Of a DNA stretch of 64,000 nt, positions 1 through 64,000 are shown in pieces. Every line of letters begins with the position of its first letter. Position 1 is the stretch's first letter. The DNA lies in the NCBI GenBank assembly GCA_016934335.1, contig JAFGTC010000261.1:1-64000 (forward strand), in the 5' to 3' direction. A model generated the notes under the pieces. That model was not told the DNA's origin. It did no database searches and saw nothing but the letters and a program-made list of their open reading frames with translations. The position numbers and the translations under genes are program-made. Source of the DNA: Candidatus Omnitrophota bacterium. GTDB taxonomy: Bacteria; Hinthialibacterota; Hinthialibacteria; Hinthialibacterales; Hinthialibacteraceae.

Positions 1-2
1 AG

Positions 3-476
3 GTCGCGCTTCCCGCGGCCGCGCCGGCCTGGCGCTTTTATCTACTCCTGGTTCTCCTGACGGGGACGGTTGTCATGATGGCGTCCGGAAGGCATCTGTA
101 TCGGGAAAACGCCGTTTCTTTGCATCGAGCACGGATGGAAGCCAACACACAGACTTATTTATCCTTGGCGGGAGTCGCGCGATGGCGCGCATCGCAAGGC
201 CTGGGAATGGTTCAGGACGAGTCGCTCTCGCCGGGCGAAAAAGTATTCAAGAATGTCTGCGCCAGCTGCCACGCCTATGATGTGCGCCTGGTCGGGCCTC
301 CTCTCACCGAGATCGCTACAATCTATCCCGACAATCCGGCGGGCATTATTCAATGGGTCAAGAAGCCCGGCAAGAAGCGTCCCGATTATCCGCCAATGCC
401 CGCGATCGCTCTTTCTGAAGCGCAGCACAAAGCCGTTGCGCAATACATTCTCGACCGAGTCGTCGGCGGTGAGTGA
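3..476 (+). CDS. Membrane-anchored c-type cytochrome (5' end lies outside the window)
   Basis: The frame is open to the window edge and encodes a hydrophobic helix (WRFYLLLVLLTGTVVMM) followed by a CxxCH heme motif (VCASCHAYD) and a distal PPMPAI methionine region typical of cytochrome c. Confidence 0.8.
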   Translation, partial: VALPAAAPAWRFYLLLVLLTGTVVMMASGRHLYRENAVSLHRARMEANTQTYLSLAGVARWRASQGLGMVQDESLSPGEKVFKNVCASCHAYDVRLVGPPLTEIATIYPDNPAGIIQWVKKPGKKRPDYPPMPAIALSEAQHKAVAQYILDRVVGGE

Positions 477-521
477 TTTTTTTGGATAGGGCTCGAGGCT
501 TAGAAATAGGGAAATGTTTTT

Positions 522-567
522 AAAAAGCGGATGCGCATCGCCCCGGCGATGCGCATCCGCTTTTTTT
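522..567. terminator. Bidirectional intrinsic terminator between convergent genes
   Basis: Perfect 16-bp stem gcggatgcgcatcgcc/ggcgatgcgcatccgc flanked by A5 and T7, between the + cytochrome and the - glycosidase. Confidence 0.9.
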
Positions 568-590
568 CAGTTCAGAAATCTCTTTGGCTA

Positions 591-2576
591 TTAGTTCGCT
601 ACAGATTTCCAGATTTGATGAATCCGCTGCCGGCGATCGTCTTGAGATTCGCCGTATGATTCCATTAATTGAACAAATCCTTGATAGAGTCGTTGGGCGG
701 CGTCGCTGTAGCTTTGATCGGCGGCTTTTTGCGAGGCTTCCGGCAGAGGAGGCAAAGCAAGTCGGGCGCGCTCATGGATTACGTTGAAGCATTGGACGCC
801 CAAGCGGCAATGCGCCGCTTCGTAACTATCGCCCAATTGATTCGATTGGAGCGCCTGGTGCATCTTGAGCAGTGTTTTGCCGTTTTCATCCAGATTGGCA
901 GTCGATAAGGCCGTCTTCGCGGCGCGATTTGGGGAGACAGGGGCCGCCGCGTCTCCCCGCAAAATATGGATATTGGCATTAGAGGGAATGCTTTCATACG
1001 GCAGGGAGATCGAGCGTTCGTCAAAACGGCGCCAGGATTCGCCGTTGATCGTCACTTCGCGGATGCCGCCCGAACCGATGGCGGTCAGATAGATGCGTTT
1101 TTCGCCCAAGCGGATGGGGAATTTTTGTTTGATCTGCGTGATTGCATCGGGAATATGGGGGATGAGGGTTAGGCCTTCCGCCGTATATAAGTATTCAAAC
1201 AATCCGCGGATCATGGCCGCCGGGGGGCCGAACGAGTCGTAGCAGAGATTGATGGGCTCTTTGGGCTGATAGACTTTCGCGCCGAAATCGACCAGAGGAT
1301 TATCCATGCGGAATTGCCGGGCGAAGGTCAAAAGCTGCTTCATGGATCGCCGGATGTCTTCGTATTTTCCAAGACGGCTGTAGCCCATCATCATGCGCGC
1401 TTCGCATGTGGACCAATGCCCTCCATTAACCCATGTACCGAAACTCCACAACCAATTCCCGGCGGGGTCGAGATACATATCGTCCAAGCCGGGGCAGTTT
1501 GCAATGATAAAATCATGGGGGCGAAGTCCGGGGATGGAAGCGATTTTTTGATAGATTTTTTCGGCTTGTGCGTCGTCGACGACCCGGAAGCACATGGCGT
1601 CGTGGTTGGGCGAGGATTCAAAGTAGCCATGTTTTTCTGCGCCGTAAACGCCATGACGCAGGCCGCCGGGATCGATGGACTTCACGAAATAACCTTCGTC
1701 AGTCATGAGGGCGGGCAATCCCTGTTTGGCCAAATCGCGGCGCTTTGCGTAGAGTTTGACTTTCTCCGTTCGGCCCATCATGGATTCCAATTCGATGAGA
1801 CGATCCAGCGCGGCGATGGAGGTGATGGATAAGCCGGCTAGATAGGCTTTTCCAAACGTCCCATCTTCGTTTTTGCATCCCGCAAAACTGGGGGCGAGAA
1901 GATTGCCGGCCGGGCCGGCCAGGAAAAGATTGTTTTGAGGATCGCGCCGGGTTTCCAGAAAATCGGCGCAGCGCTCCAACTTGGGGAGATAGCGGGACAG
2001 GGCCTCTTGATCGCGGCTAATGAGAAGCAGTTCCGCCTGCATGAGCAGTCCGGCGGCGGTGAATTCCATCCCCCAGTCATGGATGTCGACGCGTCCGTCG
2101 CCTTGTTTGGCGATGAAATAGCCGGGGCGTGCGGCGTCGCAGAGGCAGCCGTCGGGAGGAATCCACTGGAAGTCTTTGAAAGGGCGAACTGTTTTACCAT
2201 CGCCCATCTGATCAAACCAAAGATCCTGCGAATTCTGGAGAAATGTGACAAAGGGCTCTTGAAGAAATGGAAGAGAACAATAGGTGGTTCCGTAGCTGTT
2301 TTGAATCCACCATGCATCCCATGTCGGGCCTTCCACGAGGCCGTTCCAGGAGGGCATGTACATCATGGACATGTTTTGAAATTCGGGATCGGGGGCAAAC
2401 ATGCGCCGGGAGACGTCGAGCAGTTCGAGGTATTCCACATCGCCGTTGCCGGAGTAATATACGCCGTCGAAGGCATCGGCGTGAATGCAGCTGTTGAAGA
2501 CCGGCATAAGCCCCATAAATGAAACAAGGCTCAGGCAAATCGTGAAGCGTTTCATTTTTCTTCTCCTCCAAAACAC
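591..2576 (-). CDS. Secreted six-hairpin glycosidase-like protein
   Basis: 661 aa ORF with an N-terminal signal sequence. The WDAWWIQNSYGT...W(S)FGTWVNGGHWSTCEARM and C-terminal beta-domain pattern resembles alpha/alpha-toroid glycosidases. Confidence 0.6.
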   Translation of the reverse strand: MFWRRRKMKRFTICLSLVSFMGLMPVFNSCIHADAFDGVYYSGNGDVEYLELLDVSRRMFAPDPEFQNMSMMYMPSWNGLVEGPTWDAWWIQNSYGTTYCSLPFLQEPFVTFLQNSQDLWFDQMGDGKTVRPFKDFQWIPPDGCLCDAARPGYFIAKQGDGRVDIHDWGMEFTAAGLLMQAELLLISRDQEALSRYLPKLERCADFLETRRDPQNNLFLAGPAGNLLAPSFAGCKNEDGTFGKAYLAGLSITSIAALDRLIELESMMGRTEKVKLYAKRRDLAKQGLPALMTDEGYFVKSIDPGGLRHGVYGAEKHGYFESSPNHDAMCFRVVDDAQAEKIYQKIASIPGLRPHDFIIANCPGLDDMYLDPAGNWLWSFGTWVNGGHWSTCEARMMMGYSRLGKYEDIRRSMKQLLTFARQFRMDNPLVDFGAKVYQPKEPINLCYDSFGPPAAMIRGLFEYLYTAEGLTLIPHIPDAITQIKQKFPIRLGEKRIYLTAIGSGGIREVTINGESWRRFDERSISLPYESIPSNANIHILRGDAAAPVSPNRAAKTALSTANLDENGKTLLKMHQALQSNQLGDSYEAAHCRLGVQCFNVIHERARLALPPLPEASQKAADQSYSDAAQRLYQGFVQLMESYGESQDDRRQRIHQIWKSVAN

Positions 2577-2583
2577 TCAGGTT

Positions 2584-4371
2584 TTATTCTTCGATTTTGT
2601 CATCGGGAAACGAACAGAATCCTCGATAGGCGTAACGGAAGGCAAGGCCTGTTATGATCGAAACAAGGACAGCCCATTTTACCACATCCCAGCGCGCCAC
2701 ATAAAGGCAGGAAAAAGCGATGATGGCGGAGGAAATCGCCGTCGCACCCAACAGCGCAACGCCTAAACCTTTTAAGATGGGAGAACCGCCGTAACTTTCC
2801 ATACCGGCTTTTCGGGCGATGGGGCCCCACCAGCCGAATGGACGAGCGCGTTTGTAGAACTCGATCAATACCTCGTCGGGATCGGGTTGGGTGCATAACG
2901 CCGTCACAACCCATAAAACCAGCGTTGCTCCCATTGAGAGGAAGACGACGAGATATTCCGAATCCGCATCGGGGAACAGGCAGGGGATGAGGATGAATTT
3001 ATTGAATAGAAAAAGAACCGGTCCGCCGAAGGAGGCGGCGATGCGCGCTTTGGCATTAAACCTCCACCACCACCATTGCCCCCAATTGGCCGTTAATTCG
3101 GCGGAGGAAAGACCCAGCATAAATACGGAGATATCGATTACATTTTCCGCCACAGTCGCCACGGTGATCGCCAGGGAGATGATCACGAAGGTTACGATTC
3201 TGCCGACGTTGAGGTAATGGCGCATGCTTTTGTTTTTGGCGAAGCAGCGCCGATAAATGTCGTTAAGAAAAACCTGCGAGCCGAAATTCAGATTCGAATC
3301 GACCGTCGACATGATGGAAGCGCCGAGAGAAATCATGGCTAATCCCAGCAGGCCGGCCGGCATGTAATGCCCGAGAAGCATGCCGTAGGCCAGTTCTTTA
3401 TTGATTTGACCGTCGTGCAGGCCCGGCCATTTCACCATGGCGCCCAAAGCGGGTAAGGTTAAAATCGCCAGCATGAAGAATAGAACGATTTCCGTCCAAA
3501 TATACATTTTGGAGGCTTCGCGGGTGTTGCGGCAGGATAAGACGCGCTGGCCTTCCATGGCGCCGGCCATGGGCGCGACGTCGCCGCCGTAGCCGACGGC
3601 GGTTCCCAGAGTCCAAGCGATGACGCCGACGACGCCCAGCAGTTCGTGGCTGGCGGGAGGATGCCAGCTCACGACGGACGGTCCAAATTGATCAACCAAT
3701 GCTGTATACAATCCCATAGGACCGCCAAAGTCATTCCAGACCAGCGCCATCAGCAGCAGCGATGCGCAGATCATGACCAGGCATTGGATCAAATCCGAAA
3801 CGACGACGCCCACATACCCCGATAAAATCACGTAGAGTAGAATCACGGGGATGACGACAGTGAAGGTTTCCCATTTTTCCCAGCCCAGGATCGAATGGGA
3901 GACTTTGTGCAGACCGAGCAATCCCGCGCCGGTCCAGGCCACGACGGCGATGAAGGCGCTGCGAAGGGCCACCCAGATTCGGACGGTCGTCGCGAGGCCT
4001 CCCGAGAATCGGAATTCGTAAAACTCGGGCGAGGTGAATATTTTGAGTTGGCGCCAGAAGGCGGCGAACAAGACGGCGCCGATCATGAGGGCCAGGCTGA
4101 ACCGGCTGATATACCACCAGCAGATAAACAGGCCGCAGATGACCGTCATGCCGCAATAGGCGGGGGCGACGTCGGCGTTCATGCATGTCGCCGAATAAGA
4201 GACGCCGTTCAGCCAGCCTGGCAATTTTCGACCTGCCAGAAAATAGTTATCGATGTCTTTTTGGGCGAAGCGGCGATAGTACAAGCCCAAGACGATCAAA
4301 CCAAACATATAGACGGCCATTACAATGTAATCGGCCAATTCCAAACGAACGGTGGGCATAAGATCCTGCAT
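2584..4371 (-). CDS. Sodium:solute symporter (SSS family)
   Basis: 595 aa polytopic ORF with SSS-type text (YFLAGRKLPGWLNGVSYSATCMNADVAPAYCG, GLAMISLGASIMSTVDSNLNFGSQVFLNDIYRR). Confidence 0.9.
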   Translation of the reverse strand: MQDLMPTVRLELADYIVMAVYMFGLIVLGLYYRRFAQKDIDNYFLAGRKLPGWLNGVSYSATCMNADVAPAYCGMTVICGLFICWWYISRFSLALMIGAVLFAAFWRQLKIFTSPEFYEFRFSGGLATTVRIWVALRSAFIAVVAWTGAGLLGLHKVSHSILGWEKWETFTVVIPVILLYVILSGYVGVVVSDLIQCLVMICASLLLMALVWNDFGGPMGLYTALVDQFGPSVVSWHPPASHELLGVVGVIAWTLGTAVGYGGDVAPMAGAMEGQRVLSCRNTREASKMYIWTEIVLFFMLAILTLPALGAMVKWPGLHDGQINKELAYGMLLGHYMPAGLLGLAMISLGASIMSTVDSNLNFGSQVFLNDIYRRCFAKNKSMRHYLNVGRIVTFVIISLAITVATVAENVIDISVFMLGLSSAELTANWGQWWWWRFNAKARIAASFGGPVLFLFNKFILIPCLFPDADSEYLVVFLSMGATLVLWVVTALCTQPDPDEVLIEFYKRARPFGWWGPIARKAGMESYGGSPILKGLGVALLGATAISSAIIAFSCLYVARWDVVKWAVLVSIITGLAFRYAYRGFCSFPDDKIEE

Positions 4372-4399
4372 GGTAAAACTCTTTCAACTGTCTTTCTTA

Positions 4400-5587
4400 T
4401 CAAGATGCAACCGCATTGCGAGCGAGTAGGTCTAGTTCAATGGAACAGCGGTGCAGCGCGCGGGGGACGTGAAAACACCCCTTCCATTTTCCGCCTTTCA
4501 AGGGAAGAAGAACTTCGCCTCGCCGATTCAAGTATCCATACCATTCTCCATACTCGGGATCGCTGAAATGAGACCAACTGTATTCGTGAATTTTCTCGAA
4601 CCATGTCCAGCATTCTTGTTTGCCGGTCAGACGGAATCCCATCAAAAGAGCAATCAAGGCTTCTAAATGAACCCACCAGAGTTTTTGATCCCATTCCAAT
4701 TGCTGCGGAGGCTTTTGATCGAGATCAAGGAAGTAAAAGACGCCTTCGTGGACGGGATCCCAGCCGAATTTCAAGATGCTGAGCGTCGTTTCCACGCACA
4801 AATCGATCAGTTTCCGGTCATTGCGCTTTTGGGCGATATCCATGAGGAACCACATGGCTTCGATGCCGTGACCCGGGATGGAAATGCGTCCTTCGAAGTG
4901 ATCCACCTTCGAGCCGTCAGGATCTCGATTTTCATGCAAGAGGAGACGATCCCGGTCTAAGAAGACGTTGATGATTTCATCAAGGCATCGCGAGACGGTT
5001 TCTTCTTGGAGAGTCGAATCGAGAACGCCTTCCATTTCCATGCATAAATTGGAGAGGATCATGGGGAAGGCCAGCGCTTTGAGCGGCCGCGTTCCCGGAT
5101 ATAGTTTGTTGTATTTCCCTTTGGGGTTGTCCAACCGGTTCAGGATATTCTGGAAGGTTGAGAGAGCGATGTCTCGAGATTGGCTGCAACCCGCCGCACG
5201 CGCATATTGACTGAAGGCCATGGCGGCGAAGCAATCCGAAAAGATATTATAGGGCTGCACCAGAGGGCGGCCTTCTCGATCCAGGGAGAAATACCAGTTT
5301 CCCTCTTCGTCGCGGCCGTGTTGTTGAAGAAAATCAGCGCCGCATTTGGCGGTTTCGAGCCAGGCGGGATTGGGTTCAACATGATTGTACAGATGCGAAA
5401 ACATCCAAACCTGGCGCGCCTGCAGCCAAAGGAATTTATCGGTTTCAAAGACTTCGCCGCTCCGGTTTAAGCAGGTGAAATATCCGCCGAACTCCTTATC
5501 GATCGAATAGCGCATCCAAAAAGGAAGCACATCGTCAAAAAGAGTCGTCTTGTAGAGCGAGCATAATGTTTGCAGTTGATTTTTCAT
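4400..5587 (-). CDS. N-acylglucosamine 2-epimerase (AGE) family sugar epimerase
   Basis: 395 aa; [35 protein letters not shown] and [15 protein letters not shown] are typical of AGE/RnBP-fold epimerases. Confidence 0.88.
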
Positions 5588-5613
5588 GATTCTATCTTCT
5601 ACTATTCGTTCTT

Positions 5614-7053
5614 CTACTCTCCGCCGCGTTTCAATCCCAAAGAATTTCGCTTCGTCTTGTAGAATTTTTTGTATTCTTCATACAACTGGACAGTCGCCCG
5701 TCCTCCCGGATGAACGCTGGATTCCGGAGCGTTCATCAGACCGGGGAATTGGTAGCACAGAATTTTTTCAAAGATGGGGAAGCGTAAAAGATCGTCGATC
5801 AATCCTTTGATGGGGCGGGGGTACAGTTCGCCCTGCGATCCGAAGAGAAATACTTCCATATCCATCCACAAATGACCGCCTTCTTCATCGCATATATTCT
5901 GAAGCCAGGCCGCCGCATCTTCGCCGGTTACGTCGCCCTGGGGCATGCGATGAAATCCGAAGGGGCACACGATATCGCAGCAGCGGACGAGTTGGCGCCA
6001 CGCCGCCTCCGTTTGGGTTACGAAGTGGCAGTTGGTCGCCAGCATGATGGGCTTGTGAGGCGCGAAGCGATGGACATGAGTTCGGAATTGTTGAAAGAAC
6101 TCGATGATTTCTTTTTGGTATTGAGCGATCTCCTGCGGAGAATCGTTGGCGGAGACGTGAATAAATCCGGGCGTCTCTTCGGAAATATACCATCCATAAA
6201 AAGAGGGGTGATGACCGTATTTTTGCCAAAGCTCATCGGCGACTTCGCAGTGCCAGCGAAGCGAATCGGCGGAAAAATCGAACCAGGCGTATAGCCCCAC
6301 GCCCATAAAAACATGCATGTTCAAGGCGTCCGCCTGCGAAAGAACCGCTTCGACAGGATCGCGGGCGGCGATGTCCATTCGACCGGGATACAGATGGGAG
6401 GGATAGAAGGCTCTGCCATGGTAGCCGTTTTCGGGGATGTCGTGTTTGTTGTAATAAACCTGATTTCGGAATGTTTCTTGGATGACGATGATATTCATTC
6501 CGATTTCGTGCATCCCGCGCACCAGTTCCTTCCATTGATCGTCAGTGAGCGTCCGGATGTCGCGATTCCAAAGTTTGCCTTCCGTCTCGCTCCAATGATA
6601 GAAACCCATCCAAGCGCCGTCGATCTGCTGAGTGGAGCGAACCGTGGAAGAGACGATTTCGATGGATTGAGAGGCTGCGTAAGATTGAGAGCCGTTCGTC
6701 GCCGAAAAAACGATGTGATGGGCGCTCTCATATCCCTTGGGCTTCCATGGAACCTTAACGCCTTCCCAGGATCGGGGGGCGACGACCGTTTTCCCCTGTT
6801 GGATGTGATCCGTACGATTTGGAGAAGCCGCCGAAAAGGACCAGTGGAACGTTTGCGTCGCATCGGATGGATTGTAAAGTGCGCTGCGCAGATCCACTCT
6901 TATATTCTGAGTAAACGGCGAAGGGGGCGTCAGTGTGATCGACGGCGTCCATTCTTTCTCGGAGGCCGCTTCCAGGCGGCCGCTGAAAAAGAAAGTCAAG
7001 ATCATCAGGGAATAAGCCAACCGACGCGCGCTGATGAAAGAATGACTCTGCAT
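5614..7053 (-). CDS. Secreted TIM-barrel protein, DUF4434-like glycosidase
   Basis: The signal peptide begins at internal Met [25 protein letters not shown] (start corrected from 7119 to 7053, which removes overlap with the upstream gene). It contains [49 protein letters not shown]. Confidence 0.65.
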
Positions 7054-7060
7054 TGCCGAT

Positions 7061-9781
7061 TTAATCCTCGCTTTCTGTTTGAGGATTGACGATGATTTCA
7101 TCCACGAACAACCATGCATTTCTCCCGCGGGAGGGATGCCACTCGGGCATCATACCAAGATTTTTCGCTTGGATCAAAACATAGCGAGCGGTTGTGTTCG
7201 TTAAAGAAGTGGAGAATTCATGCGCCAGCGGGCCTTCTTTGCGACGGGAAACATCATGCGTCAGCGTTTGGATTTTCTGGAAATGATCGCCATCCGACGA
7301 GATCGAGATTTCCACGCACTCCGGAAGAAAGATGCCGACATCGACCTGCTGCAGACAACGCAGTTTAATTTCTGTTAGATTTATGGCGCCGCCAAGATCA
7401 ATGACGGCGTCCAAATCGTCGCCTAAATAGCCTTGCCATGAAGAATCGGGGTAGCGATCTTTGGCTAAGAATCCATCCACAAGGGCTTTCTTTCCCAGGG
7501 CTGGATAGGAGGGGCTGTAATCGGTGCGAAGTTCGATGGATTTTCCTTTCGCCGCATGATCGATCATCTTGGGTTTTGGCGTCTGATCGCCTCCGCGGAA
7601 GAAAATGGGGTGCAGTTTGGAGAAATGTTTTTCAATTTCGCTCGATTCCGTCAAATCCCACAAGGAAGTGTTTTTGTGTCGGAGGCCCAGCACAGCGACA
7701 ATCCAGCCCTGCGTCCAACCGGATTCGATGCACCAGGCGCCCCAGCCGGCATCGGCGTTGCTCGCCCAATATTCCCAGCGATTGAAATCGAAGGCGCGGA
7801 ACCATCCGCCGTCCAGTTCTTTTTGACGCTTTGAAAAGATCTGAATGCGGCACAAGAATTCCGCCAATCGGTCGCAGGCGTTTTGGTAGTAGGGGTCGCC
7901 GGTGGCGCAGGCCGCCTCGTGCAAGCCGAGAAAAGCGAAATTGGATGTGTACAGCAAGTCGCAGACGGCGTCTCCGTTTTGCTGGATCAAGGGCGTTTCG
8001 CCGGTTCCGTACGCTTCATTGGATTGCGGGGGGCGCAGCGAGCCTTTGTTAAGATCGCCCAATTCTTCGCGCAGGGCGCCGCTTTCATCTTGCAGCGCGA
8101 GTAATTCACCGGCCATCTGTTTCAGCCAGGCGCGATGCTCGGGCGTATCTTCGATGCGAACCAGCCAGGAAAGAGGGAGCAGCATTCTGGCGCGCTCCTG
8201 TTGGATTCCATTGGTCCAGCGCCAGCCGTCCGGGTACGATTCCATGGTGATTTGGATGGCGGTTTTGGCTTTGTCTAAAAACGGTTTATAGCCGGTTTGG
8301 TGATAGGCCCACAGATAGCAGGCCCACAGATAGGCCTGGTAGTGCGGGGCCACGCTTGTTATGGATTCTTCGAAGTAATGGCGCCAGCCGTTTTGCTCTA
8401 GATTCGGGATGTCGATGCGATCATGCCGGAAACCAAGCGCGCCCGTCGTGCGCAGGCTTCCCAGCAGGCATTTAAGGATTCCTTCATCCCACCGATCCGA
8501 TTCCATTAAACCGGCTGCGGCCATAGTGGCCAACATCACTCGAGCCATGTCGTCGCCGTAGGTCGCTTTTTCCCATGTCCAATTGGTGACGCCCCAGGCT
8601 ATCAAGCCGAATGCAGGGTGGCTGGGATCGCTGCGAACGCCCTGCTGCGCGCATGAATTGAAGTAGACGTAATCCAGCAAATTTTCGGCGTAATCAAAAT
8701 AAGGGTGATTGGCCTGCGCATTGAAATCCCGGCCGAACGCCAATCCCATGGCCGCTTCGGACATGCAGTCGCTGCGCCGAATGATGCGCTGCATCTGCGT
8801 ACCGTTGTATAGGATCTGTGCGCTGTATCCCTCTAAGAAGCCGTGCGAGCCGTCTCCAATGGACAAATTATCAGGAAGCACGCGCGATTCCGAATTCATC
8901 CACCCTGCCGCATAATGTTGAGGGTCAGTGTATCCCTCTTCCAGATGCCTGGCGATTCGCTCTTCATCGGAGGGATCGACCAGCAGCCGCGAATGGACGA
9001 ACCAATCCGCGCCCCGCTGTAAGGCGATTCTCTCCGCTTGTTCGGGGATTTCCCGGCGTTTTGTATAAGTGGGGCGAACATCCTGTTCCCATTGTAAAAC
9101 GGGGATATCCTGACCGCTCAAATCGCTCAGGATGGTTTTCCATACGGTCTGCCAGGATTTATACGGGGAGTAGCGAGCCGTTACGAACTGGCTAAGTTTG
9201 GTCGCTGCGATCCAGGCGTCTTGTTGAGGATGTTTGAAGAGCACCGGCGCCGAGTTTTCCGGGAGGTCGTAGACGGCTCGATCGAATCCTGCGACGCGCG
9301 CGACGACGATCATTCCGCTTTTTACATCTACATCGTAATAATGGCAATCGTTGATGGCTAAGATGCTCATGGAAGGCAGGGAGGGCCCAAAATCTTCGGA
9401 AGCGATTACGCCCCGCTCCCATTTTGTGGTGTGATCCTCTCCGAGGATTATGTTCGGAATCGATTCGGGATATTCCACAAAGAGTTTGAGCCCTTTTTTC
9501 TTCGCTTCGCTCCAGAGAGAATCTTGAACTTTTGTTTTGCTGAACGGATATCCATCCGCCAGGATGAAGACGACGCTCTTATCGCCGGCGCGCCGAACGG
9601 CCTGCTCGGGCGAATCGAACCGTTCGCATTTAAAACCGTTTTCCTGCATGACGCGCAGCAGATCGTTGTCCGCCTGGCATGCAAAGTTCCATAATTCCTG
9701 AGCCGGCAGGCTTGCGGCCGCTCCTGCGATAATCAGGCATGCTGTAAAAACATATCGTTTTATAATGCGAAGCCAAAACAT
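7061..9781 (-). CDS. Large secreted protein with a helical glycosidase-like core and C-terminal F5/8 type C (discoidin)-like domain
   Basis: 906 aa; signal peptide; C-terminal KALVDGFLAKDRYPDSSWQGYLGDDLDAVIDLGGAINLTEIKLRCLQQ...RYVLIQAKNLGMMP looks discoidin-like. Confidence 0.6.
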   Translation of the reverse strand: MFWLRIIKRYVFTACLIIAGAAASLPAQELWNFACQADNDLLRVMQENGFKCERFDSPEQAVRRAGDKSVVFILADGYPFSKTKVQDSLWSEAKKKGLKLFVEYPESIPNIILGEDHTTKWERGVIASEDFGPSLPSMSILAINDCHYYDVDVKSGMIVVARVAGFDRAVYDLPENSAPVLFKHPQQDAWIAATKLSQFVTARYSPYKSWQTVWKTILSDLSGQDIPVLQWEQDVRPTYTKRREIPEQAERIALQRGADWFVHSRLLVDPSDEERIARHLEEGYTDPQHYAAGWMNSESRVLPDNLSIGDGSHGFLEGYSAQILYNGTQMQRIIRRSDCMSEAAMGLAFGRDFNAQANHPYFDYAENLLDYVYFNSCAQQGVRSDPSHPAFGLIAWGVTNWTWEKATYGDDMARVMLATMAAAGLMESDRWDEGILKCLLGSLRTTGALGFRHDRIDIPNLEQNGWRHYFEESITSVAPHYQAYLWACYLWAYHQTGYKPFLDKAKTAIQITMESYPDGWRWTNGIQQERARMLLPLSWLVRIEDTPEHRAWLKQMAGELLALQDESGALREELGDLNKGSLRPPQSNEAYGTGETPLIQQNGDAVCDLLYTSNFAFLGLHEAACATGDPYYQNACDRLAEFLCRIQIFSKRQKELDGGWFRAFDFNRWEYWASNADAGWGAWCIESGWTQGWIVAVLGLRHKNTSLWDLTESSEIEKHFSKLHPIFFRGGDQTPKPKMIDHAAKGKSIELRTDYSPSYPALGKKALVDGFLAKDRYPDSSWQGYLGDDLDAVIDLGGAINLTEIKLRCLQQVDVGIFLPECVEISISSDGDHFQKIQTLTHDVSRRKEGPLAHEFSTSLTNTTARYVLIQAKNLGMMPEWHPSRGRNAWLFVDEIIVNPQTESED

Positions 9782-9846
9782 AAGAATCTCCTACTCTTCT
9801 GAAAACGATGTTAAGTCAGCGGAAAGACAAAACGGATAATGGCGAT

Positions 9847-10419
9847 TCAGTTCGAATTACCTTGGGCGCCGGGTGTGAATCGATAGATGTCGCCTTCGGA
9901 AATCAATCCATTGGAAGAATTGTAAGGAAACAGTCCTGATTGTGAAGCGATGTCCTCGTGGCGATCCGGACCAGAACTGACTGTCAACATATGAGCGCCG
10001 CTGTTCACTGCATCCACCACCGGCTGCCCGCCCCAATTCATGCCTTGTTTTACGACCTGGTACACATTCCATCCCGGATACCAATGGTCGTGCTCGCCGG
10101 GTCGCTGCGCTTCGTCTTTGATTACAAAGACATCCACGGGAATTGAAGTGAGATAGGAAATCGGGGAGGTGAGTCTGGGATAGATAAAATAAGACGCCCA
10201 GACGGTTCCGCCGCCGTAGGGATAGTTGTTATTGTCCAAGCGATACATTTCGAAGCCGGTGGATATAGCTTTCATGTCGCTGTAGCAGCGTGCGACTTTG
10301 GCCCGGATCTGCGCATTGAGAAAATTGGGAACAGCGATCGAGGCTAAAATTCCGATGATCGCGACGACGATTAATAATTCAATCAAGGTGAATCCCGCGC
10401 GGTGCAAATTCTTATACAT
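9847..10419 (-). CDS. Type II secretion-like pseudopilin (prepilin N-methylation motif)
   Basis: N-terminal GFTLIELLIVVAIIGILASIAVPNFLNAQIRAKVARCYSDMKAI; C-terminal SNGLISEGDIYRF. Confidence 0.92.
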   Translation of the reverse strand: MYKNLHRAGFTLIELLIVVAIIGILASIAVPNFLNAQIRAKVARCYSDMKAISTGFEMYRLDNNNYPYGGGTVWASYFIYPRLTSPISYLTSIPVDVFVIKDEAQRPGEHDHWYPGWNVYQVVKQGMNWGGQPVVDAVNSGAHMLTVSSGPDRHEDIASQSGLFPYNSSNGLISEGDIYRFTPGAQGNSN

Positions 10420-10455
10420 TATGGTGAATCTCCTTAGAAATAAAATGAAAAGAAA

Positions 10456-10491
10456 GGGAGCAGCCTTTTGCCGAAGCGAACGGCCGCTCCC
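10456..10491 (-). terminator. Intrinsic terminator downstream of the LamG gene
   Basis: gggagcagcc...ggccgctccc (one mismatch). On the - strand it is followed by CTTTCTTTTCATTTT. Confidence 0.65.
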
Positions 10492-10512
10492 ATGTGTTTG
10501 TTAGATTATGAA

Positions 10513-11898
10513 TTAAAATAAGGCCCAGTCGTTGACAGCGGTGGAAAAGAATGGCGCATCGAAATGCGTTGTGATTTGCTCTTCGCTCAAAACGAAATCA
10601 TAGACGGCGAATTCATCAATATATCCGTTGAAATTATCGCCTTGATCCGAACCGCCGACTACGATTTTATTGCCGCTGCCGGGAACCGCAGAGGAATTTT
10701 CACTGACGGCCAACTCGCCATTCATGTAAATACGCATTTCGTTCGCGGCCGCGTCGTTGACAACGACGCAGTGATGCCACTGATCCGTTTCGTTGGGGAT
10801 TTCGACCAAAGGCCGGACGTTGCCGTTGGCGAAGAAGAATTCCAAAGCGTTAGGATTGTAGGCATAAATAACCGAGTGTTGGCTGGCGCCTGCCAGCCGG
10901 AAGAAAATGTAACTTTGCGAGCTGCGATTGATTGGATTGAACCAGAATTCATAGGTGAAATCGGTCATCTCGTAGAGCAATTCCGCTTGATCGGAGGTTA
11001 CTCGCCCAAAGAGAGCCTTGTTCGCTGCGCTGCCAGGCCCCTGGACAAAGTTCACGCCGCTGGGCATCAAATCGTAAAGGCCCATTTCATCGTCAAAATT
11101 CTCTTCGAAACGCCAATAGACCAACGGTTCGTCTGCTGTTACGGCGGACGCGTAATCGTCGCCGGCGGCGAAATGCGAGGCCACTTCATCGGCGGTCAAT
11201 GTTTTTCCATAAATGGCGATTTCATCCATTTGGCCGTTAAATGTGTTTTCTTCCGGATTGTACCGGCTGGCGCCGATATAGACTTCAAAATCATTGCCTC
11301 CGTAAAACGGCGAGAGCAAAGCAAATTCATCGACGTAGGCGGGCTGACCGTCCGCATAAAGAATCAATACGGCGTCCTGGTAGTTGTAGGTGACAACGAA
11401 ATGATGCCAGGCGTCGGTTTGATCGGGCAATTCAACAACAGCGGGCAGTTCCAATTCATCCGACCGGCTTGTGAAGAATTCGACCGCGCCGTTGCGATAG
11501 ATGATGGAGTTTTCGCCCGGATTGTCTTCTCCCAATCCAATGCGTTGGAGAATGTGTTTTCCTTCATTGTCTCCCGAAAGGTTGATCCACATTTCGTAAC
11601 TGAAATCTTCCAATTCGTTTAATTCCACTGTTCCGAAGGAGGCGGCCCAGGCTTGTCCATCGCTGGAGGAGTAAGCCAGGGATCCGTCCAGCGGGCCGTC
11701 AACAAATTGGGGGGAGGCGGCGGGATCTAGATCGATGTTGCCCATTGCATCCGAAAGATCGTTATTGAATCCCCAGTAAACCAATGGACCATCGGCGATG
11801 ACAGCGCTGGAATAATCCTGAGCGGCCGAGACTAGCGGCAGCATGAACAGGCTCATGACCATCAACGATGCGATACGAATAAGTTTTCCTACTTTCAT
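10513..11898 (-). CDS. Secreted protein with two tandem LamG / concanavalin A-like domains
   Basis: Signal peptide; duplicated units starting YSSAVIADGPLVYWGFNNDLSDAMG and YASAVTADEPLVYWRFEENFDDEMG, each ending with a GQMDEIAIYGKTLTADEV / GYIDEFAVYDFVLSEEQI motif. Confidence 0.9.
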   Translation of the reverse strand: MKVGKLIRIASLMVMSLFMLPLVSAAQDYSSAVIADGPLVYWGFNNDLSDAMGNIDLDPAASPQFVDGPLDGSLAYSSSDGQAWAASFGTVELNELEDFSYEMWINLSGDNEGKHILQRIGLGEDNPGENSIIYRNGAVEFFTSRSDELELPAVVELPDQTDAWHHFVVTYNYQDAVLILYADGQPAYVDEFALLSPFYGGNDFEVYIGASRYNPEENTFNGQMDEIAIYGKTLTADEVASHFAAGDDYASAVTADEPLVYWRFEENFDDEMGLYDLMPSGVNFVQGPGSAANKALFGRVTSDQAELLYEMTDFTYEFWFNPINRSSQSYIFFRLAGASQHSVIYAYNPNALEFFFANGNVRPLVEIPNETDQWHHCVVVNDAAANEMRIYMNGELAVSENSSAVPGSGNKIVVGGSDQGDNFNGYIDEFAVYDFVLSEEQITTHFDAPFFSTAVNDWALF

Positions 11899-12084
11899 GA
11901 AACGCTCCTCTTTCTGAGAAATATGTATAAATACATTTTAGGAAGAGAGGGGGAATGGGTTCAATCGGGTAATCATCCAAATTTCGTATGGGGGATTCCC
12001 CCATGGGCGGTGATTCCAAAGCCGGATGGAAGAAATCGATGGGCGGGAGGCGCCGGTTGGAGAAGAGCGTATGGAGAGAAGCGT

Positions 12085-12744
12085 TCAGAGAAGATTGTTT
12101 TTGATCATAAATTGAACGGCCATGAAAATCATTTCCGATGAATCGCTTAAATTTAGTTTTTCCATGATATGTTCGCGATGTGATTCTACTGTTTTTGCAC
12201 TGATATTCAATTCACCGGCAATAATTCTGGTCTTTTTCCCCTGCCCATAGAGTTGGAACACTTGAAGTTCTCGGTTGCTGAGAAGAGAGATTTCTTGATT
12301 TTCAACGGAAGACGGTTTTTTATGAAACAAATGCAAAAGTCGTTTGGAAACGTCTTGGCTCACATACAGTTCCCCATGCAAAACGTGATGGATGGCGTCC
12401 AGGATGTTGATCATGGCCTGCTGCTTCATGACGTAGCCGTTCGCTCCGGCTCGCAGAGCCCGCTCCGCATAGATGGCCTCATCGTGAATGGAGAGGACGA
12501 GAGTTTTGATTTTCGGCCATTGTGCGGAGATCTCTCGTATCAAATCCAAACCGCTGCTTTTTTTCAAGGTGATGTCAACGATGGCGATGTCGGGCTGCTC
12601 TTGTTCGATTTGATCGAGGGCTGAATATAAATCCTCCGCCTCTCCGCAAACCATCAATTGTGGATCCTGGAGAATGACTTGCTTCAATCCTTCGCGAACG
12701 ATGGGGTGATCGTCAACGATAACAACTTTCTTTTTCATTAGCAT
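12085..12744 (-). CDS. NarL/LuxR-family response regulator
   Basis: REC domain (VVIVDDHPIVREGLKQV...DIAIVDITLKKSSGLDLI) plus LuxR HTH (LSNRELQVFQLYGQGKKTRIIAGELNISAKTVESHREHIMEKLNL). Confidence 0.95.
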   Translation of the reverse strand: MLMKKKVVIVDDHPIVREGLKQVILQDPQLMVCGEAEDLYSALDQIEQEQPDIAIVDITLKKSSGLDLIREISAQWPKIKTLVLSIHDEAIYAERALRAGANGYVMKQQAMINILDAIHHVLHGELYVSQDVSKRLLHLFHKKPSSVENQEISLLSNRELQVFQLYGQGKKTRIIAGELNISAKTVESHREHIMEKLNLSDSSEMIFMAVQFMIKNNLL

Positions 12745-12778
12745 TCTCGAATAGAATGTTCGTGATATGTAAAGGCTT

Positions 12779-13780
12779 CTACATCAGTTGACAGACGATT
12801 TTTGTTCCACGATCCGGTTGGGAATCGATGTCGAGTCGCGCATTTATCAAAGAGCAGCGATAACGAATGGAGCGCAAACCCAAACCATTCGCTTTCTGCA
12901 CGTCCTGGGGCATTCCAACGCCGTCATCTTGAACGGATAAGACGAAGCCTTCGCCCGCCTTTTTAAGCGATATCCAAATATGATCGGCTTCTGCATGACG
13001 ACCGGCATTCACCATGGCCTCTTGCGCGATGCGGTAGAGATGATTGGCCGCTTCCGGATCGAAATCCGGCGCGTCCAAATCGTAGTCAAAATGGCATGAT
13101 ACGCCGTACAAACTTCGAATCTCGACGATCAATTCTTGGAGGGCAAAGATCAATCCGTGACTTTCCAGTGAAAGAGGAGAAAGGATTTTGGCTAGATCGC
13201 GTGTTTTTTCGACCGTTTCGCTCAACATTCGAATAAGCCGCTTTATTTCTATCGCCTCAGGCAGGGAGCGAGCGGATAATCGATTTTGCAGCGATTGCAT
13301 CAGCATGCCGATTCCCGTCATATCCTGGACGAGATCGTTGTGTAAATCTTGTCCAATCCGCCGCTGAATGCGCTCTTCGGACGAACACAATTCGGAAGCG
13401 ATGGCTTTCATTTCGGTTTCATAGCGGATATTTTTTCCATAAGATTCCTTCAGTTCAACGGTTTTCTCATCCACGAGATGCTCGAGCGCTAAATGTCGAT
13501 TGGCGAAAATGCCTATCATAAAACATAGAATCACCAATCCGCAGGAGGCTGCGACATTAAAAACCGTGCTCTGACGCCAAACCGCATCGTTTTGATTTTG
13601 AAATTTCGATTCGGGAAGCGCATCTGAAAAGGAGTAAGCAAACGGGCAATAAAGCAGCAACAAAAAGAAGGCGACTGGAAAAGATCGATTGATTCGCTGG
13701 AAGACGAAATACCTTTTCCAACTTATTTTTTGCATCATGACAATGAAAGCCTTTTTCCTTGCGGCGCTGAAATTATGCAT
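12779..13780 (-). CDS. NarX/HisKA_3-type sensor histidine kinase
   Basis: One TM helix, then RIGQDLHNDLVQDMTGIGML (HisKA_3 H-box) and GLGLRSIRYRCSLINARLDIDSQPDRGTKI (HATPase). The response regulator gene lies immediately downstream. Confidence 0.92.
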   Translation of the reverse strand: MHNFSAARKKAFIVMMQKISWKRYFVFQRINRSFPVAFFLLLLYCPFAYSFSDALPESKFQNQNDAVWRQSTVFNVAASCGLVILCFMIGIFANRHLALEHLVDEKTVELKESYGKNIRYETEMKAIASELCSSEERIQRRIGQDLHNDLVQDMTGIGMLMQSLQNRLSARSLPEAIEIKRLIRMLSETVEKTRDLAKILSPLSLESHGLIFALQELIVEIRSLYGVSCHFDYDLDAPDFDPEAANHLYRIAQEAMVNAGRHAEADHIWISLKKAGEGFVLSVQDDGVGMPQDVQKANGLGLRSIRYRCSLINARLDIDSQPDRGTKIVCQLM

Positions 13781-14269
13781 TCAATAGAACGTTATCCAAA
13801 AAATATTCATATAAATATATCAATCGGGGGCGTCAGGATCTGTTTATTCGATATTTTACAGGAAGAACCAGGAAAGAAGGCCGTCGATGATATTCGATCA
13901 GCAACGGTTTCATAGAAATTAACTTTATGTTGAGCATGGTATGACCGCATGTTGTTATCGGCGTCAGATTTGGAAAACGGCGGTCCAAATCTGACGTCGA
14001 ATTTTTCATTGATTGTTATAGGGAACTATATCACAAAAAATTCTTGACGAAAAAACATCGTTAATCCGAACTGCAAAATGGCCGGATTTATAGGATGGGA
14101 TTCATAAAAATGTGATACAATCATTCCGTGAATCGAATGAATAGGCGGGGGTCGATCAAAATGCTGCGATGTCGCCCCGGTCCGTCCTTCTGCGCAATCT
14201 CCCGCTATTCTCCAAAATGACGATGCCTGTCAAATTGAATCTATCGATGTCGACTTAGATGTAAATTGA

Positions 14270-14902
14270 TCAGAGTCCAACCCACGAATCGTCGCAGGGC
14301 GAGCTGGACTTCGGTCCAAGACGGATGAGATCACCGCGGCTTCGGAGGCCGTTGGATGCTTCATAAGTAATCGCGCCGGTATCATTGGTCGCGTCCGGCC
14401 CGTAACTGTTCAAACGCCATTCGCAGCATCTCCAAGCTACAGGGAGAGGTAGATTCTTCAATCTGCGCTGAGAATCGGCTTCGATATAATCGTACGTAAC
14501 GTAGGCTTCATGCTGGCTGTTATCCAAACGCGCGCCGGGCGCGCCGAATACAAAAGGATCCTGAGGAACTGAACTGATATAAGCCATAGGGGTTGTTAAC
14601 GGAATTAAACGCCGATTGACGGGATTGACATTAACCCCGGCGGAATCGCGCCAGTAGGGATAGTGGCCTTTGTCCATGCGATACATTTCCAGGGCCGTAT
14701 CAAGCGCGCGCATGTCGGAGACTGCGTTGGCGATTTTGGCGCGCGTTTGCGCGTTCAAGAAGTTGGGGACGGCGATAGCCGCCAGAATCCCGATAATTGC
14801 AACAACAATCAGCAATTCAATTAAAGTAAAACCCTTTTTGTTCGACATAACGCCGCACCTCGCGTTGAGATTTAAATATTCTATCCGAAATGAATCGATC
14901 AT
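14270..14902 (-). CDS. Type II secretion-like pseudopilin
   Basis: KKGFTLIELLIVVAIIGILAAIAVPNFLNAQTRAKIANAVSDMRALDTALEMYRMD; C-terminal SYGPDATNDTGAITYEASNGLRSRGDLIR. The start is probably the MSNKKGF Met. Confidence 0.92.
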   Translation of the reverse strand: MIDSFRIEYLNLNARCGVMSNKKGFTLIELLIVVAIIGILAAIAVPNFLNAQTRAKIANAVSDMRALDTALEMYRMDKGHYPYWRDSAGVNVNPVNRRLIPLTTPMAYISSVPQDPFVFGAPGARLDNSQHEAYVTYDYIEADSQRRLKNLPLPVAWRCCEWRLNSYGPDATNDTGAITYEASNGLRSRGDLIRLGPKSSSPCDDSWVGL

Positions 14903-14931
14903 TCAATTATACAATGACTCAATATAAAACA

Positions 14932-14957
14932 CGGGCGCTCTTATGGAAAGGCGCCCG
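14932..14957 (-). terminator. Hairpin terminator for the Gfo/Idh/MocA gene
   Basis: cgggcgc...gcgcccg stem. On the - strand it is followed by TGTTTTATATTG. Confidence 0.55.
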
Positions 14958-14989
14958 CGATGAATTAAAACTACTTTTTTTGAGTTAAC

Positions 14990-16201
14990 TCAGCCGGTCA
15001 TTTGTCCACGCAGGGGATCCCAGCCGATGCGTTGGCCGGTGCGGTAGGAGATATTGGCCAAATGCGCTCCGATAATTACGCGATGTCCCATATCAACCGG
15101 CGAGTTGGGCGGCCGTCGATCGCGCATGCAATCCAGGAAATTCTGCATATGGGCGGTTCCCTCATCGCCGTATTTCCATTCCTCCAAAACATGATCCTGA
15201 GTGTCATACAGGCGGAAATAGCCGTCGCGTTCTTGAACGACGGCGCCTTTAGTGCCGAAATAGGCGGCGCCGTCGCCGTCGCGGCCGTTCATGAACTGAA
15301 CGTTGAAGACGATGGAGAAGGTGGCGCAGTCGAGGATGGCGTGCACATTATCGGGCGTTTCCCAGCGGGGATAGTGATAGTTGCCGCCGTTGCAGACGAC
15401 GCTTTTGGGTCCGGGGCAGTCCGCCAGCCACATGGCGACGTCTAACATATGGGGGCCGATGTCGGTCATCAGGCCGCCCGCGTAATCCCAGAACCAGCGC
15501 CAGGCCGAACAGCGTTCGGCGTCGAAGACGCGCGAAGGGGCGCTTCCCAAAAACCGCTGCCAGTCGATGCGTTCGGGATTGAATAGATTTTTGTCTTTGG
15601 CGCGCTCCTGATATGGATCAATGAGTCGATAGCGGCAATCCCAAGTGCGGATCCATTTCAATTCGCCGATCTTTCCCTCTGCAATTTTTTCATGAGCGAC
15701 GGCCCAATGCTGACCGCTGCGCCGATGATTGCCGACCTGCACGATTTGTTGGGAGGCCTGGACGGTTTTGACCATGTCGTCGCCTTCTTCGATGGTGCGC
15801 GACAGAGGCTTCTCGATATAAACGTCTTTTTTAGCGGCGACGGCGTCCAACAAGATGTCGTGATGCCAATGGTCTGGGGCGGCGACGACCACGCCGTCGA
15901 TGTCGCCGCGGGCCAGGAGGTCGCGATAATCGACGTAACATTCGGTTTTTTGTTCGAGGCGCGCGTCGCAGCGCTCGAGCATGGCTTGGTTGACGTCCGC
16001 CAAAGCGACGATGTCTGCGCCCAATCGTTTGGCGGTGCGCAATCGATCGGAGCCCCGATCGCCCACGCCGATTCCCCCGACTCGAATGCGGTCATTGGCG
16101 CCAATAGCGCTTTGCGGCGCAAGACGAGTTATCGTCAGCGCTCCGGCTCCGACAGCGGCGGTTTGCTTTAAAAATGAACGGCGATTTTTCTGCTCATGCA
16201 T
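14990..16201 (-). CDS. Tat-exported Gfo/Idh/MocA-family oxidoreductase
   Basis: Tat signal NRRSFLKQTAAVGAGALTITRLAP; Rossmann region IRVGGIGVGDRGSDRL; EKPLSRTIEEGDDMV. Confidence 0.93.
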   Translation of the reverse strand: MHEQKNRRSFLKQTAAVGAGALTITRLAPQSAIGANDRIRVGGIGVGDRGSDRLRTAKRLGADIVALADVNQAMLERCDARLEQKTECYVDYRDLLARGDIDGVVVAAPDHWHHDILLDAVAAKKDVYIEKPLSRTIEEGDDMVKTVQASQQIVQVGNHRRSGQHWAVAHEKIAEGKIGELKWIRTWDCRYRLIDPYQERAKDKNLFNPERIDWQRFLGSAPSRVFDAERCSAWRWFWDYAGGLMTDIGPHMLDVAMWLADCPGPKSVVCNGGNYHYPRWETPDNVHAILDCATFSIVFNVQFMNGRDGDGAAYFGTKGAVVQERDGYFRLYDTQDHVLEEWKYGDEGTAHMQNFLDCMRDRRPPNSPVDMGHRVIIGAHLANISYRTGQRIGWDPLRGQMTG

Positions 16202-16274
16202 CCTGGTTCTCCTTCTGAATGGGTCTTCACGTAAAAACGCATCAATCTATTCAAATGCATTCTTTATTACTATG

Positions 16275-17585
16275 TCATTCCAGCGCCCTGCCCGTCAACC
16301 GCCCATTCCGCAATCCCTCAATGTGGACGGGGAGCAGTGTTCCAGGCGGGACGGGAGCAGCCGACCGAAAATCAGTGCGGAGGTAATTTTTCGTGAAACC
16401 GGCTGCATTCGCATGGTCGGAAGTCTCCGCTAAAATTTCCAGTATGCGGCCGATATATTTCGATTTGACTCGATCGGCCGTTTCATCGGCTAATCGATCC
16501 AATTCGCGTCTTCGTTCATCAATGATTTGCGGTGGCAGATGATCCTGCATGCGCAGCGCCGACGTATTTTCCCTCATTGAATAGCGGAAGGAATGGACTT
16601 TATTGAATTGGCATTGCCGAACGGCTTCCAGCGAGCATTCGAAATCTTCGTCGGTTTCGCCGGGAAATCCGGTCATGATATCCGTGGATAATTCGTAATC
16701 GGGCAGTCGTTCGCGAGCGGTCTGCACGCGTTCGAGAAAATAGTCCATAGTGTAAGGACGTCTCATGCGGCGTAAGATCTTGTTGGAGCCGCTTTGCAGG
16801 GGGAGATGCAGATGGGGGCAGATCACATCGCCCCGTTCCTCCATCACGTCAAAAAGAGCGTCGTCGGCATGCTGCGGCTCCAGGGAGGAGATGCGTACTC
16901 TCTTGACGCCCTCGATTTGCGCAACGGTTCGAACCAGGTCGGGAAGGCCGAGGGATAACCCTCGTCCGTAGTGGCCGATGCAGATTCCGCAAAGGACGAT
17001 TTCCGGGTAGCCGCATCGAACCAATTGAAGACATTCGTCGCGGATTTCATCCAGCGGGCGGCTACGTGCGCGCCCGCGGCTTTGGGGAATGCTGCAGAAG
17101 GCGCATCGCAGGTCGCAGCCATCCTGAATTTTTACGAATGCGCGAGTGTGTTCTTCGAACAGTTCGATGCCCTGTTCCGGCGCCCAAAGCGCATCTTGAT
17201 CTTCGCATCCCCATCCCATTTCCTCGGAGATGCGGTCCACCCAATTTTCCTGATCCTGAATGGCGACAATCTCGCTGACGCCTTCGATGCGTTCGATCTC
17301 TTTCGGTTTGCGCTCGGAATAGCAGCCGGTCACCATAACCCGGGCGTGAGGATGGCGGCGAATCAATTTTCGAATCATTTGGCGGCCTTTGCGATCGCTC
17401 TCAGCCGTCACGGAGCAGGTGTTGACGATAATGAGGTCGGGCGAAGCGTCATCCTGCGATAAAAGAGACTGATAGCCGCGTCGCAATAAACGGGATCGGA
17501 TTCGTTCGGAATCGTATTGATTGACTTTGCAACCCAGCGTCTGGATTAAAAAACGAGGCGTTTTTTTTTCTTTCTGAGACATCAT
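16275..17585 (-). CDS. mtaB: tRNA threonylcarbamoyladenosine methylthiotransferase MtaB (MiaB-like radical SAM)
   Basis: RFLIQTLGCKVNQYDSERIRSRLLRRGYQ; radical SAM DGCDLRCAFCSIPQSRGRARSR; DIMTGFPGETDEDF. Confidence 0.88.
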   Translation of the reverse strand: MMSQKEKKTPRFLIQTLGCKVNQYDSERIRSRLLRRGYQSLLSQDDASPDLIIVNTCSVTAESDRKGRQMIRKLIRRHPHARVMVTGCYSERKPKEIERIEGVSEIVAIQDQENWVDRISEEMGWGCEDQDALWAPEQGIELFEEHTRAFVKIQDGCDLRCAFCSIPQSRGRARSRPLDEIRDECLQLVRCGYPEIVLCGICIGHYGRGLSLGLPDLVRTVAQIEGVKRVRISSLEPQHADDALFDVMEERGDVICPHLHLPLQSGSNKILRRMRRPYTMDYFLERVQTARERLPDYELSTDIMTGFPGETDEDFECSLEAVRQCQFNKVHSFRYSMRENTSALRMQDHLPPQIIDERRRELDRLADETADRVKSKYIGRILEILAETSDHANAAGFTKNYLRTDFRSAAPVPPGTLLPVHIEGLRNGRLTGRALE

Positions 17586-17730
17586 TGCTCCTTATTGTGG
17601 AAGATCATATTATACTCATTTCGAAATCAAAACCGAATGCAGCTTTGCAGGGCTCAAAGGCGGCGTTTATCCCTGCAAGAGAGATTCTTTTGTAGGATTA
17701 AGAGAGGCGTGCAGGCGAAAAACCGCCTTT

Positions 17731-19428
17731 TCACAAGGCGGCCTGATGCAATTTTTTCAGGCCGATCAAGGGGGGAATCAGAATGGCCAATGTCTGTACT
17801 AAAAGAAAAACAGACGAGACAAGAATCAAATGAGGGTTCAAGGCCAATTGACTGACGAGGTCGGTTCCCTGCGTAGAAGTGAACGCCAGGCGAGAAAACA
17901 AAAAGACGCTGAGGGCAAAATAGAGAAGAGTAACGATCATCGTAACAAGCGCGCCGGCGTCTGACGTCACATCCGCGGCGCCGGAGGCTTCGAATTTGTG
18001 AAAGACCGCGCCGAATCCCATCGACCAGCTCGTGAAGCCGAACGAGAAGAGAAATAAGACAAACAGACTGATGATGTTCAGCGTTGGATCGACGCTGAGA
18101 ATATTATTCAATAAGATCCCCATTCCCAGACCGATCGCCAGCAAGACGACCGAGTGCAGATAATACTTAGTAAAGAAGAAACGCTCCAAGCCGATCGACG
18201 ATGAGGCGACCGCCCAAAAAGCTCTTCCTTCCAAACTGATGGAGGGGTACGTATAGCGCAGCGATAAAGTGGCCTGAATAAATCCCAGTAAAATGACATT
18301 GAAGAACGCCAGGAGATTCTTGGCTTGGGAATCCGGTTCGTTGAAAGTGAAATTCTGGGTATGGGCCATATAAAACAGCACCAAGGCCAAAATCAACGTC
18401 ATTTGACCCCATTGAGAGAAATCCCGCGCGAAAAGATGTATCTCTTTGTAAATCACGACGGCCGCCCGGCGGGGGAACAGCCAAAAGAGCCACACTCGTT
18501 TTTTGCGGAATACGCGATGATCGCGCCCACGCCGAAAGAGACGCACTCGCTCCTGCGACCACAGCCAGGCGTCTTGGTACCAGCGGGATCCCAACTCCAA
18601 GGCAAGATGCCAAAAGAACCATGCGCCGCTTCCTAACAAGCCGAAATAGAGGATGGCGCGAATGGGATCGCCCGAATGAGCCGACTGCATCAATTGCGAC
18701 ATCCAGTGATTGGGCAGATACGGGTAGGAGGAAAGGCGGAGATTGGCCAGCGCCTCTTCAATTTGGTGGACGTCGATGCGGCCGAGCAAATCTCGATTGA
18801 CGATCGACGTGTATAAGATGATCGAGATGAACAAAAAGAGAACCACAAAGGAGCCGATCGCCGTGCGCAGGGCGCGTCCGATGATCCAGCGAGCGATGAA
18901 GAGCATGATCAAGACGCCGATCGCGCCTGCTATGATTAGAAAGAAGGCGAGTCCGATTAGAACGGTCGGGTAATACCACCAGGCGGCTTTCAACTCCCAG
19001 CCATACGCCAGGATAATGGGGATGCAGAAAACTCCCGACACCCAGCCTCCTAAGAATAGAGTTTCCAAGCATTGAATGGCATAGAGGCGATGCGTGGGGT
19101 AAGGCGAAGAGAACAACTGCGGCATTTCTCTCCCTCTGAAAAGAGAGGAATAAGCCGTGAGGATATGCCCGATCGTGACGATAAGAAAAGCGGCTAAGAA
19201 GCCAAACGACACGATCCGATCCAGAACAATAGGGCCGATGACGTCGTATTCGTAGTAGATTGCCCCGCATAGACGAGAGACGACCTGGTAGCAGAGCAGC
19301 CAGAAGAATCCGACAAGGAGGAAGAAGCCGCTGGATCGAAGGATCGAATCCAAATTCAGCCGCTTCCACCGGCGGGCGGCTTGCAGCCATTTACACCGCA
19401 AAAAAATGCGATCTTGCTCAATCCACAT
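17731..19428 (-). CDS. Multi-span membrane protein, probable ABC-2/ABC-exporter-type permease
   Basis: Polytopic ORF. The listed 19647 start overlaps the downstream-oriented zinc-ribbon gene, and Met MWIEQDRIFLRCKW at 19428 is more plausible. No ATPase gene is visible in the window. Confidence 0.6.
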   Translation of the reverse strand: MWIEQDRIFLRCKWLQAARRWKRLNLDSILRSSGFFLLVGFFWLLCYQVVSRLCGAIYYEYDVIGPIVLDRIVSFGFLAAFLIVTIGHILTAYSSLFRGREMPQLFSSPYPTHRLYAIQCLETLFLGGWVSGVFCIPIILAYGWELKAAWWYYPTVLIGLAFFLIIAGAIGVLIMLFIARWIIGRALRTAIGSFVVLFLFISIILYTSIVNRDLLGRIDVHQIEEALANLRLSSYPYLPNHWMSQLMQSAHSGDPIRAILYFGLLGSGAWFFWHLALELGSRWYQDAWLWSQERVRLFRRGRDHRVFRKKRVWLFWLFPRRAAVVIYKEIHLFARDFSQWGQMTLILALVLFYMAHTQNFTFNEPDSQAKNLLAFFNVILLGFIQATLSLRYTYPSISLEGRAFWAVASSSIGLERFFFTKYYLHSVVLLAIGLGMGILLNNILSVDPTLNIISLFVLFLFSFGFTSWSMGFGAVFHKFEASGAADVTSDAGALVTMIVTLLYFALSVFLFSRLAFTSTQGTDLVSQLALNPHLILVSSVFLLVQTLAILIPPLIGLKKLHQAAL

Positions 19429-19505
19429 GCAGTCGGGCCTCCGCCAAGCGAGCTGGCAAAACAAATCCCGCCCCGCTTTCCGAACGCCGCGGCCCCGGGG
19501 GCGTC

Positions 19506-20240
19506 TTAGAGGGCGCCCAATTGATCTTCTTCCAAGGAGTGATCCCAATAGAGAAAGCGCTGGCATCCTTCGCAGACCACGATATCCTGACCGCGCTTGG
19601 CCAGTTGCATCAATCGCGGCGTGAGACGGATGCTGCACGCACCGCAATGCCCGCCGTTTGCCGTCGCCATGGCATGCCCCTGCTTCCCGTTAAAAACACG
19701 AACAAAACGTTGAAATAAAACCGGATCAACGTGTTCTTTGATCCGGTCGGTTTCCTGCCGGGCCGCTTCGACTTTCTTGTTGAGGCCTTTTTCGGTTTTT
19801 TCTAGTTCTGCCAGTTCAGATTGAAAGTCGGATTGGCGTTTCTCCAGCTCGTTTTTTTTTTCATTCAAGATGGTACGCTGCTTATCGACGGCGTCAATCA
19901 GTTCAATAAGTCGTTCTTCATTCCGGGAATTACGGCGGTCTAGAGATTCAATCTCCGCCAGCGTCGCCTGGTACTCTTTGTTGTTCTTGATGGTCATCAA
20001 TTGAGCTTCTTTTTTAACTCGATCTTCCTGACCTTGCTGCAGTTCGAGCTCCACATTTTTTTGCTCGATCTCATGCTGTTTGAATTTTTCTTCGGCTGCG
20101 CCGGCTTCGTCTTCCAGGTTTTTCAGGAAAATGTGAATCTCATTCTGTCGTTTGGGGATTTCCTCATATTGCATTTCCAATTTTCGCTGCACGGATAACA
20201 CTTCTTGGAGTTTGAGGAGAGAGGTGAGTCTAGGGTCCAT
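19506..20240 (-). CDS. Coiled-coil protein with C4-type zinc ribbon (HP0958/CT398-like)
   Basis: Long coiled coil; C-terminal HCGACSIRLTPRLMQLAKRGQDIVVCEGCQRFLYW (CxxC...CxxC). Confidence 0.85.
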   Translation of the reverse strand: MDPRLTSLLKLQEVLSVQRKLEMQYEEIPKRQNEIHIFLKNLEDEAGAAEEKFKQHEIEQKNVELELQQGQEDRVKKEAQLMTIKNNKEYQATLAEIESLDRRNSRNEERLIELIDAVDKQRTILNEKKNELEKRQSDFQSELAELEKTEKGLNKKVEAARQETDRIKEHVDPVLFQRFVRVFNGKQGHAMATANGGHCGACSIRLTPRLMQLAKRGQDIVVCEGCQRFLYWDHSLEEDQLGAL

Positions 20241-20287
20241 CTACGTTCTTCCTACCTCATTTGAATAAGTTTTCAAGTTAACGCGTC

Positions 20288-20461
20288 TTACTCTGGACGA
20301 GGAAATTTTTCGTCCAGTTTATCAATGACATCTTCTACGAATTTACAGACAGTAATGGAGTCGGGAGGACGCATTTCCGGTCCGTTAAACGCGCTGATGT
20401 AAGCGGATGTAATCATGGCCACTAATTCCATGCGGCGTTCATCGCTAACCCGTTCCGCCAT
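20288..20461 (-). CDS. Small conserved-looking protein, 57 aa (absent from the supplied ORF track)
   Basis: Translation MAERVSDERRMELVAMITSAYISAFNGPEMRPPDSITVCKFVEDVIDKLDEKFPRPE, with a good SD (caggaggaattgaacc-ATG). Confidence 0.6.
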   Translation of the reverse strand: MAERVSDERRMELVAMITSAYISAFNGPEMRPPDSITVCKFVEDVIDKLDEKFPRPE

Positions 20462-20739
20462 GGTTCAATTCCTCCTGAATCATTAAAATATAAATTTTGT
20501 ATTTATGCCCAACTATTAAGGATAGAAAGGGAAAGCGGGGAATGCAAGGGTTAATCATGGACTTTTCTAAGAAGAGCAAAAATTTTTTGTTTCCAAAGAT
20601 GCTTGGCTTACGCAGGAAGCGTCATTTTTCCAAGAATTTTTGTGTTGAAAGCCTTTGCCGGGAAGGAAATTATCGAGATGGATCAGCTATGATGCAACCG
20701 ATTGTGTTATAAATAAATTGGCGATCAAGCGCTTGAGGA

Positions 20740-21498
20740 ATGAAAAATGGAGAAAGAGGGCATATTATGGTTCATTTAAGAGAAGGCGTAAAATTAATGA
20801 ATAAAATCATTGTAATAGCGGCGTTTTGTTGTTTCATTTTCCCTTGCGTTTCGGAGGAGCCGGCGACTCCTTGTCTCTTGGGCAGCAGTTCGACGCCTCT
20901 ATTGGCGAGCACGGCGGAGCGCATCCAGAATATACTACTGGCCGTCGAACAGATCGACGGAATCATCCTCAAGCCCGGCGAGTCTTTTTCGTTTAATGAA
21001 ACTGTAGGAGAACGAACCTTGGCGGCGGGATTTCTATCTGCGCCGGCGATTGTGCATGCGAAATTGCAGGATGTCGTCGGAGGGGGGATCTGCCAAGTTT
21101 CGTCGACTCTTTTTAACGCAGTGCTGCTCTCCGATCTCAAAATCGTGGAGCGTCATAGACATCATACGCCGATCAATTATTTGCCTCTTGGGATGGATGC
21201 AACCATCAGTTGGGGAACCAAGGATTTTCGTTTTAAGAACACCTCGCCAGGACGCATCAAAATTGTCGGCCGGGTGACGGACAAAACGGTGAATTTTGAA
21301 ATATACGGTGAAACGGCATTGCAGGACGAACTGCGCTTGGAAACCGAAATCATCGAGTCGCCCAGTCTGCTGCCCGAGGAGGAATCCGAACCGGGATTGG
21401 AGATCGCACTCTATCGCGTTCGGCTGAAAAAGGGGAAAATAATCGCCCGAGAATTCATCCACCGGGATTTTTACCCCGCGCGCACGATTCAAAAATGA
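20740..21498 (+). CDS. VanW family protein
   Basis: TPLLASTAERIQNILLAVEQIDGIILKPGESFSFNETVGERT...GFLSAPAIV...VVGGGICQVSSTLFNAVLLSDLKIVERHRHH. The likely start is the internal MNKIIVIAAFCCFIFPC (signal peptide). Confidence 0.9.
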   Translation: MKNGERGHIMVHLREGVKLMNKIIVIAAFCCFIFPCVSEEPATPCLLGSSSTPLLASTAERIQNILLAVEQIDGIILKPGESFSFNETVGERTLAAGFLSAPAIVHAKLQDVVGGGICQVSSTLFNAVLLSDLKIVERHRHHTPINYLPLGMDATISWGTKDFRFKNTSPGRIKIVGRVTDKTVNFEIYGETALQDELRLETEIIESPSLLPEEESEPGLEIALYRVRLKKGKIIAREFIHRDFYPARTIQK

Positions 21499-21564
21499 AA
21501 TAATCTGTAATGGACGTCAGGATAATTATTCGGAACGAAGGCTCGCAGGCTGACTGCTCAACTC

Positions 21565-22233
21565 ATGATTTCGATACGAACCCTGATCAACGGAATAATA
21601 TTGTTGCTGATCACAACCTCGCTCTGGGGGGATGCGCCGGTTCGAGTGGCGCCGCGGCTGCAGCCTTATGCCGAATGGAGCAAGACGCCGGCGGCGAAAA
21701 CGTTGATGGAATTTGTCCGCCACACGGTTTCCTCGCTCATCGCACGGGAAAAACTCGAATCCCGCAACGGCGATGCGTTTCCCTGGATTCAGCAGCCGGT
21801 CGGAGTGTTTGTCACCGCGATGAAAGGCCGGAAGGTTCGTGTTTGCGTCGGCGCATTCACGCCGTCCGAAGAAACCATGGGCCGCGAGATCGTCCGGCAA
21901 TGCAAGCGCCTGATCGCCGAAGATCCAAGACATGAACCCTTGTCGCCTTATGAACTGGACCAATTGCAGTATGTGGTTTCGTTCGTGGGATCGCCGACGC
22001 CCATCGCCGATCCCTCCCTTCTTGATATTTGGAGCGAAGGCCTCTTGATGCGATGGGGAGAACGAGAGGCGGCGCTGCTGCCCGGCGAGGCGAAAACGCT
22101 GTCCTGGGGGGCGTCCGCCCTGCGCAGGCAGATTCAAGTTCCACAACATGAAACGCCTTCCTATGCGTCTTTTCCGGTAGTCGTGATTCGGGAGGAGATT
22201 TCTCCTGAATCGATGAATAATACGAATCGCTAA
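21565..22233 (+). CDS. Secreted AMMECR1-like domain protein
   Basis: Signal-like N terminus; GVFVTAMKGRKVRVCVGAFTPSEETMGREIVRQCKRLIAEDPRHEPLSPYELDQLQYVVSFVGSPTPI...GLLMRWGEREAALLPGEA follows the AMMECR1 pattern. Confidence 0.6.
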   Translation: MISIRTLINGIILLLITTSLWGDAPVRVAPRLQPYAEWSKTPAAKTLMEFVRHTVSSLIAREKLESRNGDAFPWIQQPVGVFVTAMKGRKVRVCVGAFTPSEETMGREIVRQCKRLIAEDPRHEPLSPYELDQLQYVVSFVGSPTPIADPSLLDIWSEGLLMRWGEREAALLPGEAKTLSWGASALRRQIQVPQHETPSYASFPVVVIREEISPESMNNTNR

Positions 22234-22326
22234 TAAGTCTATAATGAGTGAATTGCTTCCATTTTTTTTGTTGGCTCTCAAAAGAAGCAATGCCGCTATA
22301 CGGAATTCAATCACTGCAAAAAAAGG

Positions 22327-25300
22327 ATGAAGAAAATGATTTCTCAAAATGTTCGGCCGGCAATGTATGGTTTGGCGGTTATCGTTTTGTTGACAGGGCT
22401 ATCCGCATCCGTTTTCGCGCAAAGCGTGACTTTGTCAGGCGTCGTCATCGATGAAAAGAGCGAAGCGCCCATCGCGGGCGCGAAAGTCGAGTTGACCAAC
22501 GCCAATGCGGGAACCGGTTATTTTGTTACTCATACGGGGGAAGACGGGCGGTTCGCTTTTACTCAAGTGCGCGCCGGTCTTCTGTATGATCTCGGCGTGA
22601 TAGCGGAAGGTTATTGTCCCTATGAAATGCAGCAATGGTTTGCTCCGACCAATCAAACGGCGGTGGATTTAACCCTTCCACTGGTGCAAGGCGCCGTTGT
22701 CGGCGGGACAGTCACGACCAGCGACGGCGAGACGCCGCTGCAGAATGTCCAAATTACTTTGGCGTTTGAAAGCGGCGATTTCCAAATGCTCGACCGAGAG
22801 CAGACTTTGTATACTGATCAGGACGGCCGCTTTCAGTTTGCCCAGATCCCTCCCAATCAATACCGGCTGGCGCTTCGCCGGGGGGGCTTCATCGGCGAGG
22901 AAATCGTAGGGATTCGTCCCCAGCAGGGCGATAGAAAGATGTTTTCGGTCAAGTTGTATAAACCGGGAAGCATCGGCGGGACGGTGATGTTGGAGGAAAA
23001 CAGTTCTCCCCTGCCCAATATCGAGATGGCGGCGCGGGGCGCATCGCAGCGGGCGGGTACATCGGATGAAAACGGCTTCTTCACCATCGGAAGCCTCAAA
23101 CCGGGCGTCTATGAATTGCAAAGTCATCCCGCCGGATTTCATCCCTATCGATCCTCCCCCTCGATTCAATTGCAGGAAGGAGAGAACTACGGCGACCAGG
23201 AAATCCGCTTGACGCCGCTGCCTCCGGCCATGTCGGTCAGCGTGAGCCGCGAAGTTTTTCTTCCCGACCAGGATCTGATTTTTCAGGTTCGAACGTTCCG
23301 CATCGGGCAATATGAATGCGATATCCACAGCATTCCGGCGAGCGTATTTTTGGATGAAGAAGCAGACATCCGCCAGTTGACGGAAAGCGCCGACCTTTCG
23401 TCTTACCCCATCGCGCTGCATTGGACGGAAGACGTGGATTTCCGCAATCCCTATATTTGGATGGACAAAAATGTAAAAACCCCGCAAAAATTGAATCCGG
23501 GCGCTTATATTCTGCGAATTCAAAGTCCCAAAGACGCCATTGAATCACGCCTGCTCTTTTTTGTGACGCGACTGGGCGTCATTGTGAAACGAGGCGAGAA
23601 AAATACGTTTGTGTACGCCACCGATCTAAAGACCAGCATGCCGGTGGAAAAAGCTCAAGTGCGGATTGTTACGCGCACGAAATCTCGCAGAAATTACCCC
23701 GGATGGACTGAAACTCTCACGCAGCCGCCGCCGCAGTCCGATCAATGGGACGGCCGGACCAACGAACAAGGCATTGTCATTATTCAACACGAATACCCGG
23801 ATTCCATGGCGGATGTAATCGCCGTATCGCCCGACGGCCATCTAGCGGTTTCGCAGATCAATCAAAGTTATTTGATTCAGTCGCAGAGCAACACCATCTA
23901 TCCTTATACAGACCGGCCGGTTTATCGCCCCGGACACACTGTTTACTACAAATCGATTTTCCGCGAAAAAGAGGGCCGGGATTATCGCATTCCCGTCAAT
24001 CAAAAAGCGACCGTCGCCGTACGCAATCCCGAGGGGAGTGAGATCTTTGTTGAAGAACAGGTCATCAACGAGTGGGGATCGATCAACGGTTCTTTTTCTC
24101 TGGCGCCCGGTGCGCCGCTGGGGCGTTATAATCTCGCCGTGAAATTATCGAATGAGGTGCAGAATTCCATCCATTTTTATGTGGAAGAATATCGCAAGCC
24201 CGAATTTCAAGTCGAAGTCGAACCGGAGCGTTCCTTTTACATCAACGGCGAGATGCTGGCGTTCAATCTGCAGGCGGAGTATTATTTCGGCGCCCCGGTT
24301 CCCAACGCGGAAGTGCGCTACCGGCTTTATGAATCGTATGCAACCGGCGGGAGCCGGCATGATTATCCTTCGTCGTACTCTACCTTTTTGAACAGCGGCA
24401 AAACGCAGACGGACGCGGAAGGGATGGCGCGCATTGAATTTCTTCCCAGCCGCGCATCCCGCGACCGGCGCGTAACGGTGGAAGTAGACGTCATCGAGGC
24501 GTCCGGGCGGCAAGTGTCCGGCAGCGCCGGCGTTCCGGTCGGCGTCGGAAAGTATTACATCACCGCTCAGCCGACCCGCAATGTGTTTGATCGCGAAACG
24601 CCTTTGCAGGTCGAGATACGAACATTGACGCACGACGACAAGGTGGTTTCGGCGTCGGTCGAAGTGGATTTCATTCAGGAAGTATGGAATCCGGTTCGGA
24701 GGCGTTATGAGCGGCCGAGCCGCCCCCAAGCCAGCCGCACGGGAATCACGGACGAAGAGGGGCGCCTGCTTCTCGAATGGCTGCCCGATACGGATATCAG
24801 CGGACGCATCGATGTGGTTCTCCGCAGCGTCGACGACGAAGGAAACCGCATCAGCGCCTCCACGCGGGTGTGGCGCATGGCGTTCCGAGCCGGTTCGTTC
24901 GATTTGCAGTATCCCACGCTGGAGGGAATCCTGGATAAGGACAACTATGAACCCGGCGAAGAGGCAACCTTGCTGATCAACACGAATTATCCGGAAAATC
25001 CCGTGATCCTAACGATCGAGGGAAGGGATATTCTGATGCATCGCGTGATATGGCCGGCGGCGAAGACTACGGCGGTCACCATACCGATCCTGCCCGATTA
25101 TGCGCCCAATGTGTATGTGGGCTTATTCATGCCCCGCGAAGTCAATCTCTCGACGCGAACCTATAACCTTAATGTTCCCGAGCGGCGCGGCGACTTGAAT
25201 ATCGAGGTGCATCCAGACCGTGAAAAGTATAAACCGGGAGAAAGCGGAGAGATTTTCATCAAGACGACGTTGCCGGACGGGACGCCGACGGCGTCGGAAT

Positions 25301-27552
25301 TGAGTTTGGCGGTCGTCGACGAGGCCATCTTCGCCATTCGATCCGACCATACGCCGGATATCCACTCCACGTTTTATGACCGGCAGTCCAACTGGGTGAT
25401 TACTACGTATTCGTATCCGCTCCAATATTACGGCGGCGCCAATAAAGGCGTCATGCCCGACATTCGAAAGGACTTCCGGGATACGGCTTTGTGGGAGGCG
25501 AATGTGTACACCGGCGAGAACGGCCTGGGCGCCGTGAAAATCACCTACCCGGATAACCTGACGACATGGCGTTTGACGGCGAGAGCGCATACGAAAAACA
25601 GCGAAGTGGGCTGGACGAAGTCCAAGTCGCTGGTGACCAAGGACATTGTCGCCCGCCTATCCCTGCCGCGCTTTTTCACGGAAAACGATCGGTTGAAAAT
25701 TCCTACGCTGGTGAATAATCTGTCCGGCGTCAATCTGCCGGACATCCAGACTCGTTTGACGGTCGAGGGCGGCGTCAAATTGAACGAATCCAATGAGAAA
25801 AAGACGCAGGCGGCGGCGGGGGCCGCCGCGCGGGAAAACTGGGACGCCTCCGTCGTCGCCGATTCGCCGGCTGCGACCTTTGTGTTTGAAGCGCAAAGCC
25901 CGCAGGATAGCGACGCCTTGCAGCTCAGCGCGCCCGTCCTGCCGCTGGGCTATCAATTCAATCGCTTCCAAACCGGCAAAATATCCGAACCTGTCATCCA
26001 GTTGAAAGCGGCTGTCGATGACAACATACGGCTCAGTCAGTCGAATGTGCAGCTGTGCATCACGCCGTCGTTGGCGTCGGCCGCCTTGGGCGCGATTCCC
26101 TACTTGACTGATTTCCCCTATGGATGCGTTGAACAGACTTTGAACGGCTTTTTGCCCAACCTGCTTTTGCTGCACACGCTGGATGATTTGGGCGCGCTTT
26201 CGCCCGAAGACCGGCAGGCGTTCGAGCAGATCGGCCCCAAAGTAGAGAAAAGTTTGAATCGCCTCTACTCCATGCAGAAATATAACGGTGCGTGGGGATG
26301 GTTCAGCTCCAGCCCCGAAGATTTGTTTTTGACCGCCATGGTTGTCCATGGATTAAAACAAGTCGACTTGTTGGAATACGCCGTCGATGAAAACCGACTG
26401 AAGAACGGCGTCAATTATCTTCAATCCAATACCTCCAACACGCGCGCTTGGGATAGTCAAGCCTATGCGGCTTATGTATTGAGCGAAGCGTTGGAGAAAG
26501 ATCCGCCCATGCTGAATGAACTGTATGTCAACCGAAACGAACTCTATGAGTTTGGATTGGCGGCTTCTGTCCTGGCGTTTCACAATCGCGGCAAAGACGC
26601 AGAAGCCAACGAGATGCTCAATCTTCTCCTGTCGCGTCTCACGGCGATATCCGATCATCAATCCGCCTGGAACGCATCGCCGGACCGGCGCTGGGATTGG
26701 TATGGATCCGCCTCGGAAACCAACGCCTGGGGATTGAAGGCGCTTGTCGCCTTGCGCGGACTGACGCCCGAAGCCGAGAAGATCGTGCAGTGGCTGATGG
26801 CGCAGCGCTGGGGCGAGCGCTGGCGATCCACGCGGGAAACGGCGGCGGTCGTCGATGCGCTCCGCAGCGTCATCCAACAGGAAGCGAAAGAAGAAGGCTT
26901 ATCGGATCTTGAATATTCGATTCTGGTCAACAAGGAGCCTGTCAAGAAAGGATCCATAACAAAGGATCAATTCACGCAAAAATTCTCCACGCCGCTTTCG
27001 CTCCAACACGGCGACAATGCGATCGAACTGCAGTTGAACCGCCCGCAGGGGTACTGGTCGCTGGATGAATCGCTGTTCCGCCAAGGAGAAATTCATCAGC
27101 CGGCGCCGCATTCCGAATTCGAATTGACGCGATTGTACGAATGCGCCATTCATACGCGCGATTATCGCGGGCGGCCTAAAATTTTGACGGAAGGATTCTC
27201 GCCGGACGATGCGCTGAAGACGGGACAGGAGATCCTGATCACTCTGGTGATTCAAAGCAAACAGGATATTCCCTATATGATCGTCGAAGATCCCCTGTCC
27301 AGCGGATGCGAAATCATCGAGTCGTTTTTGGAGCAGGGCGGCTCCAGCTGGCAGCCTTACAGTCATTATGAGCGGCGCGATCAAAAAATGGTCTTTTTCC
27401 TGGACAATGTTCCCAAAGGCGAGACGCGCATCGAGTATCTCATGCGCGCCGAGTTGGAAGGCGTCTTTCGCGCCAATCCCGCTCACACGTGGTGCATGTA
27501 CGATCCGCTGTATTCCGCTCACAGCGCCGGAAATCGGCTGCAGGTGAAATAA
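22327..27552 (+). CDS. Bacterial alpha-2-macroglobulin family protein with N-terminal carboxypeptidase-regulatory-like repeats
   Basis: 1741 aa; VTLSGVVIDEKSEAPIAGAKVEL repeats; YPYTDRPVYRPGHTVYYKSIFR (MG2-type); thioester motif DFPYGCVEQTLNGFLPNLLLL; TED-like helices QKYNGAWGWFSSSPEDLFLTAMVVHGL. Confidence 0.93.
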   Translation: MKKMISQNVRPAMYGLAVIVLLTGLSASVFAQSVTLSGVVIDEKSEAPIAGAKVELTNANAGTGYFVTHTGEDGRFAFTQVRAGLLYDLGVIAEGYCPYEMQQWFAPTNQTAVDLTLPLVQGAVVGGTVTTSDGETPLQNVQITLAFESGDFQMLDREQTLYTDQDGRFQFAQIPPNQYRLALRRGGFIGEEIVGIRPQQGDRKMFSVKLYKPGSIGGTVMLEENSSPLPNIEMAARGASQRAGTSDENGFFTIGSLKPGVYELQSHPAGFHPYRSSPSIQLQEGENYGDQEIRLTPLPPAMSVSVSREVFLPDQDLIFQVRTFRIGQYECDIHSIPASVFLDEEADIRQLTESADLSSYPIALHWTEDVDFRNPYIWMDKNVKTPQKLNPGAYILRIQSPKDAIESRLLFFVTRLGVIVKRGEKNTFVYATDLKTSMPVEKAQVRIVTRTKSRRNYPGWTETLTQPPPQSDQWDGRTNEQGIVIIQHEYPDSMADVIAVSPDGHLAVSQINQSYLIQSQSNTIYPYTDRPVYRPGHTVYYKSIFREKEGRDYRIPVNQKATVAVRNPEGSEIFVEEQVINEWGSINGSFSLAPGAPLGRYNLAVKLSNEVQNSIHFYVEEYRKPEFQVEVEPERSFYINGEMLAFNLQAEYYFGAPVPNAEVRYRLYESYATGGSRHDYPSSYSTFLNSGKTQTDAEGMARIEFLPSRASRDRRVTVEVDVIEASGRQVSGSAGVPVGVGKYYITAQPTRNVFDRETPLQVEIRTLTHDDKVVSASVEVDFIQEVWNPVRRRYERPSRPQASRTGITDEEGRLLLEWLPDTDISGRIDVVLRSVDDEGNRISASTRVWRMAFRAGSFDLQYPTLEGILDKDNYEPGEEATLLINTNYPENPVILTIEGRDILMHRVIWPAAKTTAVTIPILPDYAPNVYVGLFMPREVNLSTRTYNLNVPERRGDLNIEVHPDREKYKPGESGEIFIKTTLPDGTPTASELSLAVVDEAIFAIRSDHTPDIHSTFYDRQSNWVITTYSYPLQYYGGANKGVMPDIRKDFRDTALWEANVYTGENGLGAVKITYPDNLTTWRLTARAHTKNSEVGWTKSKSLVTKDIVARLSLPRFFTENDRLKIPTLVNNLSGVNLPDIQTRLTVEGGVKLNESNEKKTQAAAGAAARENWDASVVADSPAATFVFEAQSPQDSDALQLSAPVLPLGYQFNRFQTGKISEPVIQLKAAVDDNIRLSQSNVQLCITPSLASAALGAIPYLTDFPYGCVEQTLNGFLPNLLLLHTLDDLGALSPEDRQAFEQIGPKVEKSLNRLYSMQKYNGAWGWFSSSPEDLFLTAMVVHGLKQVDLLEYAVDENRLKNGVNYLQSNTSNTRAWDSQAYAAYVLSEALEKDPPMLNELYVNRNELYEFGLAASVLAFHNRGKDAEANEMLNLLLSRLTAISDHQSAWNASPDRRWDWYGSASETNAWGLKALVALRGLTPEAEKIVQWLMAQRWGERWRSTRETAAVVDALRSVIQQEAKEEGLSDLEYSILVNKEPVKKGSITKDQFTQKFSTPLSLQHGDNAIELQLNRPQGYWSLDESLFRQGEIHQPAPHSEFELTRLYECAIHTRDYRGRPKILTEGFSPDDALKTGQEILITLVIQSKQDIPYMIVEDPLSSGCEIIESFLEQGGSSWQPYSHYERRDQKMVFFLDNVPKGETRIEYLMRAELEGVFRANPAHTWCMYDPLYSAHSAGNRLQVK

Positions 27553-27596
27553 CGCGCAATTGAATTCCAGCGTTCGCTGTAACTTGGGATAATAAT

Positions 27597-28811
27597 CTAA
27601 GGCTTATCGGGCGTTTGGGCGTCAGTCGGCGCCCAAACGCCCTTTTTATAAGCCAGAATGGAAAAGACGATGTAAAGCAGGATCACTGAATACAAAATAG
27701 GATATCGATCGATGTACACAGGCAGATTTTTTTTGAATAGTTCCTGAGGATAGATATAAAAAATCACGGAAAGAAAGGTCATGGTCAGCATGACTTTTCG
27801 AATGGGGTCGCTCGATGCGCAGAATCCGCAAGCCAAAACCATGGGCGGCAGCAGGCGCAGATGCGCGGCGGTCCAGGCGGTGGGCGTCACCAGCAGCGAG
27901 ACGCATAAAAACAGCGAGGCGTTGATGAAGAGAGCGCGTGCGTCTCCAACCCGAAGCGCGCGGCGCGAGGCGTATGTTGCAGCGAAATACGATGCTAGAA
28001 TCGCCCAACGCACAATTCGAACGCTGTTCTCAGACAGCGATGCGATTTGAAGCAGGAACAAACTCAGCGATTGATTGTCTTTATAAGGATCGGCGTAGGT
28101 CATCAAATCCGGCAGAATGGCGCGCACATATTCCCATTGGGGGCGCCAGCCGAAAAACACGGTAAAACCGAGGATGACGCTCAAACCAATCATGATCGCC
28201 GGCCCCAAAATACGCCGTCCGCTGACAAGCCAAAGAGAGGCCAGATAAGGGCCGGGCCATAACTTGATCATGACGCCGGGCGCATACGCCGCCCCGACAA
28301 ACCATGCGGAGCGTTGTTTGGCAAGTAAATACAGCATCAGCAGGAAAAGGAAGAGCAGCATTCCCTCCACCTGCAGCGAACCAATCGCCAGACGCGCGGG
28401 TGGAGTGAAAAACACAAGGCAATGGATCATCCAATCGAGGGATGGCTGCGCAGGAAAATGTTGGCGACGAAACAGCACAAGAAGCGCATCGACGCCGGCG
28501 AGCGCGAGAACCGATAGACAGGCGAAGACCAGTTTGGCTTGAAGATGCCCCAAAAACGTCAACGGCGTCAGCGCTCCGGCGAAATACGGGGGATACAAGT
28601 ACCAGGATCCCATGCCTTCGCGAACCGACTCCGCCATCCAGTCGTAATAAATGTTCGATCCGTCCAGCAGACGTTGTGCGGCTTTGAAATAGTATTCAAA
28701 ATCCGTAGGCAGCACGAGAATCACAAAAGGCATATCCCAAAGGATCCAGCCGATCCCCGCCAAAGCAATCGACCAATGAAGAGAAGAGCTGTTCGGAAAA
28801 ATTCGCTTCAT
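27597..28811 (-). CDS. Polytopic mannosyltransferase-like protein (GT87/DUF2029 family)
   Basis: DFEYYFKAAQRLLDGSNIYYDW...WYLYPPYFAGALTPLTFLG...MLLFLFLLMLYLLAKQRSAWFVGAAYAPGVMIKLWPGPY. Confidence 0.85.
   Translation of the reverse strand: MKRIFPNSSSLHWSIALAGIGWILWDMPFVILVLPTDFEYYFKAAQRLLDGSNIYYDWMAESVREGMGSWYLYPPYFAGALTPLTFLGHLQAKLVFACLSVLALAGVDALLVLFRRQHFPAQPSLDWMIHCLVFFTPPARLAIGSLQVEGMLLFLFLLMLYLLAKQRSAWFVGAAYAPGVMIKLWPGPYLASLWLVSGRRILGPAIMIGLSVILGFTVFFGWRPQWEYVRAILPDLMTYADPYKDNQSLSLFLLQIASLSENSVRIVRWAILASYFAATYASRRALRVGDARALFINASLFLCVSLLVTPTAWTAAHLRLLPPMVLACGFCASSDPIRKVMLTMTFLSVIFYIYPQELFKKNLPVYIDRYPILYSVILLYIVFSILAYKKGVWAPTDAQTPDKP
27609..27647 (+). terminator. Intrinsic terminator of the A2M gene, lying inside the 3' end of the convergent GT87 ORF
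   Basis: gggcgtttgggcg-tcagtcgg-cgcccaaacgccc followed by ttttt. Confidence 0.85.
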
Positions 28812-29767
28812 TGAGAAAGAGACTGGCCGATGATGCGATAGGCTTTCGGATTCCGATCTTTAAGAACGCTGGCGCGGAATAACTCACCCGTCTCTCCGCT
28901 GGAAAATCCTGGCGCGATGCGGCGTTGATTCAGGTCGATCTCAGTCAGGATCATACCCGGCTCGTATCCGATATTGGAGAGAGTCTGCCCTAAAGGATTG
29001 ATGACGCCGCTTCGTCCGATGGGATCCCGGGGCCGCCAGCCCTCGCCGGGCTTGACGCCGCGGCTGACGACGGCGAGATAGGCGTCGTTGTCGATGGCTC
29101 GGCAGCGGATGACGATCCAATCCAGTTCCTGGCCCCACCCCGACCACCAGGTCGGCCAGAACATCAGCTCCGCCCCTTTGAGCATCTCCACTCGACTGCT
29201 TTCGGGGAAGCTTAAATCATGGCAGATTTGGACGGCGACAGCGCCGAAATCCAATTGAAAGACGGGAAAGGAATCGCCGGGAACGACGCCTTTTTGTCGC
29301 TCCGTCTGAGTGGGATGAACCTTATCGTAGTAGCCGAGAATGGCGCCGTCTCGGCCGATCATAATGGCCGTATTGCGCAGGTCGCCGTCACGAAGGGCTA
29401 CGACGGGGAAAATAATGTACATATTGTGTTCGCGCGCTGCGTCGCGAACCGTCTTCAGCGGATCGCAGTCAGGCAGCGTCAAACCATCCATGTTGACGGC
29501 TCCTTCGCCCAGGCAGGCGATATCCGCCCGAGCCTGCCCCGCTTCATTTAAATGCTCGACGATCCATTCCATCTGCCACTGTCGAATTTTTTCAGGCGAA
29601 TCGCCCTCCGTCCAGCGGGGCTGCTGCAGGAGAGCGATTTTTACGAGTCTCGCGGGAGATGACTCCGATTTTTCGCCGCCCGAATTTTGGGCGACTCCAT
29701 CCATCGCCGCAAATACGAAAAGGATTGCGAATAAACGGGGAAGGGCTGTTCGAAGCATGTTATCCAC
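28808..29767 (-). CDS. Secreted carbon-nitrogen hydrolase (nitrilase superfamily)
   Basis: Signal peptide; VKIALLQQPRW...ADIACLGEGA (Glu), GYYDKVHPTQTE (Lys), VAVQICHDLSFPES (Cys). Overlaps the GT87 start by 4 nt. Confidence 0.88.
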   Translation of the reverse strand: MDNMLRTALPRLFAILFVFAAMDGVAQNSGGEKSESSPARLVKIALLQQPRWTEGDSPEKIRQWQMEWIVEHLNEAGQARADIACLGEGAVNMDGLTLPDCDPLKTVRDAAREHNMYIIFPVVALRDGDLRNTAIMIGRDGAILGYYDKVHPTQTERQKGVVPGDSFPVFQLDFGAVAVQICHDLSFPESSRVEMLKGAELMFWPTWWSGWGQELDWIVIRCRAIDNDAYLAVVSRGVKPGEGWRPRDPIGRSGVINPLGQTLSNIGYEPGMILTEIDLNQRRIAPGFSSGETGELFRASVLKDRNPKAYRIIGQSLSQ

Positions 29768-29842
29768 CTCGTTCCGATAAGATAACGGGATTATACCGTA
29801 GAACGCAGTCTATTTCATCTTTCATTCAATCACGCGCCAAAG

Positions 29843-29898
29843 AAAAAAGACTCATCTCGATAGGAAGGCATCTAATCTAAGCCTATCGAGAAGAGTCT
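29843..29898 (-). terminator. Terminator downstream of htpG
   Basis: AGACTC-at-CTCGATAGG ... CCTATCGAG-aa-GAGTCT. On the - strand it is followed by TTTTTTCTTT. Confidence 0.8.
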
Positions 29899-29969
29899 CT
29901 CTTGGAATCGGTGAAAATCAGCCTGGATCTAAGAATCTATCCGAGGATGCTTTTGCATTCGGCGAACGA

Positions 29970-31859
29970 TCAAAACTCTTTCGCGGTGATCGCTTTTTCT
30001 AAAATGTCATAGTTGCGTTTAACCATGGTGCGCGGATCGTCCATCAGACCGGCTTCAATCATGGCGTTGTCATAGATATGATCGACGATCATTTTTAAGA
30101 ACGATTCGCTTCCTCCCTGATTTTTTAATTGAAACAGTTGAATCAAGATGGGATGTTTGAGATTAATTTCCAACGAGTGCTTCCCGAGGGGAAGCATATC
30201 CTTTTGCATCGCCTGCATAACCCGCTGCATGCTGGCCGACATCATCGAATCGCTGCTGACAATCATGGCGGGGCTTTCAACCAAACGTTTGGAATCGCGA
30301 ACCGCCGTGACTTTATCGCCGAGCAGGCCCTTCATCCAACCGCATAGAATCTCCCCGTCATCTTTGGAGAGACTCGGAGTCTTTTCCGACGGCTCTTCCG
30401 CTTCGGGCGCATCGGGAAGATCCAAGTCGCCTTGATCGGCGGACGTCAATGTTTTGCCTTCAAACTCGTGCAAACTGCTCAATACGAAGTCGTCGATCGG
30501 TTCGTAAAGGTAAAGAACCTCGATGCCTCGTTTGGCGAACGCTTCCATATAAGGTCCGTTTTGGAGCGCTTCGCGGGAGGGGCCGTTGATGTAGAAGATT
30601 TTATCCTGGCCGGCTCGCATGCGGCTGACGTATTCGGAGAGCGAAGCGGTCTCGCCGTTTTCCGTACTGGACGACTCGAACAGCAGAAGCGGCGCGATTT
30701 CCTGACGGTATTCAAAATCTTCGACGGCGCCTTGTTTGAGAAACAGACCGAACGTCTTCCAGAATTCCGAGTATTTTTCCCGATTGGTCTTGAACTGCTC
30801 GCCCAGAAATTTGATGAAGCGCGAAGTGATCACTTTGCGGAGTTTGCGAATCAAAGCGTTATCCTGCAAGGTTTCGCGCGAAATATTCAGAGGAAGATCT
30901 TCGCTGTCGACCACTCCTTTGACGAATCGCAGCCAGTCGGGAAGAATGACGTTCGATTCCTGTTGAATCAGTACCTTGCGACAATACAGGTTGACGCCGG
31001 GATCCATTTTCCCAAAGCCGAACATTTCCATATTGGTCGCGGGGACATACAGAAGCGCGTTGACCATCAGCGGGACGTCCGCCGAAAAGTGCATGTGAAA
31101 GATCGGATCGTCGTTCGCGTTGGCGATGAATTTATAAAATTCCGTATATTCCTCTCCAGTAATATCGTTTTTGTTTCGAGTCCAGAGGGCTTGGATGGTG
31201 TTGACCTTTTCGCCGTTGATCTGGATGGGAAACGGGACGAAATTCGAGTATTTTTTGACTGTGTCCTTCAGGCGCTCGACATCGGCGAATTCGTGGGCGT
31301 CGTCGCGAAGGGAAAGCGTAATTTTCGTACCCCGCGCCAGCCCATCTTTGGCGGTCAGCGCATACTGCCCGCCGCCGTCCGACGTCCACTGCATGCCATG
31401 GGCGTCGGTTTTGAAGGATCGGGTTTCGACCGTGACTTCATGAGAGACCATAAATGCGGAATAAAATCCGACGCCGAACTGCCCGATAAGTTGTACTCCT
31501 CCGTTGGAGGAAGAGGCCTCTTTCAGTCGTTTCAGAAACTCGCGCGTGCCCGAGTGGGCGATGGTTCCGAGATTTTCCTGAATTTCGTCTTCCGTCATGC
31601 CTACACCGGAGTCGGAAATGCAGATATGTTTGGCGTCTTCGTCAACGTCGATGTGGATTTCCAGAGGCAGATCTTTATCGGCGATGGATTCGTTGACGAG
31701 TTTTTCATGGCGCATTTTTTCCAACGCGTCGGCGGCGTTGGAAATCAACTCGCGCACGAAGATTTCGCGGTTGGTGTACAAAGAATGAATGACAATATCC
31801 AGAACCTGTTTAACTTCCGCTTGAAATGAATGAATATGTTTTTTTTCCGAATCGCTCAT
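29970..31859 (-). CDS. htpG: Molecular chaperone HtpG (Hsp90)
   Basis: HSFQAEVKQVLDIVIHSLYTNREIFVRELISNAADALEKMRHE; GTIAHSGTREFL; GQFGVGFYSAFMVS; LNISRETLQ. Confidence 0.99.
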   Translation of the reverse strand: MSDSEKKHIHSFQAEVKQVLDIVIHSLYTNREIFVRELISNAADALEKMRHEKLVNESIADKDLPLEIHIDVDEDAKHICISDSGVGMTEDEIQENLGTIAHSGTREFLKRLKEASSSNGGVQLIGQFGVGFYSAFMVSHEVTVETRSFKTDAHGMQWTSDGGGQYALTAKDGLARGTKITLSLRDDAHEFADVERLKDTVKKYSNFVPFPIQINGEKVNTIQALWTRNKNDITGEEYTEFYKFIANANDDPIFHMHFSADVPLMVNALLYVPATNMEMFGFGKMDPGVNLYCRKVLIQQESNVILPDWLRFVKGVVDSEDLPLNISRETLQDNALIRKLRKVITSRFIKFLGEQFKTNREKYSEFWKTFGLFLKQGAVEDFEYRQEIAPLLLFESSSTENGETASLSEYVSRMRAGQDKIFYINGPSREALQNGPYMEAFAKRGIEVLYLYEPIDDFVLSSLHEFEGKTLTSADQGDLDLPDAPEAEEPSEKTPSLSKDDGEILCGWMKGLLGDKVTAVRDSKRLVESPAMIVSSDSMMSASMQRVMQAMQKDMLPLGKHSLEINLKHPILIQLFQLKNQGGSESFLKMIVDHIYDNAMIEAGLMDDPRTMVKRNYDILEKAITAKEF

Positions 31860-32111
31860 AACAACACCTGTTTTTGTTATATTTTACGGGATGGATTTCG
31901 AATTTTTTATTAAACATTTTTAATAAAAAAGAAATGAGCCTGCGCAAGAAGGCGCCGGCAACCCTATTGTAAAGGGGGTATTTCCGAATGCAAAGTGGAA
32001 TTAAGGGGCGTCTTTCAATCGAAAGATTCTTGGGCTTGTTGCTTTTAGAGAATAAAGGCCGCTTATCTTGTTTTGAATTTTGACAAGGCTGGAGTCCATC
32101 CAAGTCATTTC

Positions 32112-33080
32112 TCATTCATATTGGCGCCATTCATCTTTGGGAGCTCCACTATCATCCGCTATGCCGCTCACTCGATATTGGACGAGCTTAATCAAAAAAG
32201 TGCTTTCCGGTTCAACTTGATAATAGACGCCATTTTTCATGGATGACCAGTTATAGGGAGTTAATTCAGGGAATATGACGTCCGTGTATTCGTGCAATAT
32301 GTTTTGCGGGAGCACTTTGTAGAGTCGATACCCGCCGAAGAGTTTATCTTCTATCAGAAAGTAATCATTCTGCATGGGAAAAAAGAGAATTTGTTGTTCT
32401 TTATTTCCTCGTCTGTCTATGATGATTTTTCTTTCATATGTTTGATGAGATGAATCTTTTCCCAATTGATTCAGTTCGTCTATATTCACAATCGTGTATT
32501 TGTAATCGTTTAATAACAGAACAAATGATTCGAGTTGAATCATCGAGGTATAGACGTCCTTGAATATTTCCAATGGAAATTGAATAGGCTCGCCATCTAT
32601 TTTGATATTCTGATTTTTGTTTTCAGTCTCTGAGAATTGAGGGAATTTTCCAAGATAATCGCCGGTCAATGTAAAATTATACGAATAATCATTTTGATCC
32701 GGGAGGTAGAGCGTTTCATTTATTTGAACGATTCGATCTTGAAGTTTTTCTTTGTCGGGTAAATAGTATAAATCCATTTGATACGTTAATCCGAATAAAG
32801 AATAATAACCTTCCGGGACGGAGGAATAATATTCATTTGAATTTTCGGGCGCTCTTGCCAGATCGATCATCACGAATGATCGTCCTTGGTAAAATGAATG
32901 AGCGGACCATTGACTGGAAAGTAAAAAAACTTTGTTATTGTTTACGACCAGATCGATAAAGCCTTGTTGATCATTGTTCAAAATCACATTTTGATGTACG
33001 GCTTCAAATCGAATTTGATGTGAAGCACAGTAAAATGGCGATAGAAGAATCAGCAAAAAAATCCACGTTGTAATCTTCAT
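32112..33080 (-). CDS. AT-rich gene, secreted/lipoprotein-like hypothetical protein
   Basis: The most plausible start, MKITTWIFLLILLSPFYCASHQ at 33080, removes overlap with the GH5 gene. No family recognised. Confidence 0.6.
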   Translation of the reverse strand: MKITTWIFLLILLSPFYCASHQIRFEAVHQNVILNNDQQGFIDLVVNNNKVFLLSSQWSAHSFYQGRSFVMIDLARAPENSNEYYSSVPEGYYSLFGLTYQMDLYYLPDKEKLQDRIVQINETLYLPDQNDYSYNFTLTGDYLGKFPQFSETENKNQNIKIDGEPIQFPLEIFKDVYTSMIQLESFVLLLNDYKYTIVNIDELNQLGKDSSHQTYERKIIIDRRGNKEQQILFFPMQNDYFLIEDKLFGGYRLYKVLPQNILHEYTDVIFPELTPYNWSSMKNGVYYQVEPESTFLIKLVQYRVSGIADDSGAPKDEWRQYE

Positions 33081-33154
33081 TAGACTATCTTTTACCCATC
33101 TAACGCTGAATATAGGGATTGTTTCTAGAGCATCCAAGGCGGCAGCGCGACGCG

Positions 33155-34228
33155 TCAAGTCTGTAAATCCTCCAAGAGCATTTCCAGCATCCGGCGATCC
33201 AGTTTATGGCCTTTGAAATCTTCGTATTGGATGTCGCTGCGCCCGCTGTCGAGAATGCCGAAACTGCCGCGTAGATTCCACATCGCCCATCCCCATCCGG
33301 CTTCCCGCCATAAGGAGAGCCAATCCCGCATCCAGGCCAGCGCGATGTCATGCGGAGTTTTGTTGTAGCATCCCCACTCGCCGGCGTGCACGCCGCAGCC
33401 CATGGCCTCTAATTCCTTAAAGGGTTGAATCTTGTTTCGGCGCAGCCATTCTTTGTCGATTGTTTCATCGCCCTGCTTCATCGGCCATGCCGGTTCGGGC
33501 CAGTCTTCCCCGTTGACCCAGCTGGCTTTGTAATGGCTGATGCGCATGGGATCGTATCCGCGCGTGCTTTGAGCGACTCCCAGATCGGCGATCGAGAGAA
33601 CCGGCGTTCTTCCCCATTCCAAGGCGTCGACTATGACAAGGCGCTTGGGATCGGCGGAGCGGATGGCCTCGACGGCGGCCCGCACTACGCGGTCATACGT
33701 TTCTTCAGGAATTCGGGCCGGTTCGTTCAGCAAATCAAAACTGAGCCGGTGCGAGGGGACGTCTTTGTAGCGCTCGCTGAAACTCTTCCATTGGAAGCAG
33801 AACTGTTTGAGCGCTTCGTCGTCTTTCCAAAGATCGAGCGGTTCTTTGGGCGGGTTGACGCAGTAGCCCGGGCCGCGGTGAAGATTGAGATTGACATGGA
33901 TATTGTATTGGCGGCCCCATTCTACGACTTGGTCGATATCTTGAAGAACCGCTTCGTCGAGCCGGTAGGAGTCGTTTTCATCCGTCCAACACCGGTAGTC
34001 GGTGGGAAGCCGCACAAAATCGAATCCCCATTCGGCCATCCATTCAAAATCGCTTTCCACATAGGCGCTGTTTCGGCGCTGGGTGAATTTTTCCAATAAA
34101 TTAAATCCTCGCCAGCGCGGCAGTTTCGCGGCGGACGGATTTTGCTTCTGCGCCAGAGCCGCGCATCCCGGCAACGTCATTCCAGCGGCGATCCCTGGAA
34201 CGGTTTTCAAAAAATCGCGTCGTTTCAT
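33155..34228 (-). CDS. Glycoside hydrolase family 5-like (cellulase fold), Tat/lipoprotein-like signal
   Basis: MKRRDFLKTVPGIAAGMTLPGC; WGFDFVRLPTDYRCW; LSFDLLNEPARIPEETY (NEP); GVHAGEWGCYNKTPHDIALAWMRDWL; GWGWAMWNLRGSFGILDSGR. Confidence 0.88.
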   Translation of the reverse strand: MKRRDFLKTVPGIAAGMTLPGCAALAQKQNPSAAKLPRWRGFNLLEKFTQRRNSAYVESDFEWMAEWGFDFVRLPTDYRCWTDENDSYRLDEAVLQDIDQVVEWGRQYNIHVNLNLHRGPGYCVNPPKEPLDLWKDDEALKQFCFQWKSFSERYKDVPSHRLSFDLLNEPARIPEETYDRVVRAAVEAIRSADPKRLVIVDALEWGRTPVLSIADLGVAQSTRGYDPMRISHYKASWVNGEDWPEPAWPMKQGDETIDKEWLRRNKIQPFKELEAMGCGVHAGEWGCYNKTPHDIALAWMRDWLSLWREAGWGWAMWNLRGSFGILDSGRSDIQYEDFKGHKLDRRMLEMLLEDLQT

Positions 34229-34445
34229 GAGAGCCTCCCCAAAACGAATGTGTGCAGATCGATTTTACAATCTTTTCTGTAGAATCATTCACCATGCTAT
34301 AAGAGATTAGCGAGGCTGGAAAGTACGGCGCCGGGGAAAATATAAAACAAAAAATAAATCTGAGGGGGGGATTTTCCGTTTTATGAGTATAAAGAGATAG
34401 AGGCGTAATTTCCTCGTTATACTTTCCATTTGCAGAGGTGAAAAA

Positions 34446-35252
34446 ATGAAAACGGCTGGAACACTGTTGGTTTTGATTGCCGTCATCGTCGGCGGATACG
34501 CCATATGGAATTATGCCGAAGTGCGGCAGACCATAGAAGAACTGAACCAGGAATGGCGCGTTCGCAATTGGGACCAACGGATCAAAGACAAAATCGGCGA
34601 TTTGAAAGGACGCATGGAGAAGCAGGAAGAAGCGATTATCACGCTCAAAGTGAAAAATCGCGATGTCATGCGGAAACTGGAAAAAGAAGAATCCGCTTTC
34701 CAGAAATACGACGAAGTAATTCGCGGTCTTGTGGCGAAGTTGAACGAGAGCAAAAGCGAGAACGCCGGCGCTCAATTCGTCTATTGCGGAAAATCCTACA
34801 CGACCGACTCGGCGCAAGCGGAATTCGAGCGATGGACCGCTGAGATTCTGCCCGTCAAAAAACGCATCGATTTTCTCCAGAAGCAAAAAGAACTCTATGA
34901 CAAATCGATCGGGCGAATCAATGAATCCGTCGCGCAGATGCAAGGCAGCATTCAGGTTTTGGAGCAGCGGGCGATGGAACTGGCGACCATCCGCGACACG
35001 CTCAAAGTGCAAGAGATGGCTAAAGAACTGGTGCTCGACGTGGAAGGATTCGACGACAGCGGCGTGAAGCAGCTGTTTCAGGAAATGCAGACTTACATCG
35101 ACGAGATCGAAATCCGCCTGGAGGCGAGCGACGAACTGCCCGCCGCGTCGTCTCTTGATGAGGCAGTGCAATATCAGGAAAATAAAGAGAAAGACACTGA
35201 ATTAGAGCGATTGCGCAAGCAGTACATCAATGCGCCGCAAAACGAAAACTAA
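34446..35252 (+). CDS. Membrane-anchored coiled-coil protein
   Basis: N-terminal TM helix TLLVLIAVIVGGYAIW followed by about 200 aa of heptad-rich helix. Confidence 0.75.
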   Translation: MKTAGTLLVLIAVIVGGYAIWNYAEVRQTIEELNQEWRVRNWDQRIKDKIGDLKGRMEKQEEAIITLKVKNRDVMRKLEKEESAFQKYDEVIRGLVAKLNESKSENAGAQFVYCGKSYTTDSAQAEFERWTAEILPVKKRIDFLQKQKELYDKSIGRINESVAQMQGSIQVLEQRAMELATIRDTLKVQEMAKELVLDVEGFDDSGVKQLFQEMQTYIDEIEIRLEASDELPAASSLDEAVQYQENKEKDTELERLRKQYINAPQNEN

Positions 35253-35276
35253 AGCCTATCCGGCGGGAGAATCGCC

Positions 35277-35585
35277 ATGGCGGGCATCGATTCGAACTTA
35301 TACAAGCGTTTACGGGAAGACTCTCAGGATCAGGCGAGAACCGTTTTGATGCACATGGATCAGCGCCGCCCATCGTGGGTGGAAGACTGCATCGCTCCAC
35401 GCCGAAAGCCATGGTTTTCTTTTGGCAAGATCAACGGATTGGAATTGATGACGCAAACCGCGTGCCTGGCCGTGATTGTCTGTCTTTGGATATCCGCTTC
35501 GTCCGTTCGATTGACGGCCGATGCGGTCTCTCTGGCCATCAAGACCGATCTACAGTCCGAACAAGTCGTCAGCCGGGAGGAGTGA
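35277..35585 (+). CDS. Small single-TM protein, candidate sigma-locus regulator
   Basis: 102 aa; charged N terminus, then TM LMTQTACLAVIVCLWISASS; lies between the coiled-coil gene and the ECF sigma gene. Confidence 0.55.
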   Translation: MAGIDSNLYKRLREDSQDQARTVLMHMDQRRPSWVEDCIAPRRKPWFSFGKINGLELMTQTACLAVIVCLWISASSVRLTADAVSLAIKTDLQSEQVVSREE

Positions 35586-35636
35586 ATCCTCCCGGAGCGC
35601 CGCCGGAGGCAAGTCAGGATCGAAAATCAGAGGCGA

Positions 35637-36239
35637 TTGATGACGCAGCAAATCTTCGAGTCGGATGAGGAGTTGTGGAAGCGGTACGATGAAAACCGCG
35701 ATCAGCAAGCCTTCGGCCTTTTGGTGAGAAAGCACCGGGAGCGATTGATGGCCTTTTTGATTCGTTTCACGAGAGATGCGGACGACTCGATGGATTTGCT
35801 TCAGGAGACATTTAAGCGGTTTGCGCAGCATTACGATGGGAAGCGGTCTTCCGCCAGAACATTTCTCTACTGCATTGCCGTCAATCTGGCGCGATCGCAT
35901 TATAGGCGGGTCAAGAACCGGCGGGAAATTTCCTTGAACGATCTCGAAGAGGAAGGCGTTTCACTAGCCGGCAAGAACGACTATTATCGAGAAGAAATGC
36001 GCATGAAACTCCTGCAAAGGGCTTTGAATCAATTGCGCATTCAGGATCGGGAGGCGATCGAGTTGAAAGACGTGGAAGGCCTGACTTATCGCTCCGCTGC
36101 GCAGATTATCGGCTGTTCGGAAAAGAGATTCGAAAAAAAACTTTCGAGCGCAAGAAAACGTTTAATGAAGATAATCATGCAAAACAAAGAGTACGAGATG
36201 CTGTGGAGGGAACATGCTCGGATTCTGGAAAATGCTTGA
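35637..36239 (+). CDS. ECF-type RNA polymerase sigma factor
   Basis: FGLLVRKHRERLMAFLIRFTRDADDSMDLLQETFKRFAQHY...SARTFLYCIAVNLARSHYRR (region 2); LNQLRIQDREAIELKDVEGLTYRSAAQIIGCSEKRFEKKLSSARKRL (region 4). Confidence 0.92.
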   Translation: MMTQQIFESDEELWKRYDENRDQQAFGLLVRKHRERLMAFLIRFTRDADDSMDLLQETFKRFAQHYDGKRSSARTFLYCIAVNLARSHYRRVKNRREISLNDLEEEGVSLAGKNDYYREEMRMKLLQRALNQLRIQDREAIELKDVEGLTYRSAAQIIGCSEKRFEKKLSSARKRLMKIIMQNKEYEMLWREHARILENA

Positions 36240-36343
36240 TTCAGCCATGACGGAATTTGCGTTTTCGACGAAGCATTGAACGGCGGCCCAGGATGCAGAA
36301 ACTTAGAAGCAGCAGAAAAACTATCGAAAATTAGAGAGAAAAA

Positions 36344-37054
36344 ATGCTTCCATTTTCTTTTATCTTCGCTTTGATTTACCGAATTGTCCAATTAATTCTT
36401 ATTGTTATGGTTATTGTTTTATGCGTTTCTTTGTTGAGAAAAAAACCCCGCCGACACGCGCTGGCGGCGCAGCAGGCCGGCCCTCATGCTCCAATGTATC
36501 GAAGAAACTTTGGCTGCATGAGTTTTTTGGGCTCGATGTTTGTCGTGTTCATTGTTCTGTTGGCCATCGTTTTCAGCGTCAGGACGAACGGCCCCAATCT
36601 CACTGAGCCTGAAAGGCGCATCCAAGAAATCGCCCAGCAGAAGCGAGAAATCGATGCGCGGCTGCAGCGGGAAATTCCCGAATTTGTGCGCTTGCTTTAT
36701 GAACAGGCCGCCGACATCAAAAAAGAATTGAACAGCGCGACCGAAGCGTCGAAAAAATCGTATTTGATGGATGAACTGGAGGATATTGCGCGAACCTTCG
36801 TATTTTTAGATAAGGAAGAATCCGAATATAAAGATCTGCTTTCTGAACTTTCTTCGATTGAAAGAACGTTGATACGCTTGAAGGAATCGGAAAAATTATT
36901 CGGCAGCGAATATGAAGATTTCATGGAGCAATCCCGCAATGCCATGACCAAAGCCAAGGCCAAATTAACCGTCAAAATCAATCTGGATATGGATAAGAGC
37001 GTCTCGCTGAACGAAATTCAAATTCAAGAAAAAATGGATGAATTGCTGCAATAA
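36344..37054 (+). CDS. Two-TM protein with C-terminal coiled coil
   Basis: Hydrophobic IVQLILIVMVIVLCVSLL and FLGSMFVVFIVLLAIVFSV followed by a helical charged region. Confidence 0.7.
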   Translation: MLPFSFIFALIYRIVQLILIVMVIVLCVSLLRKKPRRHALAAQQAGPHAPMYRRNFGCMSFLGSMFVVFIVLLAIVFSVRTNGPNLTEPERRIQEIAQQKREIDARLQREIPEFVRLLYEQAADIKKELNSATEASKKSYLMDELEDIARTFVFLDKEESEYKDLLSELSSIERTLIRLKESEKLFGSEYEDFMEQSRNAMTKAKAKLTVKINLDMDKSVSLNEIQIQEKMDELLQ

Positions 37055-37607
37055 GCAGGTCGCCTTGTTTCCTATCCTACACGTGATAAGAACGCCTGTA
37101 CCCCCCCCACCTCCTCCTGATTTAATTGTGCAGGTCTATGTGTTGAATATGTAACCAAAATATTGAAATGTTTTTCCCTTAAAGTGAAATATGTAGCTCT
37201 ACGGATTACAATCTACTCTTTTTTCTATAAAATTACTATGAAAATCTAACGAAATCATCAACTCATGATTCGCTCCAATAAAGAAGCCCTAGTCTTAGTT
37301 CTTTTCGATTTGCGGTTTTATTACTCTTTAATTTGTGATTTAAAAAGAAATAAGTGAGCAGACTGTCGGTTTTTACCAGATTCCCAATCCTCCGTTCCAT
37401 TTAAAAGCATCTAATCAAATCTTCAATCGCAAAATGGCATCCATTTTGCATAGTAAAAAAACATTCGTGTTTTTTAATCCATCTTTTCATCCATTTTGGT
37501 GCTGAGCAGGGAGGAATCGTTATGCATCAGCTGCGTCTGTTGTCATTTGGATCTCTTCCAAGGCTCAAGATAGTTCTAGAGGAGAAAGAGAAATAGGAGA
37601 TTTAACA

Positions 37608-39677
37608 GTGAAATTTCAATTCAAATCCATCCAACTGAAGATTGCATTTTGGTCTGGCTTCTGTCTGTTGGCGACGACCGGCGTTATTGTCGCTTATTCT
37701 GTGTCTGCGCTTTACCAAAACGCTTTGACCGCCGCCCAGGATCAAGCCGTCAACCAAGCTCAGATCAGCGCAGCGACCTTACAGCAGAAATTAGAAATAG
37801 CGATAGATTCCGCTCGCGCCTTGGCGGATTCGATGTCCGCCGTCAAAGATTCGAATCAAAATGTCCAACTCGACCGAGCGACCGTCAATGGAATGCTGAA
37901 AACTCTCCTCGAAAAGAATCCGGATTTTTTTGGCGTCTATACGCTGTGGGAGCCCAATGCTTTCGATGGAAAAGATTTGGATTTCGCCAACAGTCCAGGT
38001 CACGACGCTACAGGCCGCTTCATCCCTTACTGGTCTCGCGACGCTCAGGGGAAAACCATCGTGGAGCCATTAACCGGCTATGAACAAGAGGGAAAAGGCG
38101 ACTATTACATGGTCCCCAAAAGAATTCTCAACGAAGCTCTCGTCGAACCTTATCATTACATTGCAGGCGGAAGGGAAGTGCTGATTACTTCGCTCGTTGC
38201 GCCCGTTATCCATGACCATACTTTTTATGGGATCGTCGGCGTAGATTTCGGATTGGATTTCTTGCAAGCCAACGCCGATGAACTGGACATTTACGATAAA
38301 ACAGCTCAAATGACGATCATCAGTCATCAAGGTATTATTGCCGGGATGACGGGAAAATCAGATATGGTCGGCAAGAATGTTAGAGAGTTGAAAAATCTAT
38401 CCGTCGACTTGTCATGGGTGCAAAAAGGACAGACAAAGACGCAATTTGCTAATGGGATGCTGGAAGTATCTTTTCCTATGATCGCAGGAAAAACAACGAC
38501 TCCCTGGTCTGTCATCATTCAAATCCCTCAAGAAAAAATTACAGAGAACTCCGTGTCGATGATGTGGAAGCAAATTGGATTGAGCGTCTTTTTTCTTGCC
38601 GCAGCATTGATTTTGTTATGGTTCATCACGCAAGGAATTTCGGCGCCCATTCGCGGAGGCGTTCAGCAGGTTGAACAAATTGCGCAAGGGAATCTTACCC
38701 GGCAAGTCGATCAAAAGTTGCTCGCCCGGGAAGATGAATTGGGGCAATGGGCTCGGGCGATGGAGAACATGAACCAGAATTTGAGCGAAATCATCTTCGG
38801 CATTAAAAATGCGTCCGAGCAGGTCGCCGCCAGTTCGGAGGAGCTCGCCTCCTCCTCGCAAACCATGGCCAACGCCGCCGCCGAACAGGCTGCCAATCTG
38901 GAGGAAACATCAGCCTCAATTGAACAATTAAATGCGTCGATCGAACAGAACGCCAGCAACGCCCAAAATACGGCCAAAGTCGCCGCCAAAGCTTCGAACG
39001 ATGCGGATGAAGGCGGGAAAGCCGTCATGGATACGGTCGACGCTATGAAAAAAATTGCCGATCAAATCCGCATAATTGACGATATCGCCGATCAAACCAA
39101 TCTGCTCGCTCTCAATGCCGCCATCGAAGCCGCCCGCGCCGGCGAAATGGGCAAGGGATTCGCGGTCGTGGCGGACGAAGTTCGCAAACTGGCCGAACGA
39201 AGCCAACAGGCCGCTAAAGAAATCAGCTCGTTGGCGGGGAGCAGCGTAAGCCAGGCGGAGAACGCAGGCAATCTTATTCAGCAGGTGGTGCCCGCCATCC
39301 AGAAAGCCGCCGAATTGGTACAAGAAATCAATGCGACTTGCGAAGAACAGAAGAACGGCGCCGAACAAATTCAAAACGCTGTGATGCAGCTTGATCAAGT
39401 CACTCAGCAGAACTCGGCTACCAGCGAAGAATCCGCCTCCGCCAGTGAGGAACTCTCCGCTCAGGCGCAAGCCATGCAAGAAATGGTCGAACGTTTCGTG
39501 ATTAACGATAAAAATTTATATGATCGTTTTTCCAAAGAATCCTCATCCTCTTACACAGAACATTTAACCAAACCGGTTTTACAACGAAACCAATCGGTTT
39601 CAGCTCATAAAAAAGGGCCGCATCAGTCTTTCTCCAATCGGTTGATCGATCATCAAGAAGAGTTTCAAGAACTTTAA
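37608..39677 (+). CDS. Methyl-accepting chemotaxis protein with dCache-like sensor domain and HAMP
   Basis: Two TM helices; periplasmic [17 protein letters not shown]...YWSRDAQGK; signalling tip [54 protein letters not shown]. Confidence 0.96.
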
Positions 39678-39713
39678 ACTCACTCGCAGAACTACATTAT
39701 ATACGATTACGAT

Positions 39714-39751
39714 AGGGGATGCGATCTAACTTCGTTTCCCCTGTTTTTTTT
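39714..39751 (+). terminator. Intrinsic terminator downstream of the MCP gene
   Basis: AGGGGA...TCCCCT stem followed by gtttttttt. Confidence 0.6.
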
Positions 39752-39979
39752 GAAAAACACAATGGGGATTTGTTTTTATCAAATCGATTAAATCTCCCTG
39801 TATCCCATCCTTTTTTTAAGTAAACTAAATAGGTTGAAAACTTTCAGAAATTTATGCATCACTATTTTTGTCGGCATAGTTTTTTTGCAAAATATGATCT
39901 GATCTAATCCATATATGGCTGCGATATCGCTATGGATGACGTATTTTTTGATATTCGATTTCAATAGGATTGAAATACG

Positions 39980-42175
39980 ATGATTTTGAGGATGGTTGTT
40001 CGAAAGGTACAAACGAAACTTCGACGAAACTTATGGTTTTGCATCAGTCTATGGACTGTCGGTTTTGGGTTGTTTTCGTTTGGAGCGATTCGCTTTGCCG
40101 GCACATTGACGCGCTCATTCAGCTCTTTATCCTTTTTGGGAGATCAGGAAGCCATTCTCATTGGAATTTTTATCCTTCTTTGGATTTTCGGAATCCTTGG
40201 ATGGATCGTTGTGCACAGACAAATCAAAGGCCAAGTGTACAAACGTTTGTACTTACTTGAAAGATCGAGTATTTCTCGTCATTGGCTTCGATTTTTGGCG
40301 GATAGCGTGTCTGAGGGATTGTTTCTTCATGACGGTGAGTCGATCATTGCCGCCAATGCATCTTTCGTAAAAATGACCGGCTTTCGCCGGAATGAACTTG
40401 TGGGTGAATCTATCTGGATCTTATTGGCTCCGGAGCATCATGATGAGATTCGCGAGCATTTTCGAAGCCAAAATGAAGTTGAATTCAATTCGGCGATCAT
40501 CCGGAAAGACGGAAAGCCGCTCCCAGTCAACATGCAGGTCAAGATTAAAGATCATCCCAGTCAAAACAAGAAGATTTGGATTGTATTTGTACAAAATCTG
40601 ACGGAGATTCAAAAAGCGCAAATTGCCGTCAAAGAGAACGAACGAAAATTATCCACTCTGATCAGCAACCTTCCCGGCATGGCTTATCGCTGCAAAAACG
40701 ATCCAAACTGGACGATGGAATATATCAGTGATGTTTGTGAAAAAATCACCGGTTATCAATCCGATGAATTGATCTTTAATCGAAAAATCGCTTTTGGTCA
40801 TCTGATCCACTCCGACGACCGCGAGAGGATTCATCAAACCATCCAGCAATCGATCCGAGATAAAACGCCGTTCGAAATTGCTTACCGGATTACAACCGCT
40901 TCGAAGGAAGAAAAATGGCTTTGGGAAAAAGGCCGAGGCGTCTACAACGCCGGGGGGGAGCTGATCGCCTTGGAAGGCTTCATTTTAGATATCAGCGAAC
41001 GCAAATCACTGGAAGAACAGTTTTATCAAGCGCAAAAGATGGAATCGATCGGCCGGTTAGCGGGCGGTATTGCACACGATTTCAATAATCTGCTGACCGT
41101 CATCACCGGCTACTGCAACATCTCTTTGATGAAACTCCAAGAAGAAGATCCTTTGTATAAGAATTTGAGTGAAATCTTCCGGGCGGCGGATCAGGCCGCA
41201 TCCATCACCAGCCAGCTTTTGGCTTTCAGCCGGAAACAAGTTATTCAACCCAAAATTCTGAACCTCAATTCGGTGTTGTCTGACATGGAAAAGATGATCC
41301 GGCGCTTGATCGGCGAAGACATCGAATTAAAGACCGACTTCGATCCGCACTTGCGGCGCATTCAATCCGATTTAAGCCAAATGCAGCAAATCATCATCAA
41401 CCTGGCCGTCAATGCGAGAGACGCCATGCCGACCGGCGGCCGGATCACGATTCAAACCTATAATTTCAACGGTTCTCAATCCATCGCGCGATTAGACGAC
41501 AAGACCCAAAAATCATTGAAGGGCGATTATGTTGTTATAACGTTTTCGGATACGGGCTGCGGCATCGATCCCAAAATCATCAACCAGATCTTCGAGCCGA
41601 TGTTCACTACCAAAGAGCCGGGAAAGGGCACCGGCCTTGGACTTTCCACCGTTTACGGAATCGTCAAACAAAACAAAGGTCGAATCGAAGTTCAAAGCGC
41701 GCCGGGGCGGGGATCTCTCTTCCGTCTTTTCTTCCCGGCTACGACGGAAGAGATGGACGAAGACGACATAGTCATTCACACCCCTGCGCAGGTTCAGCAT
41801 CATAGCGGCTCGGAGACGATTCTTGTGATCGACGACAATCCAACCATCCGACTTCTCATCAAGAAAATTCTGGACGAATCGAACTATACGGTATTAGAAG
41901 CGCCGAACGAAGAGAGCGCTTTGCATATCAGCCGCGAAACGCCGTCCATCCATTTGTTGATCACCGATCTGGTTATGCCCAGAATAAGCGGAAAAATTCT
42001 TGCGAATCAAATTAAATCCATTCATCCGTCGATCAAAGTGCTATTCATATCCGGATATGACGAAGAAGCGTTGGAGGGTTATGAAGCGCAAGGCCGCGGC
42101 ATCGCCTTTTTAGCCAAACCCTTTAATGCGGAAGCGCTTCGAGAAAAAATTCAAGACGTGTTAAATACCCCTTGA
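39980..42175 (+). CDS. Hybrid sensor histidine kinase (TM-PAS-PAS-HisKA-HATPase-REC)
   Basis: PAS text (FLADSVSEGLFLHDGESIIAANASFVKMTGF); GRLAGGIAHDFNNLLTVITGY; DTGCGIDPKIINQIFEPMFTTKEPGKGTGLGLSTVYGIVKQ; C-terminal TILVIDDNPTIRLLIKKIL...LLITDLVMP. Confidence 0.96.
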   Translation: MILRMVVRKVQTKLRRNLWFCISLWTVGFGLFSFGAIRFAGTLTRSFSSLSFLGDQEAILIGIFILLWIFGILGWIVVHRQIKGQVYKRLYLLERSSISRHWLRFLADSVSEGLFLHDGESIIAANASFVKMTGFRRNELVGESIWILLAPEHHDEIREHFRSQNEVEFNSAIIRKDGKPLPVNMQVKIKDHPSQNKKIWIVFVQNLTEIQKAQIAVKENERKLSTLISNLPGMAYRCKNDPNWTMEYISDVCEKITGYQSDELIFNRKIAFGHLIHSDDRERIHQTIQQSIRDKTPFEIAYRITTASKEEKWLWEKGRGVYNAGGELIALEGFILDISERKSLEEQFYQAQKMESIGRLAGGIAHDFNNLLTVITGYCNISLMKLQEEDPLYKNLSEIFRAADQAASITSQLLAFSRKQVIQPKILNLNSVLSDMEKMIRRLIGEDIELKTDFDPHLRRIQSDLSQMQQIIINLAVNARDAMPTGGRITIQTYNFNGSQSIARLDDKTQKSLKGDYVVITFSDTGCGIDPKIINQIFEPMFTTKEPGKGTGLGLSTVYGIVKQNKGRIEVQSAPGRGSLFRLFFPATTEEMDEDDIVIHTPAQVQHHSGSETILVIDDNPTIRLLIKKILDESNYTVLEAPNEESALHISRETPSIHLLITDLVMPRISGKILANQIKSIHPSIKVLFISGYDEEALEGYEAQGRGIAFLAKPFNAEALREKIQDVLNTP

Positions 42176-42271
42176 TTCGCTGAATCGTTCAATATAGATA
42201 AGCATGATTCCATATTGAAACTTGGAGCATTGACGGTATTCTTTGTTCTTTGTTAGAAAAGGTTATATTTC

Positions 42272-42802
42272 ATGATGATTACTAGAATTTTTCCCTGGAT
42301 TGTTTTGTTTACAATGATTCTGGCTAACGGCTGCGTCAAGAACTCGGAAATTTCCGAGACGGCGACGCCGACGCCGACGCCGACAGCCGTCCCGACGTCT
42401 ACGCCCACCCCTCTCCCAACCGTGACGCCCGCCCCGACGCCGGCGCCGCAGGGCCCCGCGTTTCGATTGATTCGCTTGAATCGCGAAGTTATGAAGCCGG
42501 AGCAAGTGGAAAAATACGGGAGAAATCTCGCGGGGAAAAAGGTCGCGGGCTGGATCGGATATTTCTATAAGGCGCTGCCGTCTGAAGAAGCCGGCCTATC
42601 CAGAGTTGTTCTCGATATGGATGAAGCGCCCAATGGGATGCCCGATGTGATTTTAGAAAACATCCCCAATTCAATCGCCGAAAGCCTCCAACCTCGACAA
42701 TGCCTCAATTTTTCGGGCGCCTTGCTGGGCTATGTCGATATACCGGACTGCCGATTTCAATTGTCGCTGGGCGACGTTCAAATTTACGGCTATAGCGAAT
42801 AA
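42272..42802 (+). CDS. Lipoprotein with Thr-Pro-rich linker
   Basis: Lipobox-like FTMILANGC; ATPTPTPTAVPTSTPTPLPTVTPAPTPAPQ linker. Confidence 0.75.
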   Translation: MMITRIFPWIVLFTMILANGCVKNSEISETATPTPTPTAVPTSTPTPLPTVTPAPTPAPQGPAFRLIRLNREVMKPEQVEKYGRNLAGKKVAGWIGYFYKALPSEEAGLSRVVLDMDEAPNGMPDVILENIPNSIAESLQPRQCLNFSGALLGYVDIPDCRFQLSLGDVQIYGYSE

Positions 42803-42824
42803 ACGATTGGCGCAGTTATCATGC

Positions 42825-43382
42825 TTAGGAGGTTTTGCTGAATCCTTTGGATGAAGCCAGAAGCCAGCCTAGGCAGGAGTCGACGTCGGTGATTTTCCCT
42901 TCCTCAAAGAGGCGGTTCAATTCCTCCGGCGAGAAGGTGACGACTCGTATTTCCTCCGTATCGTCCAGGTTCTGTTTACGGGTCAACTCGCAATCGCGGG
43001 CCAGAAAAAGGTGGAAAGCGTTTTTAATCTTGGCAGGCCCCAGATGAAAGGCGCCCAGCGGCGTCCAATTGTCGCTGGTGTAGCCCGTTTCTTCGGCCAA
43101 TTCGCGTTTGGCCGCTGTCAGGGGATGTTCATCGCCGTCCAAAAGGCCGGCGGGAAACTCGATCGTGATTTTTTGCATGGCGTGCCGATATTGCTCCACC
43201 ATAACGAAACGGCCGTCGGCGGTCATGGGGACGATGGACGCCCATTCGTTGATCTCAAAAACATAAAAATCATCCACAATGCATCCGTTCTGCATATCGA
43301 CGCAGTCGCGGCGCACATTGACGCCGGGAGTTTTCAATACAATCTCGGATGAAAGGGTTTTCCATTTTTTTGGCATAATCAT
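42825..43382 (-). CDS. NUDIX hydrolase (ADP-ribose pyrophosphatase-like)
   Basis: Nudix box GLLDGDEHPLTAAKRELAEETGYTSDNWTPLG. The likely start is internal Met MIMPKKWK (43382). Confidence 0.92.
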   Translation of the reverse strand: MIMPKKWKTLSSEIVLKTPGVNVRRDCVDMQNGCIVDDFYVFEINEWASIVPMTADGRFVMVEQYRHAMQKITIEFPAGLLDGDEHPLTAAKRELAEETGYTSDNWTPLGAFHLGPAKIKNAFHLFLARDCELTRKQNLDDTEEIRVVTFSPEELNRLFEEGKITDVDSCLGWLLASSKGFSKTS

Positions 43383-43401
43383 GAATATCCTTATTTCTTG
43401 C

Positions 43402-44364
43402 TTATCGTCCTTGACAGCAGGGGCAGAAATCGCGGCCGCGCAGCATGGGCCGGTCAACATAAAGAGCGCCCCGCGCGCCGGCAAATCGGCAGTTATACGC
43501 AGAGGCTTCTTGTCCTTTTATCAAAATTCGCTGCAATTCATCTTCTTTCTTCAATATCGCCTGGAAAGCGGAGGGCGTCGCGATGGAACTAATTAAGCTG
43601 GCTGTCAGCCAATCTCCCGCTCCGGCCGCATCGACGAAGTCGAGGAGCGGCGCGGGCGGCAAAGCGCGCCATTCGCTTTTTTGATTCGCGCATGTCACGC
43701 GATATCGCAAGCCTTCCGAACCGGCCGTTTCGATTTCAAGCGGGACGGACGCAGCGCCGGTTATTTCCTGGACGCCGACCCGTCGATCCCGGGAATATTT
43801 TATAAGATCGCAAATCTCGACGCTCTGGCGGAACAGGTCTGCATCATCGATTCGGTTCGGCTCAAACACGATCCATGCGGAGCGCCGCCTGCAGATTTTC
43901 GCCAACTTTAACGCCGCCGGAGAAACTTTGTCAAAATAAAATACGTCAATCTTTTTCGGCAGGGATGCTTCGATTGCATCGATAAAATCAGGGGAAACAG
44001 GCTTATAGAGAGGGAATCGCTCCTCGCAATAAGGGCATTGCTTCACGAAATCGTGTCCGCCGTTTCTATGATATAAAACATAAATCGGCGTTTGGATATC
44101 CGATCGCCGCCTCACGAACTGATCGTTGATCCGCCAACGGCGAAATTCTTCCAACACATAATCCCCTGCGCGATCCTCTCCCAGGTCGACGACGGGCGCC
44201 ACGCTCCACCCTCGCCGCCGTAAAAGAATCATGGCGTTAGGGAATCCGCCGGCGGATAATCGGGGCGGTTCGTCGGAATCCACATCCATGACATCCAAAC
44301 AAGCCAAACCGGTTGCGACAATGGTGAAATTCATCGAATTCATGTATTCAAAAAGAGGTCTCAA
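43402..44364 (-). CDS. PfkB/ribokinase-family carbohydrate kinase
   Basis: GGFPNAMILLRRRGWSVAPVVDLGEDRAGDYVLEEF; DAAGAGDWLTASLI (anion-hole/catalytic Asp motif). Carries CPYC and CPCC motifs. Confidence 0.85.
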   Translation of the reverse strand: MRPLFEYMNSMNFTIVATGLACLDVMDVDSDEPPRLSAGGFPNAMILLRRRGWSVAPVVDLGEDRAGDYVLEEFRRWRINDQFVRRRSDIQTPIYVLYHRNGGHDFVKQCPYCEERFPLYKPVSPDFIDAIEASLPKKIDVFYFDKVSPAALKLAKICRRRSAWIVFEPNRIDDADLFRQSVEICDLIKYSRDRRVGVQEITGAASVPLEIETAGSEGLRYRVTCANQKSEWRALPPAPLLDFVDAAGAGDWLTASLISSIATPSAFQAILKKEDELQRILIKGQEASAYNCRFAGARGALYVDRPMLRGRDFCPCCQGR

Positions 44365-44441
44365 ACTCTGATTTTATTGGAATCATTGAAAATGGATGGA
44401 AATCCTTTGCTGATAAAATAGTCTAGGAGACAATTTACATA

Positions 44442-45353
44442 TCATTTCTCGGTTTGGTCGTAGTTGCTAATTCCCGAATAGGGCTGAAATTCCAGATATC
44501 CAAAGCGGCTAGGTTCGTGAAACGATACAAGACGCGTCGGCGACCAACTGCAATATTCCACATCCTGACCGGTTGTTCGGCAGTAGCGGTAAAAATTAGC
44601 GCGCCAAACATCGCCGGCCTCGGGGGCCGATCCTCCCACAGCTGAGAAGGGAATTCTCACTTCGACCTGCCAAACGCGGTCCTGATCCGAACTATCCTGC
44701 ACCGTGCCGTCCACCCACACAGAGGCTTCCATGCCCTCAGCGGTGAAATCCCATTCGCCTTGGATGCCTTTCGACAGCCCATTTTCGTCTAATGTGTTGT
44801 TGATAATGGCGTCGAAAATGGTTCCCAGTGGATTCCATTGCAGTTCGTAATAGCGGGTAAGATCTTTGGGCGTTATGAAAAATTCCGCTACTTCTTCTTC
44901 CCACAGTTTGCTGTCTCGTTTCAGAAACGTGGCTTGGATGTCTACATCGCGGCATATCCAGCCGAGGTAAAGAGCCGCATCGTCATAGGCGATGCGCACT
45001 TCGGTCGATTCGCTTGCGGGCGCGCTGGCGTCGTTTAGATAGAAAGGAGACAAAACGGCGGCTTTTTTCCAAAAGGGCTCATCCAGTTTGCCGTCTAATT
45101 TCAAAGCGCCTTCGATCTTTGGAACTTTTGCGCGCCGCGGCAGATCGAGTTTCAGCGCATCAGTTCCTTCCGAAGCGGACGCAATCCACATTTTTACGTT
45201 GTGTGAAGCCGTTTTGGCTTCATCGGCTGAGGATGCGAGCGCAGATATGGAAAAGACCGTAACAATTAAAACTGCATGACGAAAATGGGCGGCCATCATG
45301 ATAGACTCCTCCTTGCAATCCGAATGGGCGATCGACCGATCGTTCAAAGACAA
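44442..45353 (-). CDS. Secreted carbohydrate-binding protein (CBM9-like)
   Basis: KIEGALKLDGKLDEPFWKKAAVLSPFYLNDASAPASESTEVRIAYDDAALYLGWICRD...DSKLWEEEVAEFFITP. The signal peptide begins at an internal Met. Confidence 0.85.
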   Translation of the reverse strand: MSLNDRSIAHSDCKEESIMMAAHFRHAVLIVTVFSISALASSADEAKTASHNVKMWIASASEGTDALKLDLPRRAKVPKIEGALKLDGKLDEPFWKKAAVLSPFYLNDASAPASESTEVRIAYDDAALYLGWICRDVDIQATFLKRDSKLWEEEVAEFFITPKDLTRYYELQWNPLGTIFDAIINNTLDENGLSKGIQGEWDFTAEGMEASVWVDGTVQDSSDQDRVWQVEVRIPFSAVGGSAPEAGDVWRANFYRYCRTTGQDVEYCSWSPTRLVSFHEPSRFGYLEFQPYSGISNYDQTEK

Positions 45354-45468
45354 TATACCATAGTTCTTCGCATCGTCCTAAGCCTGGCAAGAGCGTCCCA
45401 TCCGCCGACCGCGCGCCCGACGGTGAATCCAAAAATCCCATTCAATTTTTGTGAACAAGAATCAGACG

Positions 45469-46851
45469 CTAGGCGTGCTCGATATCGGTATATTGCGAGA
45501 TTTCATGATGGATGGTGAAGATATCGGTCAGATTCAAATCGTGGACATTTTTCCGGCCGCTGATGCGCGCGAAGGTTTTTAATTCCTCCCCGGTAGCCCG
45601 GTAAAAATTCACGAAGCGTTTGACCGATTCTTCGATTTGAAAACGGGCGCGCAGTTCAGGATCCTGCGTAGTGATTCCCACCGGACATTTTCCCGTTTGG
45701 CAGACGCGGTACTGCTGGCAGCCGATGGCTATGAGGGAGGCCGTCGCCAGGGCGACGGCGTCGGCGCCCAGCGCCAGCCCTTTGGCGATGTCGGCGCTGT
45801 CGCGGAAGCCGCCGGTGACGCATAAAGTCGCTTCGCTGCGGACGCCGTCGAGATATTTGCGGGCGCGATGGATGGCAAAAATAGGCGGCAGGCAGACGTT
45901 ATCCTTGATATAAGTGGGAGCGGCCCCCGTCGCGCCGCCGCGGCAGTCAATGGTGATGAAGTCGGGATGAGCGCTTAAAGCGAACTCGAGATCGTCTTCG
46001 ATATGGCCGGCGGCCAGTTTGACGCCGATTGGTCTGCCCTGCGTCAATTCGCGCAAACGATCTACCTGTTTCCGGAGGTCTTCCCGATTGGTCAGATTGA
46101 AGGGGCGGCCGGGCGAGATGGAATCTTGATCTTTGGCGATGCCGCGGATTTTGGCGATTTCTTCCGTGATCTTTTCTTTTGGAAGATGCCCCCCGAGGCC
46201 TGGTTTGGCCGCCTGGCCGATTTTGATTTCGACCGCATCCGCTTTGACGATGGATTCATCGACATGAGAAAACGCCGCCGTCCCCAACTCGTAAATATAA
46301 CAGCCGGCTTCCTGGCGCTCTTCGGGAAGCATGCCTCCTTCGCCCGAGCCGATGGCGGTTCCGACCAGTTTGGAGCCTTTCGCCAGCGCGATTTTGGCTT
46401 CACGGGACAAGGCGCCGAACGACATGTGCGATACATAAAAGGGAATCGCCAATTTCAATGGATGCTTGGCGGTTGTTCCAATGATGGTTTGAACGCCGAC
46501 TTCTTCCTCTTCATTGAGCGGCATGCGATGCAGTTGGGCGCCCTTGAAAAGAATGGCGTCCCAATCGGGGAACGACTTTTGCGTGCGCATGGCCGAGATT
46601 TCACTTCGGCCATGCTTCGCTAAATCAGACAGGCGAGAAAATTTTGTTTCGAATAAATCATCCTTTTTAGCCCATTGACTGAGATACTCGTCGGACGAGT
46701 GGCTTTCGGAGCGGTCATCGCCGGCTGCTTCGGAGCGTTCAAAATCATCCGGCCCCGCTCCGCATACGGGGCAGACTTCCGGCGGTTCAGGCCCTTCGTG
46801 TTCATATCCACAAATCACGCAAACCCATTTCGTGGAGGAAGAATCAGCCAT
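45469..46851 (-). CDS. Rubredoxin-like domain fused to glutamate synthase (GltB2-type FMN) domain
   Basis: N-terminal WVCVICGYEHEGPEPPEVCPVCGAGPDDF; then GSGEGGMLPEERQEAGCYIYEL, KIGQAAKPGLGGHLP and the Fe-S-type CQQYRVCQTGKCPVGITTQ. Confidence 0.93.
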   Translation of the reverse strand: MADSSSTKWVCVICGYEHEGPEPPEVCPVCGAGPDDFERSEAAGDDRSESHSSDEYLSQWAKKDDLFETKFSRLSDLAKHGRSEISAMRTQKSFPDWDAILFKGAQLHRMPLNEEEEVGVQTIIGTTAKHPLKLAIPFYVSHMSFGALSREAKIALAKGSKLVGTAIGSGEGGMLPEERQEAGCYIYELGTAAFSHVDESIVKADAVEIKIGQAAKPGLGGHLPKEKITEEIAKIRGIAKDQDSISPGRPFNLTNREDLRKQVDRLRELTQGRPIGVKLAAGHIEDDLEFALSAHPDFITIDCRGGATGAAPTYIKDNVCLPPIFAIHRARKYLDGVRSEATLCVTGGFRDSADIAKGLALGADAVALATASLIAIGCQQYRVCQTGKCPVGITTQDPELRARFQIEESVKRFVNFYRATGEELKTFARISGRKNVHDLNLTDIFTIHHEISQYTDIEHA

Positions 46852-46973
46852 GGGATTTCCTTTCGCTTTTCTCCCCCCCTTCTCTAGGAGAAAAAGGGGG
46901 AAGAAAATTTACGCAGAGAGCGATCTCCGAATTGTTTATCCATACTCAGTTGAATTATTCAAATGCAAATTAG

Positions 46974-47474
46974 TTATTGCACTTCAATGAATTTATCGCC
47001 GGGGACGTTGCAGATGGAGCATTTTTCCGGCCTTTCGCCAAATTCCAGATTACCGCAGACGGGGCATAGGTAAATCGACATGGAGCTGAGATCTTTCCCC
47101 GCTTGAACCGCTTCCATGGCTTGCTTGTAGAGATTGTAATGGACTTCTTCGGCGGCGCAGGCGTTTTTGAATCCTACTTCGGCGCGTTTTTCAGATTCCT
47201 GCTGAGCCGTCTCCAAGAATCCCGGATACATTTCTTTGTATTCATAGCGTTCGCCTTCCACGGCGTCCTGGAGATTTTCGAGCGTACTTTTGATGCCGTC
47301 CATAGCGCGCAGATGAGTATGAGCGTGAATGGTTTCCGCTTCCGCTGCGGCGCGGAAAAGCTTAGCGACTTGCGCGAAGCCTTCGCTGTCAGCCTTTTTG
47401 GCGTAGGCGAGATATTTTCGGTTGGCTTGGCTTTCACCGGCGAATGCATCTTTCAGGTTTTGTTGAGTGGACAT
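46974..47474 (-). CDS. Rubrerythrin
   Basis: MSTQQNLKDAFAGESQANRKYLAYAKKAD...FRAAAEAETIHAHTH...CAAEEVHYNLYKQAME...YLCPVCGNLEFGERPEKCSICNVPGDKF. Start corrected to 47474. Confidence 0.97.
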   Translation of the reverse strand: MSTQQNLKDAFAGESQANRKYLAYAKKADSEGFAQVAKLFRAAAEAETIHAHTHLRAMDGIKSTLENLQDAVEGERYEYKEMYPGFLETAQQESEKRAEVGFKNACAAEEVHYNLYKQAMEAVQAGKDLSSMSIYLCPVCGNLEFGERPEKCSICNVPGDKFIEVQ

Positions 47475-47506
47475 AATAGGATTCCTTTCTATAGAAATCG
47501 ATTTAT

Positions 47507-47531
47507 TTAAATAGGAACTATTCTTATTTAA
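47507..47531. promoter_or_regulatory. Candidate PerR/Fur operator
   Basis: 25-bp near-perfect inverted repeat TTAAATAGGAACTATTCTTATTTAA in the divergent rubrerythrin / Fur-family intergenic region. Confidence 0.6.
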
Positions 47532-47712
47532 GGATATGAGAGCATCTTTTTTTTGCTTTGTCAACAGAAGTCATAAAGGGAGAAATTCGGGAACATTGTC
47601 TTCTTATATTTGTAAGCAAATTTTGCGTGAGGCGCCTTGATGAGAATCGAAATTAATTGACTCTTTTCCGGGATTCATTTACTCTTAGTTAGATTTTTCA
47701 GGTTATTAAGTT

Positions 47713-48201
47713 ATGAAACGAGCCAAGAAACAAAATCGCAGCGATATAGAAGAGCGAGTGCAAGAATTTTCCAGATTGTGCAGAAAGAACGATTTGCGGG
47801 TAACGAATCAACGTTTGGAAATTTTTCGCGCGCTTCTTGAGACGGTCGGTCATCCAACCGTGGAGGATGTATTTCATCAAATCCGCACGATCCTTCCTAA
47901 TCTATCGATCGATACGGTCTATCGAACGCTGACATTGTTCGAGAATCACGGATTAATTACTCGGGTTCAATGTTTATCTGACAAAGGACGTTTTGATCCA
48001 AACCTGGAGAATCATCATCATTTCATTTGCGTGCGATGCAAGAAGATCGAAGATTTTTATTGGCCGGAATTCACGGACTACTCCATCCCGGACGAGGCGA
48101 TGAAATTGGGTATGATTCAGATGAAGAAAGTGGAATTGCGGGGAATCTGCAATGAGTGTCGCAGAAAAGGGAGGAATGCTCACCAAAAGAAGCATTCCTA
48201 A
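47713..48201 (+). CDS. Fur/PerR family transcriptional regulator
   Basis: LRVTNQRLEIFRALLETVGHPTVEDVFHQIRTILPNLSIDTVYRTLTLFENHGLI; HHHFICVRCKK and GICNECRRKG zinc cysteines. Confidence 0.95.
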   Translation: MKRAKKQNRSDIEERVQEFSRLCRKNDLRVTNQRLEIFRALLETVGHPTVEDVFHQIRTILPNLSIDTVYRTLTLFENHGLITRVQCLSDKGRFDPNLENHHHFICVRCKKIEDFYWPEFTDYSIPDEAMKLGMIQMKKVELRGICNECRRKGRNAHQKKHS

Positions 48202-48462
48202 CAATGTCACATTATTCAAAACGACGGCGCGACAATAGCGAGATGTAGAGACAATACTATATTCAACATCACAGGCTGCGCCTCGATTCGGATCAGTTTT
48301 TCAATGAATACAAACCGCGATTTTTGAAAGCCCGATATTTCAACACGGCTGTTCCAAGAGACAGAACAGCCGTGTGAATCTCTCATGAGAATCCTTGACT
48401 AAATATATGCTTAATAAAGTAAATTCAGATAAGGTTTTGAATTGTTCATTACCGTAGTTTTA

Positions 48463-49695
48463 TCAGGAGGGATTACTGACATCGAGGCAGACAAGATCTC
48501 CAGCGGCATTGCGACAGAAAATTTTTCCGTGAGAAAGTACTGGAATAGTCCAACAGCGACCCGTAAGCACTTGCTTTCGGCTGATGGGTTTGAATTCTTT
48601 TTCGGTCGCATCCGCGATTACAAGTTTGCCCTGTTCACTGAGAATTATCAATTTACCGCCTGCAAGCATGAGAGAACCTTTGCCTAAATCGCGCTCCTTC
48701 CATTTTTCTTCCCCCGTGTTGAAATCGATGCATTTAAGAATGGATTAATCAAATCCATATAAAAATCCATTCCATAAGACGCAAGAATTCATATGGTTTC
48801 GCATTAAGCGGTTGTACCATACTTCTTTTAATTCTCCATTGTCATTTAGTGCGATAACAGAGCCGCCGCGACCGTAGCCCGATGAAACAAAAAACTTGTT
48901 CTCATGGAAAATGGGAGTGGCGGCGTTGCAGCCGTATCTTGTATCCCATTTATATTTTCCAAATTCCTTCCCGTTTTCAGCATCTAGCAAAACGAGACCA
49001 AATTTGGGGAAAATGGCTATGTATCTCTTCTCTTGAAAATCAAATGCTATAGGCGAAGAGTAGGCGGATTCATAGTTGTGCGATTTCCAAATTACCTCGC
49101 CGGTTTTTTTATGAAGGGCGACGGCCAATCCTATATCGAGAATTACCATGTCATTTTCTAAGAGAGGAGACAAAGCGAAACGCCACGTGGGCATCTCGGC
49201 GCCAAACTCTTTTTGTAAGTTTTTAGACCAATTCACTTCTCCATTGAAGGCGTTCAAACAGAACATTTGGCCATCCTTACTGACTGTGAAGACAGCATCC
49301 GCATCGACTGTAGGCGTACCGCCTGGACCCCCTTCATGCATTTTGGGAAAAAGTTCACAAGAATACGTATGGCGCCATATTTCCTGGCCGGTATTGGCGT
49401 CGAAGCACCATACCGTATCTTTGTCATCCTGATTTCCCATCGTATAAACGCGGTTTCCAACAACCGATATGGATGAGAAGCCTATGCCGATCGTTTGACG
49501 CCACAGTTGTTTCGGCGGATTTTCATCCCAATTTGACAACCAGTTAGATTCACTGGATATACGGTCTCTTTTGGGGCCGTGGAACTGATTCCAATCTTGG
49601 GCGTCATTGGCGTATACATCCCAGATAATCCCAAATAAACTGTAAAAGAATAATGCAAAAAGCGCCTTAACTAATAAATAGTTGTTTGTTTTCAT
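48463..49695 (-). pseudogene. PQQ-like beta-propeller protein interrupted by an in-frame TAA (at 48745-48747)
   Basis: The 48745..49695 ORF ends ...LWNGFLYGFD*. The same frame continues SILKCIDFNTGEEKWKERDLGKGSLMLAGGKLIILSEQGKLVIADA...VCLDVSNPS to a TGA at 48463. The resumed text is homologous to the paralog at 50614..51876. Confidence 0.75.
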
Positions 49696-49903
49696 TTTTT
49701 CCCTTTCCTGATTTTTTTCTTACTATTCTTGGATTGGATGAATTCTGAGATATAAATATTGTATAGAGTAGTTGATGTTTTTGTTGGATTACTTTACCAT
49801 GATTCACTTAATCGTCTAGAGAATTTGCACTGTGCGGCGTTATAAGGTATAAATCGAGAAATTCAAGAAAACATTTTATTCTAAGAAAGGTTACTTTCTT
49901 TGT

Positions 49904-50512
49904 ATGATAAAAAAACAAATGGGTCATACTTTTTCCGGCTTCACATTGATTGAATTGTTAATTGTTGTCGCAATCATTGGAATTTTAGCCGCCATCGCTG
50001 TTCCAAACTTCTTAAATGCGCAGGTGCGCGCCAAAGTATCTCGCGCTCATGCTGATATGCGTTCTCTTGCAACGTCTATCGAAGCCTATCGAGTCAGCCA
50101 CAACACCTATCCTCCGGACGGCGACGATCTGCCGAATTTCAATCCCACTGATTTCGATACAGCCGCGAGGCTTCGCCCGCTTACTACCCCTGTGTCTTAT
50201 ATTACCAGTCTTCCCCACGATCCTTTTCACACGAGCTACATAGAATTTCCACCGGAAACAGGAATCCAACTATTGTTTCCAGGAAATCCGCCGCACACCT
50301 ATATTTACACAACGTATGGCAGCCATACCGGAGACGCCCGGCAGCCGCCCAATTTCGGTAAGCCGGACAATTATGGTTTGAGTTCATTGGGACCGAATCA
50401 GATCTTCAATGCATTCATTGGTTATCCGGTCATCTATGACAGCAGCAATGGCTTAACATCGGACGGCGATATCACGATCGTCGGCGGGCAAAGAACGCCC
50501 TTGAGCCCCTAA
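49904..50512 (+). CDS. Type II secretion-like pseudopilin
   Basis: SGFTLIELLIVVAIIGILAAIAVPNFLNAQVRAKVSRAHADMRSLATSIEAYRV; C-terminal YDSSNGLTSDGDITIVGG. Confidence 0.93.
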   Translation: MIKKQMGHTFSGFTLIELLIVVAIIGILAAIAVPNFLNAQVRAKVSRAHADMRSLATSIEAYRVSHNTYPPDGDDLPNFNPTDFDTAARLRPLTTPVSYITSLPHDPFHTSYIEFPPETGIQLLFPGNPPHTYIYTTYGSHTGDARQPPNFGKPDNYGLSSLGPNQIFNAFIGYPVIYDSSNGLTSDGDITIVGGQRTPLSP

Positions 50513-50613
50513 ATGATATGTTATAACGCATGCGAGAATACTTTTTGATATCTGCTCCTTGGGAATCCGTAATCTCAGAAATAGAAATAAAAAAAACTAT
50601 TGAGGCGTCGATT

Positions 50614-51876
50614 ATGAAAATGAAAAAAGCAATCACTCTCACCCTGTTGTCTCTTTTGTTCGCCAGTTCGATTCAAGCGTCCGATTGGCCGCAGTTTCTC
50701 GGGCCGGACCGAACAGGCTATAGCTCAGAAGCCGACTTAAATCGCGAATGGCCGGAAAGCGGCCCTCCGATATTATGGAGCATCAATGTGGGTGAAGGAT
50801 TTGGAGCGGCCAGCATTTTTAAAGGCCGCGTTTATATGCTCGATCGCGAAGATAATCAAAGCGATGTACTTCGATGCTTCGACCTGAAGAGCGGGGAAGA
50901 GTTATGGCGCTTCGCTTACGATGCGCCGGGGCGATTGTCTTACAATGGGTCTCGCTCCACGCCGACGGTGACCGAAACGTCGATTTACACAGTCGGTCCG
51001 TTCGGGCATGCGTCCTGTTTCAGTCAAGAAACGAAAAAACTCGTCTGGTCTAAAAGTCTTCAAACCGATTTTGGCGCCACCCCGCCCAACTGGGGATTTT
51101 CTCAATCTCCATTGCTCTATGAAGATATGGTTATTGTTGCGCCCATGAGCGATAAGCATGGCTTGGTCGCCTTAAAAAAAGAGACAGGCGATATTGTATG
51201 GTCTACTCCTTCGATTAAAGGAGACAGCTACACCAGCCCGGCGCTCGAGATCCTCGACGGAGTCGAACAGGTGTTGATGTTAACTCAAGGGCAGTTAACA
51301 AGCGTCAATCCCCAAGACGGGAAGATTTTGTGGACTTATGATTGGTATTGCAAGATCCCGATTCCGAATCCGACTCGCATTGACGACAACAAACTATTCG
51401 TCAGCGGCGGCTACGACGCCGGATCGGTTCTAGTGCAAGTATCCAAAGAGAATGGTTCGTGGAGCGTGAAGGAACTCAATAAGATCGAAAAGAAAGGCGC
51501 TCAGATTCATCCCATCATCCTGCATAACGACCATCTCTATGCGAATTTCAATACCAATGAAAACTTGCGCCGCAATCCGGAAGGATTAACCTGCCTGGAT
51601 TTAGAAGGAAACATCATCTGGCAGAGAAAAGACGATCCTCCCATCGATCGAGGCGCTATTTTAATTGCGGGCGATTTGCTGCTGGCCATGGGCGGGCAGG
51701 ACGGCGTGCTTCATTTGATGCAGATCGATCCGAAAGGCTTCAAAGAATTGGCGTCGTCCAAAGTGTTCGATCTGGAAAAAGATCGCGGGAATGACATTTG
51801 GGGGCTTATGGCGTTATCGGATGGAATGTTGGTGGTTCGCAGTCAGAATCAAATGAAATGCCTGAAATTGAAATAA
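50614..51876 (+). CDS. Secreted PQQ-like beta-propeller repeat protein
   Basis: Signal peptide MKMKKAITLTLLSLLFASSIQA; WPQFLGPDRTGYSSEADLNREWPESGPPILW; repeated DGKILW/SGEELW blades. Confidence 0.9.
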   Translation: MKMKKAITLTLLSLLFASSIQASDWPQFLGPDRTGYSSEADLNREWPESGPPILWSINVGEGFGAASIFKGRVYMLDREDNQSDVLRCFDLKSGEELWRFAYDAPGRLSYNGSRSTPTVTETSIYTVGPFGHASCFSQETKKLVWSKSLQTDFGATPPNWGFSQSPLLYEDMVIVAPMSDKHGLVALKKETGDIVWSTPSIKGDSYTSPALEILDGVEQVLMLTQGQLTSVNPQDGKILWTYDWYCKIPIPNPTRIDDNKLFVSGGYDAGSVLVQVSKENGSWSVKELNKIEKKGAQIHPIILHNDHLYANFNTNENLRRNPEGLTCLDLEGNIIWQRKDDPPIDRGAILIAGDLLLAMGGQDGVLHLMQIDPKGFKELASSKVFDLEKDRGNDIWGLMALSDGMLVVRSQNQMKCLKLK

Positions 51877-51898
51877 CGCCGATTTCAATTCCGAAAAA

Positions 51899-51928
51899 GC
51901 GGCCCCGCCTCATCCGGATCGGGGCCGC
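51899..51928 (+). terminator. GC-rich hairpin between PQQ-propeller and sulfatase genes (no U-tract)
   Basis: gcggccccg-cctcatccggat-cggggccgc. Confidence 0.5.
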
Positions 51929-52014
51929 AAGAATGAAAGTGGGGAAATCGTCGTTGTTTCTGTTCATAGAAAAGATGCGCCTTTCCTCCAATCTTTGCAT
52001 GGGGAGAAAAAAAT

Positions 52015-53559
52015 ATGAACGCCATAACGCGACGAATGTTTCTGCAAACCAGCGCATTAGCAGCCGGCGCGGCTCTCGCTCCCAAAACGCCGGCGCAATC
52101 CGCCAAACAATACAATGTTCTTTTCATAGCAGTAGACGATCTTCGGCCTCAGTTGGGATGTTATGGCTTCTCTCAAATGAAAACGCCCCATATTGATCGT
52201 CTGGCGAGTCAGGGATTATTATTTGAACGCGCCTATTGCCAGCAAGCGGTGTGCAGCCCCTCCCGCACATCGCTTTTAACCGGCCTGCGGCCGGATTCGA
52301 CCAAAGTGTACGATTTACAAACTCATTTTCGCTTAACCATCCCCGACGTTGTGACTCTTCCCCAATATTTCAAAATACACGGCTATCACACCCAGGCGTT
52401 GAGCAAAATTTATCATGGAGGATTGGACGATCCCGCTTCCTGGAGCGTTCCGCATTGGTCGCCTAAAGCCAAAAATTACGGCAGCCAGGAAATCCTAGAA
52501 GCTATGAAGCATGATCAAGAAGAATTGCTGGAGAAAAATGAAGGGCCGGCCGTTGAGATCCTCGAACGCGATTCCCAAACCGGCCAGCCTTTGAAAGTAA
52601 CCCGCCCCAAATTTCGCGTTCGCGGCCCGTCATGGGAAAGCCCGGATGTTTCCGATAATGCGCTTCCGGACGGAGAAACAGCCGATCGCGCCGTTGAACT
52701 GCTTCGCGCATTGAAGAATCAGCGCTTCTTTCTCGCCGTCGGTTTTCTCAAACCTCATTTGCCGTTCGTCGCTCCTCGAAAATATTTCGATTCCTATCCC
52801 CCTGAATCCATATCGGCGGCGGAAAATTCTTATCCGCCCAAAGACGCCCCCCCATTTGCCCTGCACAATTTCGGCGAGCTGCGCAATTACAAGGACATCC
52901 CCAAAGAAGGGCCGTTACCAGAGGAAAAATCGAAAGAACTTGTACGAGCCTATTATGCCGCCGCAAGTTATGTAGACGCCCAGATCGGCCGCGTGCTGGA
53001 CGAGTTGGACAAGTTAGATTTACGTAAAAACACAGTTGTCGTTCTTTGGGGCGATCATGGATGGCAGTTAGGGGAGCATGCGCTTTGGTGCAAGCACACG
53101 AATTTTGAAACATCCACTCATTCCCCCTTGATTCTCAGCGCTCCCGACATGCCGGCGCAAGGAATCAAAACCGATCGATTGGCCGAATTCGTCGACATTT
53201 ACCCTACTCTTTGCGAGTTATGCAGTCTGCCCGTTCCCGGTGGATTGGAAGGCGTCAGTCTTGCGCCTCTGATGAAAGATCCTCATCGTCCCTGGAAAAA
53301 AGCCGCCTTCAGCCAATATCCTCGCGGGAATAACATTATGGGATATTCCATGCGCACAGACCGCTATCGGTATACGGAATGGATCCGAAAAGACGTGGAT
53401 GAGCCTGCCGGCGTCGAATTATACGACCATGCCCTCGATCCGCAAGAAAACGTAAATATTGCGGGGCGTCCCGAAGAAAAAGAGAGAATTCTGCAACTGG
53501 GGAAAATGCTGCATGCGAGTTGGCGAAATTCCTTGCCGCCGGGATATTCCAAGAAGTAA
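52015..53559 (+). CDS. Tat-exported sulfatase (iduronate-2-sulfatase-like)
   Basis: MNAITRRMFLQTSALAAGAAL; NVLFIAVDDLRPQLGCYG; CSPSRTSLLTGLRPDSTKVYDL sulfatase signature; WGDHGWQLGEHALWCKHTNFE. Confidence 0.95.
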   Translation: MNAITRRMFLQTSALAAGAALAPKTPAQSAKQYNVLFIAVDDLRPQLGCYGFSQMKTPHIDRLASQGLLFERAYCQQAVCSPSRTSLLTGLRPDSTKVYDLQTHFRLTIPDVVTLPQYFKIHGYHTQALSKIYHGGLDDPASWSVPHWSPKAKNYGSQEILEAMKHDQEELLEKNEGPAVEILERDSQTGQPLKVTRPKFRVRGPSWESPDVSDNALPDGETADRAVELLRALKNQRFFLAVGFLKPHLPFVAPRKYFDSYPPESISAAENSYPPKDAPPFALHNFGELRNYKDIPKEGPLPEEKSKELVRAYYAAASYVDAQIGRVLDELDKLDLRKNTVVVLWGDHGWQLGEHALWCKHTNFETSTHSPLILSAPDMPAQGIKTDRLAEFVDIYPTLCELCSLPVPGGLEGVSLAPLMKDPHRPWKKAAFSQYPRGNNIMGYSMRTDRYRYTEWIRKDVDEPAGVELYDHALDPQENVNIAGRPEEKERILQLGKMLHASWRNSLPPGYSKK

Positions 53560-53655
53560 AATGGCCTACAATATTCTCCGTTAGAGACGAAACGGGTCAA
53601 AGCGGATTTGACCGGAGTTTCCTCTATTTCAGATTATGATCACCAATGAGGACGC

Positions 53656-55884
53656 ATGTCGGATTCTTCCCCCTTTGTCGAAATTGCCTTCCCGATTCCA
53701 GCGCGTACGTTGTTTACTTATCGCATTCCTGAGGAATATAGAGGAAAAGTGCAGCCCGGCAGCCGAGTCTACGCGCCTTTGGGGAAGCGCAGAGCCGTCG
53801 GATTTGCGGCGCAGTTGCTTGAACGCCCTCCCGCCGATTTGAAAACGATTAAATCCATTGATCAGCCGATTGATGAAGAACCGCTGTTCGGGCCGGAATT
53901 ATTCCGCTTTCTGCGATGGACGGCCGACTATTATCTTTGCTCGTTGGGCGAAACTCTTTCCGCCGCTTACCCGTTCGCCGTTCATGTTCGCCCGCGAATG
54001 ATTAAAGTGGTGATGCTCGATGAACGCATTCAATCGACCGGCCGGATTCCCGACGACATCCGCTTGGAAAACCAGCGCCGAGTCGTCGAGTTTTTGATCA
54101 ATCGCAAGGCGCTTCTTTCGCCGTCGGACATCGTTCGCGAAGTAGGCGTCTCTTCCTCTACCATCAAGACTCTCGGAAAACACGGTTGGTTGAAGGTGGA
54201 TTCGTGCGAATCGCATCGCATCCCCGTTTTTTCTCAACACGAAGCATCCGCTTCTCCTTTTTCGTTGACCGATGAGCAGGCGAAAGCGCTTCGCACTATC
54301 GATCAAGCGCTGGAGCAGAAGCAATCCAAGACGATTTTGCTGCACGGCGTCACTGGCAGCGGTAAAACCGAAATCTATCTGCGCGCCATCGAAACGTGTT
54401 TGAAAATGGGCAAAAGCGCTCTGGTGCTGATTCCGGAAATATCTCTGACGCCCCAAACCATGGATCGTTTTCGCAGTCGATTCGGCGACGAAGTCGGAAT
54501 CCTGCATAGCGCACTCGGCCAAGGCGAGAGATATGACGAATGGCGTTTAACTAAACAAGGGAAGCGCCGCATTGTAGTCGGGACGCGCTCGGCGATTTTT
54601 GCGCCTCTCAAAAATCCCGGCATTCTCATTGTGGATGAAGAGCATGACGGCTCATACAAGCAATCCGATCCCAGTCCCCGCTACCATGCGCGTGATCTGG
54701 CCGTCGCTCGAGCGCACCTGGCCGGTTTCTTATGTTTGCTGGGATCCGCCACGCCGGCGACCGAATCGTCTTATAACGCGCATATCAAAAAATATCATCG
54801 GATTCAGTTGAAAAAGCGCGTCTCCCCTCATGGCCTGCCCAACATTCAATTGATCGACATGCGAGGCCGGTCTGAAGAAGAAGAAATCCTGAGCGTAGAA
54901 TTGCAGGATGCGCTTCGGGATCGCGTTGAAAAAAAACAGCAGTCAATCCTCTTTCTGAATCGGCGCGGTTTTGCGACAACCTTATCTTGCAGCCAGTGCG
55001 GTCATGTCATTACCTGCAGCCATTGCAGCGTAGCGATGGTCTATCACCGCCACAAGAATCTTCTCATCTGCCACCATTGCGACGCTCGCGGTTCTCTTCC
55101 GGAGACTTGTCCTGAATGCAAAGAGAAATTCATTCGCCAGCAGGGATTCGGCACGGAGCGGATTGTGCATGAGTTGGAAGAAAAAATGCCCGACGTCCGC
55201 GTGGTTCGGCTCGATAGAGATACGACGAGGAAAAAAGGCGACCACGATCGTTTGCTGACGCCTTTTCGAAAGGGAGAAGCCGATGTCTTAGTGGGTACTC
55301 AGATGATCGCCAAAGGTCTCGATTTTCCAAATGTCACGCTGGTCGGCGTCATTAACGCCGATTATGCACTTTCGCTGCCCGACTTTCGAGCATCCGAACG
55401 CACTTTTTTTCTCTTAACTCAAGTGGCGGGGCGATCCGGACGCGGGCGGCGCCCCGGCGAAGTTGTTATTCAAACCTACTGTCCCGATCATTACAGCGTC
55501 CAATTAGCATTGAAGCAAAACTATGACGCATTCTATGAAAAAGAGATCCGCTACCGGCGTTTGATCGGATTTCCTCCCTTCACGCGAATCGTTTTATGGC
55601 GCATTGAAGCGACTCGCGAAGAGACGGCCCGCGGATGCGCATGGGATTTGTATTCCATTCTTACGGAAGGGCTGCAGGGGCAGACGGGCGTCGTTCTCCT
55701 CCCTCCTGTGGAAGCGCCCTTGTACCGTCTTCGTGATTATTATCGCTGGCAGGTCGCTCTGAAAAGCCGCGACTACCGCGCATTCCGCCCTCTGCTCGCC
55801 AGCGCCTCCCTGCAAAAATTCCTTTCGCAGCGCCGCCAAGATCTTCGCATCGTTCAAGACGTCGATCCATTCGACATGCTATAG
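53656..55884 (+). CDS. priA: Primosomal protein N' (PriA helicase)
   Basis: LLHGVTGSGKTEIYLRAI (Walker A), DEEHDGSYKQ (DEEH), the zinc cysteines CSQCGHVITCSHCS...CHHCDARGSLPETCPEC, and GTQMIAKGLDFPNVTLVGV. Confidence 0.98.
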   Translation: MSDSSPFVEIAFPIPARTLFTYRIPEEYRGKVQPGSRVYAPLGKRRAVGFAAQLLERPPADLKTIKSIDQPIDEEPLFGPELFRFLRWTADYYLCSLGETLSAAYPFAVHVRPRMIKVVMLDERIQSTGRIPDDIRLENQRRVVEFLINRKALLSPSDIVREVGVSSSTIKTLGKHGWLKVDSCESHRIPVFSQHEASASPFSLTDEQAKALRTIDQALEQKQSKTILLHGVTGSGKTEIYLRAIETCLKMGKSALVLIPEISLTPQTMDRFRSRFGDEVGILHSALGQGERYDEWRLTKQGKRRIVVGTRSAIFAPLKNPGILIVDEEHDGSYKQSDPSPRYHARDLAVARAHLAGFLCLLGSATPATESSYNAHIKKYHRIQLKKRVSPHGLPNIQLIDMRGRSEEEEILSVELQDALRDRVEKKQQSILFLNRRGFATTLSCSQCGHVITCSHCSVAMVYHRHKNLLICHHCDARGSLPETCPECKEKFIRQQGFGTERIVHELEEKMPDVRVVRLDRDTTRKKGDHDRLLTPFRKGEADVLVGTQMIAKGLDFPNVTLVGVINADYALSLPDFRASERTFFLLTQVAGRSGRGRRPGEVVIQTYCPDHYSVQLALKQNYDAFYEKEIRYRRLIGFPPFTRIVLWRIEATREETARGCAWDLYSILTEGLQGQTGVVLLPPVEAPLYRLRDYYRWQVALKSRDYRAFRPLLASASLQKFLSQRRQDLRIVQDVDPFDML

Positions 55885-56005
55885 AACATGCTTCGCCATG
55901 CGGCTCCTGGAAACATTCTTCGTTCGAAAGAGGCTCGATTGCAGGCTCTGTCAAGGCATCTTTATTCCTTGTATAATGAGGGAAATCCATGGAGAGTCAA
56001 ACAAT

Positions 56006-57388
56006 ATGAGCCAGACCATTTTGATTGCCGATGATGAAGTGAACGCGCGCGAAGGATTGCGAAAAGCGTTGGAATCGGAATTCCGCCGCGTCGACACCGC
56101 CGCCGACGGCGATGAAGCCTACCAGAAACTGAAGAAAAACGACTACGATTTGTTGATTACGGATGTGCGAATGCCTGGCTTGGATGGGATTGCTCTGTTA
56201 AAGAAAGCGCGTGAAGAAAAATTAATTGACAATGTAATCATTCTGACCGCCTACGGCGATATCAAAATGGCCGTCGACGCGATGAAATCAGGCGCATACA
56301 ACTATCTGACGAAGCCTGTGGATTTGGATGAATTGGATCTGATCGTCGACCAGGTTTTGAGTAAACAGCAATTGGAGATGGAAATCCAATATCACCGCGA
56401 GCGCGAATCCAGTATGGAAGGATTTCTGGGCATTGTCGGGGAAAGCCCCGCCATTCGAGATTTGATCGATCAAATCAAACTGGTTGCTCCAACCAAAGCC
56501 AATGTGTTGATTACCGGAGAAACGGGGACGGGCAAGGAACTGGTCGCGCACGCCATTCACCATCTCAGTCCTCGCAAAGATCGCTTATTCGTCCCGATTC
56601 ATTGCGCCGCTCTCTCCGAAAACCTGTTGGAAAGCGAATTGTTTGGACACGAACGAGGCGCTTTTACCGGCGCCATCAAGCAGCGCAAAGGCCGTTTTGA
56701 GCAGGCGCATCAAGGAACCATCTTTTTGGATGAGATCAGCGAAATTTCCCAAAGCATTCAGGTGAAACTCCTGCGCGTTCTGCAGGAAAAAGAATTCGAA
56801 CGCGTAGGCGGCTCCGATACGCTTCATGTGGACATCCGAATCCTGGCCGCAACGAACATGAATCTGCAAAAACTGGTCGAGAAGGATAAATTTCGCGAAG
56901 ACTTATATTATCGGCTGAAAGTGGTCAATCTCTATATTCCGCCTTTGCGAGAGCGTATGGAGGATATTCCTTTGCTCGTTCGGAGTTTCGTCGAACGTTA
57001 CGGAAAAGAGAACGACAAACCGTCCATAAAGGCTTCCGAGGAAATGATAGACATTTTTCAAAAATACTCGTGGCCGGGAAACATCCGCGAACTGCTGGGC
57101 GTGGTGGAAAGCATGGTGATCCTGGCGAGAAGCGACGTTTTGAAAAAAGAAAACATCCCTGGCGAAATTCGCAGAGATGTGGAAGGGGACGCCGGCTTGG
57201 AAATGAAGACTCTGCCGGTCGGGGATGTCAAACTGGCCGAAATCGAAAGACGAGTCATTCTCGAATCCCTGGACAAATTCAATGGAAATCGCACAAAGAC
57301 GGCGGAGGCGTTGGGAATCGGAAGACGAACATTGATCCGCAAACTGCACGAATACGGCGTAACGAAAGAGGCTGACGGCGACGATTAA
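56006..57388 (+). CDS. NtrC-family sigma-54-dependent response regulator
   Basis: MSQTILIADDEVNAREGL (start corrected to 56006); GETGTGKELVAHAIHHLS; ESELFGHERGAFTGA; Fis-type HTH NRTKTAEALGIGRRTLIRKLHEYG. Confidence 0.97.
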   Translation: MSQTILIADDEVNAREGLRKALESEFRRVDTAADGDEAYQKLKKNDYDLLITDVRMPGLDGIALLKKAREEKLIDNVIILTAYGDIKMAVDAMKSGAYNYLTKPVDLDELDLIVDQVLSKQQLEMEIQYHRERESSMEGFLGIVGESPAIRDLIDQIKLVAPTKANVLITGETGTGKELVAHAIHHLSPRKDRLFVPIHCAALSENLLESELFGHERGAFTGAIKQRKGRFEQAHQGTIFLDEISEISQSIQVKLLRVLQEKEFERVGGSDTLHVDIRILAATNMNLQKLVEKDKFREDLYYRLKVVNLYIPPLRERMEDIPLLVRSFVERYGKENDKPSIKASEEMIDIFQKYSWPGNIRELLGVVESMVILARSDVLKKENIPGEIRRDVEGDAGLEMKTLPVGDVKLAEIERRVILESLDKFNGNRTKTAEALGIGRRTLIRKLHEYGVTKEADGDD

Positions 57389-57441
57389 CATCCTGATGCA
57401 AAGGCGCTTTGCAATCCATCCATTTTATCGAGCTCATCCAG

Positions 57442-58635
57442 TCATCGCACTTTAAGATAATGCCAGGTCGATTCGCTACCTCCATCGGGGCATTGAAGGC
57501 GGACGCGGTAAGCGATGCATTCTCCTTGATCCAATGGCGGCAGTTTCCAAACGACGCGGCATTGACCGCCTTTTTTGCTGAAAGCAATGGGTTCGAGTTT
57601 TTGGAAAGGCAGGCGTAAACCGGTTTGATACTCGGCGGTCGCGACGCCGTCTTTAAACCGATCCGGATAGGCGGCGCTGATGAGAACCGGTTGATTCGCA
57701 ATCGGACGATGCGGTTCGTGTTCGACGATAAAATTGGAAAACAGATCTGTGTGGTCAATCGGTTCTTTCTTCCACCCCAATTCCAATTTCTGATCTTCAT
57801 CCACCCATGCTTTATGGAGGCCGTCTTCATACTGCGCCAATCCCATCACCGAATTGTTGATGGGTTCGGGATGGGGCAGCCCGATGCTGTGCCCGATGCC
57901 TTCGTGATAAACAACGCAATCGCTTCCCTTAAGCGGAACGCGCCAGCCGTCAGCTGTGACCAATCCCAGCCCGATATGCTCTTCCGGCCAAAACACGGAT
58001 CGAGCTCCTCCGCACCGCGAGCCGGGTCGATCCTCTCCATTCGACCTGACATAACCGGCGCAATCGGAATGGGGCGCCGGAAACAAGCAGCCTTTCCCAT
58101 CGCACTCGCGCGTCCAGTCGTCATAACCGGGTGAAAAATTATGATCGGAAAACACTAAAATAATGGGGAAGGCGCCCGCCTGGGACTGGGCTTCGCCCGA
58201 TTGCCGCACTTCGTTGATGATATGCCAATAAAATTGGTTGGCATCTTCCTGCGGAAATCCGCTCGATGCGGCGGATGCGATAAAGGGCGCCGGGTGGATG
58301 GTATACTGAAAATCGGATTGTCCTGTGAATTCCCGCCGGTGGAATTTCTGAGTGCGGACCATCAGATCATCGATTCGCTCCCGCCAATCGTCCAAAGGCT
58401 CCCGATCGCGAGGAACGTAATAAAACACGGCGACGTCAATTTTTTCCAGACTATCCGGAGCATTGAGCGCATGCATGCCGGAAGCGATGCCATCGTCACT
58501 CATACTCTCCAGACAAGGAAGCGTTATCAAAAAAGCCAACAATACTAAAACAGAGATGGGGCGGCTGAGGAAAAGATGGGATTTCTTCATTTTGCTGCTT
58601 CGCATTCGTGGATTTATTTTTTCATCAGGAGGCAT
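57442..58635 (-). CDS. Secreted zinc metalloprotease-like protein (metzincin motif)
   Basis: Signal-type helix; VVYHEGIGHSIGLPHPEPINNSVMGL = HExxHxxGxxH plus a possible Met-turn. Confidence 0.75.
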   Translation of the reverse strand: MPPDEKINPRMRSSKMKKSHLFLSRPISVLVLLAFLITLPCLESMSDDGIASGMHALNAPDSLEKIDVAVFYYVPRDREPLDDWRERIDDLMVRTQKFHRREFTGQSDFQYTIHPAPFIASAASSGFPQEDANQFYWHIINEVRQSGEAQSQAGAFPIILVFSDHNFSPGYDDWTRECDGKGCLFPAPHSDCAGYVRSNGEDRPGSRCGGARSVFWPEEHIGLGLVTADGWRVPLKGSDCVVYHEGIGHSIGLPHPEPINNSVMGLAQYEDGLHKAWVDEDQKLELGWKKEPIDHTDLFSNFIVEHEPHRPIANQPVLISAAYPDRFKDGVATAEYQTGLRLPFQKLEPIAFSKKGGQCRVVWKLPPLDQGECIAYRVRLQCPDGGSESTWHYLKVR

Positions 58636-58706
58636 TGTACGACTCCCTAGATTGCTCTTAAAGTATTAGAGATCCATATTTTGATTTTGCCGTTTCGAGG
58701 CCGCTC

Positions 58707-60071
58707 ATGTTTCAACGCCTTTTTCCGCCAATCGTTTCAATTAGTTTGTCATTGATTCTTTTATTTCAACCGGCTGCTTCCTCCCGGCCGAACAATACCG
58801 TCTCCGACTCGCCGACGGATTATATGATCATCGTTACCGGAGGCGAATTGTTAAAAGGAGTATACGCTGACGGGCATGTGCATTTTATCACGCGTACGCT
58901 GGGGCCGCTGGGATGCCGATGTCTGGGATCCATGTGCGTCGGAGATGCGCGCGACGATCTTTTGGGCGCCTTGCGCTATGCGGGAGAACGAGTGAATTTA
59001 ATTCTTGTCACCGGCGGCCTGGGGCCGACGGACGATGATATTACCCGCAAAACGCTCTCTGAGTTTACCGGCATCGGATTGCGCGAACATCCAGATGTGA
59101 AAGAATTCATGATGCGGCGCTTCAATGCGGATTCGTGGGATAAGGTTCGTGAGAATTTACGCCGGCAAACCCAGACTCCTGTGAAGGGCGCCTACCTGCC
59201 CAATCCCAACGGCACAGCCGTAGGATTGGTGTTTGACGACGGAGAGAAGGTCATAGCGGCCATGCCCGGCCCTCCGCGCGAACTCCAGCCGATGATCCAA
59301 GAGCAATTGATTCCCTTTCTCGCCGATCGATTCGGCGTTCATTCCATCGGATGTTCGCTGCTCATGCGGTTTGTCGGGATCGGAGAATCGAATATCGATC
59401 ATGCAATGCATCAGAATATGATCCTGCCTGACGATTTGATGATTTCCTCGCTTTTTGAACTAGGGCGCGTCGATTTAACGTTTTCGCTCCCCGGCGATGC
59501 TCCGGAGGATCGACAGCGATTGCAGGCTCTGAAAAACGAACTGCTGCAGTATGTCGGCGATTATCTTTATTCGGATGACGGCTCGACGCTGGAAGACTGC
59601 GTCATCCGCATGTTGGCGCAGAAGAAGCATTCGCTCGTCACAGCCGAGACGGGAAGCGGCGGTTCGATTGCGGCCAGCCTCAATCATGTCGGCGATGCGG
59701 CGAAAGTTTATTCAGGCGGCTACGTCGCTCCCAGCGACCGGATCATGGCCGAAATGCTCGACATCTCTCTCTCTCCAAGCGATGATCCCATCGCCCGGCA
59801 GGAGCAAACCCGACAAATCGCCCAACGCGCCTGCGAAAAAACCGTCAGCGATTGGGGATTAACCGTCAGCCAGGAAATCGCCGGAGAAGGCGGATCGAGA
59901 TTTGTATGGATTGCGTATGGGAGGATGCAAGAAGGCTTCGACGTCAAACGAGTCTCATTGCGAGGGCATGGGGAAACCGGCCACGCTAATTTAGTGAATT
60001 ACGCATTGGATCTGCTGCGAAGAAAACTGCGCGATCTCGAGAAGAAAGATGCAGAAAGGGCGACACCATGA
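58707..60071 (+). CDS. cinA: CinA-like protein with N-terminal signal-like sequence
   Basis: MIIVTGGELLKGVYADGHVHFITRTLGPLGCRC...LILVTGGLGPTDDDITRKTLSEFTG; C-terminal SLVTAETGSGGSIAASLNHV; extra N-terminal MFQRLFPPIVSISLSLILLFQPAASS. Confidence 0.85.
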   Translation: MFQRLFPPIVSISLSLILLFQPAASSRPNNTVSDSPTDYMIIVTGGELLKGVYADGHVHFITRTLGPLGCRCLGSMCVGDARDDLLGALRYAGERVNLILVTGGLGPTDDDITRKTLSEFTGIGLREHPDVKEFMMRRFNADSWDKVRENLRRQTQTPVKGAYLPNPNGTAVGLVFDDGEKVIAAMPGPPRELQPMIQEQLIPFLADRFGVHSIGCSLLMRFVGIGESNIDHAMHQNMILPDDLMISSLFELGRVDLTFSLPGDAPEDRQRLQALKNELLQYVGDYLYSDDGSTLEDCVIRMLAQKKHSLVTAETGSGGSIAASLNHVGDAAKVYSGGYVAPSDRIMAEMLDISLSPSDDPIARQEQTRQIAQRACEKTVSDWGLTVSQEIAGEGGSRFVWIAYGRMQEGFDVKRVSLRGHGETGHANLVNYALDLLRRKLRDLEKKDAERATP

Positions 60072-60526
60072 TTACGATTCGCGACGCCTCGATGGAGGAT
60101 GCAGAGGCGATTGCCCGATTCAGCGCCGCGCTGGCCTTTGAAACAGAAGCCATCGAGTTGGATCGGCGGCGTCTTTTGGACGGCGTGAGAGCGCTTTTAA
60201 GCGATCCTCAAAAGGGTCGTTATTTCATCGCGGAAATCGATGGAGAAGTCGCCGGTCAAACTTCCGTAACCTATGAATGGAGCGATTGGCGTAATGGCGC
60301 GTTCTGGTGGATCCAAAGCGTTTATGTCGATCCGGCGCATCGCAAACGAGGCGTTTACAGGGCGTTGCACAACTATATTCAACAAAAAGCGCAGCAGGCG
60401 GGATCGATCGGGCTGCGCTTGTATGTGGAAAAAGAGAACGCTTCCGCTCAAGAAGCCTACCGCGTCATGGGAATGACGGAATGCCCTTATCAGATGTTTG
60501 AACGAGCGTTTCAACCATTCTGGTGA
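60068..60526 (+). CDS. GNAT family N-acetyltransferase
   Basis: ITIRDASMEDAEAIARFSAALAFETE; WWIQSVYVDPAHRKRGVYRALHNYIQQKA; overlaps the upstream cinA-like ORF by 4 nt (ATGA). Confidence 0.92.
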   Translation: MITIRDASMEDAEAIARFSAALAFETEAIELDRRRLLDGVRALLSDPQKGRYFIAEIDGEVAGQTSVTYEWSDWRNGAFWWIQSVYVDPAHRKRGVYRALHNYIQQKAQQAGSIGLRLYVEKENASAQEAYRVMGMTECPYQMFERAFQPFW

Positions 60527-60547
60527 TTCTTATCTGTGGATTATGTT

Positions 60548-61387
60548 CTATGAATTCACATACGGCCGGCTGGCATTCCACACAGTCAGCAGAGATTCAA
60601 GCAGGGATTCTAAATTATCCAGCGGAATCATATTCGGACCGTCGCTGAGAGCGTGATCGGGATCGGGATGCGTTTCGATGAAAAATCCATCCACGCCGAC
60701 GGCGGCGGCGGCGCGTGCGAGATGCGGCGCCAAATGCCGCTGACCTCCCGATGAATCCCCTCGTTCTCCCGGCTGCTGAATACTGTGCGTCACATCAAAG
60801 ACGACGGGAGCGAACCGGCGCATAATCGGCAAAGCGCGCATGTCGACGATGAGATTATTATAGCCGAATGACGAGCCGCGCTCCGTAAGAGAAACGCGAT
60901 TGTTCCCGAATCCCTTCACTTTCACGGCGGCGTAGCGCATTCCTTCCGGATCCATAAACTGCCCTTTTTTAATATTGACCGGTTTGCCCGTCTTGGCGCA
61001 CGCTTTGAGCAGATCGGTTTGGCGGCAGAGAAACGCCGGCACTTGAAGGACATCGACATGCTCGGCCACAATGCTCGCCTGATGGGTTTCATGCACGTCG
61101 GTCAAAACGGGCATGTCGAATTCCGCGCGCGCTTTGGAAAGAATGTCCAGCGCGTCATTGAATCCAATGGTGCGAAACGAATCGCGGCTGGTGCGGTTCG
61201 CCTTATCGAACGAGGATTTGAAGACGAAGGGGATGTTCAGCCGGGATGTGATCTCTTTGAGTTTTTCCGCCGTATAAAAAATTCGATCGCGCGACTCTAC
61301 GACGCACGGGCCGGCAATCAATACCATCGTATCGCCCCCCAGGCAAACGCCGGGAGCGAGGTTAAACGCAGAAGGATGAACAGGCAT
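60548..61387 (-). CDS. kdsA: 2-dehydro-3-deoxyphosphooctonate aldolase (KDO-8-P synthase)
   Basis: MVLIAGPCVVESRDRIFYTAEKLKEI; FVFKSSFDKANRTS; KKGQFMDPEGM; FDVTHSIQQPG. The start could also be 61417. Confidence 0.96.
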   Translation of the reverse strand: MPVHPSAFNLAPGVCLGGDTMVLIAGPCVVESRDRIFYTAEKLKEITSRLNIPFVFKSSFDKANRTSRDSFRTIGFNDALDILSKARAEFDMPVLTDVHETHQASIVAEHVDVLQVPAFLCRQTDLLKACAKTGKPVNIKKGQFMDPEGMRYAAVKVKGFGNNRVSLTERGSSFGYNNLIVDMRALPIMRRFAPVVFDVTHSIQQPGERGDSSGGQRHLAPHLARAAAAVGVDGFFIETHPDPDHALSDGPNMIPLDNLESLLESLLTVWNASRPYVNS

Positions 61388-61441
61388 AGCGATTCCTTTC
61401 ACATACTCATTCAACATTCAATATGATGTCTTCAATGCCGG

Positions 61442-61481
61442 AAAAACAAAACCCCCCGGTCGTGAGAAATTGACCGGGGGG
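61442..61481 (-). terminator. Terminator downstream of trpB2
   Basis: ccccccggtc-gtgagaaatt-gaccgggggg. On the - strand it is followed by TTTTGTTTTT. Confidence 0.85.
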
Positions 61482-61517
61482 GGTGAAACATCCGATTTGA
61501 AGAATTCGATGGATCGA

Positions 61518-62876
61518 TCACACTCCGATTTTGGGAAGCCGAGCGAGAGCTTCCTGAATCTTCTCCATGGGATATTCGTAATCTTCGATATCGCCCGCCA
61601 AGAATCGATCATAAGAAGCCATGTCAAAATGGCCGTGACCGCTGAAATTGAAGACGATCGTTTTTTCTTTGCCTTCTTCTCGGGCTTTGATCGCTTCTTG
61701 GACGACAACGGCGATGGCGTGAGACGTTTCCGGCGCCGGGATGATCCCTTCGCTTCTCGCAAACGTAATAGCCGCCTTGAAGGCTTCCGTTTGGTGGATA
61801 GCTCGAGGTTCCATCAAATTCTCTTCGATCGCCGCAGAAATCAAAGGCGCGACGCCGTGATATCGCAAACCGCCGGCGTGGATGCCGGGCGGAATGAAAT
61901 CATGACCGAGCGTATGCATTCGAATCAAAGGCGTCATCTGAGCCGTGTCGCCGAAATCGTAGGTCAGCTGCCCCTTGGTCATGGTCGGGCAGGCGTAAGG
62001 CTCGGATCCGATGATTTGAATATCACGCCCATTTGCTTTATCCACCATGAACGGGAAGGCGAGACCGGCGAAATTGCTGCCGCCGCCTACGCACCCGACC
62101 ACGATATCGGGGAAATCATCTACCAGCTCAAACTGCTTTTTGGCTTCCAAACCAATGATCGTCTGGTGATGGAGAACATGATTCAACACGCTGCCAAGCG
62201 AGTATTTTGTATTGTCATGCATGACGGCGTCTTCGACGGCTTCGCTGATGGCGATTCCCAAACTGCCGGGCGTGTCGGGATCTTTTTCAAGGATCGCGCG
62301 TCCCGCGTTGGTCTGATCGGAGGGGCTGGGAAAAATTTCCGCGCCCCATGTGTGAATCATGGATTTTCGATAGGGTTTTTGTTCATAACTGATTCGAACC
62401 ATGTAAACCCGGCATTCCAATCCGAAATGGTTGCAAGCATAAGATAGCGCGCTCCCCCATTGCCCGGCGCCGGTCTCCGTAGTAAGCCGGGCCACGCCTT
62501 CCTTCATGTTGTAATAAGCCTGGGCGACGGCCGTGTTGGGCTTGTGGCTGCCGGGAGGGCTGACGCTTTCGTTCTTGTAGTAAATCTTGGCCGGCGTTTC
62601 GAGTGCTTGTTCCAGACTATAGGCGCGCACTAAAGGCGTAGGACGCCATGTCGTCAGCACTTCCAGAATTTCTTCCGGGATGTCGATCCACGGATCGGGG
62701 CTCATTTCTTGCTGCAGCAAACCCATTGGAAAAATGACGGCCATTTTCTCGGGCGACATCGGTTCGCCATTCGAAGGGTCCAGATACGGAGCAGGAGGCT
62801 TCTTCAAATAAGGAATCAGATTCAGCCATTTTGTAGGGATTTGATCCTCATTGAGTATAATCCGTCTATGCAACAT
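61518..62876 (-). CDS. trpB: Tryptophan synthase beta chain, TrpB2-type
   Basis: [70 protein letters not shown] (PLP Lys in GSHKPNTA). Confidence 0.93.
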
Positions 62877-63159
62877 TATTCCTACCTCTGCAATATAAGT
62901 ATTTGCCCATCGAATCGCCGAGACCGCCCTTATCCCCTGTCAACGAAAAGATGGAAACTGATGTTAAGATTGTTACATTACATGATTGATTGGAAATTGC
63001 CTAGAGGAACGGTAAATTGGATCCAAATTTCATAGCGCGCTATCAATTTTACATAAATAATTGATTTAGGCTCATACTGCGCATGGATTGCATTCTAGGA
63101 ATTCATCGGCTCTCATGTTAGCATCTTATCAAAACGACTTTCTGAAGGAGGGATGCGCA

Positions 63160-64000
63160 ATGAAGAAGCAATGCATGGGAATTCTCCTCTCGATATTTCT
63201 CGGAGCCCCTGCCGCTTTCGCCGATTCTCCCGAAATCGAGATCGATGAATGCAACAATATCCGCCAATATCTGGCCCGAGCCGCCTGTGACATCACAAAA
63301 CATTCGTTGGATGGATTCAACACATTGGAAAATTGGCGGAAAGCCAGAGGCGAGCGCTATAAGCAGTTTATGGAAATGATGAGTATGACCGATGTTCCGC
63401 TTGATGGGGAGCGCTCTCCCTTGAATCCCGTTGTGACCGGCGAGATTCAAAAAGACGGCTATAAAATCATCAAATTGTATTATGAATCCCTTCCTCAATT
63501 GTATGTACCGGCCAATCTTTACATCCCCGATAATCTATCCGGTCCGGCGCCGGCGGTTTTATATGTATGCGGCCATTCGCGCACTCAGAAAGTCCATTAT
63601 CAAACTCATCCCCGGAAATGGGCTCAACTGGGGTTTGTCTGCCTTATCATTGAAACCATTCAATGGGGCGAAGTGCTGGGCGATCACTGGGGATGCTACG
63701 CCCGGGGCTGGTTCCATTGGTACAGCCGCGGCTACACGCCGGGCGGCGTGGAACTCTGGAATGCGATGCGCGGACTGGATCTCTTATGCGAGAGGGAAGA
63801 GGTCGATCCCTCGCGGCTGGGCGTGACCGGCATATCCGGCGGAGGTTCGCAAAGTTTTTATATCGCCGCCGCCGATCCTCGCATTAAAGTCGCCGCGCCG
63901 GTTTGCGGGGGTTGTACGCTGGAATCTCAAGTGGGCCAGCGAGTCCTGGACGGCCACTGCGACTGCATGACGCCCATCAACACTTACGGCATCGACTTCC
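63160..64000 (+). CDS. Secreted alpha/beta-hydrolase (acetyl-xylan-esterase-like), 3' truncated by the window
   Basis: MKKQCMGILLSIFLGAPAAFA with SD aaggaggg; APAVLYVCGHSRTQKVHYQ; GVTGISGGGSQSFYIAAADPRIKVAAPVCG nucleophile elbow. Frame open at the window end. Confidence 0.85.
   Translation, partial: MKKQCMGILLSIFLGAPAAFADSPEIEIDECNNIRQYLARAACDITKHSLDGFNTLENWRKARGERYKQFMEMMSMTDVPLDGERSPLNPVVTGEIQKDGYKIIKLYYESLPQLYVPANLYIPDNLSGPAPAVLYVCGHSRTQKVHYQTHPRKWAQLGFVCLIIETIQWGEVLGDHWGCYARGWFHWYSRGYTPGGVELWNAMRGLDLLCEREEVDPSRLGVTGISGGGSQSFYIAAADPRIKVAAPVCGGCTLESQVGQRVLDGHCDCMTPINTYGIDF

Follow-up and report, generated by a model that had tools for sequence, protein, structure and literature searches.

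Anti-sigma genes usually lie directly downstream of the gene for the sigma factor they control. SigM of Bacillus subtilis is held by two membrane proteins, and PspA of the phage shock systems restrains PspF in unstressed cells. There are also Toastrack operons to which a sigma factor is linked (PMC11237479). The kinase-activated group ECF43 is without the DAED motif, and the kinase-linked groups ECF59, ECF61, ECF62 and ECF217 have planctomycete examples (PMC8999054). Only about a third of ECF sigma factors are linked to class I anti-sigmas, whose domains are without the zinc motif in about 44% of cases (PMC7406223). Here we describe a four-gene module in which the type of sigma switch is ordinary and the membrane-anchored coiled-coil partners of the sigma factor are undescribed. 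We found no description of this combination of ECF and coiled-coil proteins in the papers searched; the supplements of the main ECF reclassification and planctomycete genomics papers may hold one.

The module lies at 34446-37054 of the window, by which we mean the whole 64,000-nucleotide stretch that was analysed, and consists of four co-directional genes separated by gaps of 24, 51 and 104 bp. Gene 1 (34446-35252, + strand) encodes a 268-residue protein with an N-terminal transmembrane (TM) segment at residues 3-21, followed by a long helical hairpin and further helices. Gene 2 (35277-35585, + strand) encodes a 102-residue protein with a single TM segment at residues 61-79, the candidate anti-sigma. 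Gene 3 (35637-36239, + strand) encodes an ECF sigma factor of about 200 residues, with its start at TTG 35637 or, one codon later, at ATG 35640. Gene 4 (36344-37054, + strand) encodes a 236-residue protein with two TM segments (residues 10-28 and 61-79) and a C-terminal coiled coil (residues 88-217). The TM segments of genes 1, 2 and 4 were called by hydropathy. All four open reading frames of the initial annotation are present and of the types it had named, the product of gene 1 being 268 rather than 269 residues long. The upstream neighbour is a GH5-type gene in divergent orientation (33155-34228, minus strand); a chemoreceptor gene begins downstream at 37608. GC content is 45-55% across the window in 4-kb steps, and the draft genome is 5.96 Mb. 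No plasmid homologues were found, and sequence searches found no homologues of solved structure. Elsewhere in the window, genes for rubredoxin-like and rubrerythrin-like proteins and a Fur-type regulator are grouped at 45469-48201 and, from their sequences, have the look of an oxidative-stress cluster. Three scattered genes (9847-10419, 14270-14902 and 49904-50512) encode near-identical type IV pilin or pseudopilin N-termini (FTLIELLIVVAIIGILA), and 22327-27552 encodes a 1741-residue, secreted-looking protein whose predicted start resembles a carboxypeptidase-regulatory-like region.

The initial annotation had staked its reading on the four genes being conserved together in relatives, and a search of 14 genomes of the phylum left that reading standing. 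Only one further genome, SURF_12, has the complete set of four families; neither the sigma orthologue nor the families of genes 1, 2 and 4 occur in the rest of the genomes searched. An alignment-based contig scan located the relative's module at a single place, on contig QZKN01000042.1 of Candidatus Omnitrophota bacterium isolate SURF_12. The OLB16/SURF_12 lineage was formerly misclassified as Omnitrophica (PMC10066038), and OLB16 is Ca. Hinthialibacterota (PMC11382960). The window very probably belongs to this phylum as well. In the 14-genome search the sigma orthologue in SURF_12 had an E value of 2.6e-55, the next best match being at 1e-18. Identities between the window and SURF_12 were 62% for gene 1, 37% for gene 2, 48% for the sigma factor, and 45% and 36% for two copies of gene 4. 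The order in SURF_12 is gene 1, gene 2, an insert, the sigma gene, gene 4 and the second gene 4 copy. The insert (L045:3602-5000), which separates the sigma gene from the small TM gene, encodes a lipoprotein whose C-terminal part is an FGE-sulfatase domain. The gene 4 duplicates lie at L045:5639-6367 and 6444-7286, and the second has about four predicted TM segments and keeps the coiled coil. The genes flanking the module differ between the two genomes. Since the four families are kept together with their order and the flanks are different, the module is bounded by 34446-37054 and was inherited whole. These data establish the four genes as a real unit, co-inherited in two genera beyond chance.

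Gene 3 matched PF04542 (Sigma70_r2) at 5e-12 and PF08281 (Sigma70_r4_2) at 2.4e-12, both above cut-off, and its 200-residue product belongs to the ECF family, having sigma-70 regions 2 and 4 only, with no region 1.1 or 3. Both acidic residues of the DxxD motif in region 2.2 are kept (DSMD in the window sigma factor, DAFD in that of SURF_12). Because this motif is kept in a full region 2 and region 4 sigma factor, gene 3 probably encodes one that must be held off rather than activated in the manner of ECF43. Activation by a Ser/Thr protein kinase (STPK), as in ECF43, was considered and rejected: DSMD is retained, and no such kinase is encoded in the module or the scanned neighbours. In a tree with planctomycete sigma factors, the window and SURF_12 proteins formed a branch of their own (support 0.999). 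Most of the sigma factors from the planctomycete loci described below formed a separate group, and the window sigma factor fell outside it.

The protein most likely to hold this sigma factor is the 102-residue gene 2 product, which we infer to be the best anti-sigma candidate from its TM segment, its N-terminal tail and its co-conservation with the sigma gene. The tail comprises about 60 residues, is basic, and is W/P/R-rich in a way that is conserved across both genomes (PxW...C..P.R..WFSF); a short C-terminal tail extends beyond the TM segment, and the gene is present only in the two module-bearing genomes. Gene 2 had no Pfam or NCBIfam match and no zinc motif. Class I anti-sigma domains (ASDs) are cytoplasmic and have 3-4 helices, with HxxxCxxC in some and not in others; those of the non-zinc type are poorly modelled. 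The initial annotation had seen no zinc-binding anti-sigma (HxxxCxxC) in the module and had proposed the small single-TM protein as the candidate regulator. Both points held up: searches with Pfam and NCBIfam found no zf-HC2 or ASD protein among the four gene products, and gene 2 keeps its place as leading candidate. Every zf-HC2 match in the genome directly follows an ECF gene, at six places (one of them below cut-off) on contigs C64, C6, C76, C253 and C170, and never at this module. Elsewhere, then, this organism does use canonical zinc anti-sigma pairs, and because all of these matches follow other ECF genes, the lack of one at the module is a real contrast. As to the proposal of a possibly undescribed module, the co-inherited ECF unit is real, but the missing HxxxCxxC motif is no sign of novelty; it is unremarkable in itself, because so large a share of class I anti-sigmas is without it (PMC7406223).

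Several features argue against gene 2 as the anti-sigma. Its N-terminal tail is short, it has no detectable anti-sigma domain, and it lies before, not after, the sigma gene, from which another gene separates it in SURF_12. An alternative is that the module encodes no anti-sigma at all. The sigma factor would be under the control of its own transcription or of an unlinked factor, while genes 1, 2 and 4 would encode the target envelope proteins, the gene 2 product being a structural partner of the coiled coils. The lack of a recognisable domain in gene 2 and its separation from the sigma gene in SURF_12 speak for this alternative, as does the minority share of ECF sigma factors linked to class I anti-sigmas (PMC7406223). 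However, the small TM protein and the sigma factor are perfectly co-conserved in the two genomes, and the sigma factor keeps the motif usually seen in factors that work by default, in the absence of an inhibitor. We consider the alternative unlikely, while giving it real weight.

Gene 4 had no credible match in Pfam or NCBIfam and none in a fold search, and AlphaFold predicted long helices for its product. The loop between its TM segments, of about 30 residues, is very basic, and charge bias predicts an external N-terminus, an internal loop and an external coiled coil. For gene 1, charge bias points to a helical domain outside, the difference being negative in 32 of 44 family members, with small margins. 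Charge bias thus suggests an envelope-side location of the helical domain, more strongly in gene 4 than in gene 1; the margins are small for genes 1 and 2. Gene 4 directly follows the sigma gene in both genomes and is duplicated in SURF_12, as might be expected if its product, alone or with that of gene 2, held the sigma factor in a manner akin to SigM of Bacillus subtilis. However, the inter-TM loop is very short, and the conserved part of the protein is the coiled coil, which is predicted to lie across the membrane from the sigma side. We regard gene 4 as an improbable holder of the sigma factor.

The first planctomycete probe for the gene 1 family was a consensus sequence, used solely to retrieve real proteins from two genomes, and all later comparisons use the retrieved sequences. 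A profile of the retrieved proteins was then run against 199 genomes of their phylum, of which 44 have the family; from the sequences and gene content we take this phylum to be Planctomycetota. Gene 1 matched a 42-protein planctomycete profile containing no member of the window's phylum (hmmsearch E 1.9e-5, residues 5-227), as did the SURF_12 copy (3.9e-5); among 100 heptad-shuffled copies the lowest E value was 0.007, and no other open reading frame of the window was reported. Aligned by hhalign with an 18-member, window-free planctomycete profile, gene 1 scored 85.6% (E 5.6e-6), while the controls (canonical PspA, reversed PspA and gene 4) scored 3% or less. Gene 1 and the family have in common the TM segment, a YxGxxYT tip and a DDS motif before the last helix; the tip reads FVYCGKSYT in the window and LVYCGREYS in planctomycete locus L092, with YCG common to both. 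In an AlphaFold model of gene 1, built from two input sequences (mean pLDDT 69.8), a short beta-hairpin at the tip (residues 111-118) is predicted to connect two long helices. Judged by these comparisons, gene 1 is a member of the planctomycete TM-coiled-coil family, for which neither Pfam nor NCBIfam has a dedicated model, and it resembles PspA only in outline.

If gene 1 were instead a true PspA or ESCRT-III-like protein, the module could be a phage shock analogue, in which gene 1 would restrain the sigma factor in unstressed cells and move to the membrane under stress. In keeping with this, gene 1 matched the Pfam family PspA_IM30 (PF04012) with an E value of 2.4e-7, Vipp1/PspA chains were frequent among its best Foldseek matches, and canonical PspA, present in families f3-f5 of the phylum, was not detected in the window's order (families f1 and f2). 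However, the Pfam score of 31.1 bits is below the curated cut-off of 33.9, PF04012 was matched by only 3 of 20 members of the gene 1 family, and hhalign to canonical PspA of the same phylum gave 3% or less; on these three grounds we rejected a PspA identity for gene 1. The Vipp1/PspA chains stood amid generic coiled coils, with no match at E <0.001, and the N-terminal TM segment and likely envelope-side orientation do not fit. We think a phage shock analogue quite improbable. A defence reading of gene 1 was also rejected, its PADLOC match to LmuB being a coiled-coil resemblance. Hypothetical membrane proteins are common near ECF genes, but we give almost no credence to the four genes being chance neighbours without joint function, a reading that none of our results favours and that is largely refuted by the recurrence of the same families and order in a second genus, between other flanks and nowhere else in the phylum.

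The initial annotation had drawn attention to the coiled-coil partners of the ECF gene, as a possible envelope-tension sensor or effector; they are present, but the link between a TM-coiled-coil protein and an ECF gene is not private to this locus, because the gene 1 family adjoins ECF and STPK genes in Planctomycetota. We examined 42 loci of gene 1 homologues, which are related to one another. In eight of them (L078, L079, L080, L082, L087, L094, L104 and L106) the gene 1 homologue is preceded, at a distance of 135-747 bp, by an ECF gene, and the order is STPK, ECF sigma factor, small protein with an HxxxCxxC-like motif, and TM-coiled-coil gene 1 homologue. The small protein was recognised as zf-HC2 above cut-off in L082, and the others tested were weaker or unrecognised. 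Other planctomycete loci have the order gene 1 homologue, FHA-like gene, STPK and ECF gene, and in most of the 42 an STPK gene is no farther than about 7 kb from the gene 1 homologue. On a rough estimate that assumes some tens of ECF genes per 6 Mb, a same-strand ECF gene would be found no more than 800 bp upstream in far fewer than 1% of cases; the eight ECF-adjacent loci are therefore not due to chance, although the loci are related. Since the window sigma factor falls outside the planctomycete sigma group, the link between TM-coiled-coil and ECF genes either arose repeatedly or outlived a sigma swap.

We favour, with doubts that slightly outweigh our confidence, reading the module as one small ECF envelope-stress signalling operon, in which the gene 2 product holds the sigma factor and the coiled-coil proteins serve as sensor or effectors. 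The sigma factor would be held at the inner membrane by the 102-residue single-TM protein, whose N-terminal tail would be cytoplasmic and whose short C-terminal tail would lie on the envelope side. The helical domains of the gene 1 product, with its single anchor, and of the gene 4 product, with its two TM segments, would lie for the most part on the envelope side, and the two proteins would serve as the sensor, as a membrane- or wall-stabilising effector, or as both. Envelope disturbance would alter the coiled-coil assembly and so loosen the grip of gene 2 on the sigma factor. The freed sigma factor would then transcribe mainly its own operon, yielding more of the coiled-coil proteins. A possible operon promoter, TGRGGGGG-N18-GTATAA (34361-34392, + strand), lies upstream of gene 1 and is common to the corresponding region of the relative; the pattern, derived from those same two sites, occurs once per genome in the window genome and SURF_12. 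The upstream similarity between the two does not stand out clearly from chance (8 of 150 shuffles equalled it), and the element is only a lead. It is distinctly unlikely, in our estimate, that ECF control in this module is of a new class. In such a class, damage to membrane or wall would be signalled by envelope-side, membrane-tethered and possibly ESCRT-III-like coiled coils, by way of a minimal single-TM anti-sigma of no known anti-sigma fold, with related, kinase-based wiring in Planctomycetota.

Most ECF sigma factors in uncultured phyla are without an identified regulator, and here the candidates are few and confined to one module. Through the gene 1 family the module is linked to a widespread, uncharacterised planctomycete cluster of kinase, sigma factor, zinc protein and TM coiled coil, and work on a culturable planctomycete could illuminate both. 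If membrane damage is indeed sensed by the coiled-coil proteins from the outer side, those proteins would form a sensor of membrane stress different from the phage shock system.

Four groups of known systems invite comparison. SigM-YhdL-YhdK of Bacillus subtilis likewise combines several membrane proteins with one ECF sigma factor, with no sequence relation seen to the module. The phage shock systems (PspA/IM30, LiaH) share with it a coiled-coil hairpin, small TM proteins and a transcription regulator; in contrast to them, gene 1 falls outside the PspA family and has a TM segment, and the module is without a PspC, Toastrack or LiaF domain. RseA/RpoE, RskA/SigK and RsiW/SigW resemble it in having a single-TM protein with a short N-terminal tail encoded with an ECF sigma factor, whereas in the module no anti-sigma domain is recognisable, the gene order is reversed and there are extra coiled-coil partners. 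The STPK-ECF-zinc protein-TM-coiled-coil clusters of Planctomycetota share with the module an ECF gene beside a gene 1 homologue with TM anchor, hairpin and YxGxxYT tip. Unlike those clusters, the module has a sigma factor outside their sigma clade and a different gene order, and in place of the STPK and the zinc protein it has the 102-residue TM protein and gene 4.
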